A program made the position numbers and the translations under genes. Positions 1 through 64,000 of a DNA stretch of 64,000 bases are shown here, one piece after another. The stretch is taken from assembly GCF_000241465.1 (NCBI RefSeq), contig NZ_JH584235.1, forward strand, positions 2,842,529 through 2,906,528, given 5' to 3'. Origin of the DNA: Sphingomonas echinoides ATCC 14820. Lineage in GTDB: Bacteria > Pseudomonadota > Alphaproteobacteria > Sphingomonadales > Sphingomonadaceae. Within the stretch, counting starts at the first letter, position 1. The number at the start of each line of letters is the position of its first letter. The notes beneath the pieces were generated by a model. The model had not been told where the DNA came from. It did no database searches and saw only the letters and a program-made list of their open reading frames with translations.

Positions 1-419
1 CGTTGCTCGGCGGGGCGCTGGCCTTTCAATATATCGGCAAGCTCTATCCGTGCGAGATGTGCTGGTGGCAGCGGTATCCGCATATCGTGGCCCTGGTGCT
101 GGCGGCGCTTGCGTTTGTGGTGCCGGGACGCGTGGCGCAGACCGCGCTCGTCGGGCTGGCGGCGTTGGCAATTCTGGTCAGCGGCCTGATCGGGGTTTAT
201 CATGCCGGGGTCGAATATCATTGGTGGGCGGGCGTCACCGCTTGCACTTCGACGGTATCGGGGCCGATCACGCTCGACAGCATCATGAACGCGCCGATCA
301 TTCGCTGCGACGTGGCGCAGTGGACGTTGTTCCATGTCTCGCTCGCCGGGTACAATGCGCTCTTTTCGAGTGTCGGCGCGCTCACCATCTTTGCGCTGAT
401 GCGGAGGAAGGCCGCATGA
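1..419 (+). CDS. dsbB: Disulfide bond formation protein B (DsbB), 5'-truncated by window edge
   Basis: DsbB reoxidises periplasmic DsbA and passes the electrons to ubiquinone in the inner membrane. The visible 138 codons keep both redox cysteine pairs: a CxxC (PCEMCWWQR, near codon 17) and the later pair in ACTSTVSG and IIRCDVAQW. Several hydrophobic spans follow the usual four-helix DsbB pattern. The first helix is incomplete because the gene starts before base 1; the TTG at base 3 is only the first in-frame start-like codon. The stop overlaps the coq7 start as ATGA (416-419), so the two genes are probably translationally coupled. Both use ubiquinone, which makes the pairing sensible. Confidence 0.9.
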   Translation, partial: LLGGALAFQYIGKLYPCEMCWWQRYPHIVALVLAALAFVVPGRVAQTALVGLAALAILVSGLIGVYHAGVEYHWWAGVTACTSTVSGPITLDSIMNAPIIRCDVAQWTLFHVSLAGYNALFSSVGALTIFALMRRKAA

Positions 420-952
420 CTCGCTGGAAACCCGGCGATCCGAAGCGCGCGACCGCAGCGATGGTACGGGTCGATCAAGCGGGCGAATATGGCGCGACGC
501 GGATCTATGCGGGGCAGCTGGCGGTGCTGGGCGATCGCAGCCCGGCGGCGCGCGCGGTTGCGGGCATGGCCAATCAGGAGGAGCGCCACCGCGCGTTCTT
601 CGATTCGATGATGGCGCGGCGCAGTGTGCGGCCAACCGTGCTGCAGCCGTTCTGGGATGTGGCCGGTTTTGCGCTCGGCGCGGTGACGGCGGCGATGGGC
701 CCTGAAGCCGCGATGGCGTGCACCGCTGCCGTAGAAACCGAGATCGACAAGCATTATGCCGAGCAGCTCGATGTGCTAGGGGACAGCGATCCGGAGCTTT
801 CCGCCGCCATCCGCGATTTTCAGGCCGAAGAGGTCGAACATCGCGAAACGGCGCTGGCGGCGGGTGCGGAAAACGCTGTTGGATATCCGCTGCTCAGCGC
901 GGTCATCCGGCTGGGCTGCAAGGTCGCCATCGCGACCGCGAAACGGATTTGA
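416..952 (+). CDS. coq7: COQ7-family demethoxyubiquinone hydroxylase
   Basis: A 178-aa di-iron hydroxylase that carries out the C6 hydroxylation of demethoxyubiquinol in ubiquinone synthesis. It has the ferritin-like metal ligands of the COQ7 family: Glu in RVDQAGEYGATRIY (about residue 24), ExxH in NQEERHRAF (55-58), Glu in AVETEIDKHY (about 107) and ExxH in EEVEHRE (139-142). The length matches short bacterial COQ7. The ATG at 416 was chosen because it overlaps the dsbB stop and gives the canonical N-terminus; the longer frame upstream only runs antiparallel in phase with dsbB and is not real. The following secreted protein starts 14 nt downstream. Confidence 0.93.
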   Translation: MTRWKPGDPKRATAAMVRVDQAGEYGATRIYAGQLAVLGDRSPAARAVAGMANQEERHRAFFDSMMARRSVRPTVLQPFWDVAGFALGAVTAAMGPEAAMACTAAVETEIDKHYAEQLDVLGDSDPELSAAIRDFQAEEVEHRETALAAGAENAVGYPLLSAVIRLGCKVAIATAKRI

Positions 953-966
953 CGGGAGACAGGATC

Positions 967-1392
967 ATGGCGAACCTGACGACGAAGACAGTGTTGGCGG
1001 CGACGGTGCTAAGCGGACTTGGCATGGGGGCCATCGCGCCCACGCCGCTTGCCGCGCAGAATGTGCCGGTGCCGACGCTGGTGATCTACGGCACGCAAAA
1101 GTGCCCGACCGATGCCGACGGCAATGAAATCGTGGTGTGCGTTCGCCGCAAGCCCGGCGAGCAGTTCCGTATCCCCAAGGAATTGCGCGAACTGAAGGTC
1201 ACGCCCGAAAATGAAAGCTGGGCATCGCGCGCGGCGGCCAGTGACCGGGTCGGCGCATCGGGCATCGGCAGTTGTTCGACAGTTGGTCCCGGCGGGTCGA
1301 CCGGCTGCTTCGCGCAGGCCGGGCGCACCTACAAGCGGGAAAAGCAGGAAGCCAAAGCCGACCAACGCGCCATCGAAGCCTCGCTGCCGTGA
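967..1392 (+). CDS. Secreted protein of unknown function
   Basis: A 141-aa protein with an N-terminal Sec signal (hydrophobic stretch at 8-30, AxA-like site near LAAQNVPV). The mature part contains four cysteines (KCPTDADG, VCVRRKPGE, GSCSTVG, GCFAQAG) that could form two disulfides. It lies 14 nt after coq7 and near dsbB on the same strand, so it could be a client of the disulfide system. The start at 967 has GGGAGACAGG upstream. I recognise no domain. Confidence 0.75.
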   Translation: MANLTTKTVLAATVLSGLGMGAIAPTPLAAQNVPVPTLVIYGTQKCPTDADGNEIVVCVRRKPGEQFRIPKELRELKVTPENESWASRAAASDRVGASGIGSCSTVGPGGSTGCFAQAGRTYKREKQEAKADQRAIEASLP

Positions 1393-1417
1393 TCGTTTGA
1401 GCGTGCAAGGGGGTGGC

Positions 1418-1933
1418 ATGGCGCGCGGGAACGTCCTGACACGCGACAAGATGACAAAGCCGCTCGCGGCCGATGCTTATGAGAAAGTTCTCGCCATCGC
1501 CGCGTTGGCGTTGTTCGGGACCATCATGGTCGCGCTCGCCAAGGGGTATCCAAGGTGGGGCGGGGTGCCGCTCGTCATCTGGGGCCATCTCGTCACGGTG
1601 ATGCTGGCGCTGGTGCTGACGCCGGTGATGCTGCTGCGGCCCCGCGGGGACAGGCCGCACCGGATCCTGGGCATGATTTGGGTCGTCGCCATGGTCCTGA
1701 CGGCGGTTGAATCCTTTTTTGTGCGCTCCACCAATCACGGGCGTTTCAGCGTCATCCATATCATTTCGGCCTATGTCGTGATCGCCGCACCCTTGCTCTG
1801 GTGGAGCGCGCGCAACCACCGGATCGCCTCGCACCGGCGGCAAGTGCGCGGGATGGTGACGGGTGCACTGCTGATTGCGGGCTTTTTCACACTCCCGTTC
1901 GGGCGCTTGCTTGGCCGATGGCTGTTCGCCTGA
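1418..1933 (+). CDS. DUF2306 family membrane protein
   Basis: A 171-aa integral membrane protein with four hydrophobic spans (about 24-42, 50-70, 84-102, 112-130) and a fifth weaker one near the C-terminus. The pattern HL...L..L.RPRGDRPHRILGMIW, then FSVIHIISAYVV, then HRRQVRGMVTGALLIAGFFTLPFGR matches DUF2306 (cytochrome b561-like small membrane proteins); histidines in these spans could bind haem, but this is unproven. A purine-rich AAGGGGG at 1407-1413 precedes the ATG at 1418. It ends 4 nt before the next gene. Confidence 0.75.
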   Translation: MARGNVLTRDKMTKPLAADAYEKVLAIAALALFGTIMVALAKGYPRWGGVPLVIWGHLVTVMLALVLTPVMLLRPRGDRPHRILGMIWVVAMVLTAVESFFVRSTNHGRFSVIHIISAYVVIAAPLLWWSARNHRIASHRRQVRGMVTGALLIAGFFTLPFGRLLGRWLFA

Positions 1934-1937
1934 TTTC

Positions 1938-3422
1938 ATGAGCGAGCCTAACACGACCGTTCGCGCTCCGCATGCGTCGGCGCTCCTGCTGTTCGCGCTC
2001 GTGTGGCTGTCGTGCGTGTGGTTCGGCTCGTTCGAGCTCAACCCCAATAACGCCACGCGCCTGTTTGGCGCGCTCGCGCTGGTCGAGCGCGGCGAGGCGA
2101 CGATCGATCGTTACGAGACGCTGACGATCGACAAGGCGCAGTTCGAGACCAAGACCGGCACCCATTATTATATGGATAAAGCGCCGGGCATGACGCTGAT
2201 GGCGGCCCCGGTGGTTTGGGCGGCCGATCGCCTGGCGGGCGCGCAATCCTATGATGAAGTGATCGACATCACCAATCTCCGGCTCGCCAATTTCCTGCGG
2301 CTGCGCTTGTGGCTGGCGGTGGCATTCGGGTCGGCGCTGTTGACGGCCTTTGCGACGGTGCTGCTGTTCGATTTCGGCACTGGCCTCACCGGCAGCCCGG
2401 CCGCCGGGCTGTTTGCGGCGCTGGGGTATGCCTTGGGGTCGGTGATATGGGGCTGGTCGACCACGATGTTCGGCCATGCCTCGGTCGCGGCGCTGTTTCT
2501 GATCGCGACCTGGGCGATCTGGCGTGGCACGTCGGGCGCGACGGAGCTTGGCCGCTGGCGCTATCCGGTGATGGCCGGGTTGGCGCTTGGCTGGGGGGTT
2601 GCGGTGGAATTTCAGGCGGCCTTGGGCGGCCTTGCCATCGGGCTATGGGCCTTGTGGCGCAGCCGGTCGGCGGTGTGGCCGATGCGGTGGCGATTGCATG
2701 CGCTGGCGGTTGCGTCTGCGGTGGTCGCGGTGCTGCCGATGCTGGCCTATAATCAGTTCGCGTTCGGGACGCCGTTCATGACCGGCTATCGCGGCGTGGT
2801 CGGGTTTAGTGGGATGAATCAGGGGCTGTTCGGGCTGACCTACCCAAAACCGGAAGCGCTGCTGGGCATCACGCTTGGCCTGCGGCGCGGCCTGATGTGG
2901 GTGGCACCGGCGCTCGTGATGGGCGGGGTGGGTGTGGTCTATTGGCTGCGCGACCGTCGGACTCGCGACCTCGGCATCTTGGCGGTTGGTGTGATCGGGA
3001 TCGTGCTCTTGCTCAACGCCTCCTACGCCTATTGGGACGGTGGCGCTTCAACCGGGCCGCGCCATTCGGTGCCGGCCATTCCCTTTCTGGCGCTTGGTCT
3101 CGCGCCGTTCTGGGCCTCGCTGCGGTCGCGTGCGGCCAAGCGTGCGGCGGCGGCGCTGCTCGGGCTGTCGATGATCCTCAATCTGGTCATCGCATCGACC
3201 GACATTTTCGCACCGGAAAACATGGCGACGCCGGTATGGACGCGCAATTTTGTCGGCCTGTTCGCGCACGGCAAGTTCAACACGCTGGCCAATGTCTATT
3301 GGGGCTGGCAGCCTTGGTTCGGCTTTGCCTTATATCTCGACGTCGCGTTGCCGATGCTGGGGCTGATCCTGTGGTGGACACGGGCCGCAGAGCGCGACCG
3401 GCGGCTCGCGCCGTCAGTATAA
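1938..3422 (+). CDS. Polytopic membrane protein, GT39/ArnT-like glycosyltransferase
   Basis: A 494-aa inner-membrane protein with 10 or more hydrophobic helices. The first periplasmic loop has ERGEATIDRYE and YYMDKAPGMTLMAAP, a motif typical of GT-C (ArnT/PMT-like) sphingomonad and rhizobial proteins that likely use lipid-linked sugar donors; the acceptor is unknown. The start at 1938 lies 4 nt after the DUF2306 gene, implying co-translation. Its last 9 bases overlap the end of the convergent csaA-like gene, leaving no room for a separate terminator. Confidence 0.7.
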   Translation: MSEPNTTVRAPHASALLLFALVWLSCVWFGSFELNPNNATRLFGALALVERGEATIDRYETLTIDKAQFETKTGTHYYMDKAPGMTLMAAPVVWAADRLAGAQSYDEVIDITNLRLANFLRLRLWLAVAFGSALLTAFATVLLFDFGTGLTGSPAAGLFAALGYALGSVIWGWSTTMFGHASVAALFLIATWAIWRGTSGATELGRWRYPVMAGLALGWGVAVEFQAALGGLAIGLWALWRSRSAVWPMRWRLHALAVASAVVAVLPMLAYNQFAFGTPFMTGYRGVVGFSGMNQGLFGLTYPKPEALLGITLGLRRGLMWVAPALVMGGVGVVYWLRDRRTRDLGILAVGVIGIVLLLNASYAYWDGGASTGPRHSVPAIPFLALGLAPFWASLRSRAAKRAAAALLGLSMILNLVIASTDIFAPENMATPVWTRNFVGLFAHGKFNTLANVYWGWQPWFGFALYLDVALPMLGLILWWTRAAERDRRLAPSV

Positions 3423-3767
3423 ACGCCCGCCATTGGGCACGGGGAGGGTGGGTTGCACCAGCACGACCTCGCCCTCCGCATCGGGAAAGCCCAGCGTCAG
3501 CACTTCGGACAGGACCGGGCCGATCTGGCGCGGTGGAAAGTTCACCACCGCCGCCACCTGCTGCCCCGGTAATTCCTCCAGCGTGTAGCGCTTGGTAATC
3601 TGCGCCGAGGAGCGTTTGATCCCGATCTCCGGCCCGAAATCGATCTTCAACCGATAGGCGGGTTTGCGCGCCTCCGGGAAGGGCAAGGCCTCGACGATCG
3701 TCCCGACGCGAATGTCGAGCTTCAGGAAATCGTCGAAGGTGACGCGCTCAGAAATCGACATCGTCAT
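3414..3767 (-). CDS. csaA: tRNA-binding domain protein, CsaA-like chaperone
   Basis: A 117-aa OB-fold protein of the EMAP/MetRS-C-terminal tRNA-binding family. Visible signatures are FLKLDIRVGTIVEAL (residues 12-26), KLRIDFG-type strand (here RLKIDFGPEIG), SSAQIT, and VNFPPRQIGPVLSEVLTLG near the end. CsaA binds tRNA-like structures or unfolded preproteins in the cytoplasm. The ATG at 3767 (with a second in-frame ATG at 3761) lies inside the 3' end of the upstream GST gene, so the two are translationally coupled. A longer upstream reading frame is a shadow of the GST. Confidence 0.85.
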   Translation of the reverse strand: MTMSISERVTFDDFLKLDIRVGTIVEALPFPEARKPAYRLKIDFGPEIGIKRSSAQITKRYTLEELPGQQVAAVVNFPPRQIGPVLSEVLTLGFPDAEGEVVLVQPTLPVPNGGRLY

Positions 3768-4419
3768 AGTGCCTTGGAGGAACGATCCCTTCCATCCGCT
3801 CGGACAGTAACGGGCGGAAGCTCGGGCGGCTCTTGAACCCGCGGTACCATTTTGCGGTCTGTTCGTGATTCTTCCAGTCGATCCCGCCGAGATAATCGGC
3901 GACCGAAATCTGCGCCGCGGCGGCAAGGTCGGCCAGACTCATCGTCGATCCTGCCATCCAATTATGATGGTCGAGCAGATAATCGGTATAATCGAGGTGC
4001 CGCACCGCCGCCTTCATCGCATCGCGCAGCTTGCGCGCGTCGGGCGGCTCCTTGGTGACCAGCCGCTTTTCCATGCGTTCGTGCAGCAGCGGTGCCACGA
4101 TATCGGCGAAGAATTGCGAATCGAACCAGGCCACCAGACGGCGGATTTCGGCGCGGTTGACGGCGGTGCCGTTGAGCATCGCGTTCTTCTCGACGGTTTC
4201 CTCAAGATATTCGCAAATCGCCATCGAATCCATCAGGCGGATGCTGCGCTGCTTGTCCGTCATCACCGGCACCTGGCCCGCCGGGTTCATGTCGAGGAAT
4301 TCGTCGCGCTGCTCCCACGGGTTTTCGCGGATGAGCTCGCAGCCGACGCCCTTTTCCCCCAGCAGCAGGCGCACCTTGCGCGAAAACGGGCAGAGCGGGA
4401 ATTGAAAGAGTTGCCACAT
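3748..4419 (-). CDS. Glutathione S-transferase family protein
   Basis: A 223-aa protein with an N-terminal thioredoxin fold (FQFPLCPFSRKVRLLLGEKG, catalytic CPFS near residue 10), the cis-Pro element GQVPVM and SMAICEYL for glutathione binding, and an all-helical C-terminal domain (residues 85-215) with the N-capping-like MSLADLAAAA. The cytosolic Cys-type GST suggests thiol transfer or dehalogenation-like chemistry rather than a known substrate. Its 3' end overlaps the csaA-like gene by 20 nt. Confidence 0.88.
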   Translation of the reverse strand: MWQLFQFPLCPFSRKVRLLLGEKGVGCELIRENPWEQRDEFLDMNPAGQVPVMTDKQRSIRLMDSMAICEYLEETVEKNAMLNGTAVNRAEIRRLVAWFDSQFFADIVAPLLHERMEKRLVTKEPPDARKLRDAMKAAVRHLDYTDYLLDHHNWMAGSTMSLADLAAAAQISVADYLGGIDWKNHEQTAKWYRGFKSRPSFRPLLSERMEGIVPPRHYDDVDF

Positions 4420-4518
4420 AGGCCCGTCGTAGAAGCTGCGCGGCGGCGGGGGAAGATGGCTTGACGCGGGATTCGGTCGATCGACCCCTTTGCGGCATGC
4501 CCGACGCCACTCGAGATA

Positions 4519-4944
4519 TTAGCGGAGCGATTCCATCTCCGCCCGTGTCTGGTCGAGCAGGTGGCGGATCCGGTCGGAGGTGCGCTTGAGCTCGGCGCTC
4601 ATGCTGGCAACGTCCTGCATCGCCCGACCGGTAGCCGCGACCGCGCCGCGCGCGCTTTCGTGCAGATCGCGGCGGTAATTGGGGTTGGAACGGGCCGCGA
4701 GATCGCCGAGCGTATTGTCCGGTCGCACATTGGCGCGCGGATCGGCATAATGCGCCAGCGGGCCGACATGCGTCTGGAGCAGGGCATCTGCGAATTCATC
4801 GACGGTGGCGGCAAGGCCTTCCTGAACCAGCGGCGTCGACAGCGCCGAGCCGATTTGCTGCGCATCCAGAGCGGGCGCGCGGTCCTGCGCAAAAGCGGGC
4901 GAGGCCAGCCCGAGCGCGAAAACACTGACGAGAAGAAACCGCAT
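4519..4944 (-). CDS. Small secreted helical protein
   Basis: A 141-aa protein. The start at 4944 was chosen because it gives a clean Sec signal (MRFLLVSVFALG...ASPAFAQ, cleavage after residue 20); the upstream ATG at 4986 would add 14 residues ahead of it. The mature part is mostly helical with a charged C-terminal region (SMSAELKRTSDRIRHLLDQTRAEMESL) that may form a short coiled coil. I recognise no domain. It is followed after 62 nt on the same strand by nothing related; upstream is the 3' end of gltB. Confidence 0.7.
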   Translation of the reverse strand: MRFLLVSVFALGLASPAFAQDRAPALDAQQIGSALSTPLVQEGLAATVDEFADALLQTHVGPLAHYADPRANVRPDNTLGDLAARSNPNYRRDLHESARGAVAATGRAMQDVASMSAELKRTSDRIRHLLDQTRAEMESLR

Positions 4945-5005
4945 AACAAACCTCGAATAGAAACCGAGCGCACGCACCGTTAGCACGATTCGCGCGCTCG
5001 GTCGA

Positions 5006-9512
<4,507 letters not shown>

Positions 9513-9523
<11 letters not shown>

Positions 9524-10097
9524 TTTTGCTGTCCTGCTGGTGGAGCGATGCGAGATCAGCTCTCATTTTCGCTATCTCCTCGGGTGCCCGTTTCACGCCC
9601 GCGCCAATCACTTCTGCGATTGGGCGGGCGGCCATCGGGTCGTTGTCGAGCAAAGCTGTTACGTTGAGATAGCTCTGTCCCGCGTCCGTTGCCATGAAGG
9701 CCTCGGTTGCTTTCATTTGCTCGACGGTAAGGCGCAAGGCGTAGGCATTCGCCTGCGCTTCCGCGATTGTCGGCCAAGCTGCGGTTAGATCGTGCTCGAC
9801 CAGCAGCGTTTGTCGATTGAGGAGCCGCTGAATGGAAGGCCTGCTCTTCGATCCCAGGGCTTTGAATGTCGCGTCTGACCGGACGGCCTGCATCACTTGT
9901 TCCGTCAAGATAAAAGCGAGCTTGTCGCTGGTCACTTTACGGACTGACGGTGGTGATAAGATCGCTACAAGCCTGCGTGCTTCGTCCAGTCGCGCGGGAT
10001 CTGGCGTCTGGGCGGCGTAGATCGGGACCGGAGGCTTTGGCCCATCCTGTCCGGCAACGGCACCCCCCAACAGCAGAAACGACAGTAGCGCGGTCAT
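9513..10097 (-). CDS. DUF2059 secreted protein (second copy)
   Basis: A 194-aa protein with a short signal (MTALLSFLLLGGAVAGQ). The body carries the DUF2059 helical layout: DEARRLVAILSPPSVRK near 37, EQVMQAV, and AEAQANAYALRLTVEQMKATEAFMATDAGQ-type segment near 115-140, followed by a predicted amphipathic C-terminus. The start at 10097 overlaps the stop of the preceding DUF2059 gene (ATGA at 10094-10097), and its end overlaps gltB. The function is unknown; the position inside the glt operon is the only clue. Confidence 0.8.
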
Positions 10098-10681
10098 GGC
10101 GTCTTCACGGGCGGCTGGAGGGCGGTGATTTGCTTGACGAGATCTGCGATGTCGGATTGCACCGTTTTCATCGATTGCGTCATCACATTGCGTTGCCACG
10201 CGGCAATGTCGTGATCGCTCAGGATCGTCATCGAAGTTGCAGTGTAGATTTTGCCGGTCGGGGTCGAGAAGAATGCCGACAAATCATGGAGTTGGGCGGT
10301 ATCGAAACGACGCGCATAAGCGTGGGCCATCGCGTCGGCCATTCCGGGGAGGTTTGCGTTTAATACCTGGGTCGATCGAGCGAATTGACGAGCGACAAAG
10401 GCATCGAAGAGCGTCTTGACGCGCGGGTCCTTGTTAACCGCAGCCGCAAATTCAGGATTGGCCATGAGCGGCTGACGAATGTTGGCGGTCATCGCCGCCA
10501 TCATACCGTTCATCATTTGCTCCCGGGTGGCCGGGGGGAAGATTTGGTCGATGAGCAAGCGGGCTGCGGCGAGACGCGCTGGATCGACCGCAGGTGCCGT
10601 AGCTTCCGACGTTGCGGTCTGGCTCATGGCGGGGGCGGCGGGGGCGAGGATCGCGGCCGCGAGCAAGATCGTCCCCTTCAC
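10094..10681 (-). CDS. DUF2059 secreted protein (first copy)
   Basis: A 195-aa protein with an N-terminal Sec signal (MKGTILLAAAILAPAAPAMSQ). DUF2059 features: ARLAAARLLIDQIFPPATREQMMNGMM near 35-60, a helical middle, and the conserved segment YARRFDTAQLHDLSAFFSTPTGK near 128-150. It is methionine-rich around 55-75. The start overlaps the gltD stop (10678-10681) and the stop overlaps the second copy, so all four genes of this unit are translationally linked. The two DUF2059 proteins are similar in layout but clearly diverged, so this would be an old duplication. Confidence 0.82.
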   Translation of the reverse strand: MKGTILLAAAILAPAAPAMSQTATSEATAPAVDPARLAAARLLIDQIFPPATREQMMNGMMAAMTANIRQPLMANPEFAAAVNKDPRVKTLFDAFVARQFARSTQVLNANLPGMADAMAHAYARRFDTAQLHDLSAFFSTPTGKIYTATSMTILSDHDIAAWQRNVMTQSMKTVQSDIADLVKQITALQPPVKTP

Positions 10682-12120
10682 GCCGCTTTCCTCCCCGCGC
10701 TCGCCTTTGCCTTCAGATATTTGTGCATGCTCGCCGCGACATCGCGGCCGTCGCGGATCGCCCAGACGACGAGGCTCGCACCGCGCACGATATCGCCCGC
10801 CGCGAACACGCCGTCGAGCGAGGTCATCAGCGTCTTATTGTCGACCAGCACCGTGCCCCAACGCGTGGTGCCGAGTTCGGGCGCGGCGAACAGTTTGGGC
10901 AGATCCTCGGCATCGAAGCCGAGCGCCTTGATGACGAGATCGGCGGGCAAGTCAAAGCCGCCCTCAGGGTCGATCTCGGGCGCGCGGCGGCCCGAGGCGT
11001 CGGGCGCGCCGAGGCGCATGCCGCTCGCCTTCACGCCGCTCACCGCGTCGCCGCCGGTGAAGCTTTCGGGGGCGGAGAGCCAGACGAACTCGACGCCTTC
11101 CTCCTCGGCATTGTTCACTTCGCGCTGCGAACCCGGCATGTTGGCGCGGTCGCGGCGATAGAGGCACTTCACTGACGCCGCATTCTGGCGGATCGCGGTG
11201 CGCACGCAATCCATCGCGGTATCTCCGCCGCCAATGACCACGACATGCTTGCCCGCCGCATTGAGGCGACCATCGTCGAACGCCGGCACGGTATCGCCGA
11301 AATTCTTGCGGTTGGAGGCGGTGAGGAAGGCTAGCGCGTCGACGACGCCCTTCTTGTCCACGCCCGCTGCCTTGATCGCGCGCGCGCGGTACACGCCGGT
11401 AGCGATCAGCACCGCATCATGGCGCTGGCGCAATTCGTCGAGCGTGGCATCACGGCCGACCTCGAAATTTTCGTGGAAGACGATGCCGCCGGCCTTCAAC
11501 CGATCGACCCGGCGCATGACGACGGGCTTTTCCAGCTTGAAGCCGGGGATGCCATAGGTCAGCAGCCCGCCCGCACGGTCATACCGGTCATAGACATGCA
11601 CGTCATAGCCATTGACGCGCAGATATTCGGCGGCGCTGAGGCCCGCTGGCCCCGCCCCGATCACGCCGACCGACTGGCCGCGCGGGGTGCCGGGCACGAG
11701 GGGTTCGACCCAGCCTTCTTCCCAGGCGGTATCGGTGATGAACTTTTCGACCGATCCGATCGTCACCGCGCCATGGCCGGAGAATTCAATGACGCAATTG
11801 CCTTCGCACAGCCGGTCCTGCGGGCAGATGCGGCCGCAAATCTCGGGCATGGTCGAGGTGGAATTGCTCAGCTCATAGGCTTCGCGCAGCCGCCCCTCGG
11901 CGGTGAGGCGCAGCCAGTCGGGGATGTGGTTGTGCAGCGGGCAATGCACCGAGCAATAGGGCACGCCGCATTGCGAGCAGCGCCCGGCCTGATCCTCCGC
12001 TTCGGGCGCGGCATAGCGCTCGGCGATTTCGCGGAAATCCTCGGCACGGATCTCGGGTTCGCGCTTGGCTGGATAAGCCTGCTCGCGATCGACGAACTTC
12101 AGTAGCGACGTGTCGGCCAT
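10678..12120 (-). CDS. gltD: Glutamate synthase (NADPH) small subunit
   Basis: The 480-aa beta subunit oxidises NADPH and sends electrons to GltB. The N-terminal ferredoxin-like domain has the two 4Fe-4S motifs CSQCGVPYCSVHCP (near 45) and CGRICPQDRLCEGNC (near 95). An FAD-binding GxGxxG (GVIGAGPAGLSAAEYL, near 150) and an NADPH-binding GGGDTAMDCVRTA (near 295) follow, then the C-terminal FAD segment ending in VFAAGDIVRGASLV. Full length. It is the first gene of the gltD-DUF2059-DUF2059-gltB unit; the promoter would lie in the 156-bp gap before uppP. Confidence 0.96.
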   Translation of the reverse strand: MADTSLLKFVDREQAYPAKREPEIRAEDFREIAERYAAPEAEDQAGRCSQCGVPYCSVHCPLHNHIPDWLRLTAEGRLREAYELSNSTSTMPEICGRICPQDRLCEGNCVIEFSGHGAVTIGSVEKFITDTAWEEGWVEPLVPGTPRGQSVGVIGAGPAGLSAAEYLRVNGYDVHVYDRYDRAGGLLTYGIPGFKLEKPVVMRRVDRLKAGGIVFHENFEVGRDATLDELRQRHDAVLIATGVYRARAIKAAGVDKKGVVDALAFLTASNRKNFGDTVPAFDDGRLNAAGKHVVVIGGGDTAMDCVRTAIRQNAASVKCLYRRDRANMPGSQREVNNAEEEGVEFVWLSAPESFTGGDAVSGVKASGMRLGAPDASGRRAPEIDPEGGFDLPADLVIKALGFDAEDLPKLFAAPELGTTRWGTVLVDNKTLMTSLDGVFAAGDIVRGASLVVWAIRDGRDVAASMHKYLKAKASAGRKAA

Positions 12121-12276
12121 CTGCGCCCCTTTCGAGGGCGCAGATACCGTGTGTTACGCGGATTGTCACGATCAAAACGGCATTTAGGACAGCTATAGTG
12201 ACCTATAAAATGCGGTGTTTGATACGGGCGGTGGCAAAACCGGCTTGAACAAGGTTCAACTGATACCGCGCCGGAC
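12121..12276. promoter_or_regulatory. Intergenic gap upstream of gltD
   Basis: 156 bp between the gltD start and the uppP stop, both on the - strand. It is less GC-rich than its flanks and should hold the glt operon promoter. I could not assign a specific -35/-10 pair or a binding site for a nitrogen regulator by eye. Confidence 0.4.
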
Positions 12277-13086
12277 CTAAATACTTAAAATCCATGCGAG
12301 GGCGATGCTTCCCGCAACAATCCGATACCAGGCAAAGGGCACGAACCCGAATCGGGTAACGATGCCGACAAAGGCTTTCACCACGATCAGCGCGACGACG
12401 AAGGCCACCGCAAAGCCGAGCGCGATTGCCGCCAGCCCGACGCCGTGCCCGCTGACCAGCTCATGCCGGTTCTTGACCAGTTCGAGCGTGGTCGCCCCGA
12501 GCATGGTCGGGATGGCGAGGAAGAAGCTGAACTCGGCGGCGGTGCGGCGTTCGACCCCCAATGCCAGCGCGCCGAGGATGGTCGCGCCCGAGCGGCTGAC
12601 GCCGGGCACCATCGCCATGCATTGCAGAAAGCCGATCCCGATGACCTTGGGCAACGGAATATCCGCCACGCCGACGATGTTGCTCTTGGGCGCGAAGCGC
12701 TCGACCGCGATGATCGCAAAGCCGCCGACGATCAGCGCGATCGACACGACCTCGGCATTGCCGAGCAGCGCTTCGATCTGCTTGTGGATGGCAAGGCCGA
12801 TGACGGCGGCGGGGATGAACGCCACCAGCACATTGCGCACGAAGCGGATCGACACCGGATCGCGCCGCAGCAGCCCCATGCCGACCGCCCAGAAGGTGCG
12901 CCAGTACAGCACCACGATCGCCAGGATCGCGCCGAGCTGGATGACGATGTTGAACACCTCCCAGCGCGTCGCATCATAGCCCAGCAGCTTGGTTGCCAGG
13001 ATCAAATGGCCGGTCGAGGAGACTGGCAGGAACTCGGTCACCCCCTCGACAATGCCGAGCAGGATGATGTTGATAATTTCGTTCAC
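12277..13086 (-). CDS. uppP: Undecaprenyl-diphosphatase
   Basis: A 269-aa polytopic membrane enzyme that recycles the cell-wall lipid carrier by dephosphorylating undecaprenyl diphosphate; it gives bacitracin resistance (BacA). Both active-site signatures are present: EGVTEFLPVSSTGHLIL near 14-30 and PGVSRSGATILGAL near 158-172. There are about eight hydrophobic spans. The length is normal. It ends 156 bp from gltD and starts 23 bp from the end of the SDR gene, so it may be co-transcribed with that gene. Confidence 0.95.
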   Translation of the reverse strand: MNEIINIILLGIVEGVTEFLPVSSTGHLILATKLLGYDATRWEVFNIVIQLGAILAIVVLYWRTFWAVGMGLLRRDPVSIRFVRNVLVAFIPAAVIGLAIHKQIEALLGNAEVVSIALIVGGFAIIAVERFAPKSNIVGVADIPLPKVIGIGFLQCMAMVPGVSRSGATILGALALGVERRTAAEFSFFLAIPTMLGATTLELVKNRHELVSGHGVGLAAIALGFAVAFVVALIVVKAFVGIVTRFGFVPFAWYRIVAGSIALAWILSI

Positions 13087-13109
13087 GAAAATCCCCTGTT
13101 AGTCGGCGC

Positions 13110-14042
13110 TCAGGCCGACGCCGGCACCGCGAACCGTCGGCCCTTGCGATATTGCACCAGCCACCCCGCCGCCACCGCGTCGAGCGGCGTTGGCGTGATT
13201 CCGAGCGCGGTTAGCCCGTTCTTGCCGGACACGACATTATCGTTTGCCAACATCTTCCACTGATCGGCCGTGATCGGCGCGCCGGGCAGAAAGCCGAAGG
13301 CAGCGATCGCGCCGCCAACGGCATCGGGCAGTTCGACGATAGGCGGCGTGCGACGGACCGCCTTGGCGATCCAGCGCACCAGCGCCCCCATCGACAGCAC
13401 ATCGGGGCCACCCAGCTCGAATGTTTTGCCGGAAGCAAGCGCCGGATGCTCCAGCGCAGCGACGACCGCGTCGGCGACGTCGCCAACATAGACCGGCTGG
13501 AATTTCGTGCCCGCGCGCAGCACGGGCACGATCGGCGCGCTGGCAATCATCTTGGCGAAGCGGTTGATGAACTGGTCCTCGCGGCCGAACACGATCGATG
13601 GGCGCAGAATGGTGGCACCGGGGAAAGCCGCGCGCACCGCCGCTTCGCCCTCGCCCTTGGAACGACCATAAGCCGAGGGCGATGCAGGGTCGGCACCGAT
13701 CGCCGAGATATGCACCAGATGGCCAACGCCCGCGGTTTTCGCGGCTTCGGCGACGATCCGCGCGCCCTCGACCTGGATCCGCTGGAAATCCCCCGCGAGG
13801 ATGCCGACCAGATTCACCACCACGTCGGACCCGGCGACCGCGCGCGCGATCGATTCGGGCTTAAGAAGGTCGGCGGCGACGAACTGCGTTTGGCCGAGCC
13901 CGCCCTGCGGCTTCAGAAAAAACGCCTGGCGCGGGTCGCGCTGGGCGATTCGCACGCGGGCACCGCGTGCGAGCAAGGCTTGCGCGACATAGCGGCCGAG
14001 GAAACCCCCGCCGCCAATCAGCGTAACCAGTGTGTCTTTCAT
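13110..14042 (-). CDS. Complex I NDUFA9-like NAD(P)-binding SDR protein
   Basis: A 310-aa atypical SDR. The N-terminal Rossmann motif is LIGGGGFLGRYVAQALLARGARVR (residues 6-30). VVNLVGIL, HISAIGADPASPSAYGRSKGEGEAAVR (YxxxK replaced by the NDUFA9-like YGRSKGEGE) and RPSIVFGREDQFINRFA follow. This matches the NDUFA9-type proteins found in alphaproteobacteria, often next to uppP, which may assist complex I or quinone-related chemistry. The start at 14042 was chosen because it begins the Rossmann fold; the frame continues upstream through the tRNA region and is not coding there. Confidence 0.85.
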   Translation of the reverse strand: MKDTLVTLIGGGGFLGRYVAQALLARGARVRIAQRDPRQAFFLKPQGGLGQTQFVAADLLKPESIARAVAGSDVVVNLVGILAGDFQRIQVEGARIVAEAAKTAGVGHLVHISAIGADPASPSAYGRSKGEGEAAVRAAFPGATILRPSIVFGREDQFINRFAKMIASAPIVPVLRAGTKFQPVYVGDVADAVVAALEHPALASGKTFELGGPDVLSMGALVRWIAKAVRRTPPIVELPDAVGGAIAAFGFLPGAPITADQWKMLANDNVVSGKNGLTALGITPTPLDAVAAGWLVQYRKGRRFAVPASA

Positions 14043-14151
14043 GGGGTGCGCCTCGTAAATGCCGTCTGGATCGGTGATTTGTCCCTTGCCCCAGCAACGC
14101 CCGTGTTGACAAGGCCGACTCCGCTCCCCTAAAGGCCGCTCCCTACCCAGT

Positions 14152-14238
14152 GCCCGGATGGCGGAATTGGTAGACGCACCAGCTTCAGGTGCTGGCGCTC
14201 GCAAGGGCGTGGAGGTTCGAGTCCTCTTCCGGGCACCA
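14152..14238 (+). tRNA. tRNA-Leu (CAG)
   Basis: An 87-nt class II tRNA. The acceptor stem pairs GCCCGGA (14152-14158) with TCCGGGC (14228-14234), followed by A and an encoded CCA. The D arm has GGCGGAATTGGTAGACGC. The anticodon stem CCAGC/GCTGG holds the loop TTCAGGT, so the anticodon is CAG. A long variable arm (CGCTCGCAAGGGCG) and a T arm with GGTTCGAGTCC follow. All features are typical of leucine tRNA reading CUG. Confidence 0.97.
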
Positions 14239-14272
14239 TTCGTTCTTCTCAGAACATCCGACAACCATCGGC

Positions 14273-14296
14273 AAAACGGCATATGTCTGCCGTTTT
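14273..14296 (+). terminator. Intrinsic terminator downstream of tRNA-Leu
   Basis: A 9-bp perfect stem AAAACGGCA (14273-14281) / TGCCGTTTT (14288-14296) with a 6-nt loop, ending in a T run, 35 nt after the tRNA. It would end tRNA transcription; the sequence is nearly symmetrical and could act on both strands. Confidence 0.75.
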
Positions 14297-14353
14297 ATCG
14301 TTAATTTTGTCTGATAAGGTTCGAGCAGATCTCAGTCGATTTCAGCCAAAAAC

Positions 14354-14408
14354 GGGCCATGGATCGGGCCATTGGTGGCCCGATTTAGGTGATGGCCCGG
14401 CGGGCCAT
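14354..14408. repeat. Cluster of GGGCCA/TGGCCC inverted repeats
   Basis: Three hairpin-capable elements in 55 bp: CGGGCCAT at 14353-14360, a 9-bp perfect stem ATCGGGCCA (14363-14371) / TGGCCCGAT (14376-14384) with a TTGG loop, and ATGGCCCG (14392-14399) facing CGGGCCAT (14401-14408). Such clustered arms are seen at recombination sites or as RNA structure; which applies here is unknown. Confidence 0.55.
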
Positions 14409-14701
14409 TTCGACGCAATTTCACCGGGGGTTTCGGCCAAGATCGATCATATCGGGATGTTTCGTCATGCCCTTGAGAGATTTGGAAATTCGCGCTCTTC
14501 CGCCGCAGGATCGTGTCGACAAACGAACGGATGATCGCGGACTATACCTTTAGGTGCCTCCCAGCGGCCCAAGGCAGCCTCCCGCCACTCCCACAGCGCA
14601 ATCCAATTTTACGCCCTTCTGCGGGCGAACGGCGCATGGTAGCGATATCATGAGGACCCGCGTTCTGGAACGAGTCCCACAAGACCGGACAGGAGAGTAA
14701 G

Positions 14702-17347
14702 ATGCGTCGACGCGCAGGACCGGCTTTGACGCGGCGAAGGCTGATGGGGGGTGCCGCCTGCGCGGGCGCGCTCGCTCTTCTTGCACCGCCGTCGCTTGGC
14801 GTGGGCCGGCTGGACCGGTCCGGGCACCGCGGCGCTTTCCCTCTGGTTACGAACGGTTATCCCGCAGCCGTCCTCGTCGATTCCCAAGCCGATTCGGCGG
14901 TGTTGCATGCGGCGAGGAGCTTCGCAGCCGACCTCGAACGCGTTAGCGGAAACCGCGCGCGACTGATCGATGGGGGAGCCGACGACCTACGGGGTGCCGT
15001 TGTCGTGATCGGCGTCCTCGGACACAGCATCCTTATCGACGCGCTCGCCGCAGCAGGAAAGATCGATATCACCGATCTTCAGGGCGAATGGGAGGCCTTT
15101 CGCCAGATCGTCGTCGACAATCCCTTCCCGGGTGTACCGCGCGCGCTCGTCGTCGTCGGTTCGGACCGGCGCGGTGCCGTGTTTGGCACCTACGACCTGT
15201 CCGAACGCATCGGCGTTTCGCCTTGGCACTGGTTCGCCGACGTGCCCGTGCGCCGCCAGCCTGAGGTCCACATCCCGGCGGGCTCCCAGCGGGACCAGCC
15301 GAGGGTCCGTTACAGGGGCTTCTTCATCAACGACGAAGCCCCCTGCCTGAGCGGCTGGGCCGAGAAGAAGTTCGGCGGCGTCAACGCCGCGATGTATGCG
15401 CATGTCTTTGAACTTTTGCTGCGTATGAAGGGCAATTATCTCTGGCCCGCAATGTGGTCGCCAAGGGCCTTTGCCGCCGATGATCCGCAGAACATGGTGC
15501 TCGCCGACGCCATGGGGGTGGTGATCGGAAATTCCCACCACGAGCCGATGCTTCGCGCGCATGACGAATGGCATCGCAACCCGGACCAGGGCGTGACCGG
15601 CGGACCATGGGACTATACGAAAAACACCGCGAACCTGCGCAGTTTCTGGCGCGGCGGCATCGAACGAATGATGTCGAAGGGCGACGGCAAGGGATATGAG
15701 TCGGTCGTCACGGTCGGCATGCGCGGGGACGGCGACGAAGCGATGGCGGAAGGCACCGCTGTGCCATTGCTCGAGCGGATTGTGCGCGATCAGCGTTCGA
15801 TCATCGCCAATGTTACAGGGCGGCCTGCCAGCGAAACGCCGCAGGTCTGGGCGCTCTACAAGGAAGTGCAGGACTATTACGACCATGGCATGCAGGTGCC
15901 GGACGATGTGATCCTGCTCTTCGCCGACGACAATTGGGGACAGATCCGGCGGCTGCCCGGCCCAGCCGCTCAGCCGCGCCGCGGCGGCTACGGTGTCTAT
16001 TACCACTTCGATTATGTCGGCGCGCCCCGAAACTATAAGTGGATCAACACCAACCAGATTGAAAAGGTCTGGCAGCAGATGGATCTCGCCTATCGCCGCG
16101 ACGCGCGGTCGATGTGGATCGTCAATGTCGGCGACATCAAGCCGATGGAATATCCGTTGAGCTTCTTCCTGGCGATGGCGTGGAACCCCGAGGCGATGAC
16201 GTCCGACGCGCTCGCCGCGTATCCGCAAGCCTGGGCGGAGGCGACCTTCGGTGCCGAGCATGCCAGCGCGATCGGCGAGATGATAACCGCCTACAGCAAA
16301 TATGCCGCGCGCCGCAAACCCGAGCTGATCGACCAGGACAGTTTTCCGCTCGGCGGCATCACGCCCGAGCGGCTGGATGGCGGCGAGTTCGGTGCGATGG
16401 TGGCCGAGTGGGAGGTGCTCGAGGCCCGCATGCTCGACACGCGCGCCAAGCTGCGGCCCGAGCAGCTCGACGCCTATTACCAACTGCTGGAATTCCCCGT
16501 TGCGGCGATGGCCAACCTCTACCGCCTTTATTACGGCGCGGCCTGGAACACGCTGCTGGCCTCGCGCAATGATGCCCGCGCCAATTATTTCGCGGATCAG
16601 GTCGAAAGGGCCTTCCGGCGCGATGGCGAGTTGACCGAGCATTACCACTCGATCAACGGCGGCAAGTGGGACGGCATGATGGCGCAAGTCCATATGAGCT
16701 ACGTCATCTGGAACGACCCCACTCGGCAGAACATGCCCAGCATCACGCGCGTGGGCGGCGATACGCCGAGCGAGCAGCGCAGTCCCCGGCCCACGTTTGT
16801 CGACAGCCGCCCAACGCCAGACGGGATCCTCGCAATCGAGGCACTTGCATTCAGCCGCGCGCGCCACGCGAGCGACTTGCGCTGGACGAAAATACCGCAT
16901 CTCGGCCGAACCGAAGGCGCGGTGATCGCGCTTCCGCAGGGCAGGCCTGCAACGGTGCCGGATGACGGTGTCCGCCTCGAATATGATGTGACCGTCACGA
17001 AGGCCGGGTCGGGGCTACTGACCCTCTACCTAGCACCCACCCTCGACACGATCGGCAAGACCGGTGGGGTGCGCATCGGCGTTTCGATCGACGAAGGCGC
17101 GGTTCAGACGCTGCAGGCACAACTCGAAGCCACCGGCGGGACCCAAGATACGCCGGGAAAGAAGCGCTGGGCCAAGGCCGTGTGCGATAACGCCGTGCAG
17201 CTTTCGTCGGAACTCGGCCACCTCGCTGCCGGGAGGCATACGATCAAGATCTGGAGGGTTGACGACAATGTGGTGCTCGAGAAGTTGGTGCTGAGCACGG
17301 AGACTTTGCCGCCGACTTATCTCGGCCCGAGGACTAGCATAGGCTAA
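14702..17347 (+). CDS. GH115 family alpha-glucuronidase, exported
   Basis: An 881-aa glycoside hydrolase of family 115, which removes (4-O-methyl-)glucuronic acid from xylan and related glycans. The N-terminus has a twin-arginine-like signal (LTRRRLMGGAACAGALALLA). The catalytic region (about 190-560) shows the family signature segments GVNAAMYAHVFELLLRMKGNYLWPAMW, IGNSHHEPMLRAHDEW, VGMRGDGDEAM, LFADDNWGQ and YYHFDYVGAPRNYKWIN. The C-terminal part (about 620-881) is beta-rich. The start has GGAGAG 6 nt upstream. No other xylan gene or sugar transporter lies nearby, so it stands alone. Confidence 0.92.
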   Translation: MRRRAGPALTRRRLMGGAACAGALALLAPPSLGVGRLDRSGHRGAFPLVTNGYPAAVLVDSQADSAVLHAARSFAADLERVSGNRARLIDGGADDLRGAVVVIGVLGHSILIDALAAAGKIDITDLQGEWEAFRQIVVDNPFPGVPRALVVVGSDRRGAVFGTYDLSERIGVSPWHWFADVPVRRQPEVHIPAGSQRDQPRVRYRGFFINDEAPCLSGWAEKKFGGVNAAMYAHVFELLLRMKGNYLWPAMWSPRAFAADDPQNMVLADAMGVVIGNSHHEPMLRAHDEWHRNPDQGVTGGPWDYTKNTANLRSFWRGGIERMMSKGDGKGYESVVTVGMRGDGDEAMAEGTAVPLLERIVRDQRSIIANVTGRPASETPQVWALYKEVQDYYDHGMQVPDDVILLFADDNWGQIRRLPGPAAQPRRGGYGVYYHFDYVGAPRNYKWINTNQIEKVWQQMDLAYRRDARSMWIVNVGDIKPMEYPLSFFLAMAWNPEAMTSDALAAYPQAWAEATFGAEHASAIGEMITAYSKYAARRKPELIDQDSFPLGGITPERLDGGEFGAMVAEWEVLEARMLDTRAKLRPEQLDAYYQLLEFPVAAMANLYRLYYGAAWNTLLASRNDARANYFADQVERAFRRDGELTEHYHSINGGKWDGMMAQVHMSYVIWNDPTRQNMPSITRVGGDTPSEQRSPRPTFVDSRPTPDGILAIEALAFSRARHASDLRWTKIPHLGRTEGAVIALPQGRPATVPDDGVRLEYDVTVTKAGSGLLTLYLAPTLDTIGKTGGVRIGVSIDEGAVQTLQAQLEATGGTQDTPGKKRWAKAVCDNAVQLSSELGHLAAGRHTIKIWRVDDNVVLEKLVLSTETLPPTYLGPRTSIG

Positions 17348-17560
17348 CGTTCCGCACTGGCGACCGGTCAGACAGGCGAAATGCATCGTTGGCTGCGGCC
17401 GACCCGAACCGCAATGCTGCATAAGCTCTGGCTCCTGCTGCTTGTGCTGATCGCGTCATCGCTGCTGGCGATGGCGACCAGTCGCAGGGTTATTCCGACA
17501 AGATGGTTCCGCACCATCATCGCCCCCGCCGTCGCCCGACGGAGAATGTGCGCAAGGCGA

Positions 17561-17728
17561 TTGACGCCAGCCACCGCCTATCCAGAGGTACCAGCAGCGC
17601 TGCTGAAGGCGGCCTACAGCCCGGCCGATATCGGCAAGGTGTGGCGCGGAAATGCGGTGCGCGTACTGCGGGAGGCCCGGGCTTTGGCCGATCCCGCCGC
17701 TGTCCCTAAGGTGCCGGTAAAGGGATAG
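17561..17728 (+). pseudogene. C-terminal remnant of an M19 membrane dipeptidase
   Basis: The last 55 codons read YPEVPAALLKAAYSPADIG then KVWRGNAVRVLREARA, which resembles the conserved C-terminal end of M19 (renal-type) dipeptidases (family pattern: YP..LL..GYS..DI.KI.GGN.LRV). The reading frame opens at 17381, but its first 60 codons do not resemble a dipeptidase, and the catalytic barrel is absent. It is likely a decayed 3' fragment left by deletion. It could instead be a small unrelated protein. Confidence 0.5.
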
Positions 17729-17868
17729 GGCCGCCCCGCAGCCGCCCCCGCCCGCCATCGTCGGCTCCCCGCCTAATGTGCGCCCCGATCCGAGCGGGAT
17801 CGCGTGATCGATGCGCGGTTGGTGGAGGTGGGCCTGGCTGGGTAGCGGCGCTACCGTTCGCTCGGCGG

Positions 17869-18249
17869 TCAGGACGGAATGAGGTGGGAGGGCCAGCCGA
17901 TGCGAATCAGCATCCCGTCAGGCCCGGAAATGCCGACTTCGTACAAGCCCCACGGGCGGTGACGGAGAATGCCGCCAGGGCGAATGATCAGGTCGTCAAC
18001 GCGCGCCGCGATCTCATCGACATCGGGTGTGCGAACGAAGACGCCGAATGGGTTGTGCTCGGCGGGGACTTGCCAGGGTCCGGGCCCAGCCTGCGTTAAA
18101 TGGACCTCGCAATGCCACCCCGTCATGATCGCATATTGGGCATCCCCGCCGGTCCGTGCGAAGCCAAGTCGTTCCCAGAAGGGGATGGCGGCGGACAGAT
18201 CGTTATGGGGGACGATTGCGAACGCCCCGATCGTCTCAGGAATTGGCAT
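17869..18249 (-). CDS. VOC (glyoxalase/bleomycin-resistance) superfamily protein
   Basis: A 126-aa single-module VOC protein. Visible features: AIVPHNDLSAAIPFWERLGFARTG at 9-32 (first beta-alpha unit), EVHLTQAG in the middle, and RPWGLYEVGISGPDGMLIRIGWPS near the end, which carries the C-terminal metal-ligand strand. The start at 18249 is favoured over 18276 because GGAG sits 5 nt upstream. Members bind metals and act on diverse small molecules or bind antibiotics. It faces the dipeptidase remnant and lies 3' of the catabolic cluster. Confidence 0.8.
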   Translation of the reverse strand: MPIPETIGAFAIVPHNDLSAAIPFWERLGFARTGGDAQYAIMTGWHCEVHLTQAGPGPWQVPAEHNPFGVFVRTPDVDEIAARVDDLIIRPGGILRHRPWGLYEVGISGPDGMLIRIGWPSHLIPS

Positions 18250-18380
18250 CGCGCGCTCCGTGCAATTCTCGCCCATCTTTTATCGCCACGGACGTTGCGC
18301 CGCTATCGATATGTGAGGGCAGCACCACTCGAGGACTTGTTTCCAGAGGTTCAACCCGTGCCTTGCGCGTGCCGGATGGG

Positions 18381-18719
18381 TTAAAAGCGTGCGCCGTCGA
18401 TCAAACGGCGTGGCAGAGCAGACCATAGCGCCGGATCGAACATCCTCAGGTTGACGCCCATGCGCTGATAGGCGGGGTCCGTTGGAGTCCAGTGCGTCGT
18501 GCAGCCACATGTCGGGCAATGCCATAGATCGAGCGCGCGATCGCCCTGCTGATACGCAGCGCCTTCACCTGCCACCGTGACGGCATCGGGAGCGCAATAG
18601 TGCCAAAGCCCGGCGGTGCGCCGACATATGGAGCAGTTGCACTCGGCGACCTCGAGCGGTGTATCGCGAAGCAGGAGTTGAACCTGCCCGCAATGGCAGC
18701 TTCCGCGATGTTCGTTCAC
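18381..18719 (-). CDS. GFA family (glutathione-dependent formaldehyde-activating-like) zinc protein
   Basis: A 112-aa Mss4-like zinc-binding protein. The cysteine motifs are in the right order: GSCHCGQVQ (near 7), ECNCSICRRT (near 26) and CPTCGCTTHW (near 68). The family includes glutathione-dependent formaldehyde-activating enzyme and many proteins without known function. A GTG start at 18719 with GGGAGGAGG upstream fits better than the ATG at 18839, which adds 40 unrelated residues. Confidence 0.82.
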   Translation of the reverse strand: MNEHRGSCHCGQVQLLLRDTPLEVAECNCSICRRTAGLWHYCAPDAVTVAGEGAAYQQGDRALDLWHCPTCGCTTHWTPTDPAYQRMGVNLRMFDPALWSALPRRLIDGARF

Positions 18720-18898
18720 TCTCGCGTCCTCCTCCCGGCTCGATGCCTTGTTGCATGCGAAACAAGCGATCGCAAAGGAGCGATTGCCACCGGTCGACCT
18801 GAGACCGCGTCGCCTTTTCGGCCGCGATTGGAGGAGCATCGTTGTGAGAGGTATTTCGCGCGCGTGGCGACCTTGCGCGGGAAAACGATGCGGGGTCT

Positions 18899-19894
18899 TC
18901 AGTCAGCGACGACAACGATTTTTCTCAGGGTGTCCCGCTTGCCAAGGGCGGCCAGTGCCTGGGGCGCTTGGCCAAGTGTGTATTCTTGCAACGGCCGTGG
19001 CCGCAGTCGCCCGTCGACGGCCTGGACGAACAGCGCGTTCCAGATCCGCATGGCGCGATCGGGATCGCTTTCGAAAAGGTATCGCGCATCGACGCCGATC
19101 AGCGCGGCGTTTTTGAGCAATGGGAGGTTCGCGGGAAGGCTCGGGATCGTCCCGGCGGCAAACCCCAAGACGAGATGACGGCCCCCCTTGGCGAGTGATC
19201 GAAACGCGGGTTCGAGGCTTGCCCCGCCGACCGGATCAACCACGACATCGACTCCCCCGCCGAGGATGCGTCGCAGGTCGTCTCGCCAATCGGCCGCGCG
19301 ATAATCGATCGCAGCTTCTGCCCCCAGTTCCAGGGCATAGTCCCGCTTGGCTGGCGTAGCGGCCGCGGCGATCACGCGCGCGCCGCTGTTCGCGGCCAAT
19401 TGCACCGCAGCGCTGCCGATCCCGCCACCGGCCCCCAAAACGAGCACGCTCTCGCCCGCGCGCAGGCCGCCGCGATCGAACAGCGCATACCATCCGGTAA
19501 GGTGATCGAGCAGCATGGACGCCGCCGCTGCCGAGGCAAGGGCGTCGGGGACCCGGATCAGCGATCGCGCGGGCGCGAGCGCGAATTCGGCCAATCCGCC
19601 GCCCGCGATGAGTTGCCAACTCGCCACGCGCGCGCCGATCTCAACCCCGAACGTGTTGGCACCAACCCGGTCGACCACGCCGACGATCTCGGCCCCCGGC
19701 ACATAAGGCGGCGTCGGCTTGTGCTGATATCCCCCCGCCGCCATCAGCGAATCGACATAGCCGAGCGCGACGGCCTCGATGCGCAGCCGCACCTCCCCCT
19801 CGGCCGGTTCGGGCACGGCGACACGCCGAAGCGCATATCCTTCGACTGGGCCCAACGCGTCGCTGGTCAACGCGATCATCGTCGCCGCGCCCAT
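18899..19894 (-). CDS. MDR-family NAD(P)H:quinone-type oxidoreductase (zinc-free alcohol dehydrogenase-like)
   Basis: A 331-aa medium-chain reductase. It has the GroES-like domain (ALGYVDSLMAAGGYQHKPTPPYVPGAEIVGVV) and Rossmann motif LVLGAGGGIGSAAVQLA (near 150); no structural-zinc cysteine cluster is present, so it is of the quinone reductase/enoyl reductase type. The start at 19894 lies 5 nt after the P450 stop; the ATG at 19957 would overlap the P450 and adds an unlikely tail. It is the third gene of the monooxygenase-P450-MDR run, so it probably reduces an unsaturated or ketonic intermediate of that pathway. Confidence 0.85.
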   Translation of the reverse strand: MGAATMIALTSDALGPVEGYALRRVAVPEPAEGEVRLRIEAVALGYVDSLMAAGGYQHKPTPPYVPGAEIVGVVDRVGANTFGVEIGARVASWQLIAGGGLAEFALAPARSLIRVPDALASAAAASMLLDHLTGWYALFDRGGLRAGESVLVLGAGGGIGSAAVQLAANSGARVIAAAATPAKRDYALELGAEAAIDYRAADWRDDLRRILGGGVDVVVDPVGGASLEPAFRSLAKGGRHLVLGFAAGTIPSLPANLPLLKNAALIGVDARYLFESDPDRAMRIWNALFVQAVDGRLRPRPLQEYTLGQAPQALAALGKRDTLRKIVVVAD

Positions 19895-19899
19895 CGGCG

Positions 19900-21135
19900 C
19901 TAGCCCCAGTGCGCTTCGAGCCGGGTCAACCCGCGGAACAGGAAGTTCGCCCGCCACGCCGCCCCGTGCAGATCGACCCTCATAGCCGGAAGTGTACGCG
20001 CGAGATGTTCGAACGCGATGCGCCCCTCGATCCGCGCCAGCTCGGCACCGACGCAGAAATGGATGCCGCCGCCGAACGACATATGGTCGGCTGCACCGCG
20101 CGCGACGTCGAAGCGATCGGGGTCGGCGAATTTGCGACCGTCGCGGTTTGCAGCGCCGACCAGGGTGAGCACGCGCTCGCCCGCCTTCACCGGATGCTCG
20201 GCGATCGTCGTGTCGCTCAGCGCGGTGCGATAGGCTGCGACCAGCGAACTTTCGTAGCGCAGCACTTCTTCGTTGGCCGACGCGGCGAGTCCGGTCGGAT
20301 CAGCCACGAGGCGATCCCATTGGTCGCGGTGCCGGTGCAGCCGGTAGAGGCCGTTGCCGATGATATTGGCGGTCGTCTCAAAGCCTGCGCCGAACAGCGC
20401 GATGGCGACGGTGGTCGCCTCCTGCATCGTCAGCCCGTCGGGCGCGGCCCCGGTTTGTGCCAGCGACGTCAACAGATCGTCGCGCGGATGGGCCAGGCGG
20501 TTTTCGAACTCGGCGCGGAAGAAGCGTTCGAGCTGGTCGATCCGGCGATTGGCCGTGGTCAGTTCGGGCTCAGTCAATTTTCGCGCTTCGAAGACGACAA
20601 AGGCTTCGGGGATGGCGGCGATCAATGCGGCCATCTCCGGCGTCTCGTAATCGATCCCCATCAATTCGCAGATGACCATCACCGGCAATTTGTAGGCGAA
20701 TTGCGTGATCAGATCGGCATGGCCATCGGCGAGGAAGGCGTCGGTCAGCTCCTGGCAAATCTCGCGGATCCGCGGCTCGAGCGCGCGAACCCGTTTTGCG
20801 GTCAGCGAACCCGTGACGAGGCTGCGGATGCGCGTGTGCTGCGGCGGATCCTGCATGATGAAAACGTCGGACAGCCAGCGATAACCCGAATTGGCCATCA
20901 CGTCGAAATCGGGGCCGTAAAACAGCTTCAGATTTTCGACGAAATCGCCCGTGCCGAAGTCCTTCCGGTTCATCAGCACTTCGCGCACATGATCGTAGCG
21001 CGATACCACCCAATAGCCCGGTTTCGACCGATGAAACGGGTCGCTCTCGCGGATGCGCGCGAACATGGGATAGGGATCGGTGATCAGGTCGGGATGCGCC
21101 GGATCGAACGGCTCGAGCTGAGCGACTCCAGTCAT
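19900..21135 (-). CDS. Cytochrome P450
   Basis: A 411-aa soluble bacterial P450. It has the I-helix region ALFGAGFETTANIIGN (near 243; note the usual AG.[DE]T pattern is present as AGFETT), the ExxR motif EVLRYES, and the haem loop FGGGIHFCVGAELARIEG with Cys361. The N-terminus (PYPMFARIRESDPFHRS) is typical of catabolic CYPs. It is co-directional with the Baeyer-Villiger monooxygenase gene (48 nt gap) and the MDR gene. No ferredoxin or ferredoxin reductase gene is near, so it must borrow electrons from elsewhere. Confidence 0.94.
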   Translation of the reverse strand: MTGVAQLEPFDPAHPDLITDPYPMFARIRESDPFHRSKPGYWVVSRYDHVREVLMNRKDFGTGDFVENLKLFYGPDFDVMANSGYRWLSDVFIMQDPPQHTRIRSLVTGSLTAKRVRALEPRIREICQELTDAFLADGHADLITQFAYKLPVMVICELMGIDYETPEMAALIAAIPEAFVVFEARKLTEPELTTANRRIDQLERFFRAEFENRLAHPRDDLLTSLAQTGAAPDGLTMQEATTVAIALFGAGFETTANIIGNGLYRLHRHRDQWDRLVADPTGLAASANEEVLRYESSLVAAYRTALSDTTIAEHPVKAGERVLTLVGAANRDGRKFADPDRFDVARGAADHMSFGGGIHFCVGAELARIEGRIAFEHLARTLPAMRVDLHGAAWRANFLFRGLTRLEAHWG

Positions 21136-21183
21136 GGCAAATTCTCTCCCTTGCCCCAGCCTGTGACTGTGGGTCGATTGTAG

Positions 21184-23097
21184 CTAGGCGTGTTCGAAGG
21201 TCAGATCGTCGGGGTTGGCTTCGCGCGTCATTCGCCAGAAGGCGTCGTTGCGCCACGGCGTGATCGCGATGATCCGACCACGCGCGTTGCGGTACCAATT
21301 TTCGGCACCCGGGTGCGTCCACACCAATTTCTCATGCGCCGCGTCGAGCTTCGCGACATAGGCGCGGTACACGTCCTCGCGGACCTCCACCGCAGACGCG
21401 TCGCGCGCAATCATCGCATCGATGATGCGCAGCGCATAATGCGCTTGATTCTCGATATTGCGGATCATGCTCCCGCCATGTCCGGCACCGACATTGGGGC
21501 CGAGCAGGATGAAGAAATTGGGAAATCCGGGCACCAGCGTGCCGAGATAGGCGGCGGCATTGTCGCCATCCCAGACGTCGCGCAAGACACGCCCGTCGCG
21601 CCCGATGACGTCGTAGGATCCGAGCACGTTGGTGGTCTGGAACCCCGTTGCCAGGATCAGAACGTCGGCTTGCACCTCTTCGCCAGACGCGGCGACGAGG
21701 GTGCTGCCACGAACTTCCGCCAAATGTTCGGGGATCAGCCGCACATGCGGTTTGCGCAGCGCGCGGAACCACCCATTGTCGAGCAGCATGCGTTTGAGGA
21801 ACGGCGGGTAATCGGGCAGCAGCAACGGCAGCAGGTCCTGCCGGTCGCCGAGTTGCTCTTCATAATAGGTCGTGAAGAATTGCCGGTGCCCATCGTTGAT
21901 CTTGTTGATCGACCGCTTCGAGTCCGCCCAGTCGGGATCGCGGAACAAGGTGCCATGGACTCGATCGTTGAAAGTCCACGACAGCCGTTGCTCGACCCAG
22001 TGGCGATAGAGCGGGAAGGTGCGCATCAAATAGCGAACGCCGTCGGGGACGACCTTGCGAAACTGCGGGAAGGGCGCGATCCATTGTTTCGATCGCGCGA
22101 AAATCGTCATCTCCGCCACATCGTCGGCGATCGCGGGCACCACTTGCATGCCCGACGCGCCATTGCCGATCACCGCGACGCGTTTGCCGACAAGGTCGAC
22201 CTCGTCGCGCCAGGCGGAGGTATGCAGCACCTCGCCGGTAAACGTGTCCAGCCCGGGGATTTGCGGGATCTTGGGGATATTGAGCAGCCCGACCGCGCTC
22301 ATCACGATATCGGCGCGATGCGTTTCGCGCTTGCCGTCCGGGTCGGTGACGGTGACCGCCCACTTGGCGTCCTCGGCGATCCACTCCGCGCGGTCGACCT
22401 TGGTGCCGAAACGCGCTTTGTCATAGAGACCGAAAGCGCGCGCGGTTTCCAGCAGATAGCGCTCGATCTCACCCTGCAGCGGAAAATGATGCGACCAGTC
22501 GGTCGGCCGACACGAAAAGGTGTAGGTGAGATTGGGCGTATCGACGCCACAGCCGGGATAGTGATTTTCCCACCACGTCCCGCCGAAATCCGCGTTCTTT
22601 TCAAAAAGCGTATAGTCGATGCCGGCCCGCTGCAGCTCGATTCCCGCGCAGATCCCCGAAATGCCCCCGCCGATCACGATCGCCGTGAGCGGGCGCTTGG
22701 ACGGGGTTGGGGCGGCTGGCTGTTCGAACTGCATCGAGAAGGCGACGACATCGCCATAGTCCTCCGGCACCGGTTCGCTCATCGCGACGCTCAGCATGGC
22801 GGCCAATTGGGCATTGCTCGGGCGCGGCAGGTTCAGCGGTGCGCCTTCGGCCCAGGCAAGGATCGCGTCATAGGCCGCATCGCGGATCGTACGCTGAACC
22901 TCGTCGCTCAGCCCACCCGTATCGTTGTCGTCCAACCCGCGACCGCGCCGTGGTGCGAACGGCGCCTCCAGCCACGCTTGATCCCCGGTCAGCTGGACCA
23001 GGCACAGCAGCAGCGCGGGAATGTTGGCTTGGTCGACGCCTTGGCGCAGCAACCCGCGATCGAGGGACACGCCTTGGAGTTGGTCGCTGGCTTGCAT
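21184..23097 (-). CDS. Baeyer-Villiger flavin monooxygenase, 4-hydroxyacetophenone-monooxygenase-like
   Basis: A 637-aa type I Baeyer-Villiger monooxygenase. It converts a ketone to an ester or lactone with FAD, NADPH and O2. The FAD Rossmann motif is IGGGISGICAGIELQRAG (near 143), followed by FEKNADFGGTWWENHYPG, and the BVMO fingerprint is FTGEVLHTSAWRD (FxGxxxHxxxW). A second GxGxxG is VIGNGASGMQVV. The 130-residue N-terminal extension and total length match 4-hydroxyacetophenone monooxygenases rather than the shorter cyclohexanone type. The start is ATG 23097 or an in-frame TTG at 23106; neither has ideal spacing. The 18-bp element at 23160 lies upstream. Confidence 0.88.
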   Translation of the reverse strand: MQASDQLQGVSLDRGLLRQGVDQANIPALLLCLVQLTGDQAWLEAPFAPRRGRGLDDNDTGGLSDEVQRTIRDAAYDAILAWAEGAPLNLPRPSNAQLAAMLSVAMSEPVPEDYGDVVAFSMQFEQPAAPTPSKRPLTAIVIGGGISGICAGIELQRAGIDYTLFEKNADFGGTWWENHYPGCGVDTPNLTYTFSCRPTDWSHHFPLQGEIERYLLETARAFGLYDKARFGTKVDRAEWIAEDAKWAVTVTDPDGKRETHRADIVMSAVGLLNIPKIPQIPGLDTFTGEVLHTSAWRDEVDLVGKRVAVIGNGASGMQVVPAIADDVAEMTIFARSKQWIAPFPQFRKVVPDGVRYLMRTFPLYRHWVEQRLSWTFNDRVHGTLFRDPDWADSKRSINKINDGHRQFFTTYYEEQLGDRQDLLPLLLPDYPPFLKRMLLDNGWFRALRKPHVRLIPEHLAEVRGSTLVAASGEEVQADVLILATGFQTTNVLGSYDVIGRDGRVLRDVWDGDNAAAYLGTLVPGFPNFFILLGPNVGAGHGGSMIRNIENQAHYALRIIDAMIARDASAVEVREDVYRAYVAKLDAAHEKLVWTHPGAENWYRNARGRIIAITPWRNDAFWRMTREANPDDLTFEHA

Positions 23098-23159
23098 TGC
23101 CGTCAAGTGCCTCTCGATGATGGTGCGTCACGCGCCCACATTACTGATGATATGCAATA

Positions 23160-23177
23160 TCTACTCACTGGTATATC
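23160..23177 (-). promoter_or_regulatory. Putative TetR operator, BVMO promoter
   Basis: TCTACTCACTGGTATATC, 62 bp before the BVMO ATG. It agrees at all 12 shared positions with the elements at 26796 and 30634 (TACT.AC..GTATAT), and keeps the same orientation relative to its gene. It is the least symmetrical of the three. Confidence 0.6.
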
Positions 23178-23243
23178 GAGTCAACGCATTAGGCCGCTGT
23201 CATTAGGTCGAACGAGAAACATCGGGGCGGTAAGGTCACGCCG

Positions 23244-24878
23244 TCAGGCGGAAAACACCTCGCGCCGCACGCGCATTCCGGCCTTCTCGCGATCCCAGGT
23301 GTCGTGCGTGATCCCCTCCTGGCGCAGATCGACCTTGAGCACCTTGGCCGACGGCGTCTTGGGCAATTCGTCCATGATTCGGATATAGCGCGGTACCATG
23401 AAGTACGGCATTTGGCGGATCAGGAAGGCGGCGAGATCTTCATGCGTGATGGTGCGCCCCGGCACCGGTGCCACGACCACCATCACCTCGTCCTCCGAAT
23501 ATTCGCTCGGCACGGCGATTGCTGCTGCCTCGCGCACGTCGGGGTGCGCGCAAACCTCCACTTCGACTTCGAACGACGAAATGTTCTCGCCGCGCCGCCG
23601 GATCGCGTCCTTCACCCGGTCGACAAAATAGAAATAGCCATCCGCGTCGCGCCGGAAGGCGTCGCCGGTATGGAACCAGCCATTGGCCCACGCCGCGGCG
23701 GTTGCTTCGGGGTTGCGATTATAGCCGCTGTTCATCGCCCAGGGACGGTCCGTCCGCACCAGCATTTCGCCGATCGCGCCGACGGGCACTTCGCAGTCGT
23801 TGTGGTCCACCAGCCGCACCTCGACGTTCGGCCTGACCTTGCCGCACGTACCGCGCTTGACCGGGTTGGCTTCGGATACCACGGGCGACGAGATCTCGGT
23901 CATGTTGAAGATCGTGTAGATGTCGACGCCAAACCGCTCGGTGAAGGCTGCGGCGTCATCGGTCAGCGGCACCATGAAGGCGGCGCGCACGCAGTGATCG
24001 CGATCTTCGGGTGCGGGCGGGCGCTTCATCAGGAATGTCGCCATCACGCCCAGCAGGAAAACGACCGTCGCCTGCGTCGTGCGGGCAATGTCCCAAAAGC
24101 GGTCGGTCGAGAAGGATTCGATCAGCGCGACCGATGCCCCGCGCGCCAGCATGACGAAAGGCGGGCCCATGCCGCCGATGTGAAAGATCGGCGCGACGCA
24201 CATATAGCGATCGTCTTCCCCCACCATCGGCCAGGACTCCGGTCCGGCGTTGGAAAACATGTGCAGATAGGACGACAGCACCCCTTTGGACGGGCCCGTC
24301 GTCCCGGAGGTGTAAATGATCGACTGGATATCCCATGGCTCGATCGGACGGTCCAGCGGATCAAGCGTTTCCCCGCCGACCTCGTCGAAGCGCACCGCCG
24401 GCAGACCGATATCGGGTGCTGGCGCATCCGAGACGATCACGAGCTGGGCAAGCTCGGCGCGATCGATTTCGGCCAGGCGCTCGACCAGATCGGGGTGCAC
24501 GATCATCACGATCGCGCCCGAATTGCGCACCACATGACCCAGCATCTTGCCGCGATAGGCCGTGTTGAACGGCACGAAGACCGCGCCGATATAATTGATC
24601 GCGTAAAAGGCGATCAGCGCATCGCGCCCGCTCGGCAGCCATGCCGCAACGTGGTCCCCCTGACGGATGCCCAGCCGCTGCAGACCTGCCGCTTTGGAGA
24701 CCACGCGACGACGGAGCTCGGCATAGCTCCACTCCTCGCCATCTTCGAAAATAACATGGGTCTTGTCGGGGCGCTCGTCGGCCCAGCGGTCGACCAGATA
24801 GCGCAGGACGCATTCGTTGCGATTGGGGATTCGCGGATCGGCAAAGTCGCGGCTTCCGCTCGCCACAGTCATAGTCAT
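23244..24878 (-). CDS. AMP-binding acyl-CoA ligase
   Basis: A 544-aa ANL-superfamily enzyme that activates a carboxylic acid with ATP and CoA. It has the P-loop IIYTSGTTGPSKGVL (near 178), NMTEISSP (A5-like), GWFHTGDAFRRDADGYFYFVDR (A7/A8) and the C-terminal catalytic lysine region KTPSAKVLKVDLR. The layout is closest to CaiC/medium-chain or cyclic-acid CoA ligases. The start at 24878 is followed by an alternative ATG at 24872; the frame upstream overlaps the TetR gene and is not used. It is 38 nt downstream of tetR, in the same transcription unit, fitting acid activation after a BVMO step. Confidence 0.9.
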   Translation of the reverse strand: MTMTVASGSRDFADPRIPNRNECVLRYLVDRWADERPDKTHVIFEDGEEWSYAELRRRVVSKAAGLQRLGIRQGDHVAAWLPSGRDALIAFYAINYIGAVFVPFNTAYRGKMLGHVVRNSGAIVMIVHPDLVERLAEIDRAELAQLVIVSDAPAPDIGLPAVRFDEVGGETLDPLDRPIEPWDIQSIIYTSGTTGPSKGVLSSYLHMFSNAGPESWPMVGEDDRYMCVAPIFHIGGMGPPFVMLARGASVALIESFSTDRFWDIARTTQATVVFLLGVMATFLMKRPPAPEDRDHCVRAAFMVPLTDDAAAFTERFGVDIYTIFNMTEISSPVVSEANPVKRGTCGKVRPNVEVRLVDHNDCEVPVGAIGEMLVRTDRPWAMNSGYNRNPEATAAAWANGWFHTGDAFRRDADGYFYFVDRVKDAIRRRGENISSFEVEVEVCAHPDVREAAAIAVPSEYSEDEVMVVVAPVPGRTITHEDLAAFLIRQMPYFMVPRYIRIMDELPKTPSAKVLKVDLRQEGITHDTWDREKAGMRVRREVFSA

Positions 24879-24916
24879 AACACCTTCACCTCGAAAATGT
24901 TGAGCGAGGGCAGTCG

Positions 24917-25561
24917 TCAATCCACGGCGATAAGGCGCAGACAGGCCGCGACCGCCTGATCGACCACCATTTCCGCCGACCGTTTGCTGCCCGGCCGATA
25001 GCAATGGATGATCCAGCTCAGCAGGCCGCCGATCCAGATCGACATGCCGGCCGCATTGGCGACGGTGACCGCGCCATCCTGGACACAATCATCGATCAAC
25101 TTCCCGATGCGCAGATCGAATTCGTGCCGTAGGCGCAAAATGCGCTGCGCGTCGGCGCGATCGAGGTTCATCATCTCGCGTTGATAGATCACGAGATATT
25201 CGTGTCGTGCGACGATGATTTCCGCGACTTCGCGTAACGACGCCTTGAGTTTGTCGATCGGCCGCCGCTCGATTTCCTCGATCCGGTCGAGCGCCGCGAG
25301 CGATTCCTTGACGCCCGCTTCGCAGATCGCGCTCAGGATCGCGCTCTTACCCTTGAAATAGGTGTACAGAAACGGCTTGGTGGCGCTCAGACGGTCGGCG
25401 AGCATTTCGAGCGTCGCCGATTCATACCCCTTCTCGTAAAACAGCGCGCTCGCTTCCGCGAGAATGCGCGCGCGCTTATAGGCGACAACGCCCGGCTTGA
25501 TTTCCCGCAAGCTCGATTCGTAACCGGCCGGGTTTTTCGCGGCGGCGCTGGATTTGGTCAT
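24917..25561 (-). CDS. TetR family transcriptional regulator
   Basis: A 214-aa regulator. The N-terminal helix-turn-helix is at about 28-75 (ILAEASALFYEKGYESATLEMLADRLSATKPFLYTYFKGK), followed by a variable, all-helical ligand domain. The start overlaps the stop of the iron-containing ADH gene (ATGA at 25558-25561), so it is made together with the enzymes it probably controls, giving autoregulation through the operator at 26796. It is the only transcription factor in the 18-30 kb cluster. Confidence 0.9.
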   Translation of the reverse strand: MTKSSAAAKNPAGYESSLREIKPGVVAYKRARILAEASALFYEKGYESATLEMLADRLSATKPFLYTYFKGKSAILSAICEAGVKESLAALDRIEEIERRPIDKLKASLREVAEIIVARHEYLVIYQREMMNLDRADAQRILRLRHEFDLRIGKLIDDCVQDGAVTVANAAGMSIWIGGLLSWIIHCYRPGSKRSAEMVVDQAVAACLRLIAVD

Positions 25562-26736
25562 GCGGCCCTTCTGAGAATTTCCATGATATCCGACGGCGAC
25601 GTCACGGGGCGCGGATTGGTCCGTCCCCATATATCAAGCATGGTATATTCCGCCACCTGCTGGAAGCGGTCTGCGGTGACGCCCACTTCGCCCAACGTCC
25701 GCGGCATTCCGAGCGATCGGATCAGCGCATCGAGGCTCGCTGCCGCCGTCGGGTGCGTAGCGCCCAGACAGGCATTGATGCGATGCTGCCGACTGTCGTC
25801 ATATTCGGCATTCCAGTCGAGGACATAGGGCGACATCACACAGGAGCAATGGCCGTGCGGGACGCCGCAGGTGCCACCAAGGATATGCCCGATCGCATGG
25901 CTGGCCCCCATCGGGACCCCGCCGATGATCGAGATCATCGATTGCCAGGCACCGATCTGGCATTTGAGGCGGGCTTCCAGGTCCGTGGGATCGGCCTTGG
26001 CGCGCGTCAGCCCCTCGACGAGCAGGCGGAGCGCATTGTCCGCCAAGCCGTTGGCGAAGTCGTTCGACTTGTCGGAGGCGAGCGTTTCCACCGCATGATC
26101 GACCGACCGGACGCCGGTCGACAGCCACAGCCATTCGGGCGTGTGCAGCGTGATGGCGGGATCGAGCACCACCATGACCGGGGCCATGTTGCGATGCTCA
26201 TAGCCCTGCTTGTGCGCCGTGACCTCGTCGGTCGAGCCCGACAGGGCGTTGAACTCTCCGCCGGACAAGGTGGTGGGGACGCAAATCGTCCGAATGTCGG
26301 GTCCGATCTTTATCGGATTGATCACAGTGCCGTCGCCATCGACGAAGGTGCGCAGCGGCTCGAAATCCTCGACCGTCCGCACGTCGTGCTTGAGCAACAA
26401 CGGCACGATCTTGCCCGCGTCGATGACCGAGCCACCCCCGATGCCGACGATCAGGTCCGCTCCGGCGGCGCGTGCGGCCTCGGCTGCGGCGAGAACGTCC
26501 GCGCGCGGCGCGTGCGAGGCGATCCCGCTATGCGTGGCGGCGTGACGATCGCCCAACGCGATCTCAATCTGTGCGATTTCGTCGGTATTGCGCCGCAGAC
26601 TGTCGGAGGTCAGCAGGAACACCTTGCGTGCGCCCATCGCCTCGGCTTGCGCGCGTAGGGCGTCGCGCGCGGGCTGCCCCATCGTAACGCGCTCGGTCGT
26701 CGTAAAAGTCATCTGGGTCGGAATGACGCTCGTCAC
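25558..26736 (-). CDS. Iron-containing alcohol dehydrogenase / maleylacetate reductase family
   Basis: A 392-aa group III dehydrogenase. The NAD-binding motif is GIGGGSVIDAGKIVPL (near 98) and the metal-site region is VDHAVETLAS (near 205) plus ASHAIGHILGGTCGVPHGHCSCVM (near 270-295), which supplies the metal-binding histidines. The segment HCSCVMSPYVLDWN is reminiscent of maleylacetate reductases, but family-level assignment is as far as I can go. The GTG start at 26736 has GAGAGAGGA upstream. In this cluster it would oxidise an alcohol made by the P450 to the ketone used by the BVMO. Confidence 0.88.
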   Translation of the reverse strand: MTSVIPTQMTFTTTERVTMGQPARDALRAQAEAMGARKVFLLTSDSLRRNTDEIAQIEIALGDRHAATHSGIASHAPRADVLAAAEAARAAGADLIVGIGGGSVIDAGKIVPLLLKHDVRTVEDFEPLRTFVDGDGTVINPIKIGPDIRTICVPTTLSGGEFNALSGSTDEVTAHKQGYEHRNMAPVMVVLDPAITLHTPEWLWLSTGVRSVDHAVETLASDKSNDFANGLADNALRLLVEGLTRAKADPTDLEARLKCQIGAWQSMISIIGGVPMGASHAIGHILGGTCGVPHGHCSCVMSPYVLDWNAEYDDSRQHRINACLGATHPTAAASLDALIRSLGMPRTLGEVGVTADRFQQVAEYTMLDIWGRTNPRPVTSPSDIMEILRRAA

Positions 26737-27023
26737 GGCCTTATCCTCTCTCGCATATCTTTGCGCTTGTGATGAGCAGTATGCACGCCACTGGTGATAC
26801 TGACTAGTATATTTTCATACCATTATTCAAAAATCACCGGGTGGCGGCTTGACCCTCTCTCTACCCCTCGGTAGCCGGTAGGCACATTGCCGGGCGCATC
26901 GCCGGTCGCCACCACGAAGACAGAGATAGCCTGGATGGATCAACGATTAGTCTCTCTTGATCCCGCGCGCCGCGCGAAAAGAGCCGTCGGGCACCGCTGC
27001 GCACCGTCTGCGGCGGTCGTTCA
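26737..27023. promoter_or_regulatory. Divergent promoter region (ADH-tetR-ligase / racemase-like gene)
   Basis: 287 bp, with an AT-rich core at 26780-26830 that stands out from its surroundings. It contains the best-conserved copy of the putative operator and a nearby half-like CACTGGTGATAC. A single site here could control both directions. Confidence 0.6.
26796..26813 (-). promoter_or_regulatory. Putative TetR operator, ADH-tetR promoter
   Basis: GATACTGACTAGTATATT. The arms ATACT/AGTAT are a perfect 5-bp inverted repeat around GACT, and 15 of 18 bases match the element before the TonB receptor. It lies 59 bp upstream of the GTG start of the dehydrogenase. Confidence 0.68.
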
Positions 27024-28154
27024 ATGAGCGGCCCTCTCTCTGGTATCCGCGTGGTCGAATTTGCCGGGCTGGGCCCGACCCCGTTCGGGGCGATGGTGCT
27101 TGCCGATCTGGGCGCGGAGGTGGTGCGCATCGACCGCCGCCGAACCGAGACGTTTGGGGGCGGGGACGATCGCGCCGATTTCCTCAACCGGGGCCGACCC
27201 TCGGTCGTGGTGGACCTGAAGTCCGATCCCGGTCGCGCGCTGGCGCTCGAATTGGCCAGTCGGGCCGATGTTTTGATCGAAGGGTTTCGGCCGGGCGTCA
27301 TGGAACGTCTGATGCTGGGGCCGGATCCGCTGCTCGCGGCAAATCCCCGTCTCATCTACGCCCGCATGACCGGATGGGGCCAGACGGGCCCGATGACGCA
27401 CAAAGCCGGGCACGATATCAACTACCTGTCGATGACGGGTGCGCTCGACCTGATTGGGCCGTTCGACGGGCCACCGGTGCCGCCGATCAATTATGTCGCC
27501 AATTTCGGCGGCGGCGGCATGCTTTTGGTCGTGGGCGTGCTCAGCGCTTTGCTCGAACGATCCGTCAGCGGACGCGGGCAGATCGTCGATGCCGCGATGG
27601 TTGATGGTGCATCGTTGCTGGCGACGCAAATCTTCGCGTGGACCGCAATGGGGCGATGGCATCCCGGGCGCGGGGGCAATTTGCTGGACGGGAGCGCCTA
27701 TTTCTATCGGTGCTACCGAGCCGCCGACGACAAGTTTGTCGCGGTCGGGGCGCTTGAGCCGCAATTTCATGCAGAGCTGATCCGCGGTCTCGGGCTCGAT
27801 CCTGCCGACTTTGGCGGTCACCTCGATCCGTCCTGTTGGGCCACGCGCGCCGCGCAGTTGGAAGCGATCTTCGCCACGCGCACGCGCGATGGATGGATCG
27901 AGCATTTCGCGCCGTTCGATGCGTGCCTCAGTCCCGTGCTCAGCCCGCAGGAGGCGACGGAGCACCCGGCAAACGTGACGCGCGGCGTGCATGTCGCGGT
28001 GTCTGGCGTGCTGCAGCCGGCACCCGCACCGCGTTTCGATCGTACCCCGCCAACCCTTCCGACGGCACCGGTTGAGCCTGGCGAGGGCGGCGAGGATCGG
28101 TTGCGCGCATGGGGCATCGACCCTGCCCACTTCGCCCCAGAGACTGGACGATAG
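27024..28154 (+). CDS. Alpha-methylacyl-CoA racemase-like CaiB/BaiF family protein
   Basis: A 376-aa family III CoA-transferase-fold protein. The N-terminus (MSGPLSGIRVVEFAGLGPTP) and KAGHDINYLSMTG closely follow bacterial alpha-methylacyl-CoA racemases, which epimerise 2-methyl-branched acyl-CoAs before beta-oxidation. His130 matches the catalytic His, and LEPQFHAELI keeps the Glu region. The catalytic Asp expected in the (A/G)DFGGG segment is Asn160 here (YVANFGGGGM, codon AAT at 27501), so racemase activity is doubtful. It is divergent from the dehydrogenase gene and probably serves the same pathway. It could also be a CoA-transferase. Confidence 0.82.
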   Translation: MSGPLSGIRVVEFAGLGPTPFGAMVLADLGAEVVRIDRRRTETFGGGDDRADFLNRGRPSVVVDLKSDPGRALALELASRADVLIEGFRPGVMERLMLGPDPLLAANPRLIYARMTGWGQTGPMTHKAGHDINYLSMTGALDLIGPFDGPPVPPINYVANFGGGGMLLVVGVLSALLERSVSGRGQIVDAAMVDGASLLATQIFAWTAMGRWHPGRGGNLLDGSAYFYRCYRAADDKFVAVGALEPQFHAELIRGLGLDPADFGGHLDPSCWATRAAQLEAIFATRTRDGWIEHFAPFDACLSPVLSPQEATEHPANVTRGVHVAVSGVLQPAPAPRFDRTPPTLPTAPVEPGEGGEDRLRAWGIDPAHFAPETGR

Positions 28155-28303
28155 GACCGGCCAAGCGCCCTTCGCTTCGCACATCACCACCGGCCGAAGC
28201 GCGCTCCCCCGTCATCCGACGGGATCAGCAGCGCGTGGCGATGCCGCGGCGTCGCCACGCGCCGGTCTACCCCGACCGCACCAGCGCTGCCATCAGGCAG
28301 GCT

Positions 28304-30586
28304 TCAGAAATTGATGCCAAGCGTAGCGCCGTACGTCCTTGGCGGCATCAACGAGCCGACCCGCGGGAATTGATAGGTGGCCGCCGCAATGATGTTGTTT
28401 GCGATCACGAACTCATCACCGATGTTCTTGACCCATACGCCGAGTGACCAGCGATCCTTGGCGGCGTGATAGGTCAGACCGGCATTGGCCATCGCATATG
28501 CGCCCTGTTCGGCGTCGCGATTGTTGAACTCGGTGAAGTAGACCTTGGACTGCCACTTCGCGTCGCCGTTCAGCGTGATCTTTCCACTGCCGACCGGCAC
28601 ATCCCAGTTGAAACCACCGCCGAACGACGTTCGCGGCGCATTGGGAAGACTGTTGCCGCTCAAATCGACCAGGCCCGGCTGGTTGGGGCATGGCGCATAA
28701 GAGATGCCTGCGCGCGCCGGAAAGGCGGCACCGTAATAGGCGTTGCAGAACTTCGTGAACTTGGCATTCAGATACGACGCATTGGCATTGATCGAGAGGC
28801 CGCCGACGATCCGCGCTTCCAGCTCGAGTTCGCCGCCATAGTTGCGCGCGGTCGCTGCGTTGATCGTTTGGACGATGCTGTTCGCGTTGACGAAGCTAAC
28901 CTGCAAGTTTTTGTAATCATAATAGAAAATCGCGCCGCTCAGGAGTACGCGATTGTTGGCGAAGCGCTGCTTGAACCCGCCTTCATAGCTCCATACCGTT
29001 TCAGGATCGATCGCCGGGTCTGTGCTCCCGACATTGATCACGCCCGATTTGAAACCCTTGGTGACGCTGGCGTACAGCATCGTCGTCGTGGTGGGATGAT
29101 ATTCGATCAGCGCCTTGGGCGTAACCGACGACCATCCTTTCGCGACGTTGGTTGGAATGTTCAGCCCAATCGCATCGAACCGAAAATAGCCATCGCCGCT
29201 GCGATGCTCGTAATTGTAGCGACCGCCGAGCGTGACCTTCACCGCCGGGCTGAGCTCATAACTGGCCTGCAGATAGACGCCGACGGCGTCGATCTTGACG
29301 ACGCCCTTTTGCTCATAGGCACCATTGTCGAACGTGCTCGCCGGCAGCCCGAACAGCAAGGCCAAGTTCGTCGTCGGCACGAGCACCTGGCCCGACAGCT
29401 TCTCGTGCAGATACATCGCGCCGCCCAGCAGCGATAAGCCGCCACGCTGGTAATTGACCGTGACTTCCTGGCTGAACGATCTGCTTTTTTCGACGTAATT
29501 GTTCTGGCCGGCCAAATTGACTTGTGACGAATCCAGATCGTCGCGCTGAAAACGGTCGAAGCTGCGATAGGCGGTGATCGTTTTGATCGTGGCCGCGCCC
29601 AGATTGAAGTCGAGCGTTCCGGTCGCGCCATAGCCTTTGCGACGATTGATCGCTTCCTGATCGGAATAGATATTGCGCAGGTTGGGGGTTTGGCCGATCG
29701 ACGCATAATAGCCGATCACCGTTTTGCCGCCGAGCAGCGTATGCGGCAGCTGGTTTTCCGGAACGACCGACGGCCCGAAATAGTGAAACGCGTAATTGTG
29801 GTCGTCCTCGTTGAAATGATCGAGGACCAGCGTTGCGCGCACCGACGGATTGAAGTTGGCGATGATCGTGCCGCGCAGCGCGTATGCGTCGCGATCGTCG
29901 ACGTCGCCGCCTGTAAACAAATTCTTGCCGTAGCCGTCGCGTTTTTCATATTTGCCGGCGATCCGCGCCAGCAGGCGGTCGTCCCCGGACACGCTGCCAC
30001 CAACCGCGCCCTCAATGATCTTGGCGTTATAGTCCCCGTAGGTCGCGCGGATAAAGCCTTGCAGCTCCTCCTTCGGGCGCGCGGTGACGAGATTGATCGC
30101 GCCTGCGGTTGCGCCGCGTCCGTAGAGGATCGACTGCGGCCCGCGCAGCACTTCGATCTGCTCGAGATCGAAGAAACCGCTCAGCTGCTGCGCCGGGCGG
30201 GGCAGAATGGCACCGTTCTGCAAGAAGGCGACCGCGCCTTCGCCACCGACATCGAAATTGTTCAGCCCGACGCCGCGGATGAACGTCCGGTTGACGCCGA
30301 ACTGATCGCCGATCGACACGTTGGGGACGACAACCTGAAGGTCACCGATATTGGAGACCCCGCCCGGCCCGAGATCGGCACCGGTGATTGCGCTGACTGC
30401 CCCGGGGACTCGGCTTAGCGAGGTGTTTTGGCGCGTTGCCGTGACGATGATATCCTGGATCCCGTCCTGATCGGCGGAGGCGGGCGGGGAGGGAGGCGTA
30501 ACGGGTGCCGTTTGCGCATGGGCAAGGGCGGGCACCATCAGCATGGCCAAAGGCGCGTAACGCGCCAGCAAAAAGCGTCGCAGCAT
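28304..30586 (-). CDS. TonB-dependent outer-membrane receptor (catabolic cluster)
   Basis: A 760-aa receptor. It has a signal peptide (first 25 residues, ending ALAHAQ), a TonB box-like DIIVTATRQ near 45, plug-domain segments (FIRGVGLNNFDVGGEGAVAF, EVLRGPQSILYGRGATAGAINLVTARP) and a 22-strand barrel ending in a terminal aromatic residue (YGATLGINF). It imports a bulky or scarce substrate across the outer membrane with energy from TonB. The start at 30586 was chosen for the signal peptide and the AGGGGAG upstream. The operator-like element 48 bp before it ties it to the oxygenase cluster. Confidence 0.93.
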   Translation of the reverse strand: MLRRFLLARYAPLAMLMVPALAHAQTAPVTPPSPPASADQDGIQDIIVTATRQNTSLSRVPGAVSAITGADLGPGGVSNIGDLQVVVPNVSIGDQFGVNRTFIRGVGLNNFDVGGEGAVAFLQNGAILPRPAQQLSGFFDLEQIEVLRGPQSILYGRGATAGAINLVTARPKEELQGFIRATYGDYNAKIIEGAVGGSVSGDDRLLARIAGKYEKRDGYGKNLFTGGDVDDRDAYALRGTIIANFNPSVRATLVLDHFNEDDHNYAFHYFGPSVVPENQLPHTLLGGKTVIGYYASIGQTPNLRNIYSDQEAINRRKGYGATGTLDFNLGAATIKTITAYRSFDRFQRDDLDSSQVNLAGQNNYVEKSRSFSQEVTVNYQRGGLSLLGGAMYLHEKLSGQVLVPTTNLALLFGLPASTFDNGAYEQKGVVKIDAVGVYLQASYELSPAVKVTLGGRYNYEHRSGDGYFRFDAIGLNIPTNVAKGWSSVTPKALIEYHPTTTTMLYASVTKGFKSGVINVGSTDPAIDPETVWSYEGGFKQRFANNRVLLSGAIFYYDYKNLQVSFVNANSIVQTINAATARNYGGELELEARIVGGLSINANASYLNAKFTKFCNAYYGAAFPARAGISYAPCPNQPGLVDLSGNSLPNAPRTSFGGGFNWDVPVGSGKITLNGDAKWQSKVYFTEFNNRDAEQGAYAMANAGLTYHAAKDRWSLGVWVKNIGDEFVIANNIIAAATYQFPRVGSLMPPRTYGATLGINF

Positions 30587-30633
30587 CCGAACTCCCCTAT
30601 TTTTCGGCCACGCTTGATCACGCGGCATCTTTT

Positions 30634-30651
30634 GATACTGACGGGTATATC
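30634..30651 (-). promoter_or_regulatory. Putative TetR operator, TonB receptor promoter
   Basis: GATACTGACGGGTATATC, 47 bp before the receptor start. ATAC/GTAT form perfect 4-bp arms around 6 nt. It shares 15 of 18 bases with the element at 26796. Confidence 0.62.
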
Positions 30652-30877
30652 TTTCTTTACATCGGTATTCAAGCGGATGTTGCGCTCGGTTTTTGGTGTC
30701 CCGGCAGCCTCTCGCAGCGTCGCCGCACCGCGTCATCCCGACGGACGGTCGCGAGCATAAGGTCGGAGGGAGGGCGACGGCGCTACGGCAGCAATGGTCG
30801 TGGTGGTGGCAGAGCCGCCGGGCCAGAGACGGGCCGTGCCGCGCTATTTAGCGCATCTCAGGCCGGTGTGGCGCGGT

Positions 30878-31252
30878 TCATTCGAGCGGGCCGAAGATGT
30901 CCGCCAGGCAATCGACCAGGGTGTCCGGGCTATACGGCTTCTGCAAAAAACAATGCGCACCGTTGTTCAGCGCGCGGGTGAGCAGGTCGTCGGTCGGATA
31001 AGCGGTCATCAAGATCAGCGGCACCGCAATGCCGCGCGTGCGAAGCGCGTCCTGAAACTCCAGGCCTGACATTTCGGGCATGTTGATGTCGGAGATGATG
31101 CAGCCGAACTGGTCAGGGTAGGCCGCGAGGCATTCGGGCGCAGAGGGAAATTGCGCGGCCTCCAGGCCGAGCGAACGGATCAGGCTAGCTGTCGCCGAGC
31201 GTACGAGGTCGTCATCCTCGACAATCGCCACCGTCCGCTGCTGCAAGGTCAT
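30878..31252 (-). CDS. Single-domain response regulator (receiver only)
   Basis: A 124-aa FixJ-type receiver with no output domain. The acidic pocket is EDDD (residues 12-15), the phospho-acceptor is Asp55 in CIISDINMPEMSGLE, then MTAYP (Thr/Ser switch) and KPYSPDTL. Such proteins act as phosphate sinks or pass phosphate to another partner. It follows the two-domain regulator gene after 80 nt on the same strand and may share its kinase. Confidence 0.9.
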   Translation of the reverse strand: MTLQQRTVAIVEDDDLVRSATASLIRSLGLEAAQFPSAPECLAAYPDQFGCIISDINMPEMSGLEFQDALRTRGIAVPLILMTAYPTDDLLTRALNNGAHCFLQKPYSPDTLVDCLADIFGPLE

Positions 31253-31332
31253 CGAAATTCCTGGTCATGGCCGACTTTGGCGACCGCTTCCCTGCTAGAG
31301 CGTTCGCGGGGCGCGCAAAACCATACACAAGT

Positions 31333-31992
31333 TTAGGATGGGACGCCGCGCCGCCCGATCGCCTCGGAAAGCCGTACCAGATCGGCGACCGTGCGCACGC
31401 CCATTTTGCGCATCATACTGCCGCGGTGCAGCTTCACGGTGATTTCGCTGAGGCCAAGGTCGGCGGCGATCTGCTTGTTCATCAGCCCGGCCACGACGCG
31501 TTCCATCACTTCGCGTTCGCGAGGTGTCAGCGAGGCCTGGCGCTGTGCGGCCGCGGCGATCGCATCTTCGTCCTCCAGCCGCTTTCGGTCGCGGTCGAGC
31601 GCGGTTTCGACGGCATCGATAATATCCTGGTCGCGAAACGGCTTTGCGAGAAAGTCGATCGCGCCCGCCTTCATGGCGCGCACGCTCATCGGAATGTCGC
31701 CATGCCCGGTGATGAAAACGATCGGCGCGCGGTCACCACGTTCCATCAGTTTCGCCTGGATTTCCAACCCGTTCATGCGCGGCAGGCGGACATCCATCAC
31801 CAGGCAGCTGGGCCCTTTTGGCAACGCGTGTTCGAACAGCGTCTGCGCTGAATCGAAGGTGAGCGTTCGCAGGCCGATCGAGCGAAACAGCGAATCCATC
31901 GCAGAGCGTACCAGTGCGTCATCATCGACGATGATGACCGTCGGTTCGCCGTGATGATCGCTGCCGTCTGTCTCCTGCGTCCGTCGTGTCAC
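31333..31992 (-). CDS. FixJ/NarL-type response regulator with LuxR HTH
   Basis: A 219-aa regulator. The receiver (about 17-130) has DDD at 23-25, phospho-Asp67 in LVMDVRLPRMNGLE, FITGHGDIPMSVRAMKAGAIDFLAKPF. The C-terminal LuxR-type HTH (about 150-210) reads [43 protein letters not shown]. It lies 78 nt after the DHp-only gene and precedes the receiver-only gene, a probable three-gene signalling unit without a complete kinase. Confidence 0.92.
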   Translation of the reverse strand: MTRRTQETDGSDHHGEPTVIIVDDDALVRSAMDSLFRSIGLRTLTFDSAQTLFEHALPKGPSCLVMDVRLPRMNGLEIQAKLMERGDRAPIVFITGHGDIPMSVRAMKAGAIDFLAKPFRDQDIIDAVETALDRDRKRLEDEDAIAAAAQRQASLTPREREVMERVVAGLMNKQIAADLGLSEITVKLHRGSMMRKMGVRTVADLVRLSEAIGRRGVPS

Positions 31993-32070
31993 CCGATCTC
32001 CCTTCCTTCCCGTCTCCCGACCATCGCCGCGATCGGGGTTTTGCGCTTTACCGCGTCTTGCCGGGCTGTC

Positions 32071-32313
32071 CTATGGCTGGGGCAGGTTTCGCAAGGTGCG
32101 GACCATGGCGGCGGCGTGTTCGGCGCATTTCTGGATATCGCGCAGGCTGCTCTCCACTTCCGCAAGATCGGGGTGATCGCGCTTGAGCCAGCGCAGCGCG
32201 GCACCGGCATTGGAGAGGATACTGGAAAGCGGCTGGTTGATCTCGTGTATGATCGAAGCGGCCTGGATTTCTCCTTTGCCGCCTTCGGTGCCGTTGGCAT
32301 CGCTTGGTGTCAT
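32071..32313 (-). CDS. DHp-only (HisKA) histidine kinase fragment protein
   Basis: An 80-aa protein that contains only the dimerisation/phospho-acceptor domain of a histidine kinase: IIHEINQPLSSILSNAGAA then LRWLKRDHPD and a second helix ending MVRTLRNL. The H-box His is intact (residue 24). There is no ATPase domain, and the frame stops (TAG) right after helix 2, 78 nt before the FixJ-type regulator. It resembles the DHp of the 1410-aa kinase at 41736 (HEIGQPLAAIVSHAGASIRWLKR). It is either a phosphotransfer protein or the remnant of a deleted kinase. Confidence 0.65.
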   Translation of the reverse strand: MTPSDANGTEGGKGEIQAASIIHEINQPLSSILSNAGAALRWLKRDHPDLAEVESSLRDIQKCAEHAAAMVRTLRNLPQP

Positions 32314-32838
32314 TCGATTTCACCAGTCCATTGCGGTTGGAGGGGAGCCGTGAAGCGGTAAGCGCGAAGAAAAATGCGTGGCCGCATACGACGTTACGAT
32401 ACCAGCGGCGGCGGACGATTATTGTCGAAATCGCACACAATAACCAAAGCTTGTCCCATATTGCGCCCAGCTTTGCTGAGCGGTGCGCGCGTGCCTGTTC
32501 GGATCGGTCGAATGTCCCCGTGGCGACGCAAAACGTCTTTTGCCGTCCCTGTAAGATCGCGCGCGCCGACATCGAAAAGCGCGGCGGTCCATATCAAGAC
32601 AGCATGACGTTCGCGGGGACGGATGCCCTTGCGCAGCGCGTTTGGCGCGGTTGGAAAATGCCGACCATGTTCCAAGCCCACCGAATATACGATTGTATGA
32701 TTACTGCGCCGAATACCGACCAATACACGGCGCTCATCCGAAACCTCAGGATGTGCCCCATGAATGCCATAGCAACCGGCCCGCTGTTGCGGCCCGTTAT
32801 GATAGCGCTGGTGTCCCCACGGACGGGAAGGGCGCGTG
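32314..32838. other. Non-coding divergent region, 525 bp
   Basis: Between the DHp-only gene (-) and the FAD monooxygenase gene (+). Long frames exist on both strands but have no family resemblance, no signal or domain pattern and no ribosome-binding site. AT-rich patches at 32400-32460 and 32680-32705 (ATACGATTGTATGATTAC) could hold promoters for the two directions. Confidence 0.5.
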
Positions 32839-33939
32839 ATGCGGATTGCGATTGTAGGAGGCTCGCTTGGCGGGCTCTTTGCGGCGGCGTTGCTGCAACA
32901 GGCCGGGCACACGGTCCATGTCTATGAGCGGTCGCGCGCGGGTCTCGCCGGGCGCGGTGCCGGGCTGGTGCCGCAGGAGGATGTCTTCGCGACCTTGCGT
33001 ATGCTCGGACTCAACCATTTGGCGAGTGTGGGCGTGGTCGCGCGGGAGCGGATTTTTCTCGACCTGGCCGGTCGCATCGTCGACCGCGCCGCCACGCCGC
33101 AACTGCACGTGTCGTGGGATCATCTCTACACCGGCCTGCGCGCGCTTGTTGGCGAGCAAAATTACAGCCTCGGGCGGCTGGTCCAGCGCGCGGGCCAGGA
33201 CGACGGCTTGGCCTGGATCGAGTTCGCCGACGGTGCGCGCGCGGAGGCGGATCTCGTGATCGGTGCCGACGGGATCGGGTCGGCGGTGCGGTCGGCCGTC
33301 ATCGGCGGCACGCAAAATGCGCGCTGTACCGGCTATGTCGCCTGGCGTGGGCTGATCCCGGAAAACGCCTTGTCGGCATCGGCGGCGAGCACCTTGCTCG
33401 ACCGCTTCGCCTTCTACACGGCGCAGCGGACGCAGGCGCTGGGCTATGTCGTGCCGGGGCCGCGCGGCGAGATCGATCAAGGCCATCGGCGGTACAATTG
33501 GGTGTGGTATCGACGCGAAGCGGATCTGAGCGCCACGCTGACGGACCGCGAGGGGCGGGTGCACCCCTTCTCCCTTGCGCCAAAGCAACTATCGAACGCG
33601 GCCAGGTCCACCTTGCGCCACGACGCCGAAACGCAATTGCCGCCGCAATTCAGGGATGCGCTGCACGCCGAGCCGGAGCCGTTTGTGCAAGCGATCTTCG
33701 ATTATGAAACCCCGCAGATGGTCCGTGGCCGCTTGGCGTTGGTTGGTGACAGTGCCTTCGTCGCGCGTCCGCACACCGCGATGGGGGTGGCCAAGGCGGC
33801 GGCGGATTCGCTGGCACTGGTCGAGGCACTGGCGCGCGCGCCCGTCGAACAGGCCTTGCTGCACTATCAACGCCAGCGGTTGCCGGTTGGGCGCGCGATC
33901 ACGCAATATGGTCGGCGACTGGGGGCCTTCATGGCCTGA
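32839..33939 (+). CDS. FAD-dependent aromatic-ring-type monooxygenase (2,6-dihydroxypyridine hydroxylase-like)
   Basis: A 366-aa group A flavin hydroxylase. It has the Rossmann GGSLGGLFAAALLQQAGH (8-25), the DG motif IGADGIGSAVR (near 148), and GRLALVGDSAFVARPHTAMGVAKAAADSLAL (near 297-327), whose RPHTAMG resembles 2,6-dihydroxypyridine 3-monooxygenases. These add a hydroxyl to an electron-rich ring using NADH. The ATG at 32839 has GGGAAGGG 7 nt upstream; a GTG directly before it is the alternative. It stands between two regulator loci with no pathway partners nearby. Confidence 0.88.
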   Translation: MRIAIVGGSLGGLFAAALLQQAGHTVHVYERSRAGLAGRGAGLVPQEDVFATLRMLGLNHLASVGVVARERIFLDLAGRIVDRAATPQLHVSWDHLYTGLRALVGEQNYSLGRLVQRAGQDDGLAWIEFADGARAEADLVIGADGIGSAVRSAVIGGTQNARCTGYVAWRGLIPENALSASAASTLLDRFAFYTAQRTQALGYVVPGPRGEIDQGHRRYNWVWYRREADLSATLTDREGRVHPFSLAPKQLSNAARSTLRHDAETQLPPQFRDALHAEPEPFVQAIFDYETPQMVRGRLALVGDSAFVARPHTAMGVAKAAADSLALVEALARAPVEQALLHYQRQRLPVGRAITQYGRRLGAFMA

Positions 33940-33982
33940 TCGGCCACGCGCGCCGGGCTTAGAGGGACGGGTGTTGGGACGC

Positions 33983-34651
33983 CTAGAACGGCACTGGCGC
34001 GGCGAAGCGGGCCGCGCTTTCTTCGCGCGCGCCGAGCACTTCCGCCATGCGCACCAGGTCGGCAAGCGATTGCGCGCGCATCTTGCGCATCATGTTTCCG
34101 CGGTGAATCTTGACGGTGATTTCACTGACACCAAGGCGCGCTGCCACCTGCTTGTTGAGCAGGCCGGCTGTCACCAGGCTCATCACCTCGCGCTCGCGCG
34201 GCGTCAGCGTCTCGTAAAGCGGGCGCGCCGTGTCACTTTTGCGCGTCTCGGCCCGGCGGACGGCGTTGAGGCGGACCGCCTCGGCGACTGCCGCGAGGAT
34301 CTTGTCATCGGCGCAGGGCTTGGTCAGGAAATCGACCGCGCCCGCTCTCATGCCCTGCACCGTCATCGGGATGTCGCCATATCCGGTCATCAGGATGACC
34401 GGAACCTTGGCATCGCGCTCGCGCAGCTCCCGTTGGAAGTCGAGACCGCTCGCTCCATTCAGACGGACATCCAGCAAGAGGCACGCCGCATCCTTTGCGC
34501 GGGGGCAGGCCAGATAGTCGGCGGGCGCGGTGAAGGTGCGCACCATGAACCCCGCCGCGCGCAACAGGTTGTCGATCGCGCTGCAAACGTCGCGATCGTC
34601 ATCGATCACGCAGATGAGGGCGGGGGGGCTTGCTGTTTCCGAAATGCTCAT
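33983..34651 (-). CDS. FixJ-type response regulator with LuxR HTH (second)
   Basis: A 222-aa regulator parallel to the one at 31333. The receiver has DDD at 17-19, phospho-Asp61 in [40 protein letters not shown]. The HTH reads [43 protein letters not shown]. It ends 43 nt from the convergent monooxygenase gene. No kinase gene is adjacent, so it is an orphan. Confidence 0.92.
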
Positions 34652-35056
34652 CGCGTGTCTCCCGCTTGCTCGTCAACGGGCAGCCGCAGCCGCTCGACCG
34701 AGGGGAATATGCCATCCGTCGCTTGGGACGGGCTACCATCCAAGCGAGCAGCCGCCCTACACCAAGGTATGGTGGCGCGAACGACCATGTCGGGCACAGG
34801 GGCGTAGGCTGTGGTACCGCGCGCTTTTGCCGGGCGCGCGGAAAGGGAGCGGGCCGCAGACGCTGCAGAAATGCTTCTGCGACCCGAGACGATGTACAGC
34901 GCTTTCAAACGCTAAGTATCTTTAAACGAAAGTATAAATTTAACGGCTGCATCGAATTTCTAGATGAGACCCGAGGCCTGGTGCCTCCTGGGGCGATTTT
35001 GTCCTGGTCAGGAAACGGCGCCGGTGTGGCGCTGGTCGAATCGGAGGAGAATTCTA
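34652..35056. promoter_or_regulatory. Divergent promoter region, 405 bp
   Basis: Lies between the orphan FixJ-type regulator (-) and a secreted protein (+). It contains the partial element CTACACCAAGGTATGG (34757-34772) and an AT-rich patch at 34900-34942 (AAGTATCTTTAAACGAAAGT) with AAGTAT/AAGTAT direct repeats 19 bp apart, likely a promoter for the + gene. A + frame spanning 34630-35073 shows no protein-like pattern. Confidence 0.5.
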
Positions 35057-35503
35057 ATGAGCAACGGAAATAGCTATGCGCGCCCATTCGCCGCCCTGAC
35101 GGCGGTTGGTCTGTTGGTGGTGGGCCTGTCTGCGCCGGCAATGGCAGCTTCGACCAAGAGCATTCAGAAAACCGAAGACGCGTTGCTCGCCGCCGGTTTC
35201 GTCGATCGCCCGGCCAGCACGCCCGAGCGCGTCGCGATGATCGCCCAACTCCCCAAGAACAGATTCATCCGCCGGGTGAAGGGGCAGATGGTGCATTACG
35301 TCTATGCCGATACCAAGAATTGCAACTGCATCTATGTCGGCACCCAACAGGCTTACGGGGCGTATGTGAAGGCGATGCAGGCCCAGAAGCTGGCCGACAC
35401 GCAGCAGATGGCGGCGGAGGATTACGCGAATCCGGCCTGGAACTGGGGTGCCTGGGGCGGCTTCAACCGCGGCTGGGGCTTCGGGCGCTATCGCGGCTGG
35501 TAA
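35057..35503 (+). CDS. Small secreted protein, Trp/Gly-rich C-terminus
   Basis: A 148-aa protein with a Sec signal (residues 1-30, cut near AMAAS). A mid-region KGQMVHYVYADTKNCNCIYVGTQQAYGAY suggests a small fold with a CNC pair. The C-terminus NPAWNWGAWGGFNRGWGFGRYRGW is rich in Trp and Gly. The ATG at 35057 has GGAGGAGAA upstream. It is followed by a strong terminator, so it is monocistronic. Function unknown. Confidence 0.78.
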   Translation: MSNGNSYARPFAALTAVGLLVVGLSAPAMAASTKSIQKTEDALLAAGFVDRPASTPERVAMIAQLPKNRFIRRVKGQMVHYVYADTKNCNCIYVGTQQAYGAYVKAMQAQKLADTQQMAAEDYANPAWNWGAWGGFNRGWGFGRYRGW

Positions 35504-35511
35504 GGGCAAGC

Positions 35512-35559
35512 AGGCGCGCCGCTCGACTGGAGCATCCGATGCTTGCGGCGCGCCTTTTT
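35512..35559 (+). terminator. Strong intrinsic terminator
   Basis: An 11-bp perfect stem AGGCGCGCCGC (35512-35522) / GCGGCGCGCCT (35545-35555) followed by TTTT, 9 nt after the stop of the Trp/Gly-rich secreted protein. Confidence 0.85.
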
Positions 35560-35580
35560 GATTTTTGAAGGGGAGGGCCA

Positions 35581-36876
35581 ATGCCAGACACGGATCCAAG
35601 CGGCCTAGCCTTGCCAGGCCCGATGCCGCCGTTCGCCGCCCTCGGAACCCCCAATTTTCGACGGTTCGTCACGGGCCAGGGCATCAGCCTGGTCGGGTCG
35701 TGGACGGAAACCGTCGCACAGGCATTGCTCGTCCTGCAATTGACCAATTCGGCGGTCGCGGTGGGCCTCGCCACCGCCGCGCGGTATCTGCCGGTGCTGT
35801 TGCTGACGCCCTATGCCGGCCTGATCGTCGATCGCCACGACAAGCGCCGCATCCTGATCCTCACCGCCTGTTCGCTGGCGCTGTTGTCGGTGCTGCAGGG
35901 CGCTCTTGTCCTGTCGCATCACATGCAGATGTGGGTGGTGTTCGTCGTGGCGCTGGTCTTTGGCACGCTTTCGGCACTCGACAACCCTGCCCGCCAGGCT
36001 TTCATCCCCGAAATGGTCGGCAAGGGTCTGATCCGCAACGCCGTCACCATCAACAGCACGATGGTCAATGTCGGGCGGGCGCTTGGGCCGCTGGTCGCCG
36101 CCGGGCTGGTCAGCACGGTCGGCATCGGATGGTGCTTTCTCATCAACGCCATCAGCTTTGCAGCCGTGCTGCTCGCGCTCGCTACGATGGACACCCGCGC
36201 GCTGTTCCCGGTAAAACGCGTAGCGGTCGCGCGCGGTCAGGTGCTGCAGGGCCTGCGATATGCCGCGACCGTGCCCGAGATTATCGGGCCGATCGCGATG
36301 ATGGCGCTGATCGGCACTTTTACCTACGAGTTTGAGGTCAGCCTGCCGATCTTCGCGAAGATGGAGCTGAACCCCGCACCTGTGACCTATAGCTGGCTGC
36401 TCGGCGCGTTCGGCGCGGGGTCGGTGCTGGGTGGTTTCTATTGCATGGTCCGTCCGGCAACGGGCTTGCCCCGCCTGGTACGCGCCGCCGCGCTTTATGC
36501 GGCGGCGATGCTGGCGCTGTCTTTCGCGCCGTCCTTGCCGGTGGCGGTACCGGTGCTGATCGTGGTGGGCCTGGCCAGCATCACCTTCATCACGACCGGA
36601 AATTCCACGATCCAGCTTGCCGCCGCGCCCCAATATCGCGGTCGGGTGACGGGTTTGTGGTCGACCGCCTTTGTCGGATCCACGCCGATCGGCGCAACAA
36701 TAATCGGCTTTGTTGCGGAGGTCAGTCCGCGCTGGGCGATCGTGGTCGGCGCGCTGGCGTGCATCGTCGCGGCATGGGTCGGGTGGCATTTCCTGGGCCT
36801 GCACCCGGCCCCGAACGGCGATGCAGAGGATTCCGGGGCACCCCGCTCAATGCGATACGGAAAGCGCTGTGCATAA
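35581..36876 (+). CDS. MFS transporter (EntS-like exporter family)
   Basis: A 431-aa, about 12-TM permease of the major facilitator MFS_3 type. The N-terminal NFRRFVTGQGISLVGSWTETVAQALLVLQLTNSAVAVGL and the loop AGLIVDRHDKRR (motif A variant between TM2 and TM3) fit exporters of siderophores or drugs. SALDNPARQAFIPEMVG is another family signature. RBS GGGGAGGG precedes the ATG. A terminator separates it from the upstream gene; the HisKA_2 kinase follows after 80 nt. Confidence 0.88.
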   Translation: MPDTDPSGLALPGPMPPFAALGTPNFRRFVTGQGISLVGSWTETVAQALLVLQLTNSAVAVGLATAARYLPVLLLTPYAGLIVDRHDKRRILILTACSLALLSVLQGALVLSHHMQMWVVFVVALVFGTLSALDNPARQAFIPEMVGKGLIRNAVTINSTMVNVGRALGPLVAAGLVSTVGIGWCFLINAISFAAVLLALATMDTRALFPVKRVAVARGQVLQGLRYAATVPEIIGPIAMMALIGTFTYEFEVSLPIFAKMELNPAPVTYSWLLGAFGAGSVLGGFYCMVRPATGLPRLVRAAALYAAAMLALSFAPSLPVAVPVLIVVGLASITFITTGNSTIQLAAAPQYRGRVTGLWSTAFVGSTPIGATIIGFVAEVSPRWAIVVGALACIVAAWVGWHFLGLHPAPNGDAEDSGAPRSMRYGKRCA

Positions 36877-36886
36877 ACTTCCGTAT
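36855..36886. repeat. Inverted repeat spanning the MFS stop codon
   Basis: ATACGGAA (36855-36862) and TTCCGTAT (36879-36886) form a perfect 8-bp inverted repeat with a 16-nt spacer containing the transporter stop codon, 71 nt before the kinase start. There is no T run. It may be an operator for the kinase gene or a processing structure. Confidence 0.45.
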
Positions 36887-36956
36887 GATAGCATCTGCGG
36901 TGGTTCCAAGAGATCAGAGTGACACGTTTGCACCGGAGAATTGGAAGGAAAGTGCG

Positions 36957-37625
36957 ATGATCGCAACAGAAAGTCCGAAGCCGGGTTTCGCGCCCCAGAT
37001 CACAGTGTTGCCGCCGATGCCCGAACCGAGCGCGGTCGACGAGGTCAATCATCGCGTCGCCAACAGCCTGCAATTGCTTGCCGCCATGGTTTCGATCGAG
37101 GCGCGCGGGATCGTCGATCCGCTGGCGCTTGCCGCGCTGGACATGACGCAGCGCCGGATCGGCGCGATCGCGGGCGTTCACCGCCTGTTGTATCAAGTGC
37201 GCGATGCCCGCTCGGTCGACATGGCGGCCTATCTCGGCGAGTTGGCCGGCGATCTGGAGCAGAGCTGCGCCGATGCAGCCGGCGGACGGCATGTCCGCAT
37301 CGACGCGGAGGCGCTGCATCTGCCGGCGGACAACGCGACCGCAATCGGCATCATTGTGTCGGAACTGGTCGGAAACGCCTGTAAATATGCTTATGATCCG
37401 GGCCAATCCGGGGATATCCAGATCTCGCTACGGGCGATGCCGTTCGGCGGCTATCAGCTCGAAGTCTCGGATCGCGGTCGCGGTATGGCGGGCGGCGTCG
37501 CCCCGCAGGGCACCGGGCTTGGCACACGGCTGATCGCAATGATGGCGGACCGGCTGCGCGCGCGCTATGCGTGGCGCGACATGCGGCCGGGGACTTGCTT
37601 CACCTTGCTGGTCGATCGGTGCTGA
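36957..37625 (+). CDS. HisKA_2-type soluble sensor histidine kinase
   Basis: A 222-aa kinase with no visible sensor domain. The phospho-acceptor region is DEVNHRVANSLQLLAAMVSIEAR (His32), followed by the HATPase N-box IIVSELVGNACKYAY, the G1 box VSDRGRGMAGGV and GTGLGTRLIAMMADRLRAR. HWE/HisKA_2 kinases of alphaproteobacteria often drive stress responses. ATG 36957 has GGAAGGAAAG upstream; the frame extending into the MFS gene is a shadow. It could phosphorylate one of the orphan regulators nearby. Confidence 0.88.
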   Translation: MIATESPKPGFAPQITVLPPMPEPSAVDEVNHRVANSLQLLAAMVSIEARGIVDPLALAALDMTQRRIGAIAGVHRLLYQVRDARSVDMAAYLGELAGDLEQSCADAAGGRHVRIDAEALHLPADNATAIGIIVSELVGNACKYAYDPGQSGDIQISLRAMPFGGYQLEVSDRGRGMAGGVAPQGTGLGTRLIAMMADRLRARYAWRDMRPGTCFTLLVDRC

Positions 37626-37631
37626 CCGGCT

Positions 37632-37994
37632 TTATTGAAGCAATATCTGATCGATCTGTGCGCGGAATTGGGCGATCCGGGCGCGATCGGCGCTGGCATC
37701 ATGGTCCGGCCGTGCGACCGCCAGGGGGCAATCCGCCGCGATCAGCACGTTGGTCATGGCGTCGGGGCTGATGGCAGGGTCCATTCGCCGCATCTCCTTG
37801 ACCGCCTCTTCGACGACATTTTCACGGTTGCCGTCGCCCAGCCGTCCGGTCAATCCCGCGACATAACCGGCACCGCCGATGGAGGCCGGGGCGACCGCGG
37901 CTGCATCCGGGCACCCCACGACCGTAACGGGTTTGCTGGACGAGCAGCCGCCCAGGATGAGCGCAAGCGAGCCGAGGAAAATGCGTCCGTCCAT
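37632..37994 (-). CDS. Small lipoprotein
   Basis: A 120-aa protein with a lipoprotein signal: MDGRIFLGSLALILGGCSSS with Cys at residue 17. The mature part is mixed and has a helical C-terminus (DRARIAQFRAQIDQILLQ). It contains one internal cysteine pair (GCPDAAAV, DCPLAVA). Convergent with the histidine kinase, 6 nt apart. No domain recognised. Confidence 0.72.
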   Translation of the reverse strand: MDGRIFLGSLALILGGCSSSKPVTVVGCPDAAAVAPASIGGAGYVAGLTGRLGDGNRENVVEEAVKEMRRMDPAISPDAMTNVLIAADCPLAVARPDHDASADRARIAQFRAQIDQILLQ

Positions 37995-38436
37995 ATCGAT
38001 CTCCCGTGGAACACGATCGTCATGGCGGCGCACCCGGGGGGCAGGGGAGGTGCGCCGCCATCGCCGAGATCCCTTCCGCGATGGCGGACGGGCGGCACGT
38101 CTCGCAGGCACACCACGCGCATCATGGCGGGTGGCACTGCTCGAACATCCTCGAAATATGGGGGCGCTGGCGCGATCCAAGTCATACCAAGGTTTGTATG
38201 GCCGAGGCCTGCCGGTGGCGCGGTTTTCCTGCGGCTGCCCGCTCCGACGACCGCTCCAAACCGCGTCTCCAAACCATTGTATAATGTCGGGGGCGCGGCC
38301 CGAAACCTAGATAGGCAGTGCCGGTCATATTCGGGACCAGTGGTCACACACGATCAACCGCCGAATCCCTATGCCCTGGCACCGACCGGACGTTCCTTCG
38401 GGCAGCGTCTCCATTCCTTCCTCCCAAAAAGGGCAA
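37995..38436. promoter_or_regulatory. Divergent region with palindrome and TATAAT
   Basis: 442 bp between the lipoprotein (-) and the Tat hydrolase (+). The near-palindrome CATACCAAGGTTTGTATG (38183-38200) and a consensus -10 TATAAT at 38280-38285 are visible; there is no good -35 at 17 bp, which would suit activation from the palindrome. The -10 is about 150 nt ahead of the hydrolase ATG, implying a long leader. Confidence 0.5.
38183..38200. promoter_or_regulatory. Near-palindromic element CATAC-AA..TT-GTATG
   Basis: CATACCAAGGTTTGTATG: arms CATAC/GTATG are perfect and AA/TT pair inside. Related sequences are at 31322-31340 (upstream of the receiver-only gene) and 34757-34772 (upstream of an orphan FixJ-type gene). 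A LuxR-type regulator site is possible. Confidence 0.45.
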
Positions 38437-39417
38437 ATGCGGATGTCAAACCTCAAGCGTGAACCGTCCCGGCGCGCGGTTCTTGTCGGGACCGCCAGCG
38501 TCGCTGCCGCGACGTTGCTGCCCACAGCAACTTTTGCGCGCCCCCTTCCCCCCAAGCACACCGGAGATACCAAGATGGCCAGCGGATTCATCAAGACCAA
38601 GGACGGCACCGAGATCTTCTACAAGGATTGGGGTCCCAAGGACGCCCAGCCGATCGTGTTCCACCACGGCTGGCCGCTGTCGGCGGACGATTGGGACGCG
38701 CAGATGCTGTTCTTCCTCGCCAACGGGTATCGCACCGTGGCGCATGACCGCCGTGGTCATGGGCGTTCCACCCAGGTCGATACCGGCAACGATATGGATC
38801 ATTATGCCGCAGACGCTTCGGCCGTGGTGGAGCATCTGGACCTGCGCAATGCCGTCCACATCGGTCATTCGACCGGCGGGGGCGAAGTCGCCCGTTATGT
38901 CGCGCGGTACGGCCAGCCGCAGGGACGCGTGGCCAAGGCCGTGCTGGTCAGCTCGGTTCCGCCGTTGATGCTGAAGACGCCGAACAACCCCGGTGGCACG
39001 CCGCTATCGGTCTTTGACGGCTTTCGCGCCGCTCTCGCCGCCAATCGTGCGCAATTCTATCGCGATGTTGCCTCCGGCCCGTTTTACGGCTTCAACCGAC
39101 CCGACGCGAAGGTTTCGCAAGGGGTGATCGACAATTGGTGGCGCCAGGGCATGATGGGCGGCGCGATCGCCCAATATGAGGGCATCAAGGCCTTTTCGGA
39201 AACCGACCAGACCGATGACCTGAAGGCAATGGCGGTGCCAACCCTGATCCTGCAGGGCGATGACGATCAGATCGTGCCGTATAAGGACGCGTCGATGCTG
39301 CAGGTCAAGCTCGTGCAGAACGGCACGCTCAAGATCTACAAGGGGTATCCGCATGGGATGCTGACCACCCATGCCGACGTCATCAACCCGGATCTGCTCG
39401 CGTTCGTGAAGGGCTGA
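38437..39417 (+). CDS. Tat-exported alpha/beta hydrolase (non-haem chloroperoxidase/arylesterase family)
   Basis: A 326-aa hydrolase. The N-terminus has a twin-arginine signal ([21 protein letters not shown]). The fold keeps the oxyanion region [12 protein letters not shown], nucleophile Ser145 in IGHSTGGGE, Asp in [10 protein letters not shown] and His in YPHGMLTTH. This matches non-haem chloroperoxidases (perhydrolase/esterase). Start MRMSN at 38437 or MSN at 38443; longer starts would place residues before the signal. A clean terminator follows. Confidence 0.9.
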
Positions 39418-39444
39418 GCCCCGGATCCGCACGACGACAAAAAG

Positions 39445-39475
39445 GGGAGGGTGGAGCAATCCACCCTCCCTTCTT
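39445..39475 (+). terminator. Intrinsic terminator of the Tat hydrolase
   Basis: An 11-bp perfect stem GGGAGGGTGGA (39445-39455), GCAA tetraloop, TCCACCCTCCC (39460-39470), then TTCTT; 27 nt after the stop. Confidence 0.85.
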
Positions 39476-39529
39476 CGTATCTGCAGCTGGCCTGTGTCCG
39501 TGTCCGGCGGGCGCGATCCCCGAGCCGAC

Positions 39530-39563
39530 AAAAAAAGGGGGGCGGGCCGCGCGGCCCGCCCCC
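39530..39563 (-). terminator. Intrinsic terminator of the HdeA-like gene
   Basis: On the - strand a 13-bp self-complementary stem (GGGGGCGGGCCGC at 39538-39550 against its complement at 39551-39563) ends in seven T. It is just 12 nt past the HdeA-like stop and faces the terminator of the convergent hydrolase. Confidence 0.8.
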
Positions 39564-39575
39564 TCCGGGGGGGTA

Positions 39576-39938
39576 TCAGCGCTTGTAGATGACGGTGCTG
39601 ACGGTGTCGTGCAGCGAACCCTTGGGGTGCGACTTGCACGTGCTGACAATGACCGGGGTGAGCGTGTCGACAGCGCTGATGTCGATGGCCTTCACGCTGG
39701 GATTGCGGGCCTTGTTGTAGCCGATGATATAGGAAATCGCCTGCGGCTTGTACTTGTTCTCGATGTCGAGAAAGTCTTCGCAGCTAATTTCCTGGCCGCC
39801 TTTGCGCGTCTTTACGAATTGATCGGTGGTGACGACGCCGTTCTTGACCTGAATGTTCTTGGCCGTGCTCTGCGAGCAGGCCGGCGTCGCCAAAGCGGCC
39901 ATCAGGATGCTGGCTGCGAAGAAGGAGGAGCTGCGCAT
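39576..39938 (-). CDS. HdeA-like periplasmic acid-stress protein
   Basis: A 120-aa secreted protein. A signal peptide (first 22 residues) is followed by the HdeA pattern: ISCEDFLDIENKYKPQAISYIIGYNKA (Cys53) and VDTLTPVIVSTCKSHPKGSL (Cys101); the two cysteines form the single disulfide of HdeA. HdeA is a small chaperone that unfolds at low pH to protect periplasmic proteins. The 5' region has a perfect 14-nt hairpin ACGCT/AGCGT at 39958-39971. An LxxC-like site (TPAC) is too poor to call it a lipoprotein. Confidence 0.83.
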   Translation of the reverse strand: MRSSSFFAASILMAALATPACSQSTAKNIQVKNGVVTTDQFVKTRKGGQEISCEDFLDIENKYKPQAISYIIGYNKARNPSVKAIDISAVDTLTPVIVSTCKSHPKGSLHDTVSTVIYKR

Positions 39939-40306
39939 GGGAAGAACCTTTCGTGTTACGCTCGCAAGCGTGGGTCATGGGACGATCTGACACTCCGGCC
40001 GGTACTGTGCGGCCAAAGCGATTTCGATCGCCGCCAAAGTAACGGCGCGACGGGCGCATTTTGATAATACGTTGATATGAGTCGGTGGCGCGATCGGTAT
40101 CCGCTGGCCAGAGATGACACCGTTATTGCCCGTGTTGGTCGCGACGCTGTGTGTCGGCATCTGTCTGCGGACATGCGGCGACGTCAACGGGAAGAACTCG
40201 AAACGATCGTATAGGTATCACCACCAAAGCGGCTCGTCATACCGTGAAACAGCCCGAACGGATCTTGGTTCGGCGTCAGGATCACCGTAAAAGTCGAGGT
40301 ATCGTC
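39939..40306. promoter_or_regulatory. Divergent region between HdeA-like and bicupin genes
   Basis: 368 bp. It holds a hairpin in the HdeA-like leader (39958-39971) and an AT-rich patch near 40060-40080 (ATTTTGATAATACGTTGATA) likely to be the promoter. On the other side CGATCGTATAGGTATCACC (40203-) precedes the bicupin gene. A frame extended upstream of the bicupin ATG has no family match. Confidence 0.45.
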
Positions 40307-41542
40307 ATGACCGACCCGCGCGCTGCGCAGCTTTCACCGCATCATGAGGCCCCCGTCTTCGGCAATCCGGATATGCCGGCCGAGGGTCGTGTGAACATTG
40401 CCGATGACGCCAAAAGCAGCCGCATGACCGGCCCGCGCAATCCGGTGATCGAAAGCCAGTTCCCGTCGCAGATCGATGCGCCGGCGACCGACATCAGCAC
40501 CCAGCCGTTCTTCTGGTCGTCGTTCAACATCTCGCCGCGCCGCCAACAGCTTGGGGGCTGGGCACGCGAGCTGACACAGGCCGATTTCGCGATCTCCGAC
40601 GAAATTTCTGGCGTGAACATGTATCTCGAAGCGGGCGGCATCCGCGAGCTGCACTGGCACCAGACGGCGGAATGGGCGATCATGACGCGCGGGCGCTGCC
40701 GCGTCACCACGCTCGATCGCCACGGCCGCCCGAGCATTGAAGATGTGGAGGCGGGCGACCTGTGGTACTTCCCGCCGGGCCTGCCGCACTCGCTGCAGGG
40801 GCTCGGTCCGGACGGTGCCGAATTCGTCATCGTCTTCGACGACGGCTCCCAGTCCGAAAGCAACACCCTCCTCATCACGGATTGGTTCGCGCACACGCCG
40901 CCCGAGGTGCTCGCCAAGAATTTCGGGATGCCGATCGAGACGTTCAAGGATATCCCGCTCCACAACCTCTGGATCTTCGCGGCGAACGAACCCGGCGATC
41001 TTGACGCCGATCGCAAGGCGGCCAGGGTCGTGGAAGGGACCGAGCCGGTGATCTTCCGCCTGTCGCGCTCGCCCGCCATCAAGAGCAATAGCGGCGGCAG
41101 CATCCAGACCGCGGACAGCCGCAACTTTCCAATCGCGAAGACCGTGGCGACCGCGCTGGTCACGATCGAGCCGGGCGGGATGCGCGAAATGCATTGGCAC
41201 CCCAATGCAGACGAATGGCAATATTACCTGCGCGGAAGCGCACGCATGACGGTGTTCAACACCGGCCCCAAGGCGACCACGACCGATTTTCGTCCCGGCG
41301 ACGTTGGCGTCGTGCGGCGCAATTACGGCCATTATGTCGAAAATACCGGCGATGACGTGCTGCAGTTCGTCGAGGTGTTCCGCTCGGATCGTTATGAGGA
41401 GGTCTCGCTCGCCAATTGGCTCAGCCATTTGCCCCCGGCGCTGGTCACCCAGCACCTCAATATCGACGCTGAGACGCTGGCGAAATTTCCGGTCGGAACC
41501 CAGGGTATCGTCCCCCTCCCGACCAATCGACCGTCCCCTTAG
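40307..41542 (+). CDS. Oxalate decarboxylase-family bicupin
   Basis: A 411-aa double-cupin manganese protein. Cupin 1 carries IRELHWHQTAEWAIMTRGRCRV (metal HWH...E) and AGDLWYFPPGLPHSLQG; cupin 2 carries MREMHWHPNADEWQYYLRGSARM and GVVRRNYGHYVENTG. The active-site lid is SESNT (in DDGSQSESNTLL), which keeps the Glu proton donor of Bacillus OxdC (SENST) but swaps the next two residues. It would convert oxalate to formate and CO2. No signal peptide is seen. RBS GAGG lies 8 nt before ATG 40307. Confidence 0.88.
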   Translation: MTDPRAAQLSPHHEAPVFGNPDMPAEGRVNIADDAKSSRMTGPRNPVIESQFPSQIDAPATDISTQPFFWSSFNISPRRQQLGGWARELTQADFAISDEISGVNMYLEAGGIRELHWHQTAEWAIMTRGRCRVTTLDRHGRPSIEDVEAGDLWYFPPGLPHSLQGLGPDGAEFVIVFDDGSQSESNTLLITDWFAHTPPEVLAKNFGMPIETFKDIPLHNLWIFAANEPGDLDADRKAARVVEGTEPVIFRLSRSPAIKSNSGGSIQTADSRNFPIAKTVATALVTIEPGGMREMHWHPNADEWQYYLRGSARMTVFNTGPKATTTDFRPGDVGVVRRNYGHYVENTGDDVLQFVEVFRSDRYEEVSLANWLSHLPPALVTQHLNIDAETLAKFPVGTQGIVPLPTNRPSP

Positions 41543-41735
41543 GCTTGGCACCTTTGGTGGTGCCCTGTCGTTCGGCGGCCAGACCCCGATCGTGTGCAGA
41601 TTATACAATCCTCGGTGCTCGGGTCACCCTAAGCCCTCTTCATCGGGGTCGCGTCACTGCGTGGGCGTCAATCCGGGATGAGCTTGGCGTGCGGCTACGG
41701 GCGCGTGCAACATTTCTGCGCGGTGTGGGATTGAT
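41543..41735. other. Intergenic gap before the large kinase
   Basis: 193 bp. A weak hairpin GGCACC/GGTGCC (41547-41564) without a T run follows the bicupin stop; the patch AGATTATACAATCC near 41600 may be a promoter. No protein-coding sign. Confidence 0.35.
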
Positions 41736-44700
41736 ATGACCTCGATCGATCACAGGCCTTCGTCGAGCGTCGTATTTGGCACTGTCGATGCCGCAGAGTT
41801 CACAGACCAGGGTTCCTCGGACGGCAGCTTCACGCGACGGCTGTTTGGCCGGATCACCGAAAGTGCGGCGCTGGCCGATGCGCTCGCGCGCGTGCGGGCC
41901 AGCGGTCGTTCCGAAATCGTGTTGCTGTCGGGCGTGTCCGGGGTCGGAAAGTCGGCGCTGGTCCGCAGATTTCGCATGTTGATGGCGGCGTCGCCGCACC
42001 GCTTCACGGCGGGCAAATGCGACCAGCTTCACCATCATGCGCCGTTCGTGCCGATAGCGCAGGCATTGAAACATCTGGCGCATGGCCTGCTCGGCGAAAG
42101 CGATGCCATGCTCGAGAGCTTGCGCGCGTCCCTTTTGCCGGAATTGGGAAACGATACCCGCCTGGTCGTCGATCTCGTGCCGGACATGGAGATCGTGCTT
42201 GGAACCGGTGGCGCGCGGACCGACATGTCCCCCGCACTTGCAAAGGTCAGGCTTCACAAAGCACTGTTGGCGACGATTGCAGCGCTGGCGACGCGGGAAG
42301 CGCCGCTGATCCTGTTTCTGGACGATATTCAATGGGCTGACCCCTTCTCGCTTGAAATGCTGATGAGTCTGGCCGCCGATCCCCCGGCCAACACGCTCGT
42401 CATCCTGGCCTATCGTGAAGACGAAGCGCATGTGTATTTAAAGCCCATCGGCTTCCTCGACGGAATCGGCGCGTGCGCGCTTCCGGTGACACCGATCGCG
42501 TTGGCGGCGTTAGCGCCGGATTCGATCGTCGAGATGCTGGAGCACACCTTTGGCGGCTCGGATCGTGATCTGAGGGCGTTGGGGCACGCCATTCACGCGA
42601 AAACCGGCGGAAATCCGTTCTTCGTGCAGCAGGTTCTCGGCAGCCTGCGCGAGGAAGGGGTGATCCGCTATGACGAGACGCGGCAGTGCTGGATTTGGAC
42701 CGCCCAAAACCTCGAAACGTCGGTGCACGCCGGCAATGTGGTCGACTTTACCGGTAGCCGGGTCGAGCGTCTGCCGCGCGAGCAACGCGAAGTCCTCCAA
42801 TCGCTTGCGTTGATCGGCAGCCGTGCGGATGGCGGTTTGCTTGGGGCGTTCATGGATCTTGACCGCGATCCGTTGGAGGCGCGGACACGCCCGCTGGTCG
42901 AAGCCGGGTTCCTCCACCGCGATGCCACGCACTATGCGTTTGCGCATGACCGCATCATGGAAGTTTCCATCGCCTTGACCCCGGAGGCCGACCGGCCCGT
43001 TCGACATGCCGCGCTTGCGCGCCTGATGCTCGAGCAGCGCGGTACCACCGGTGTGACGGAATTCGATATCGCCGACCATGTCGTCGGGGCGATGGTGAGC
43101 GATGTTGCCATAATCGACCGACCTCTGTTCGCGCGCGCGCTGGTCGACGCGGCGGATCGCGCGTTGCAGACGGCCGCGGTTGACCAGGTCACGCGCTACA
43201 TGGAGGGCGCGAAGCGCCTGTCGTCCGACGAATGGTGGCAAACCCATTACACCTTGGCGTTCGACATCGATTTTCGCAGGATCGAAAATCTGTTGCAGAT
43301 TGGTGCTGTGGACATTGCCGAACGCGCGATCGACGCCTTGTTGGGCCATGCCGCCAAACCGATCGACAAGGCGCGGGTGTATCGCCTGAAGGCGATCACG
43401 CGGACGCTCCATTCCGATTATGACGGCTCGATCGCGGCGGGGCTGGCCGGGCTGGCGCTGCTCGGCGTCGATCTTCACCGCTTTCCCGCACAGGCCGAAT
43501 GCGACGCCGCCTATCAGCGGGTTCGGATCGCGCTTGGCGATGCCCCGATCGCCAGCCTGGCCGATCTGCCCAAAACCGATGATCCCCAAATCGAGGCGAT
43601 CATGGCGTTGTTATCGACGATGATCGCGGCGGTTTTCGCAGATGACGGACTGCGTTTCATCCACGTCGCCAAGATCGTCGAGCTCACGCTGGCCCATGGG
43701 GCCACTGCGGGGTCGGCTTATGGCCTCGCCTGGTTCGGGGTGTTCGTGTGCGATTTCTACGGACAATATGCCGACGGTTTCGAATATGGCCTGGCCGCGC
43801 TCGCGCTGGTCGACCGGCATGGATTCGAGACGCAGCGAACGGGTACGCTTGTCGCGCTCGATCAGCTCAGTCCGTGGACGCAGCCATTTTCCTACGCCGT
43901 CCTGCGGATCCGCGAAGCGATTGCGGCGGGGCATGCGGCGGGTGATCTTGGCATGACCTGTTATGCGCGCAACCACCTGGTGACGGACCTGCTGATGATG
44001 GGGGCACCGCTGTCGCTGGTCGAAGAAGAGGCCGAACGCGGGCTGCAGTTGACGCGCCGCATCAATTTTCGCGACATCGAATTGCTGATCGGCGGTCAAT
44101 ACGGGCTGGTGCGTCAGCTCAGCCGGAACGAAACGATGCTGCCGTTCGAATCAGCAGGTGACATCACCTCGGCCTCGACCCGGTTCTGGGTTCGCCTGAA
44201 TGCCGGCATGGCTGCCTATTTCTTCAAGGATTATGCGCGGGCATCGCAGGTGCTCGACGAAGCGGAGTTCCTGTCCTGGGCGCTTCCGGCCAATATCGAT
44301 CTGGCCTATCTCGCCTTGTTCTCCGCCCTCACGGCCGCCCAATACGGGGAAGGTGCGGACGCCTTGCGCAAGATTGAGGTCCATCGCGCTAGGCTCGCGA
44401 CCTGGGCCCAGCTCAATCCTCGCAATTTCGAGAATAAGCGCTTGCTCGTCGAAGCGGAAATGGCGCGCCTGCGTGGCGAGGGGCTGGGGGCCCTGCAGCT
44501 TTACGATCGCGCGATCGAGGCGAGCGGGGACTTTGGCCACGAACGCGCGATGGCCCACGAACTGGCCGCGCGCCATTGCACCGCAATCGGGCTGGGCGTG
44601 ACTGCTGCCTATCATGGCCGCGCGGCGCGCACCGGCTATCGCGATTGGGGTGCCACCGCCAAGGCCACCCTGCTTGAAACGGGTCATCCCGAATGGTTTG

Positions 44701-45968
44701 GCAGCCAGCAAGGCGATCAGACTCGCGACGTCGATACGGTGCTCGATCTCGCGCTGTCCTTCTCTCAGGAACTCGCCCCTGACCGGCTGACCGAACTGCT
44801 CACCAGCACGATGATCGAGCGCTCCGGCGCACAGCGTGGCTTGCTGATGATTTTGCGCGACGGCGAGCCCGTCATCGAATCCATGGGGGTTCGCACGCCG
44901 GGCGGGATCGAGGTCAGCGTGGCGGCGGTGATCCCCACCGCCGAGCGCATAGACCCGACGATCCTGAACACGGTGATGCGCACGCAGACATCGGTTGTCA
45001 CTGCCGATCGGCAGCAGGGGCAAGTCCTGTCGATTCCGCTACTCCAGCGCAATCGGTTGCTCGGCATCGTGCATCTCGAAAGCTGTCCCGCCGAGAGCTG
45101 CTCGCCGTCCGGCGTCGCCTTGATGGAGCGGATCGCTGCGGTGGCCAGTATCGCGCTTGGCACCGCGCACCGGCACGCCGCGCTGATGGAGGAGGATGCG
45201 CGTCGCGCGCAGGCCGAAAACGCGCTGCGCGCCGCTCGGGCGGAATTGGCGCAGACCTCGCATCTTTCGGTGATGGGCGGGCTCGCCGCATCGATCGCGC
45301 ATGAAATCGGCCAGCCACTCGCCGCGATCGTGTCGCATGCCGGGGCCAGCATCCGGTGGTTGAAGCGAGCTGAGCCCAATATTCCGGAAGCCGTGGCGGG
45401 TCTGCAGCAGATCAAGGACGGCGGTTTGCGCGCGGCCGACATCGTGCGCGGCCTTCGCGCGCTGGCCCGGCAGGAACCCGCATCCCGCGAACCCGTCGTT
45501 CTGAATGCCGTGGTGCGCGACGTGCTGGAGCTGACGGCGGCGGAAATCGACGAGCGCGCGGTCGTGCTGATAGTGCACCTCGACGAAACCGAATCCGTCG
45601 TCATCGGGGACTATGTGCAATTGCAGCAGGTCGTGCTCAACCTGGTGATGAACGCGATCGACGCGATGGGGAGCGTTCCGGAGGCGGAGCGCGCTCTGAC
45701 GGTTACCACACACCGGGAAGAGGCCAGCGTCGCCGTGCGGGTGGAGGATTCGGGCACTGGCATTTCGCCGGAACATCTCGCGCGCATCTTCACGCCGCTG
45801 TTCACCACCAAATCGAAGGGGATGGGCATGGGGCTGGCGATCTGCAAATCGATCGTCGAGGCTCATGGCGGACGATTGACGGCACGCCATGCCGACAAAC
45901 GCGGTACCGTTTTCACCTTCGAACTGCCGAGCACCGCCGAAGGTGCTGTGCCGGGAGAGGGCGCTTAG
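41736..45968 (+). CDS. Giant AAA ATPase-TPR-GAF sensor histidine kinase
   Basis: A 1410-aa cytoplasmic kinase. Order: AAA_16-type ATPase (about 36-330; LFGRITE, Walker A SGVSGVGKSALV near 65-75, Walker B LILFLDDIQWAD near 190-201), a long helical repeat/TPR-like region (about 380-970), GAF domain (about 1005-1150), DHp with SIAHEIGQPLAAIVSHAG (His1189), and HATPase_c (VVLNLVMNAIDAM, VEDSGTGISPEHL, TTKSKGMGMGLAICKSIVEAHGG). The family usually also has an N-terminal Ser/Thr kinase domain, giving about 1700-1800 aa; here it is missing and the ATPase starts within 40 residues. No cognate regulator is adjacent; the FixJ-type ones at 31-34 kb are candidates. Confidence 0.9.
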   Translation: MTSIDHRPSSSVVFGTVDAAEFTDQGSSDGSFTRRLFGRITESAALADALARVRASGRSEIVLLSGVSGVGKSALVRRFRMLMAASPHRFTAGKCDQLHHHAPFVPIAQALKHLAHGLLGESDAMLESLRASLLPELGNDTRLVVDLVPDMEIVLGTGGARTDMSPALAKVRLHKALLATIAALATREAPLILFLDDIQWADPFSLEMLMSLAADPPANTLVILAYREDEAHVYLKPIGFLDGIGACALPVTPIALAALAPDSIVEMLEHTFGGSDRDLRALGHAIHAKTGGNPFFVQQVLGSLREEGVIRYDETRQCWIWTAQNLETSVHAGNVVDFTGSRVERLPREQREVLQSLALIGSRADGGLLGAFMDLDRDPLEARTRPLVEAGFLHRDATHYAFAHDRIMEVSIALTPEADRPVRHAALARLMLEQRGTTGVTEFDIADHVVGAMVSDVAIIDRPLFARALVDAADRALQTAAVDQVTRYMEGAKRLSSDEWWQTHYTLAFDIDFRRIENLLQIGAVDIAERAIDALLGHAAKPIDKARVYRLKAITRTLHSDYDGSIAAGLAGLALLGVDLHRFPAQAECDAAYQRVRIALGDAPIASLADLPKTDDPQIEAIMALLSTMIAAVFADDGLRFIHVAKIVELTLAHGATAGSAYGLAWFGVFVCDFYGQYADGFEYGLAALALVDRHGFETQRTGTLVALDQLSPWTQPFSYAVLRIREAIAAGHAAGDLGMTCYARNHLVTDLLMMGAPLSLVEEEAERGLQLTRRINFRDIELLIGGQYGLVRQLSRNETMLPFESAGDITSASTRFWVRLNAGMAAYFFKDYARASQVLDEAEFLSWALPANIDLAYLALFSALTAAQYGEGADALRKIEVHRARLATWAQLNPRNFENKRLLVEAEMARLRGEGLGALQLYDRAIEASGDFGHERAMAHELAARHCTAIGLGVTAAYHGRAARTGYRDWGATAKATLLETGHPEWFGSQQGDQTRDVDTVLDLALSFSQELAPDRLTELLTSTMIERSGAQRGLLMILRDGEPVIESMGVRTPGGIEVSVAAVIPTAERIDPTILNTVMRTQTSVVTADRQQGQVLSIPLLQRNRLLGIVHLESCPAESCSPSGVALMERIAAVASIALGTAHRHAALMEEDARRAQAENALRAARAELAQTSHLSVMGGLAASIAHEIGQPLAAIVSHAGASIRWLKRAEPNIPEAVAGLQQIKDGGLRAADIVRGLRALARQEPASREPVVLNAVVRDVLELTAAEIDERAVVLIVHLDETESVVIGDYVQLQQVVLNLVMNAIDAMGSVPEAERALTVTTHREEASVAVRVEDSGTGISPEHLARIFTPLFTTKSKGMGMGLAICKSIVEAHGGRLTARHADKRGTVFTFELPSTAEGAVPGEGA

Positions 45969-45988
45969 CCGGCCGAGCCCCGGCTAAG
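45964..45988. terminator. Hairpin over the kinase stop codon
   Basis: CTTAGCCGG (45964-45972) pairs with CCGGCTAAG (45980-45988), a 9-bp stem containing the stop codon TAG, with no T run. A weak terminator or barrier between convergent genes. Confidence 0.4.
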
Positions 45989-46046
45989 CCAGTCTTGACC
46001 ATGCCCTGCCTCGGAAACGCGATGGCTCTGGCGGGCATGGCTGGAC

Positions 46047-47243
46047 CTAATTCGCTAAAACCACTTGCACCTGTCCGCCATTATAGTCGGTCAGGAAAAG
46101 TGTCTGTCCGTCGCCGCCGACGCTGACCGAGCGCGGAAAGTGTGTGGCCGGAATGGACGCCGTCAGTTTGGGCGCACTTGGCACAGCGTCGAGCAAGGCG
46201 AGGTTTCCCGTGGCCGTCGCTCCGCCAAACCGATTGGAGTTCGCAACGGCCAGGCGCTTTCCGCCAGCGAACACCGCAAGCCCGACCGGTGCCTGCCCGC
46301 CGCTGTCGCTTTCCCCCAAAAACGCCTGTGCCGGATCGGCTTCAAGTCGGTCTGTTGAGAAGGCGAGGACCTTGTCGTCGCCCCGCGCCGCCACCCACAC
46401 CGTCTGCCCATCGGGTGACACCGCCGCGCGCACCGGCGAGCACCCCGCCGCTGTCGCTGAAATCACCGAGCGGGCATCGCCAGCTTCGGCCCGGGCGACG
46501 TCGATCACCGACAACACCCCGAACGGCTGCGCGGGACCGTCGCCTTGTCGGCAACCGCCATGCGCGAGCTTTGGCACGGTCGCATTGGCCAACCGCGCAC
46601 CGGGCCGCGCCACTTCGCTGGTCACGTAGAGCCTGCGTCCGTCGCGCGACAGCACCACGCTGGTGACCGCAGCGGCACCCGTTGCGACGCGGCCCACCAC
46701 CCTGCCGCCGGTCGGTGCCCCCTTATCGTCATAGGAAAGCGCGACGATGGCGACGTGACCGCGCAGGTCGTGCCCCGCAGCATCGGTCGACACGACCCCA
46801 TATTCGTTCGCGACGAACGCATAGCGACCGTCTGGCGAGATCGTAACGTCGATGCTGCCCTGCCGCGACGCCGCGCTTCCGAGCGAGACCGTTACCGGGC
46901 GCGCGTGGCAGCCATTGATTACGGCGGCACGGCTAAACAGTTGCAGGCCAGCATCCCCCGCCGCCACGACCAGCGTGTTCCGGTCCGCCGAGATCGCGAT
47001 CGCATGCACCTGCTTCGCATCCACCGCTTGAAAGCAGTCGAACTTCAGCGCGGCAGGCGACGGGCCCGTAAAGACTCGCAGCCCTGTTGCGCTATCAGGC
47101 CGTCCATTTGCCGTGACCGTCACGATCACCGCGCCTGGTAGCGGCAGTGCCGCAAACGGGTGCCCCTGGGTCGGCAGGGCCGCGATCTCTTGCGCCCGTA
47201 CGGGCGTGGCGAGTGCCAGCACAGCAAGAATCAGGAAACGCAT
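46047..47243 (-). CDS. Secreted YncE-like beta-propeller protein
   Basis: A 398-aa protein. The signal peptide ends near PVRAQE (residue 18). Repeating units of about 45-60 residues (AIAISADRNTLVVAAGDAG, DVTISPDGRYAFVANEYG, SVVLSRDGRRLYVTSE, RAAVSPDGQTVWVAARGDDKVLAF, GLAVFAGGKRLAVANSNR, SVGGDGQTLFLTDYNGGQ) form a seven-bladed propeller of the YncE/lactonase-like type. Two cysteines (FDCFQ, NGCHARP) lie near the start. Members bind DNA or metal-linked ligands, or are structural; no enzyme activity can be claimed. Confidence 0.83.
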   Translation of the reverse strand: MRFLILAVLALATPVRAQEIAALPTQGHPFAALPLPGAVIVTVTANGRPDSATGLRVFTGPSPAALKFDCFQAVDAKQVHAIAISADRNTLVVAAGDAGLQLFSRAAVINGCHARPVTVSLGSAASRQGSIDVTISPDGRYAFVANEYGVVSTDAAGHDLRGHVAIVALSYDDKGAPTGGRVVGRVATGAAAVTSVVLSRDGRRLYVTSEVARPGARLANATVPKLAHGGCRQGDGPAQPFGVLSVIDVARAEAGDARSVISATAAGCSPVRAAVSPDGQTVWVAARGDDKVLAFSTDRLEADPAQAFLGESDSGGQAPVGLAVFAGGKRLAVANSNRFGGATATGNLALLDAVPSAPKLTASIPATHFPRSVSVGGDGQTLFLTDYNGGQVQVVLAN

Positions 47244-47414
47244 GCAGTGCCTCTTTGAAGATCAGACAAAAACACCGCGTGCGAGAGTGTGCGCTTGCGC
47301 GCAGCACATCGCAACGCCTGCCAACGCTGGATAAGCCACTGTATGTCTGGAAAAATGGTGACGCACCAACGCTGAAAGCGACGGTGGTGCCGACCCGATC
47401 ACCGGGCCTGACGC

Positions 47415-49139
47415 TCAGCGCGCGGTACGGTCGATCAGAACGCGCCTGCGGATCCAGTCTGCCATCGTGTCGAGCGCGACCGGTGCGACGGTCTCTTCGA
47501 TATCGGCATATTCGCCCAAAGCGCCTGTCTTTGCCGTTTGGAACAGATGATTGAGACCCGGCAGCTCGACAAGGGTGACATCGGGATTGCCCTTGGTCGC
47601 CATCCGGATTGGCGGCAGGTTTTGCTCGGGCAGCACCTGGCCGTCCTTCGAGCCGTTCAGTGCCAGGATCGGGCATTTTACCTTTGCGAGCGTCGGGCCC
47701 GGATCATAGTCGAACAGATCGCGCATCCATTTCGAGCTCAGCGTGGTTGCCATCGCTTCGGCTTGCTCGTTGGAGCGGATCAGATCGGCACCCTCGCCCG
47801 TGATAACCTTCATCGCCCGCGCGTGGGCCTCGGCCTCGTCTTTCGATCCGCGCATCGCCAACACCATGCGGTCGGTCAGCGCCTGTGTCTGGCGGACCTG
47901 CTTGGGCGTCTGACCCATTGCCGGGGCAAGCCGGGCGCGCTGCGCCGCGAGCACCTGCGACAGCGGCACGCCGGGCCCCGCCATCAGGACGATGAACGCG
48001 ATCCTCGGATCCTTCGCCGCAACCTTCGGTGCCACGATCCCGCCCTCGCTATGGCCGATCAGGCCGATCCGCGCCGGATCAATATCGGCGCGGGTGCGCA
48101 GGAACGCCACGTCGGCGGCGGTATCCACCGCGAAGTCGTCGTCGATCGCGGCGGCAAAGTCGCCGGTCGACTTTGCGACGCCTCAGTCGTCCATGCGCAG
48201 CACCGCGATGCCGTCGCGCGTCAGCCGATCGGCGATGACCGCGAAGGGCTTATGGCCGAAGATCGTTTCGTCGCGGTCCTGGGGCCCCGAGCCCGTGATC
48301 AGCACCACCGCCGGGAACGGGCCCTTGCCCGCAGGCAGGGTGAGCGTGCCCGCGAGCTTCACCCCCGGGGCGCTCTCTACCGTCACCTCCTCGGTGCGAT
48401 AGGGGAAGGGCGGCTGCGGGGTCTGCGGGCGCTTCGGCGCAGCGGCCTGCTTCGCTTGCGGGGTAAAGACCAGCGGACCCTTATAGTTTGGCCCCTCCCA
48501 TGTGCCGTCGATCGTGCGGCCGTCCGCCGATAGCGTCCCTTCGAAGCGGCTGCCGTTGACGGTGAAGCGGACCTTCTGGCCCTCGCGCGTGAGCGTGGGC
48601 AGCGGCAGGCCGAAGGCGAGCTGGTCGGGCGAATCCAGGCTCACTACCGTGCCCCGGGCATCGGTCGTGACATGGAGCACCAGGCGGATCGTCGCGCCCG
48701 CCGGGGTGATGGTCCCCGCCCAGTCACCGTCCAAGCCGGTGATCACCGGACGCGCATCGGGCTTGCCGGCGGTCAGCACCAGCGGCAGTGCCTTGCCCTG
48801 CCGCCATTCGCCGACCCAGGCTTTGCGCGCCGCATCCCAGCGAGCGGCATAGCTGGCGTGGATCGCATCGACGGCGAAGCTGAGCGCGTCGCCCTCCACC
48901 TTCACCGCGTCCAGCGGGATTAGGGCAGGGGTCTGATCGGGGCTCTGCATCACGCCCTGATAGCCGCCGTCAGCTTTGGGGCTGATCGTCACGCCGATCC
49001 GCAGCACGACGCCGGGAGGAATGCTGAGCGTGCCGTGCCACTCGCCTGCGGCTTGCTGGGCATGCGCCGCGCCGGGGGCGATGGCGGCCATTGCAACCGA
49101 TGCCGCAAGGGCCGCGCTCGTTCGGATGATTCCGTACAT
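47415..49139 (-). pseudogene. Secreted alpha/beta hydrolase broken by one in-frame stop
   Basis: The gene reads as one 574-codon secreted hydrolase (signal residues 1-27, cut near GAAHAQ; beta-rich N-terminal part to about 230; alpha/beta hydrolase domain after PYRTEEVTVESAPGVKLAGTL). At 48183-48185 (- strand TGA) the frame stops after VLRMDD, exactly where the family has DDRGVG. Translation continues without shift as GVAKSTGDFAAAID, then IGLIGHSEGGIVAP with nucleophile Ser in GHSEG. CGA to TGA is a single C-to-T change (base 48185). The mutation removes the catalytic half. It follows the hut operon and a small coupled ORF. Confidence 0.82.
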
Positions 49140-49168
49140 TCCGTGTTTCCCCCTCAATAATGGTTGAA

Positions 49169-49357
49169 CTAGGCGGCGCGTGCCCTGCCGCGCAGCGACA
49201 GGCCGTAGCCCAGCGTCACCGCAATCCCAGTGATAACGGCAGCGCTGCCGAGCGGCAGCGCCATGGAGAGCGGAGCGAACGCCATCAGCGCCGTATAGAC
49301 CAAGCCGCTCCCGCTGTCCTGTGTCGAACGATCTTTGGCAGGTCGCCGGGGCCTCAC
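49169..49357 (-). CDS. Small membrane ORF coupled to hutD
   Basis: A 62-codon frame whose GTG start overlaps the hutD stop (GTGA at 49354-49357), as hutD does with hutU. The product has a basic N-terminus and two hydrophobic stretches (about 17-34 and 37-55: ALMAFAPLSMALPLGSAAV, TGIAVTLGYGLSL) and a basic tail RGRARAA. It could be a tiny two-helix membrane protein or the decayed end of a larger permease. It has no recognised family. Confidence 0.45.
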   Translation of the reverse strand: MRPRRPAKDRSTQDSGSGLVYTALMAFAPLSMALPLGSAAVITGIAVTLGYGLSLRGRARAA

Positions 49358-49926
49358 ACCGCCGAGTTGAGAGTGACGGAGACGATGTGTGCCGGTGCGG
49401 TGACGCTAAGGGCCGCGTCGGGCCGGGTATCGAAGCGGAAAGCGTCGCACGCCTGCATCGGGATGGCGCGGGAGCCGATGTGAAGCGCCATGTCGGCTGT
49501 CGCGACAAGGATCGCTCCAGCACCGACGCCGAAGATGGGACCGGCGGACACCATTCGCATCTCGCCTATCCCCGCAGTGCGCCGCACCATCAAGTTCAGG
49601 TCGAGCACCGGGCCGTTCTCGGGGGTACCGAAGGCAGCGACATCGCCCGGGAAAGTATAGGGTGCGCTGTGCGGCGTGAGCGTGATCGGTGCCGCGCCCG
49701 CCACGTTCAGCAGCAAGCGCCCGGAAAGGATCGCAAGGGTGCGATCCACCCCCGCAAAATGCGAAAAGGGCCCGGGCACATCGACGCGCGCCGCACTCAA
49801 CCGCCAGGCGAAGCTCTCCATCCCGGCATCGTCGGGAAAGCTGGCGAGCGCGCGCGTCACGCCCCCGCCATTTTTCCACGCCACTTGCGGACGTGCGTCC
49901 GCGCGGATCAGCACGCCGTCGCTCAC
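49354..49926 (-). CDS. hutD: HutD cupin protein
   Basis: A 190-aa HutD-family bicupin-like protein. The motif [15 protein letters not shown] (near 16) and LILSGR-type strand ([11 protein letters not shown]) match HutD, which is thought to limit hut expression by binding formylglutamate or a related intermediate. The GTG start at 49926 overlaps the hutU stop (GTGA); the longer frame upstream is antisense shadow of hutU's end. It lies in the fifth position of the hutI-H-G-U-D run. Confidence 0.85.
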
Positions 49927-51590
49927 CCCAGGATCGCGGGCAAGTCGAGTCCCTTCTCGCGGGCGCAGTCCAGCGCAATGTCGTACCCCGCATCGGCATG
50001 GCGCATCACGCCGGTCGCCGGGTCGTTCCACAAAACGCGTTCCAACCGCGCCGCCGCTTCCGGCGTGCCATCGGCGACGATCACCATCCCCGAATGTTGC
50101 GAATAGCCCATGCCAACCCCGCCGCCATGGTGCAGCGACACCCAGGTCGCGCCGCTCGCCGTGTTGAGCAACGCATTGAGCAGCGGCCAGTCGCTCACCG
50201 CGTCGCTGCCGTCGCGCATCGCTTCGGTTTCGCGGTTGGGCGACGCGACCGAACCCGAATCGAGATGGTCACGCCCGATCACCACCGGGGCCTTCAATTC
50301 GCCGCTGGCTACCATTGCGTTGAAAGCGAGGCCTAAGCGGTGGCGGTCGCCAAGGCCAACCCAGCAGATCCGCGCCGGGAGGCCCTGAAACTGGATCTTC
50401 TCACGCGCCATGTCGAGCCAGTGATGCAGGTGCGTATCGTCGGGCAGCAACTCCTTCACCTTGGCATCCGTCTTGTAGATATCCTCGGGATCCCCCGACA
50501 AGGCGACCCAGCGAAACGGCCCGACGCCGCGGCAGAAGAGCGGGCGGATATAGGCCGGTACGAACCCTGGAAAATCGAACGCATTGGTGACGCCTGCGTC
50601 GAAGGCGACCTGGCGGATGTTGTTGCCGTAATCGGTGGTCGGCACGCCGGCTGCCTGGAAATCAAGCATTGACCGGACATGCACCGCCATCGATTGCTTG
50701 GCGGCGGCTGCCACCGCCTGCGGGTCGCGCTCGCGGCCCTCGGCCCACTTCGCCATGCTCCAGCCGATCGGGAGATAGCCGTTGATCGGATCGTGCGCGC
50801 TGGTCTGGTCGGTCAGCAGATCGGGGCGGATGCCACGGCGATACAGCTCGGGCAGGATTTCCGCCGCATTGCCGACCAGGCCGACCGAGACCGGCGTCTT
50901 GTCGGCACAACTCTGTTCGATGATCGCCATCGCCTCCTCGATCGTCGCGGCGGCGACGTCGAGATAGCCGGTGCGCAGTCGCATATCGATGCGGCTCTGC
51001 TGGCATTCGATCGCGAGGCACGATGCGCCCGCCATCACCGCCGCAAGCGGCTGCGCGCCGCCCATGCCGCCAAGACCGGCGGTGAGCAGCCATCTGCCCG
51101 ACAGGTCACCGCCATAATGCTGGCGACCCATCTCGACGAAGGTCTCATAGGTGCCCTGCACGATGCCCTGCGTGCCGATATAGATCCACGATCCCGCCGT
51201 CATCTGGCCGTACATCGCCAGCCCCTTGCGATCGAGTTCGTTGAAATGCTCCCACGTCGCCCAATGCGGCACGAGGTTGGAATTGGCGATCAGCACGCGC
51301 GGTGCATCGGCATGGGTGCGGAACACGCCGACCGGCTTGCCCGACTGGACGAGCAGCGTCTCATTGGCCTCGAGCCGACGCAGCGTCTCGACGATCGTGT
51401 CGTAACTTTCCCAATCGCGCGCGGCGCGACCGATGCCGCCATAGACGACCAGTTCCTCGGGCCGTTCGGCCACATCGGGGTGGAGATTGTTCATCAGCAT
51501 GCGCAAGGGGGCTTCGGTCAGCCAGCTCTTGGCGGTGAGGTCGGTGCCGATCGCCGCGCGAATGTCGCGGCTGTTGTCGAGGCGAGTCAT
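49923..51590 (-). CDS. hutU: Urocanate hydratase
   Basis: A 555-aa NAD-dependent enzyme that hydrates urocanate to imidazolonepropionate. It has [15 protein letters not shown] (near 48), [60 protein letters not shown] (NAD-binding), and [12 protein letters not shown] and the C-terminal [15 protein letters not shown]. Full length. It starts 9 nt after hutG and ends overlapping hutD. Confidence 0.97.
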
Positions 51591-51599
51591 GGCGAGTCC

Positions 51600-52406
51600 T
51601 TAGGCTTGGGCGAAGGCGAGACAGGCCTTCAAGATGTCGGAAAGCGTGGTCGTGAGCGGTGCGGCGCGCGCGGCGTCATAGGGTGGCGGCCACATGCCGG
51701 GCGCGGGCTCATCGGATTCGTCCAGATAGCCGCGCATCGCGAGCTCCATCTGGATTGCGTGCACGCCCGTGTCCGGCCGACCATAATGGCGCGTCGTCCA
51801 GCCGCCGCGAAAGCGGCCGTTGAGCACGTGGCCAAGACCGCTCGCCGCGCACAGGCCCGCAACCGCCTCGGCCAGCGCGGGTGCGCAGCTCGCGCCGTCA
51901 TGGGTGCCGATGTTGAACTGGGGCAGTTCGCCCTCGAACAGGCGCGGGATTCGGCTGCGGATCGAATGCGCGTCGTACAGCACGACGGCGGAGTGGGCGT
52001 CGCGCAGCCGTGCGATCTCGGCCGCCAGCGCGGCATGGTACGGATCGAACCACAGCGTCCGCCGCCGCGCAATCTCCGCCGCATCGGGCACGGCCCCGCG
52101 ATAGAGCGGCGTGCCGTCAAAGGTTGTCGTCGGACACAATTCGGTGGTTGCCATGCCGGGATAGAGCGACGCGCCCGACGGATCGCGATTCACGTCGATC
52201 ACGCTGCGCGAAATCGTGGTGCGCACCGTCGTCGCGCCGAGGTCGCGCGCGAAGGCATAGAGCCGGTCAATCCACCAATCCGCATCGCGCTGCGCACGCC
52301 ACGACGAAACGAAGCTGTCGCTCACATCGGCGAGATCGGTACCGGTATGGGGAAAGGCGACGATCAGCGGCGTTTCGCCGCGATCGACGTGTAGCCAGTC
52401 GCTCAT
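51600..52406 (-). CDS. hutG: N-formylglutamate amidohydrolase (deformylase)
   Basis: A 268-aa FGase-family hydrolase giving glutamate and formate from N-formylglutamate, the last step of the five-enzyme histidine route. Motifs: FPHTGTDL (metal His), [46 protein letters not shown] (Asp-His pair), [12 protein letters not shown]. The start overlaps the hutH stop by 4 nt. The presence of HutF upstream is consistent with this two-step end instead of direct formiminoglutamase. Confidence 0.94.
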
Positions 52407-53932
52407 GCCACCCCCGGCAGCAGGTCACCCGCGACCGCGACCAGCGCCCCCGAGCGCACCAGCCGGTTGGCGGCTTCCATATCGGGATGGAAATGCCGGT
52501 CGTCCGATAGATGCGGCACGTCTGCCCGCAGGCAGGCATGGGCGGCCTGCAACACCGTGCTGCTGGCGAGTGGCGCATGGAAATCGATCGCTTGCGCTGC
52601 CGCCAGATATTCGATGCCGATCACCGCGCTCGCATTCTCGGCCATTTCCAGCAGGCGGCGTGCGCCGTGCGCGGCCATCGAGACATGGTCCTCCTGGTTG
52701 GCGGAGGTCGGGATCGAATCGACGCTGGCGGGATAGGCGCGTTGCTTGTTTTCCGAAACGAGCGCGGCGGCGGTGACTTGCGGGATCATGAAGCCCGAGT
52801 TGAGACCGGGCTTGGGCGTCAGGAACGCTGGCAGGCCGGAGAGGGCGGGGTCGACCAGCATGGCAATCCGCCGCTCCGAAATCGAACCGATCTCGCAAAT
52901 CGCGAGCGCGATCATATCTGCGGCAAAGGCGACCGGTTCGGCATGGAAATTCCCGCCCGACAGCGCTTCGTCGGTTTCGGGAAAGATCAGCGGATTGTCG
53001 GATACGCAATTCGCTTCGATCGCCAATGTCGTCGCGGCTTGGCGCAGGATGTCGAGCGCCGCGCCCATCACCTGCGGCTGGCAGCGCAGGCAATAGGGAT
53101 CCTGCACGCGCGCATCGTTTTCGAGATGGCTCGCGCGGATCGCAGAGCCATCCATCAGCGTCCGCAACGCGGCAGCGGTTTCGATCTGTCCGGCATGGCG
53201 ACGCAGGGCATGGATGCGCGGGTCGAACGGCGTGTCCGACCCCTTGGCCGCCTCGGTCGACAGCGCGCCGGTCATCAGCGCCGATTTGAACAGCAATTCG
53301 GCCTCGAACAGCCCGGCCAGCGCATTGGCGTTGGAGAATTGCGTGCCGTTGAGCAGCGCCAGCCCTTCCTTCGGGCCGAGCTCGAGGACCGCGAGCCCTG
53401 CCTGTTCGAGCGCCGCGCGCGCCGGAACGCGCTTGTCGCCCACCCAGATTTCGCCCACGCCGATCATCGTCGCCGCCATGTGCGACAGCGGCGCGAGATC
53501 GCCGCTCGCGCCGACCGAGCCCTGGCACGGGACGACCGGGGTCAAGCCCTGGTCGAGCATCGCCTCGAGCAAGGCGATCGTCTGCGGCTGCACGCCCGAT
53601 GCCCCTTGCCCCAGGCTCGCCAGCTTCAGCGCCATCATCAGCCGGACGATCGGCACAGGCGACGGCGCGCCGGTGCCGGCCGCATGGCTCAGTACGATGT
53701 TGCGCTGGAGCGTCGCGAGATCGTCATCGCCGATCCGCACGCTCGCCAGTTTCCCAAAGCCGGTGTTGATCCCGTAGACCGGCGCGCCTTTGGCGAGGAT
53801 GCGCGCGACCGCAGCGGCGCTCTCGGCGATGCGCGGTGCGCACGCCGGGTCGAGCCGCGCGGGGGCTCCACGATATAAGGCACGCCACTGCGCCAGCGTG
53901 ACCGCACCCGGCTTTAGCAAAATCGTGTTCAT
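52403..53932 (-). CDS. hutH: Histidine ammonia-lyase
   Basis: A 509-aa aminoacid lyase that converts histidine to trans-urocanate. The MIO prosthetic group forms from Ala142-Ser143-Gly144 in [14 protein letters not shown]. Other motifs: VYGINTGFG (catalytic Tyr near 53), QNRYSxR is diverged here as [16 protein letters not shown], and SADQEDHVSM-like [14 protein letters not shown]. The start at 53932 overlaps the hutI stop (ATGA). The frame continuing to 54106 is antisense shadow. Confidence 0.96.
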
Positions 53933-55128
53933 TGACCCCTCCAGATACGGGCATGGAGCGGGTTGAACCCCATGCGATAGACCAGTTCTGCGGGACGCTC
54001 GATGTCCCAGATTGCGAGGTCGCACGCCAATCCGACTGCGAGCGTACCGACCGTGTCGGCCAAGCCGAGCGCGCGGGCGGCGTTGCGCGTGACGCCGAGC
54101 AGGCATTCCTCGACCGTCAGCCCGAACACGGTCGCCCCCATGTTCATCGCCAGCAACAGCGACGTCAGCGGGGATGTCCCCGGATTACAGTCGGTCGCCA
54201 AGGCAATCGGCACGCCAGCCGAGCGCAGCGCGGCGATTGGCGGCTGCTTGGTTTCGCGTACGAAGTAATAGGCACCGGGGAGCAGCGTTGCGACCGTGCC
54301 GGCCTGCGCCATCGCCGCGACACCGGCATCGTCGAGATATTCGAGATGATCCGCCGAAAGCGCGTGATAGCGCGCGGCGAGGGCGGCACCCTGCAAGTTG
54401 GAGAGCTGTTCGGCGTGCAGTTTGATCGGCAGGCCGTGCGCCGCCGCTGCTTGGAAAACCCGCTCGGTCTGGGCGAGCGAAAAGCCGATTTCCTCGCAAA
54501 AGGCATCGACCGCATCGGCAAGGCCGGCCGCCGCGACCTGCGGCAGCAGCGTGTCGCACAGCATGGCGATATAGCCATCGGCGTCACCCGCGAATTCGGG
54601 CGGCAGCGCGTGCGCCCCGAGGAAGGTCGTCGCAACCCGTACGCGCCGCTCTACGCCCAGCCGACGCGCGGCGCGCAGCATCCGCAGCTCGCTCGGCCCG
54701 TCGAGGCCATAGCCCGACTTGATCTCGACGGTCGTCACGCCCTCGGCGATCAGCGCATCGAGCCGGGGCAGCGCGCTGGCCACCAGCGCGTCCTCGCTCG
54801 CCGCGCGCGTTGCGCGCATCGTCGAGACGATACCGCCACCGGCGCGGGCGATCTCCTCATACGAAGCCCCCGCCAGCCGCAACTCGAATTCCTGCGACCG
54901 ATCGCCGCCATGGACGAGATGGGTATGGCAATCGATCAGGCCGGGCGTGATCCAGCGCCCGTCACAGTCGATCGTGCTGGTCGCTTCGAAGGGCGGCGCG
55001 TCAAGGGCGGGACCGGCATAGAGGATCTTGCCGTCAAGCGCCGCGACGCAGCCGCGCTCGACCAACCCGAGGCCCTCGCCCACGCCTGTCACCAAGCGCG
55101 CGTTGCTCCAAAGCGTATCGCATCGCAC
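53929..55128 (-). CDS. hutI: Imidazolonepropionase
   Basis: A 399-aa amidohydrolase-family metalloenzyme converting 4-imidazolone-5-propionate to formimino-glutamate. Zinc/iron ligands: [10 protein letters not shown] (near 72), HAEQLSN (near 240), H in [12 protein letters not shown] (near 265) and [12 protein letters not shown] (Asp). First gene of the - strand hut operon; RBS GGAGTAAGGGA lies upstream of the ATG, and the HutC-like palindrome is 60 nt further. Confidence 0.96.
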
Positions 55129-55188
55129 AGTCCCTTACTCCCGCGCATCACCGTTTGCGGGCAGAGTGATTGCACCCTTCGCGTTTAA

Positions 55189-55198
55189 TGTATAGACA
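55189..55198. promoter_or_regulatory. HutC operator in the hutI/hutF divergent promoter
   Basis: TGTATAGACA in the 101-bp gap between hutI (-) and hutF (+), matching the known proteobacterial HutC consensus TTGTATATACAA at most positions. It lies 60 nt before hutI and 31 nt before hutF, so one repressor could shut both directions. Confidence 0.7.
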
Positions 55199-55229
55199 AA
55201 AAGTGCAGCTTTTGGCAGGGATCGAGACG

Positions 55230-56612
55230 ATGCAAACGACCATCGGCGCACCGCAGTCTTCGCTGTTTTTCGAGCAAGCGTTGCTGCCCGAGGGCTGGGC
55301 GCGCGATGTGCGCATCACCATCGTCGACGGACGCGTCGCCACGCTGGATGCCGACTGTGCCGCGATGCCCGATGACGACCGGCATGGCTGCGCGCTGCCC
55401 GGCCTGCCCAATCTCCACAGTCACGCCTTTCAGCGCGGTATGGCCGGGCTGGCCGAGATTCGCGGCCCCGCGCAGGACAGTTTCTGGACGTGGCGCGACG
55501 TTATGTACCGCTTCGTTGCGCGGATGACCCCGGATGACGTGCAGGCGATCGCCGCGCTCGCTTATGTCGAGATGCTGGAGGGCGGCTTCACCCGCGTCGG
55601 CGAATTTCATTACCTGCACCATGATCGCGATGGCGCGCGCTTCGCCGACCCGGCGCAGATGAGCGCTGCGATCATCGCGGCTGCGGCGGAGAGCGGGGTC
55701 GGACTGACGTTGCTGCCGGTGTTCTACGCTTATGCGGGCTTTGGCGCGCAGGCTCCGCGAGCGGAGCAGGCGCGCTTCCTGCATGATATTGATGGCTATG
55801 CGCGCCTCATCGCGCGCGCGGCGGATATTGCGGCGACGGCGCTGCCCGATGCGATCGTGGGTGTCGCGCCACACAGTTTGCGCGCGGTATCGCCCGAGCA
55901 ACTGGGGCTGCTCACCGCGCTTGCCGCCGACCGCCCGATCCACATCCACATTGCCGAGCAAACCGGCGAAGTCGATGCGTGCCGCGCCTGGAGCGGGCAG
56001 CGGCCGGTCGAATGGCTGCTCGACCACGCAGCGGTCGATGCGCGCTGGTGCCTCGTCCACGCCACGCACATGACCGATGCCGAAGCCACGGCAATGGCGC
56101 GCTCGGGTGCGGTTGCCGGTCTATGCCCGATCACCGAAGCCAATCTGGGTGACGGCATCTTCCCGACCGCGCCGTTCCTCGCCGCCGGTGGCCTGTATGG
56201 GCTGGGCAGCGATTCCAACGTGCTGATCGACGCGACCGAGGAGATGCGCCTGCTTGAATATGGCCAGCGGCTCGCGCATCGTAGCCGCAATCTGCTGGCG
56301 CGCGCGACCGGGCGGTCGACCGGCGGGGACATTTACACAGCGGCGCTTGCCGGTGGCGCGGCAGCGCTGGGCGTGCCGTCCGGGCTCGCGGTCGGGTTGC
56401 CAGCGGATATCGTCAGCCTCGATCTCGACCATCCTTCGCTTGTCGGGCGGACTGGCGACGGATTGATCGACGCGCTGACCTTCGCGGCGGGACGCGCGGG
56501 GATCGATTGCGTCTGGCGATACGGCACAAAGTTGGTTAGCCATGGTCGACATCACGCGCGCGCGCGCATCGTCGCACGCTATCGCACTGTGCTGGAGACG
56601 CTTTCCGGATGA
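55230..56612 (+). CDS. hutF: Formimidoylglutamate deiminase
   Basis: A 460-aa amidohydrolase that removes the imine nitrogen from N-formimidoylglutamate to give N-formylglutamate and ammonia. Metal-binding: LPNLHSHAFQRGMAG (near 67), HIAEQTGEVDAC, LVHATHMTDAE and GSDSNVLID (Asp). Start at 55230 is preferred because upstream ATGs (55170, 55188) fall in or next to the operator. The stop overlaps hutC (ATGA). Confidence 0.94.
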   Translation: MQTTIGAPQSSLFFEQALLPEGWARDVRITIVDGRVATLDADCAAMPDDDRHGCALPGLPNLHSHAFQRGMAGLAEIRGPAQDSFWTWRDVMYRFVARMTPDDVQAIAALAYVEMLEGGFTRVGEFHYLHHDRDGARFADPAQMSAAIIAAAAESGVGLTLLPVFYAYAGFGAQAPRAEQARFLHDIDGYARLIARAADIAATALPDAIVGVAPHSLRAVSPEQLGLLTALAADRPIHIHIAEQTGEVDACRAWSGQRPVEWLLDHAAVDARWCLVHATHMTDAEATAMARSGAVAGLCPITEANLGDGIFPTAPFLAAGGLYGLGSDSNVLIDATEEMRLLEYGQRLAHRSRNLLARATGRSTGGDIYTAALAGGAAALGVPSGLAVGLPADIVSLDLDHPSLVGRTGDGLIDALTFAAGRAGIDCVWRYGTKLVSHGRHHARARIVARYRTVLETLSG

Positions 56613-57331
56613 GACAGCCCCTCCACGAACGCATCCGCTCGGATTTTGAGGCGCGCATCCTGTCGGGCGCGCTCGCGCCCGGCGATCGCTTGCCGATCGA
56701 GCAGGAGTTGATGCAGCATTATGGCTGCGCGCGTATGACCGTGAACAAGGCGCTGTCGGCGTTGCTTGCGGCCGGGCTGATCGACCGGCGCAAGCGCGCG
56801 GGCACGTTCGTGGCGCGGCCGCGGATGCATTCGATGGTGCTCGACGTGCCCGATCTGCCCTCGCAGATTCGCGAGCGCGGCCAGACCTATGCCTATGAAC
56901 CGATCGGCCACCGCTCGCGCCCTCCCATGCCCGGCGTGGAGGACGAGGTTCAACTGGCCGGCGGTGGCGATTTGTTCGAGTTGGAAGGGCTGCACCTTGC
57001 CGACGGCATCCCGCTCGCGCTGGAGTTTCGCCTGATCAGCGTGGCGGCGGTGCCCGATATCGGCGATGCGGCGGACATTGAGGCGATCTCGCCGGGCAGT
57101 TGGCTGTTGAAGCACGTGCCGTGGACCGAGGCGGAGACGCGCATCTCGGCGCTGGATGCGACCCCGGAGGAAGCGCGTCTGCTGGGGATTCCGCAGCGTT
57201 CCGCCTGTCTGTGCGTCGAACGCCGCACCTGGCGCGGGAGCGACCGCATCACCTATGTGCGGCAGCTCTTTGTCGGCAACAGCTATGATCTGGTCGCGCG
57301 TTTCGGTGCCACTAACGGCGCGACGCGCTAG
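56609..57331 (+). CDS. hutC: Histidine utilisation repressor
   Basis: A 240-aa GntR-family regulator of the HutC/UTRA type. The winged helix (about 5-70: PLHERIRSDFEARILSGALAPGDRLPIEQELMQHYGCARMTVNKALSALLAAGLI) precedes a UTRA ligand domain (about 90-235: EGLHLADGIPLALEFRLIS, CVERRTWRGSDRITYVRQLFVGNSYDL), which senses urocanate. It is coupled to hutF through ATGA and regulates it in a feedback loop, presumably via the TGTATAGACA site. Confidence 0.94.
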   Translation: MRQPLHERIRSDFEARILSGALAPGDRLPIEQELMQHYGCARMTVNKALSALLAAGLIDRRKRAGTFVARPRMHSMVLDVPDLPSQIRERGQTYAYEPIGHRSRPPMPGVEDEVQLAGGGDLFELEGLHLADGIPLALEFRLISVAAVPDIGDAADIEAISPGSWLLKHVPWTEAETRISALDATPEEARLLGIPQRSACLCVERRTWRGSDRITYVRQLFVGNSYDLVARFGATNGATR

Positions 57332-57362
57332 CCGCTCCGGTCCGCCGCAAGGACCGGAGCGG
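57332..57362. terminator. Bidirectional hairpin between hutC and M14 peptidase
   Basis: A 12-bp perfect stem CCGCTCCGGTCC (57332-57343) / GGACCGGAGCGG (57351-57362) directly after the hutC stop and before the convergent peptidase stop. There is no T run, so its strength is uncertain. Confidence 0.6.
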
Positions 57363-57370
57363 AGCGTGGC

Positions 57371-59989
57371 TTACTGGCTCGGGTAGAGTGTGTTGAACAC
57401 CAATTTGTAGGTGCCGTGCGACTGGGCGCGCCACTGCGGTTTGAAGCCGTAGAGGTAGATTGTGCCTTTGCCGTAGCGGACCGACACTGCGGCTGCCTTG
57501 CCCTGGATCTTCTCGGGGTGGAGCAGCACGCCGCTGCGCAGCGGATTTCCGGTTGCGGGATAGGACGCAAGGATCTCACCCTGGAAGCCGGGCTTGGGCG
57601 CGAAGGCTGGCCCGCGTTCGAACATCACGATCGGGTCGGTCGGCATCCCGGCGGTCGCCGCGAGGCCAGGGGTCAGGTCGACCGCGAGCAGCGCGCCTGA
57701 ACAGAAGAACTGCTCACTCTTCACATCCTTGAGGATATTGGTGACGGGCAAATCGAACAGGTCGATGATGGCATCGGACGCGTTGTTGAGCGCGACCAGC
57801 GTACCGCCCTCGCGGACGAACGCCATCAGCTTGGCCGCACCCTCCTTGCCGATCCCGCCAGCATAGGGGGCGGGCATCTGGCTCGCGGCGAAGCCGTCCA
57901 TCAGCGTGCCGAGCGGGCCCTTATACGACGACATCACGTCAGGCGCGGGCGCAGTATCGCCGGGACGCCCTTTGCTGGGTGAGCCCATGTCGGGAATAAC
58001 GATCGTATCGAACTTGCCGCTGAGGCCCGCCTTCACGTCGGCATTGTAGACGCTTTTCGGCTGAAAATCATACTGTTCGAGCAGCCAGCGCGTCCACCCT
58101 TCGTCGATGTTCGAACCCCATGGCCGATACAGCGCGACGCGGCCTTTGTGCACAGGCACCCCGCTGGCCTTATCCGCCATGGCCGTGACGCCCACGCTGA
58201 AGTCCGCCGCGATCTTGCTCATGGTCGGGGCGCTTACGCCGGAAATCGCGATCGCCTCTTCGGGTGCCGCTCCCGCCTTGAGCGCGGCACTGGTCCACGC
58301 CGCTTTGCCTCCGGCGGCGAGTGCTGCATTGAGGACACGGTAGCTGTTGTTGATGCGGCGGCTCACCAGATAGGTCGTGCCCGCTCCGCTGACGAGGCCG
58401 GCAGGCGGCGCGGCCTTGGCGATCTTGTGCATATCGCCACGCACCTCCGCTGCGATCGGCTGAACGAGGCGGTCGACCTTGACCCCCATCTGCATCGGCA
58501 AGGTCCACCCGGTTACGTCATAGGGCAGGTCGACGGGCTTGCCATTGCCGTCGAGGATCGCATCCGGATAGGTCTGCTTTTCGAACAATTCGCGCGCGAG
58601 GCCGGCAAAGGGCTGGTCGGTCGGCACGACGAAGCTGCCGGCGGCATAGCTCTGCCCGCCGATCAGCGTCGGTTTGTCAGTCTGCAGCACATCGAGCCCT
58701 TGCGCGATCATCAACTGCGCAAGCGATGCCGCCTCGGGCATGTCGGTCTGGCCTGCAGGGATGACATAAGCGGCGGGACCGTCCTTGGCGGAGGCCGCAA
58801 CCATGTCGCGCCCGGCCTGGTAGCGGTTGTACAACAAGGTCTCGCTATACTTTTGCGCGGTATCGAGCACCGCCATCGACGCGGTAACCATATAATCGAC
58901 CGAGTTCTTGAGGTGCCATTCGCCACCGCGCCACGGATCGGGATACATGATCTGCGGCTTGAGATCGCGCATGTTGGCCGGGAAATCGGCGACTTTGCTC
59001 GTCATCGGCGTCGCGCTGTCATGCGCCGTTTCGGTGAAGAACGAGATCGTGTTGCGGAACACGTGGATGTAATCGAGGAAACCGGCATACCAATTGTCGA
59101 ACCGCGCCTGGGCGATCGCGCCCGGCTTCTGCTCGGCCTGCATCCGCGTCATGATGTTGGTGCCGAGCGCGTTGGTCCAGATCCGCATATACGGGCTGAT
59201 GTTCGGCGACACCGGATCGGCAAACGGCGGCACCCAGATGCGCGCGGGCCACGGCGCGGTCTGGTGCTGCGAATACCAGATGACGGGTGAATAGGTCTGC
59301 TCGGTCGCGACGACGACCTGGCTTTCCTTCATGTTGAGCATGTAGCCGTCGCGATTGTTATCGTGGCCGACATATTCCTGGTACAGCCATGGCGTTCGGC
59401 TGGTTTCCCATTTGGTCCCGCGCTGCTTGCGATACCAGTCGACGACCATGTCCTGCCCGTCGGGATTGAGCGTCGGCCACAGCACCAGGATGACCTTGTC
59501 GAGGATCGCGTCGATTTCGCGGTCATCCTTCGCCGACAGCAATTTGTAGGCGAGCGCCAGGGGCAGTTGGTGGTCGGACACTTCGCTCGCATGCATTCCG
59601 CCATCGATATGGACGATGATCTTGCCGTCGCGCGCCAGCGTGTGTGCGATGTCGTCGGTCAGCCCGCGCGGGTCGGCCAGCTGCTTTGAGATCGCCTTGT
59701 ATTTCTCGAAATTGGCGAGGTTGGAGGCCGAGGAAATGACCGCATAGGTCATCGTTCGCCCTTGCGTGGTCTTGCCCGCATCGAACAGCTTGATCCGGTC
59801 CGACACGGCGGCGAGCGCGCGGAAATAGCGGATCGAGTCCTCGTAATTGGCGAGGTAATAATCGTCGCCGGGGTCATGCCCCAGCACTGCCTTGGGGCTG
59901 GGGACGGTTTGCGCCATGGCGGGGGCGCACAGCCCCAGCGCCGAGGTCAGGAACAGCACGCGTATCGCGCGCGAAAGCGATCTGGTCAT
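57371..59989 (-). CDS. M14-family zinc carboxypeptidase, secreted
   Basis: An 872-aa exported metallopeptidase. A Sec signal (residues 1-26, AMAQ) is followed by the M14 domain (about 45-370). The zinc motif is GGMHASEVSD (His133, Glu136) and a catalytic region FFTETAHD is near 325. The C-terminal half (about 480-872) has beta-rich modules and a segment with PDMGSPSKGRPGD. The peptidase releases C-terminal residues from peptides. It is 29 nt downstream of the TonB receptor gene on the same strand, so the pair would bind, import and digest peptides. Confidence 0.88.
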   Translation of the reverse strand: MTRSLSRAIRVLFLTSALGLCAPAMAQTVPSPKAVLGHDPGDDYYLANYEDSIRYFRALAAVSDRIKLFDAGKTTQGRTMTYAVISSASNLANFEKYKAISKQLADPRGLTDDIAHTLARDGKIIVHIDGGMHASEVSDHQLPLALAYKLLSAKDDREIDAILDKVILVLWPTLNPDGQDMVVDWYRKQRGTKWETSRTPWLYQEYVGHDNNRDGYMLNMKESQVVVATEQTYSPVIWYSQHQTAPWPARIWVPPFADPVSPNISPYMRIWTNALGTNIMTRMQAEQKPGAIAQARFDNWYAGFLDYIHVFRNTISFFTETAHDSATPMTSKVADFPANMRDLKPQIMYPDPWRGGEWHLKNSVDYMVTASMAVLDTAQKYSETLLYNRYQAGRDMVAASAKDGPAAYVIPAGQTDMPEAASLAQLMIAQGLDVLQTDKPTLIGGQSYAAGSFVVPTDQPFAGLARELFEKQTYPDAILDGNGKPVDLPYDVTGWTLPMQMGVKVDRLVQPIAAEVRGDMHKIAKAAPPAGLVSGAGTTYLVSRRINNSYRVLNAALAAGGKAAWTSAALKAGAAPEEAIAISGVSAPTMSKIAADFSVGVTAMADKASGVPVHKGRVALYRPWGSNIDEGWTRWLLEQYDFQPKSVYNADVKAGLSGKFDTIVIPDMGSPSKGRPGDTAPAPDVMSSYKGPLGTLMDGFAASQMPAPYAGGIGKEGAAKLMAFVREGGTLVALNNASDAIIDLFDLPVTNILKDVKSEQFFCSGALLAVDLTPGLAATAGMPTDPIVMFERGPAFAPKPGFQGEILASYPATGNPLRSGVLLHPEKIQGKAAAVSVRYGKGTIYLYGFKPQWRAQSHGTYKLVFNTLYPSQ

Positions 59990-60018
59990 GAAGGTCTGCC
60001 TTTGTCTGGAGAAAGCGT

Positions 60019-62325
60019 TCAGAAGCTCTTGCGGACGTTGATCCCGATCGTGCGCGGGGCTGCCGAGGTGGCCGAGTAGGAGTTCGCGGTTGAGGATTGC
60101 GACGCGCGATTGATCGCCACCGCGTCGAACAGATTGTTGACGAAGAGGTAGACCCCTGCATCGTTGTGCTTGAGGTCGATGCCGACCCGCAGGTTGGTCA
60201 GCGAATAGGCACCGATCTTGACGCGATAGACGTTGGTTGGCCGGAATTCCGAATAAGACGATCCGACATAGTTGAAGTCGGCGCGCGCGAAGAAATCGAG
60301 CGTGGGGCTGATCGGCGCGGTATATTCGGCACCGGCGGCTCCGGTCCAGTTCGGGATGTAGGGGATGCGATCACCGGCACGGCCCGCCGCGACGACCGAG
60401 GCGTTGACCTGATCCTGGGTCAGCCGCGGATCGATGTAATTGCCCGAGAAGGTGAACTGCAACCCCCGCGTCGGCCGCACGAACGCCTCGGCTTCGACAC
60501 CGCGAATGCGCGCCGCGCCAGCGTTGGACAGGAAGCTGAACGCGCCATTGGTGGTGCGGCCGCTGACCTGGATGTTGCTCCAGTCGATCTGATAAGCTGC
60601 GAGATTGAGCGTCAGCTTGCGGTCGAGCAGGCCGAGCTTGGTGCCGATCTCATAATTCCACAGACTGTCCGACTTATACGGCGTCAAATCCGCCGAAAGG
60701 CCGATCACCTGATTGGCACCGCCCGGCCGGTAACCCTGCGAAGCGGTTGCGTAGAACAGGATGTCGGGGTTCGCCTGCCACGATGCGTTGAACTTGAGCA
60801 AAGTCCCGTTTTCCGACGAGTTCACCGTCGACAGCGGGCGCGCCGGCGCGCCGATCAGCGTCCAGGCGATGTCGGTGAAACCCGACACGGTCTTGTTATA
60901 GCTGAAATAGCGGATGCCTGCGGTTAAGCCGATCGTGCGCGTCGGGTGGAACGTCCCCTCGCCAAAGCCTGCATATTGCTCGAGCTTGTCGAAGATCTCA
61001 CGACGATAGAAAATCTGGTTGGGCGTGATGATATCGCCGGTGGTTGCGTCGGCGCGCGCATCCTCCGATGTCACGTTGTTCTTGCGGTTCTGGTAAAAGC
61101 CACCGATCGTCCAATCGAACAGATGCGTGCCGTCGGAGCTGATCCGCACCTCCTGCGTAAAGTCCTTGGTCGAGCCGGGGTAATAGATCGCGGCGGGGCT
61201 CAGACTGTCGATATAGCCATAATAATTGGTGAGCTGATCGCTCGAACAGGCGGCACCGGTGCTGGCATTGACATAGCCCGCGCATTTCGCAGCGGTGCGA
61301 TAGCTGGCGATGTAATAGCTGTCGTCGGCTGCATAAGCCGAGCGGCGATGCTGATATGAGGTGATCGAGGTGACCGTAGCAGGGCCGAGATCCAGCTTGC
61401 CGGTCAGATTGTAGAGCTGCGACCGGTCGGTGTAGGGCAGCATCACCTTGGTCGCGGATTTGTAGGTGCCGACCGCAGGGTTCCAGTTCGACGAGAAAGC
61501 GTCGGTATTTTCGATCATCGCCATGCCGTCGATCGTCAGGTTGGACGACGGCGTCAGGCGTGCCATCAGGCGACCGCCTGTCGCGGTATAATCGTTGACG
61601 TTCTGGCGCTTGAGGTAGGTGTTGTCGATATAGCCATCGCTGTCGCGGCGATACAACACCGCGCGCACGGCCAGCAGGTCTTTGACCAGCGGCACGTTGA
61701 CCATGCCCTGGACGAAATAGTTCAAGCCGCCGCCATTGGTGCCAGCCACCTGCGATTCGATCTTTCCCTCATAATCCTGGGTCGGTTTGTTGAGGAGGAC
61801 GCGGATCGCGCCGCCCATCGAACTCGCGCCGTACAAGGTGCCCTGCGGTCCGCGCAGCACCTCGATGCGGTTGACGTCGAACAAGGTGAAATCGGCGGTG
61901 CGCCCGGCCGCGTCGCTCGATACGCCGACCGAGCCGGTGACCGGCGTGTCGTCATAATAAACGCCGACCGTCGCTTCCCCTGAGGTCTGCACGCCCCGCA
62001 AGCTGACGCGACGCTGCCCCGGACCATTGTCCTGGATGCGCAGGCTGGGGACGAACTTGGCATAATCGGCGATGTTGGTGACACCGGCATTGGTCAAGGT
62101 CTGGCCGGTCAGCACGGTGATCGCCAGCGGCGTCTTTTGCAGCGATGTGTCGCGGCGGGTGGCGGTGACGACAATATCCCCATCGGGCGCGTTCTTGTCG
62201 GGTGCCGCTGAAGCGGTTGTGGGCGCAGTGGTGCTTTGCGCGCAGGCGGCGCTGGCAAAGGCGGACGAAAGAGCGAAAGCGGCAGTGCAACCAAGCAGCC
62301 GAGACGTTACCGAGATGATACGCAT
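60019..62325 (-). CDS. TonB-dependent receptor next to the hut locus
   Basis: A 768-aa outer-membrane receptor. It has a signal peptide (about 1-32), a TonB box-like DIVVTATRRD near 54, plug motifs (QRRVSLRGVQTSGEATVGVYYDD, EVLRGPQGTLYGASSMGGAIRV) and a barrel ending NVRKSF. The start at 62325 has AGGGGAC upstream. A HutC-like palindrome is 88 nt before it. It is the first gene of a receptor-peptidase unit. Confidence 0.93.
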   Translation of the reverse strand: MRIISVTSRLLGCTAAFALSSAFASAACAQSTTAPTTASAAPDKNAPDGDIVVTATRRDTSLQKTPLAITVLTGQTLTNAGVTNIADYAKFVPSLRIQDNGPGQRRVSLRGVQTSGEATVGVYYDDTPVTGSVGVSSDAAGRTADFTLFDVNRIEVLRGPQGTLYGASSMGGAIRVLLNKPTQDYEGKIESQVAGTNGGGLNYFVQGMVNVPLVKDLLAVRAVLYRRDSDGYIDNTYLKRQNVNDYTATGGRLMARLTPSSNLTIDGMAMIENTDAFSSNWNPAVGTYKSATKVMLPYTDRSQLYNLTGKLDLGPATVTSITSYQHRRSAYAADDSYYIASYRTAAKCAGYVNASTGAACSSDQLTNYYGYIDSLSPAAIYYPGSTKDFTQEVRISSDGTHLFDWTIGGFYQNRKNNVTSEDARADATTGDIITPNQIFYRREIFDKLEQYAGFGEGTFHPTRTIGLTAGIRYFSYNKTVSGFTDIAWTLIGAPARPLSTVNSSENGTLLKFNASWQANPDILFYATASQGYRPGGANQVIGLSADLTPYKSDSLWNYEIGTKLGLLDRKLTLNLAAYQIDWSNIQVSGRTTNGAFSFLSNAGAARIRGVEAEAFVRPTRGLQFTFSGNYIDPRLTQDQVNASVVAAGRAGDRIPYIPNWTGAAGAEYTAPISPTLDFFARADFNYVGSSYSEFRPTNVYRVKIGAYSLTNLRVGIDLKHNDAGVYLFVNNLFDAVAINRASQSSTANSYSATSAAPRTIGINVRKSF

Positions 62326-62691
62326 AAAAGTCCCCTTGTTTGTCGTTGCTCCTCCCTCCTGCGACCTTGCCTCTCCGGGCGTATTTCGACTCGGATCATG
62401 ATGCAAAAATAATGTCTAGACAAGAAATTTTATTGCCGAAATTGTAGGCAGAACAATGGATGATTGCTTATTTTTTAGGCAAAGACTTTTATCCTTCTCC
62501 AGTGGAGTTGCGGCCCGCCGCACAGGCCGTTCTGCCCCTTCCAGGCGCGCGAATAACGGGGTGATGTCCGGAAAACGGATCGCCGTTCTGTGAGGCCTGA
62601 CTCACCGGTTATGGCTTCGGTGCGAGGGAATGGACCATTCCGCCGCTCGTCGCGTTGTGATGGTAGAGACCAGCTTGCGATAGAGTGTTCC
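62326..62691. promoter_or_regulatory. Divergent region between TonB receptor and LOV kinase
   Basis: 366 bp. Its first 170 bases are AT-rich (62400-62480) and contain the HutC-like palindrome; the remainder is GC-rich and featureless. An ORF on the - strand here (62475-62744) shows no protein-like pattern. Confidence 0.5.
62413..62422 (-). promoter_or_regulatory. HutC-like palindrome upstream of the TonB receptor
   Basis: TGTCTAGACA, a perfect 10-bp palindrome within an AT-rich stretch. It matches the hutI/hutF operator TGTATAGACA at 9 of 10 positions and sits 88 nt before the receptor start. Confidence 0.55.
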
Positions 62692-64000
62692 GTGACGACC
62701 CATGACAAGGCGGATGTGACCGCGCCCGGCGACCGCGTCGCCAATACCCTTTCTCCAATGAGCGCGGATGCTCAGCGCATTGCCGCGGAGGTGACCGGGA
62801 CGGACCTTGGTACCGATCCTTTCGTCGCGGCGGTGCGCGCGACGCGCATGCCGATGATCATCACCAATCCGCGCCTGCCCGATAATCCGGTGGTGTTCGC
62901 CAACAACGCCTTTTGTCGTTTGAGCGGCTATCCCCGCGACGAGATTCTCGGACGCAATTGTCGCTTCCTGCAAGGCCCAAAAAGCAATCCAGCAACGGTG
63001 CGGCGCATTCGCGAGGCGGTCGAGCGGGTCGAGCCGCTCGAGATCGACATTCTCAACCACCGCAAGGACGGCGAGACCTTCTGGAACCGGCTGCTGATGG
63101 CCCCGGTGTTCGATACCGAGGGCGTGCTGGCCTATTTCTTCGCCAGCCAGGTCGATGTCACGATCGAGCGCGAGCGGTTGAAGGGGCTGGAGGACGATAA
63201 CGCCTCGCTAATGGCCGAATTGACCGACCGGCTGCGGCTGCAGGAAGAGCATGAGCGCGAACTCGCCTTTACGCTCCGGGCGGCACGGTTCGGCACGTGG
63301 AGCCTCGACATTGCCAGCAAGCGCCTGACCGCGTCGGAAACCTGCAAGGAGATTTTCGGACTGCGCGGTGATCAGCCCTTCACCTACCAGGATCGGCTGG
63401 AGGCGATCCATCCCGACGACCGCGGCAAAAGCGTGGCCGAGGTCGAGCGCTGCATCGCGGAGGGCAATGACTATGACATCGTCTACCGCATTCATCGGTC
63501 GGATGGTGAATTGCGCTGGCTGGCCTCGCGCGGGCAGCCGTTCTTTGATGCGCAGGGCCGCGCGTTGCGGATCGCGGGGGTGTCGACCGATATCACCGAT
63601 CAACGCCGTGCCGAGCGCATGCGATCGGCGCTGGTCGATCTGTCCGATGTGTTCCGCGATACCGAAGAGCCGGACGATATTTCCTTTGCCGCGGCGGCGA
63701 TCATTGGGCGCACGCTCGATGTCAGCCGGGCTGGGTATGGCGAGGTCGATACGCGCGCCGAGACGATCACGATCGCGCGCGACTGGAATGCGCCGGGGGT
63801 GAAAACGCTGGCCGGGGTGCTGCAGTTTCGCGACTATGGCAGCTATATCGACGATCTGAAACGCGGGGAAACCGTGATCGTCGAGGATGCGCGTACCGAC
63901 CCGCGCACCGCCGAAACCGCCGCGCAGCTGGAGGGGATTTCGGCGCGGGCCTTCGTCAACATGCCGCTGACCGAACATGGCGGCCTGGTGGCGTTGCTCT
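62692..64000 (+). CDS. LOV/PAS/GAF sensor protein, probable blue-light histidine kinase, 3'-truncated by window edge
   Basis: An open frame running past base 64000. The N-terminal LOV domain (about residues 45-150) has the signature GRNCRFLQG with Cys90 as the FMN adduct-forming residue. A PAS domain (about 200-310; LRAARFGTWSLDIASKR, HPDDRGKS, GVSTDITDQRRAE) and the beginning of a GAF domain (AAIIGRTLDVSRAGYGEVD) follow. In relatives an HWE or HisKA_2 kinase follows; it would lie beyond the window. Start is uncertain: GTG 62692 (used), GTG 62725 or ATG 62758. Confidence 0.88.
   Translation, partial: MTTHDKADVTAPGDRVANTLSPMSADAQRIAAEVTGTDLGTDPFVAAVRATRMPMIITNPRLPDNPVVFANNAFCRLSGYPRDEILGRNCRFLQGPKSNPATVRRIREAVERVEPLEIDILNHRKDGETFWNRLLMAPVFDTEGVLAYFFASQVDVTIERERLKGLEDDNASLMAELTDRLRLQEEHERELAFTLRAARFGTWSLDIASKRLTASETCKEIFGLRGDQPFTYQDRLEAIHPDDRGKSVAEVERCIAEGNDYDIVYRIHRSDGELRWLASRGQPFFDAQGRALRIAGVSTDITDQRRAERMRSALVDLSDVFRDTEEPDDISFAAAAIIGRTLDVSRAGYGEVDTRAETITIARDWNAPGVKTLAGVLQFRDYGSYIDDLKRGETVIVEDARTDPRTAETAAQLEGISARAFVNMPLTEHGGLVALL

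Follow-up and report, generated by a model that had tools for sequence, protein, structure and literature searches.

A recurring oxidative gene module

In Sphingomonas echinoides ATCC 14820, about eight neighbouring genes form a genuine module that recurs in other genomes, is probably under joint control and would serve the uptake and opening of a hydrophobic compound, perhaps ring-shaped. It lies within the window, the 64,000-nucleotide stretch of DNA analysed here, and all gene families named in a preliminary description of the sequence were confirmed in its proteins (Table 1). That description had proposed a single oxidative catabolic module, linked to a TetR gene and equipped with a receptor of its own; co-occurrence at 29 loci and a shared operator bear this out, so that what was conjecture from a single genome is now a defined module marked by an operator motif. 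Within the window the module runs from ~18899 to ~30650. The quinone-reductase-like gene, which lies 3' of the P450 gene and recurs at 12 of the 29 module loci, belongs to the block; the glyoxalase (17869-18276) and GFA (18381-18839) genes were rejected as members because each occurs at a single one of the 29 loci, the window itself. The racemase-like gene, on the + strand, diverges from the Fe-ADH-family gene on one side and converges with the receptor gene on the other. We also rejected a foreign-island reading: GC content is even over the block (0.60-0.65), and the sole tRNA found in the window lies at 14152-14238.

Table 1 Features of the module in the window, with strand where one applies
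Feature	Position	Strand	Remarks
MDR-family NAD(P)H:quinone/enone reductase-like protein (PIG3-like)	18899..19894	-	best NCBIfam model TIGR02824, below cut-off
Cytochrome P450	19900..21135	-	closest solved structures CYP107-type (PikC and others)
Type I Baeyer-Villiger monooxygenase (BVMO)	21184..23097	-	N-terminal extension of ~135 residues; both BVMO motifs
Possible degenerate operator copy before BVMO gene	23162..23173	.	3 mismatches
AMP-forming acyl-CoA ligase	23244..24878	-	start set within longer ORF 23244-25088
TetR-family regulator (TetR_C_24)	24917..25561	-	overlaps preceding gene by 4 bases; start chosen by us, in agreement with the Novosphingobium sp. EMRT-2 annotation, which has the same overlap
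Fe-ADH-family oxidoreductase, Arg at metal-ligand Asp position (residue 210)	25558..26736	-	
Operator palindrome between Fe-ADH-family and racemase-like genes	26798..26809	.	1 mismatch to TACTGNNCAGTA
Alpha-methylacyl-CoA-racemase-family protein (Pfam CoA-transferase family III)	27024..28154	+	Asn160 at catalytic Asp position
Gap where relatives of the same gene order hold a metallo-beta-lactamase-fold hydrolase gene	28155..28303	.	gene absent in window
TonB-dependent receptor	28304..30586	-	start chosen by us inside ORF 28304-30736
Operator palindrome before receptor gene	30636..30647	.	2 mismatches; ~50 bases before receptor start

Conservation across genomes

ORF families of the relatives' loci were built from codon-scored gene calls. 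Amongst 29 BVMO-bearing loci (window counted, some near-duplicates included), the ligase co-occurred with the BVMO at 27, the Fe-ADH-family enzyme at 26, the racemase-like protein, TonB receptor and TetR regulator at 22 each, and the P450 at 20. Left out of this set were distant BVMO relatives of 37-48% identity (L052-L058, L069, L070, L072-L074, L108, L113), L116 (same as L060 wherever checked), L110 (equal in length to L059, with an identical BVMO), L117 (same place as L107) and L084 (no module gene). The preliminary description had staked its reading on these genes not lying separately elsewhere; in the Sphingomonadaceae loci their co-occurrence held, and the reading was not refuted on this count. 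Genomes carrying the module have its genes in shuffled order and orientation, and its presence is patchy: with the window's genome counted in both samples, it was found in 14 of 298 genomes of the family and 5 of 201 of the genus. In Novosphingobium sp. EMRT-2 the genes lie on a plasmid whose annotation shows the window's gene order together with a metallo-beta-lactamase (MBL)-fold hydrolase; Sphingomonas sp. Root710 and Novosphingobium sp. MD-1 likewise have the module complete with hydrolase. Each of seven further proteins diverges in step with the BVMO (r = 0.48-0.87, 15 to 21 loci), a pattern also expected from whole-genome shared ancestry; for each of the seven, 0 of 500 label permutations reached the observed correlation.

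At two Rhodobacterales loci and in Tistrella, BVMO, ligase and esterase genes adjoin a TRAP transporter (the TRAP genes of L068 were tested with Pfam), and no P450, receptor or racemase was found in the stretch. Such a neighbour fits an imported keto acid equally well as a hydrophobic ring. Amongst the nameable gene families common to module loci, neither a ferredoxin partner for the P450, nor a beta-oxidation gene, nor a zinc or short-chain alcohol dehydrogenase recurred widely. One family, read by eye as short-chain dehydrogenase, was common to two loci, L039 and L065. Literature searches, with most subscription papers and all bioRxiv preprints outside their reach, showed none naming such a cluster among the titles listed.

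A shared operator palindrome at module promoters

The palindrome TACTGNNCAGTA stands at module promoters. It was found with at most one mismatch in 48 of 102 upstream regions, compared to a mean of 0.4 and a maximum of 4 in 40 simulated sets, the motif having been defined on the same upstream regions where this enrichment was first counted. Loci L114 and L115, fetched after the motif had been defined, each carry a site at this threshold between the two divergent genes; L106, a later locus, has none. Across 35 loci and the window, 35 of 36 sites with at most one mismatch are intergenic and flanked by module genes. A search of 14 whole genomes for an 18-base form, allowing up to two mismatches, placed 20 of its 21 sites in the module, and with just one site outside it we rejected a dispersed regulon. 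The exact 14-base form occurs in the window's genome only at the module; at one mismatch it occurs at two other places, and a reversed control gave one match.

No operator was seen upstream of the MBL (0/5), ligase (0/1) or P450 (0/1) genes, and 12 of 20 upstream regions of the relatives' BVMO genes carry one with at most two mismatches. The window's own candidate before the BVMO gene is weak taken alone, as the scanned stretch holds many three-mismatch matches; relatives have stronger sites at this promoter. The TetR regulator is presumably the protein that binds the palindrome. Since the operator marks the module, its inducer should be findable with a simple reporter.

Enzyme features and two active-site substitutions

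BVMOs are recognized by the FxGxxxHxxxW fingerprint and a second motif, [AG]GxW..[FY]P[GM]xxxD, and both are present in 24 of 24 cluster members; the window BVMO reads FTGEVLHTSAW followed by Arg, not Pro or Asp, and with its N-terminal extension it is of HAPMO-like size. The P450 marks (haem-ligand Cys motif, ExxR and I-helix acid) each occur in 18/18 cluster P450s. AMP-forming ligases have a P-loop, TSGTTGxxK, and a C-terminal catalytic Lys; the P-loop is found in 19/19 cluster ligases and K.P.[AG]K in 18/19, the window among them. Zinc alcohol dehydrogenases carry a catalytic Cys and a GHE motif, and the MDR protein, with no Cys in the window copy and the GHE motif in 0 of 10 cluster members, is probably not one of them.

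Two enzymes are natural active-site variants, with Asp changed to Arg in an Fe-ADH fold and Asp changed to Asn in a racemase fold. Excerpts of PMC5125639 give Asp and three His as the metal ligands of iron-dependent group III alcohol dehydrogenases and link loss of the Asp, to Asn or Arg, with metal-free maleylacetate reductases. In the module enzyme this Asp is replaced by Arg (Arg210) in 20/20 readable cluster members, and the metal-binding His residues are retained in 19/19 readable ones. Arg210 departs from the ligand set of iron-dependent group III alcohol dehydrogenases and agrees with the Asp to Asn/Arg change of maleylacetate reductases (cd08177), and the alcohol oxidation earlier assigned to it is unsupported as stated. 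The top solved-structure match is PDB 9ph0 'MAR1', and MAR1, 3jzd (a maleylacetate reductase according to the same excerpts), 3w5s and 3hl0 make up four of the best six; MAR1 has Arg at the metal-ligand position, as does the window enzyme, and 3jzd and 3w5s have Asn. The window enzyme differs from maleylacetate reductases in having Ala where 3jzd has the Lys of its HHK motif. That Lys appears equivalent to PcpE Lys238, described as essential in PMC5741723, and the catalytic Lys of maleylacetate reductases would then be missing here. The best NCBIfam model for the protein is 4-hydroxybutyrate dehydrogenase, below cut-off. It is probably a metal-free, maleylacetate-reductase-like form.

The racemase-like protein is similar over nearly its full length to MCR, the alpha-methylacyl-CoA racemase of Mycobacterium tuberculosis (E = 4.5e-110). 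Equivalents of MCR His126 and Glu241 are kept in the window protein, and that of Asp156, the second base of MCR, is Asn. Across the cluster, the His126 position is His in 16/16 readable proteins, the Glu241 position Glu in 16/17 and Asp in 1/17, and the Asp156 position Asn in 12/17 (window included) and Asp in 5/17, the latter, L040 among them, providing Asp-bearing relatives for comparison. Excerpts of PMC10967716 report partial activity for MCR D156A in a colorimetric assay and quote <0.2% from an earlier assay. The claim that a racemase implies a 2-methyl acid is, given this Asn, likewise not supported in the form in which it was made.

The hydrolase step

The window locus differs from most relatives in one step. 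An MBL-fold, lactonase-like enzyme is encoded at 19 of the 29 module loci and an EstB-like esterase (a serine hydrolase) at 5, and the two were never seen together, which would follow from their sharing the BVMO product as substrate. L060 is one of the loci with the MBL-fold enzyme. A single step seems to be filled by one or the other of two hydrolases that are unrelated. A candidate hydrolase is therefore present at 24/29 loci, and none is encoded between the receptor and racemase-like genes of the window. The preliminary description's remark that the block has no esterase was right for the window and wrong for the module in relatives, and its view that every step type is present in one block is not supported as stated, the ester or lactone hydrolase being absent here. 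For the two MBL-fold proteins scanned, the best NCBIfam models were lactonases. The enzyme is a candidate lactonase, but the scores far below the cut-offs of these models, and an organophosphorus hydrolase as best solved-structure match, count against this role. Where the hydrolase is a serine esterase, the BVMO product might instead be an acyclic ester. Elsewhere in the window's genome, the best MBL relative is 33% identical over residues 60-277 of 299 and was rejected as a replacement, and a search for EstB relatives, run without a positive control, gave none at E <= 1e-10. Without its hydrolase, the window's copy of the module may be decaying.

Proposed pathway and alternatives

We regard it as an even bet that the block is a single TetR-controlled module by which a hydrophobic and probably cyclic ketone, or a precursor of one, is taken up and opened oxidatively. 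We infer the substrate class, the order of steps and every reaction as follows. The TonB receptor would import the compound, the P450 would hydroxylate it, an alcohol dehydrogenase encoded elsewhere would yield an enone or ketone, and the MDR reductase would saturate the enone. Oxygen insertion by the BVMO would then give a lactone or ester, to be opened by a lactonase or esterase (in relatives the MBL-fold or EstB-like enzyme; in the window's genome either some unrelated hydrolase or none). The oxo or hydroxy acid so formed would be reduced or oxidised by the Fe-ADH-family enzyme and converted to its CoA ester by the ligase, and the racemase-family protein would handle an alpha-branched or epimeric CoA ester ahead of ordinary beta-oxidation.

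By analogy, the ketone is perhaps a terpenoid following a route like that of carvone and dihydrocarvone. The carveol/carvone/dihydrocarvone pathway of Rhodococcus erythropolis DCL14, with LimC, a BVMO and the lactone hydrolase MlhB, has a step logic that the proposed order matches: hydroxylation, ketone formation, enone reduction, Baeyer-Villiger oxidation, lactone hydrolysis and CoA-linked breakdown (PMC7794910, in excerpt). For lactone hydrolysis the module loci have a candidate enzyme at 24/29, the window not among them. Compared by description, the module adds a receptor, TetR with its operator, a racemase-like protein and an Fe-ADH-family enzyme, and its hydrolase, in relatives, is MBL-fold or EstB-like. 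More tentatively, and as a reading that we think rather unlikely, we entertain a hitherto undescribed route by which sphingomonads would open the ring of a cyclic terpenoid from the environment (geosmin-, ionone- or menthane-like) under a private TetR regulon. Its new activities would be a metal-free Fe-ADH-fold reductase of the Arg type and a racemase-family enzyme with one base.

A sterol side chain or an isoprenoid had earlier been put forward as the substrate source, and either would remain conjecture. For a methyl- or branched-chain isoprenoid ketone (e.g., phytone-like), the BVMO would give an acetate ester and the hydrolase a primary alcohol, followed by oxidation, CoA activation and epimerisation by the racemase-like protein. 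The EstB-like enzymes replacing the MBL enzyme at 5/29 loci, a receptor suited to hydrophobic substrates, and a ligase and racemase-family pair that would suit a 2-methyl-branched acid all accord with this scheme. We nonetheless think it unlikely: the more frequent hydrolase (19/29 loci) is MBL-fold and, in the two proteins scanned, nearest, if distantly, to lactonase models, the Fe-ADH-family enzyme is without its usual metal ligand, Asn replaces a catalytic Asp in 12/17 racemase-like proteins, and no aldehyde dehydrogenase was found among the nameable shared families.

An aryl-ketone pathway resembling the hap route of 4-hydroxyacetophenone degradation, with a HAPMO-like BVMO, an esterase, ring cleavage and maleylacetate reductase, is quite improbable. 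Shared with the hap cluster are the HAPMO-like size of the BVMO and an Fe-ADH-fold enzyme near maleylacetate reductases, whose structures are among its best matches, and catechol ortho-cleavage genes lie near the module in Novosphingobium sp. EMRT-2. However, the window block differs from the hap cluster in that no ring-cleavage dioxygenase was found in it, nor among the nameable shared families, and in having a ligase, P450, racemase-like protein and receptor; the hap route is not known to involve a CoA ligase, a P450 or a racemase. The Ala at the probable position of the essential PcpE lysine and the below-cut-off 4-hydroxybutyrate dehydrogenase model also argue against it.

Cholesterol side-chain oxidation combines a P450, a ligase and a racemase, all present here, which would suit a sterol or steroid side-chain module with a steroid BVMO. 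The pdc cluster of Caenibius tardaugens, a different sphingomonad BVMO cluster near a TetR-type regulator, acts on progesterone; it is nevertheless a different set, of 4.6 kb and four genes (BVMO, LLM and two regulators), likened here by its description in excerpts of PMC12239570. With no thiolase or steroid-ring gene found among the nameable families shared by module loci, we consider a steroid module very improbable. That unrelated catabolic genes merely came to lie side by side here, which shuffled gene order and patchy presence might favour, is extremely improbable: co-occurrence, the correlated divergence of the proteins and an operator with almost no sites outside the module agree that the block is more than chance.

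A recurrent gene set around the monooxygenase

All the gene families named in the preliminary description are present in the block. Read from the receptor, the window holds genes for a TonB receptor (-), a racemase-like protein (+), and then an Fe-ADH-family protein, a TetR regulator, a CoA ligase, the Baeyer-Villiger monooxygenase (BVMO), a P450 and an MDR reductase (all -), with gene starts refined by a codon-scored caller and by eye; since the racemase-like gene lies on the opposite strand to the Fe-ADH-family gene, these two form a divergent pair. BVMO relatives with 57-88% identity to the window protein were collected with their flanks from family genomes, genus genomes, a plasmid collection and named species genomes, the last a non-exhaustive sampling by pattern scan. 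Co-occurrence was scored by tblastn at identity thresholds that we set, across 29 loci including the window, partly non-independent in that BVMOs are 96-98% identical in three pairs (L039/L065, L063/L106, L068/L071). As lower bounds, because several stretches stop at contig edges (e.g. L051, L059, L061, L065), the CoA ligase was found in 27 loci, the Fe-ADH-family gene in 26, the TetR, racemase-like and receptor genes in 22 each, P450 in 20, an MBL-fold hydrolase in 19, MDR in 12, an EstB-like hydrolase in five, an FMN-dependent alpha-hydroxyacid dehydrogenase in four, and a glyoxalase, GFA and the upstream glycosidase in one each.

Gene order is shuffled between loci. Pairwise identity nonetheless tracked BVMO identity for the racemase-like protein (r = 0.87, 17 loci), MBL-fold hydrolase (0.81, 15), receptor (0.76, 18), Fe-ADH-family protein (0.71, 21), ligase (0.69, 19), P450 (0.62, 18) and TetR (0.48, 17), and for each of the seven none of 500 label permutations reached as high a correlation, some of which would also be expected from the common descent of the genomes. 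The module BVMO is patchy, occurring in 14/298 family genomes at >=66% identity and 5/201 genus genomes at >=60%, the window's genome counted in both. On the flanks of the block in the window, a GH115 glycosidase gene near a tRNA-Leu gene is not conserved with the module (one of the 29 loci), and three response-regulator genes surround an FAD-binding monooxygenase-like gene (30878-34651).

Coordinates of operator sites, flanking genes and related genes
Stretch	Feature	Position	Strand	Basis or match
Window	tRNA-Leu gene	14152-14238		
Window	GH115 glycosidase gene	14744-17347		
Window	Possible operator site, weak	23162		three mismatches
Window	Operator site	26798		one mismatch
Window	Operator site	30636		two mismatches
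Window	Response regulator, receiver domain only	30878-31252	-	Pfam
Window	Response regulator with LuxR-type domain	31333-31992	-	Pfam
Window	FAD-binding monooxygenase-like gene	32839-33939	+	Pfam
Window	Response regulator with LuxR-type domain	33983-34651	-	Pfam
L041	Second ligase-like gene	11749-13242		26-27% to module ligase
L080	Second ligase-like gene	9998-11533		26-27% to module ligase
L106	Catechol ortho-cleavage genes	3363-6579		
L113	BVMO gene	7001-8857		

A shared operator motif at module promoters

Palindrome counting in module upstream regions singled out one motif, TACTGNNCAGTA. Upstream of module genes in 24 loci, 48 of the 102 regions from which the motif was itself derived contained it at <=1 mismatch, not all of these regions being independent as divergent pairs share one; across 40 simulated sets with comparable dinucleotide composition, the count averaged 0.4 and peaked at 4. 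At <=2 mismatches, sites lay upstream of the receptor (15/17), Fe-ADH-family (17/22), racemase-like (12/16), BVMO (12/20), TetR (5/11), FMN dehydrogenase (3/5) and EstB (2/4) genes, and were absent upstream of the MBL-fold (0/5), ligase (0/1) and P450 (0/1) genes. Among 36 sites at <=1 mismatch (35 loci plus the window), 35 are intergenic and adjoin a module gene. The other falls within the Fe-ADH gene call of locus L049, which probably starts too early, because the site is outside that protein's tblastn match.

Genome-wide, a longer form of the operator at <=2 mismatches gave 21 distinct sites in 14 BVMO-bearing genomes, 20 of them in the module and one, in genome G289, outside it; two genomes, the window's own among them, had none, and the reversed pattern matched once per strand in a single genome. 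Of eight stretches unused in motif discovery, two (L114, L115) carried a site at <=1 mismatch between the Fe-ADH-family and racemase-like genes and six (L106, L107, L080-L083) had none at this threshold, L106, close kin of L063, having a two-mismatch site before its BVMO gene. From the place of TetR in the module, we infer that it binds this operator. In L045, L047 and L050 an exact site separates tetR from a divergent FMN-dependent alpha-hydroxyacid dehydrogenase gene, which is therefore a possible extra regulon member.

A hydrolase gene present in relatives and absent from the window

Six relatives in which the local gene order is that of the window (L060, L062, L063, L066, L080, L106) carry a gene for an MBL-fold hydrolase between those for the receptor and the racemase-like protein. 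Comparing L060 with the window, the flanks match at 84% and 79%, and the gap between them is ~907 bases in L060 versus ~141 in the window; the rest of the window's genome yielded no close copy of the hydrolase. The HxHxDH motif is present in 15/15 MBL-fold proteins. Lactonases are the best models for those of L060 and L063, at scores far below cut-off, and among solved structures the L060 protein matches organophosphorus hydrolases best; its lower matches include homoserine lactonases and a reconstructed dihydrocoumarin hydrolase. An EstB-like serine hydrolase replaces the MBL-fold protein in five loci, and none of the 29 has both. Neither was found in the window, L059, L061, L065 or L067, the stretches of L059, L061 and L065 being cut by contig ends.

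Enzyme assignments and the proposed route

The Fe-ADH-family protein keeps its histidines and has Arg210 at the metal-ligand Asp position in all 20 readable cluster members. Aligned structures carry Asp (AdhE-type 9ldl, 3zdr), Asn (3jzd, 3w5s) or Arg (9ph0, the PDB entry 'MAR1') there, and according to one review, maleylacetate reductases need no metal for activity, a property that Asn or Arg in place of this Asp may explain (PMC5125639). A maleylacetate reductase assignment was dropped because the position of the lysine described as essential in PcpE (PMC5741723) is Ala in the window protein. Its best NCBIfam model, 4-hydroxybutyrate dehydrogenase, scores far below cut-off. In the racemase-like protein, the His and Glu of the Mycobacterium tuberculosis racemase MCR are conserved and Asn160 stands at the position of MCR Asp156 (Asn in 12/17 such proteins, Asp in 5/17); for MCR D156A, PMC10967716 gives partial activity in one assay and quotes <0.2% from an earlier one. 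With no Cys in the window copy and no GHE motif in any of 10 cluster members, the MDR protein looks like a reductase of quinones or enones.

The gene set would best fit a route in which P450 yields a ketone or enone, the BVMO inserts oxygen, a lactonase opens the product to an acid and the ligase forms the CoA ester, resembling the carvone/dihydrocarvone route as outlined in PMC7794910. Against a purely hydrophobic ring substrate stand the Rhodobacterales and Tistrella versions, in which BVMO, ligase and EstB-like genes lie beside a TRAP transporter (by Pfam in L068, shared gene families in L071 and annotation in Tistrella) and a tblastn scan of the stretches found neither a P450, a receptor nor a racemase. 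BVMO-based ketone breakdown is already known; new here is a variant with its own operator, and no description of the cluster appeared in the titles and abstract openings of the open-access literature searched, among the matches listed.

Related loci

The reduced versions L068, L071 and L107 have the TRAP transporter and EstB-like hydrolase genes divergent from BVMO and CoA ligase, L068 and L071 with an Fe-ADH-family gene in addition. A more distant sibling set in L058 runs in one direction through receptor-like, racemase-like (57%), BVMO (43%) and ligase (56%) genes, near a TetR-like gene (36%). Second ligase-like genes adjoin the racemase-like gene in L041 and L080. On Novosphingobium sp. EMRT-2 plasmid pABRDHK22 (L106), one LysR gene separates the module from the catechol ortho-cleavage genes pcaD, catA, catC and a cycloisomerase. 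Rhizobial plasmids carry a recurring BVMO ~45-46% identical (from the best 30 of 69 matching records, 13 of the 69 being Rhizobium, nine Sinorhizobium and one Mesorhizobium); that of Rhizobium tropici CIAT 899 plasmid pRtrCIAT899b (L113) has hydrogenase genes and a P450-ferredoxin pair nearby.
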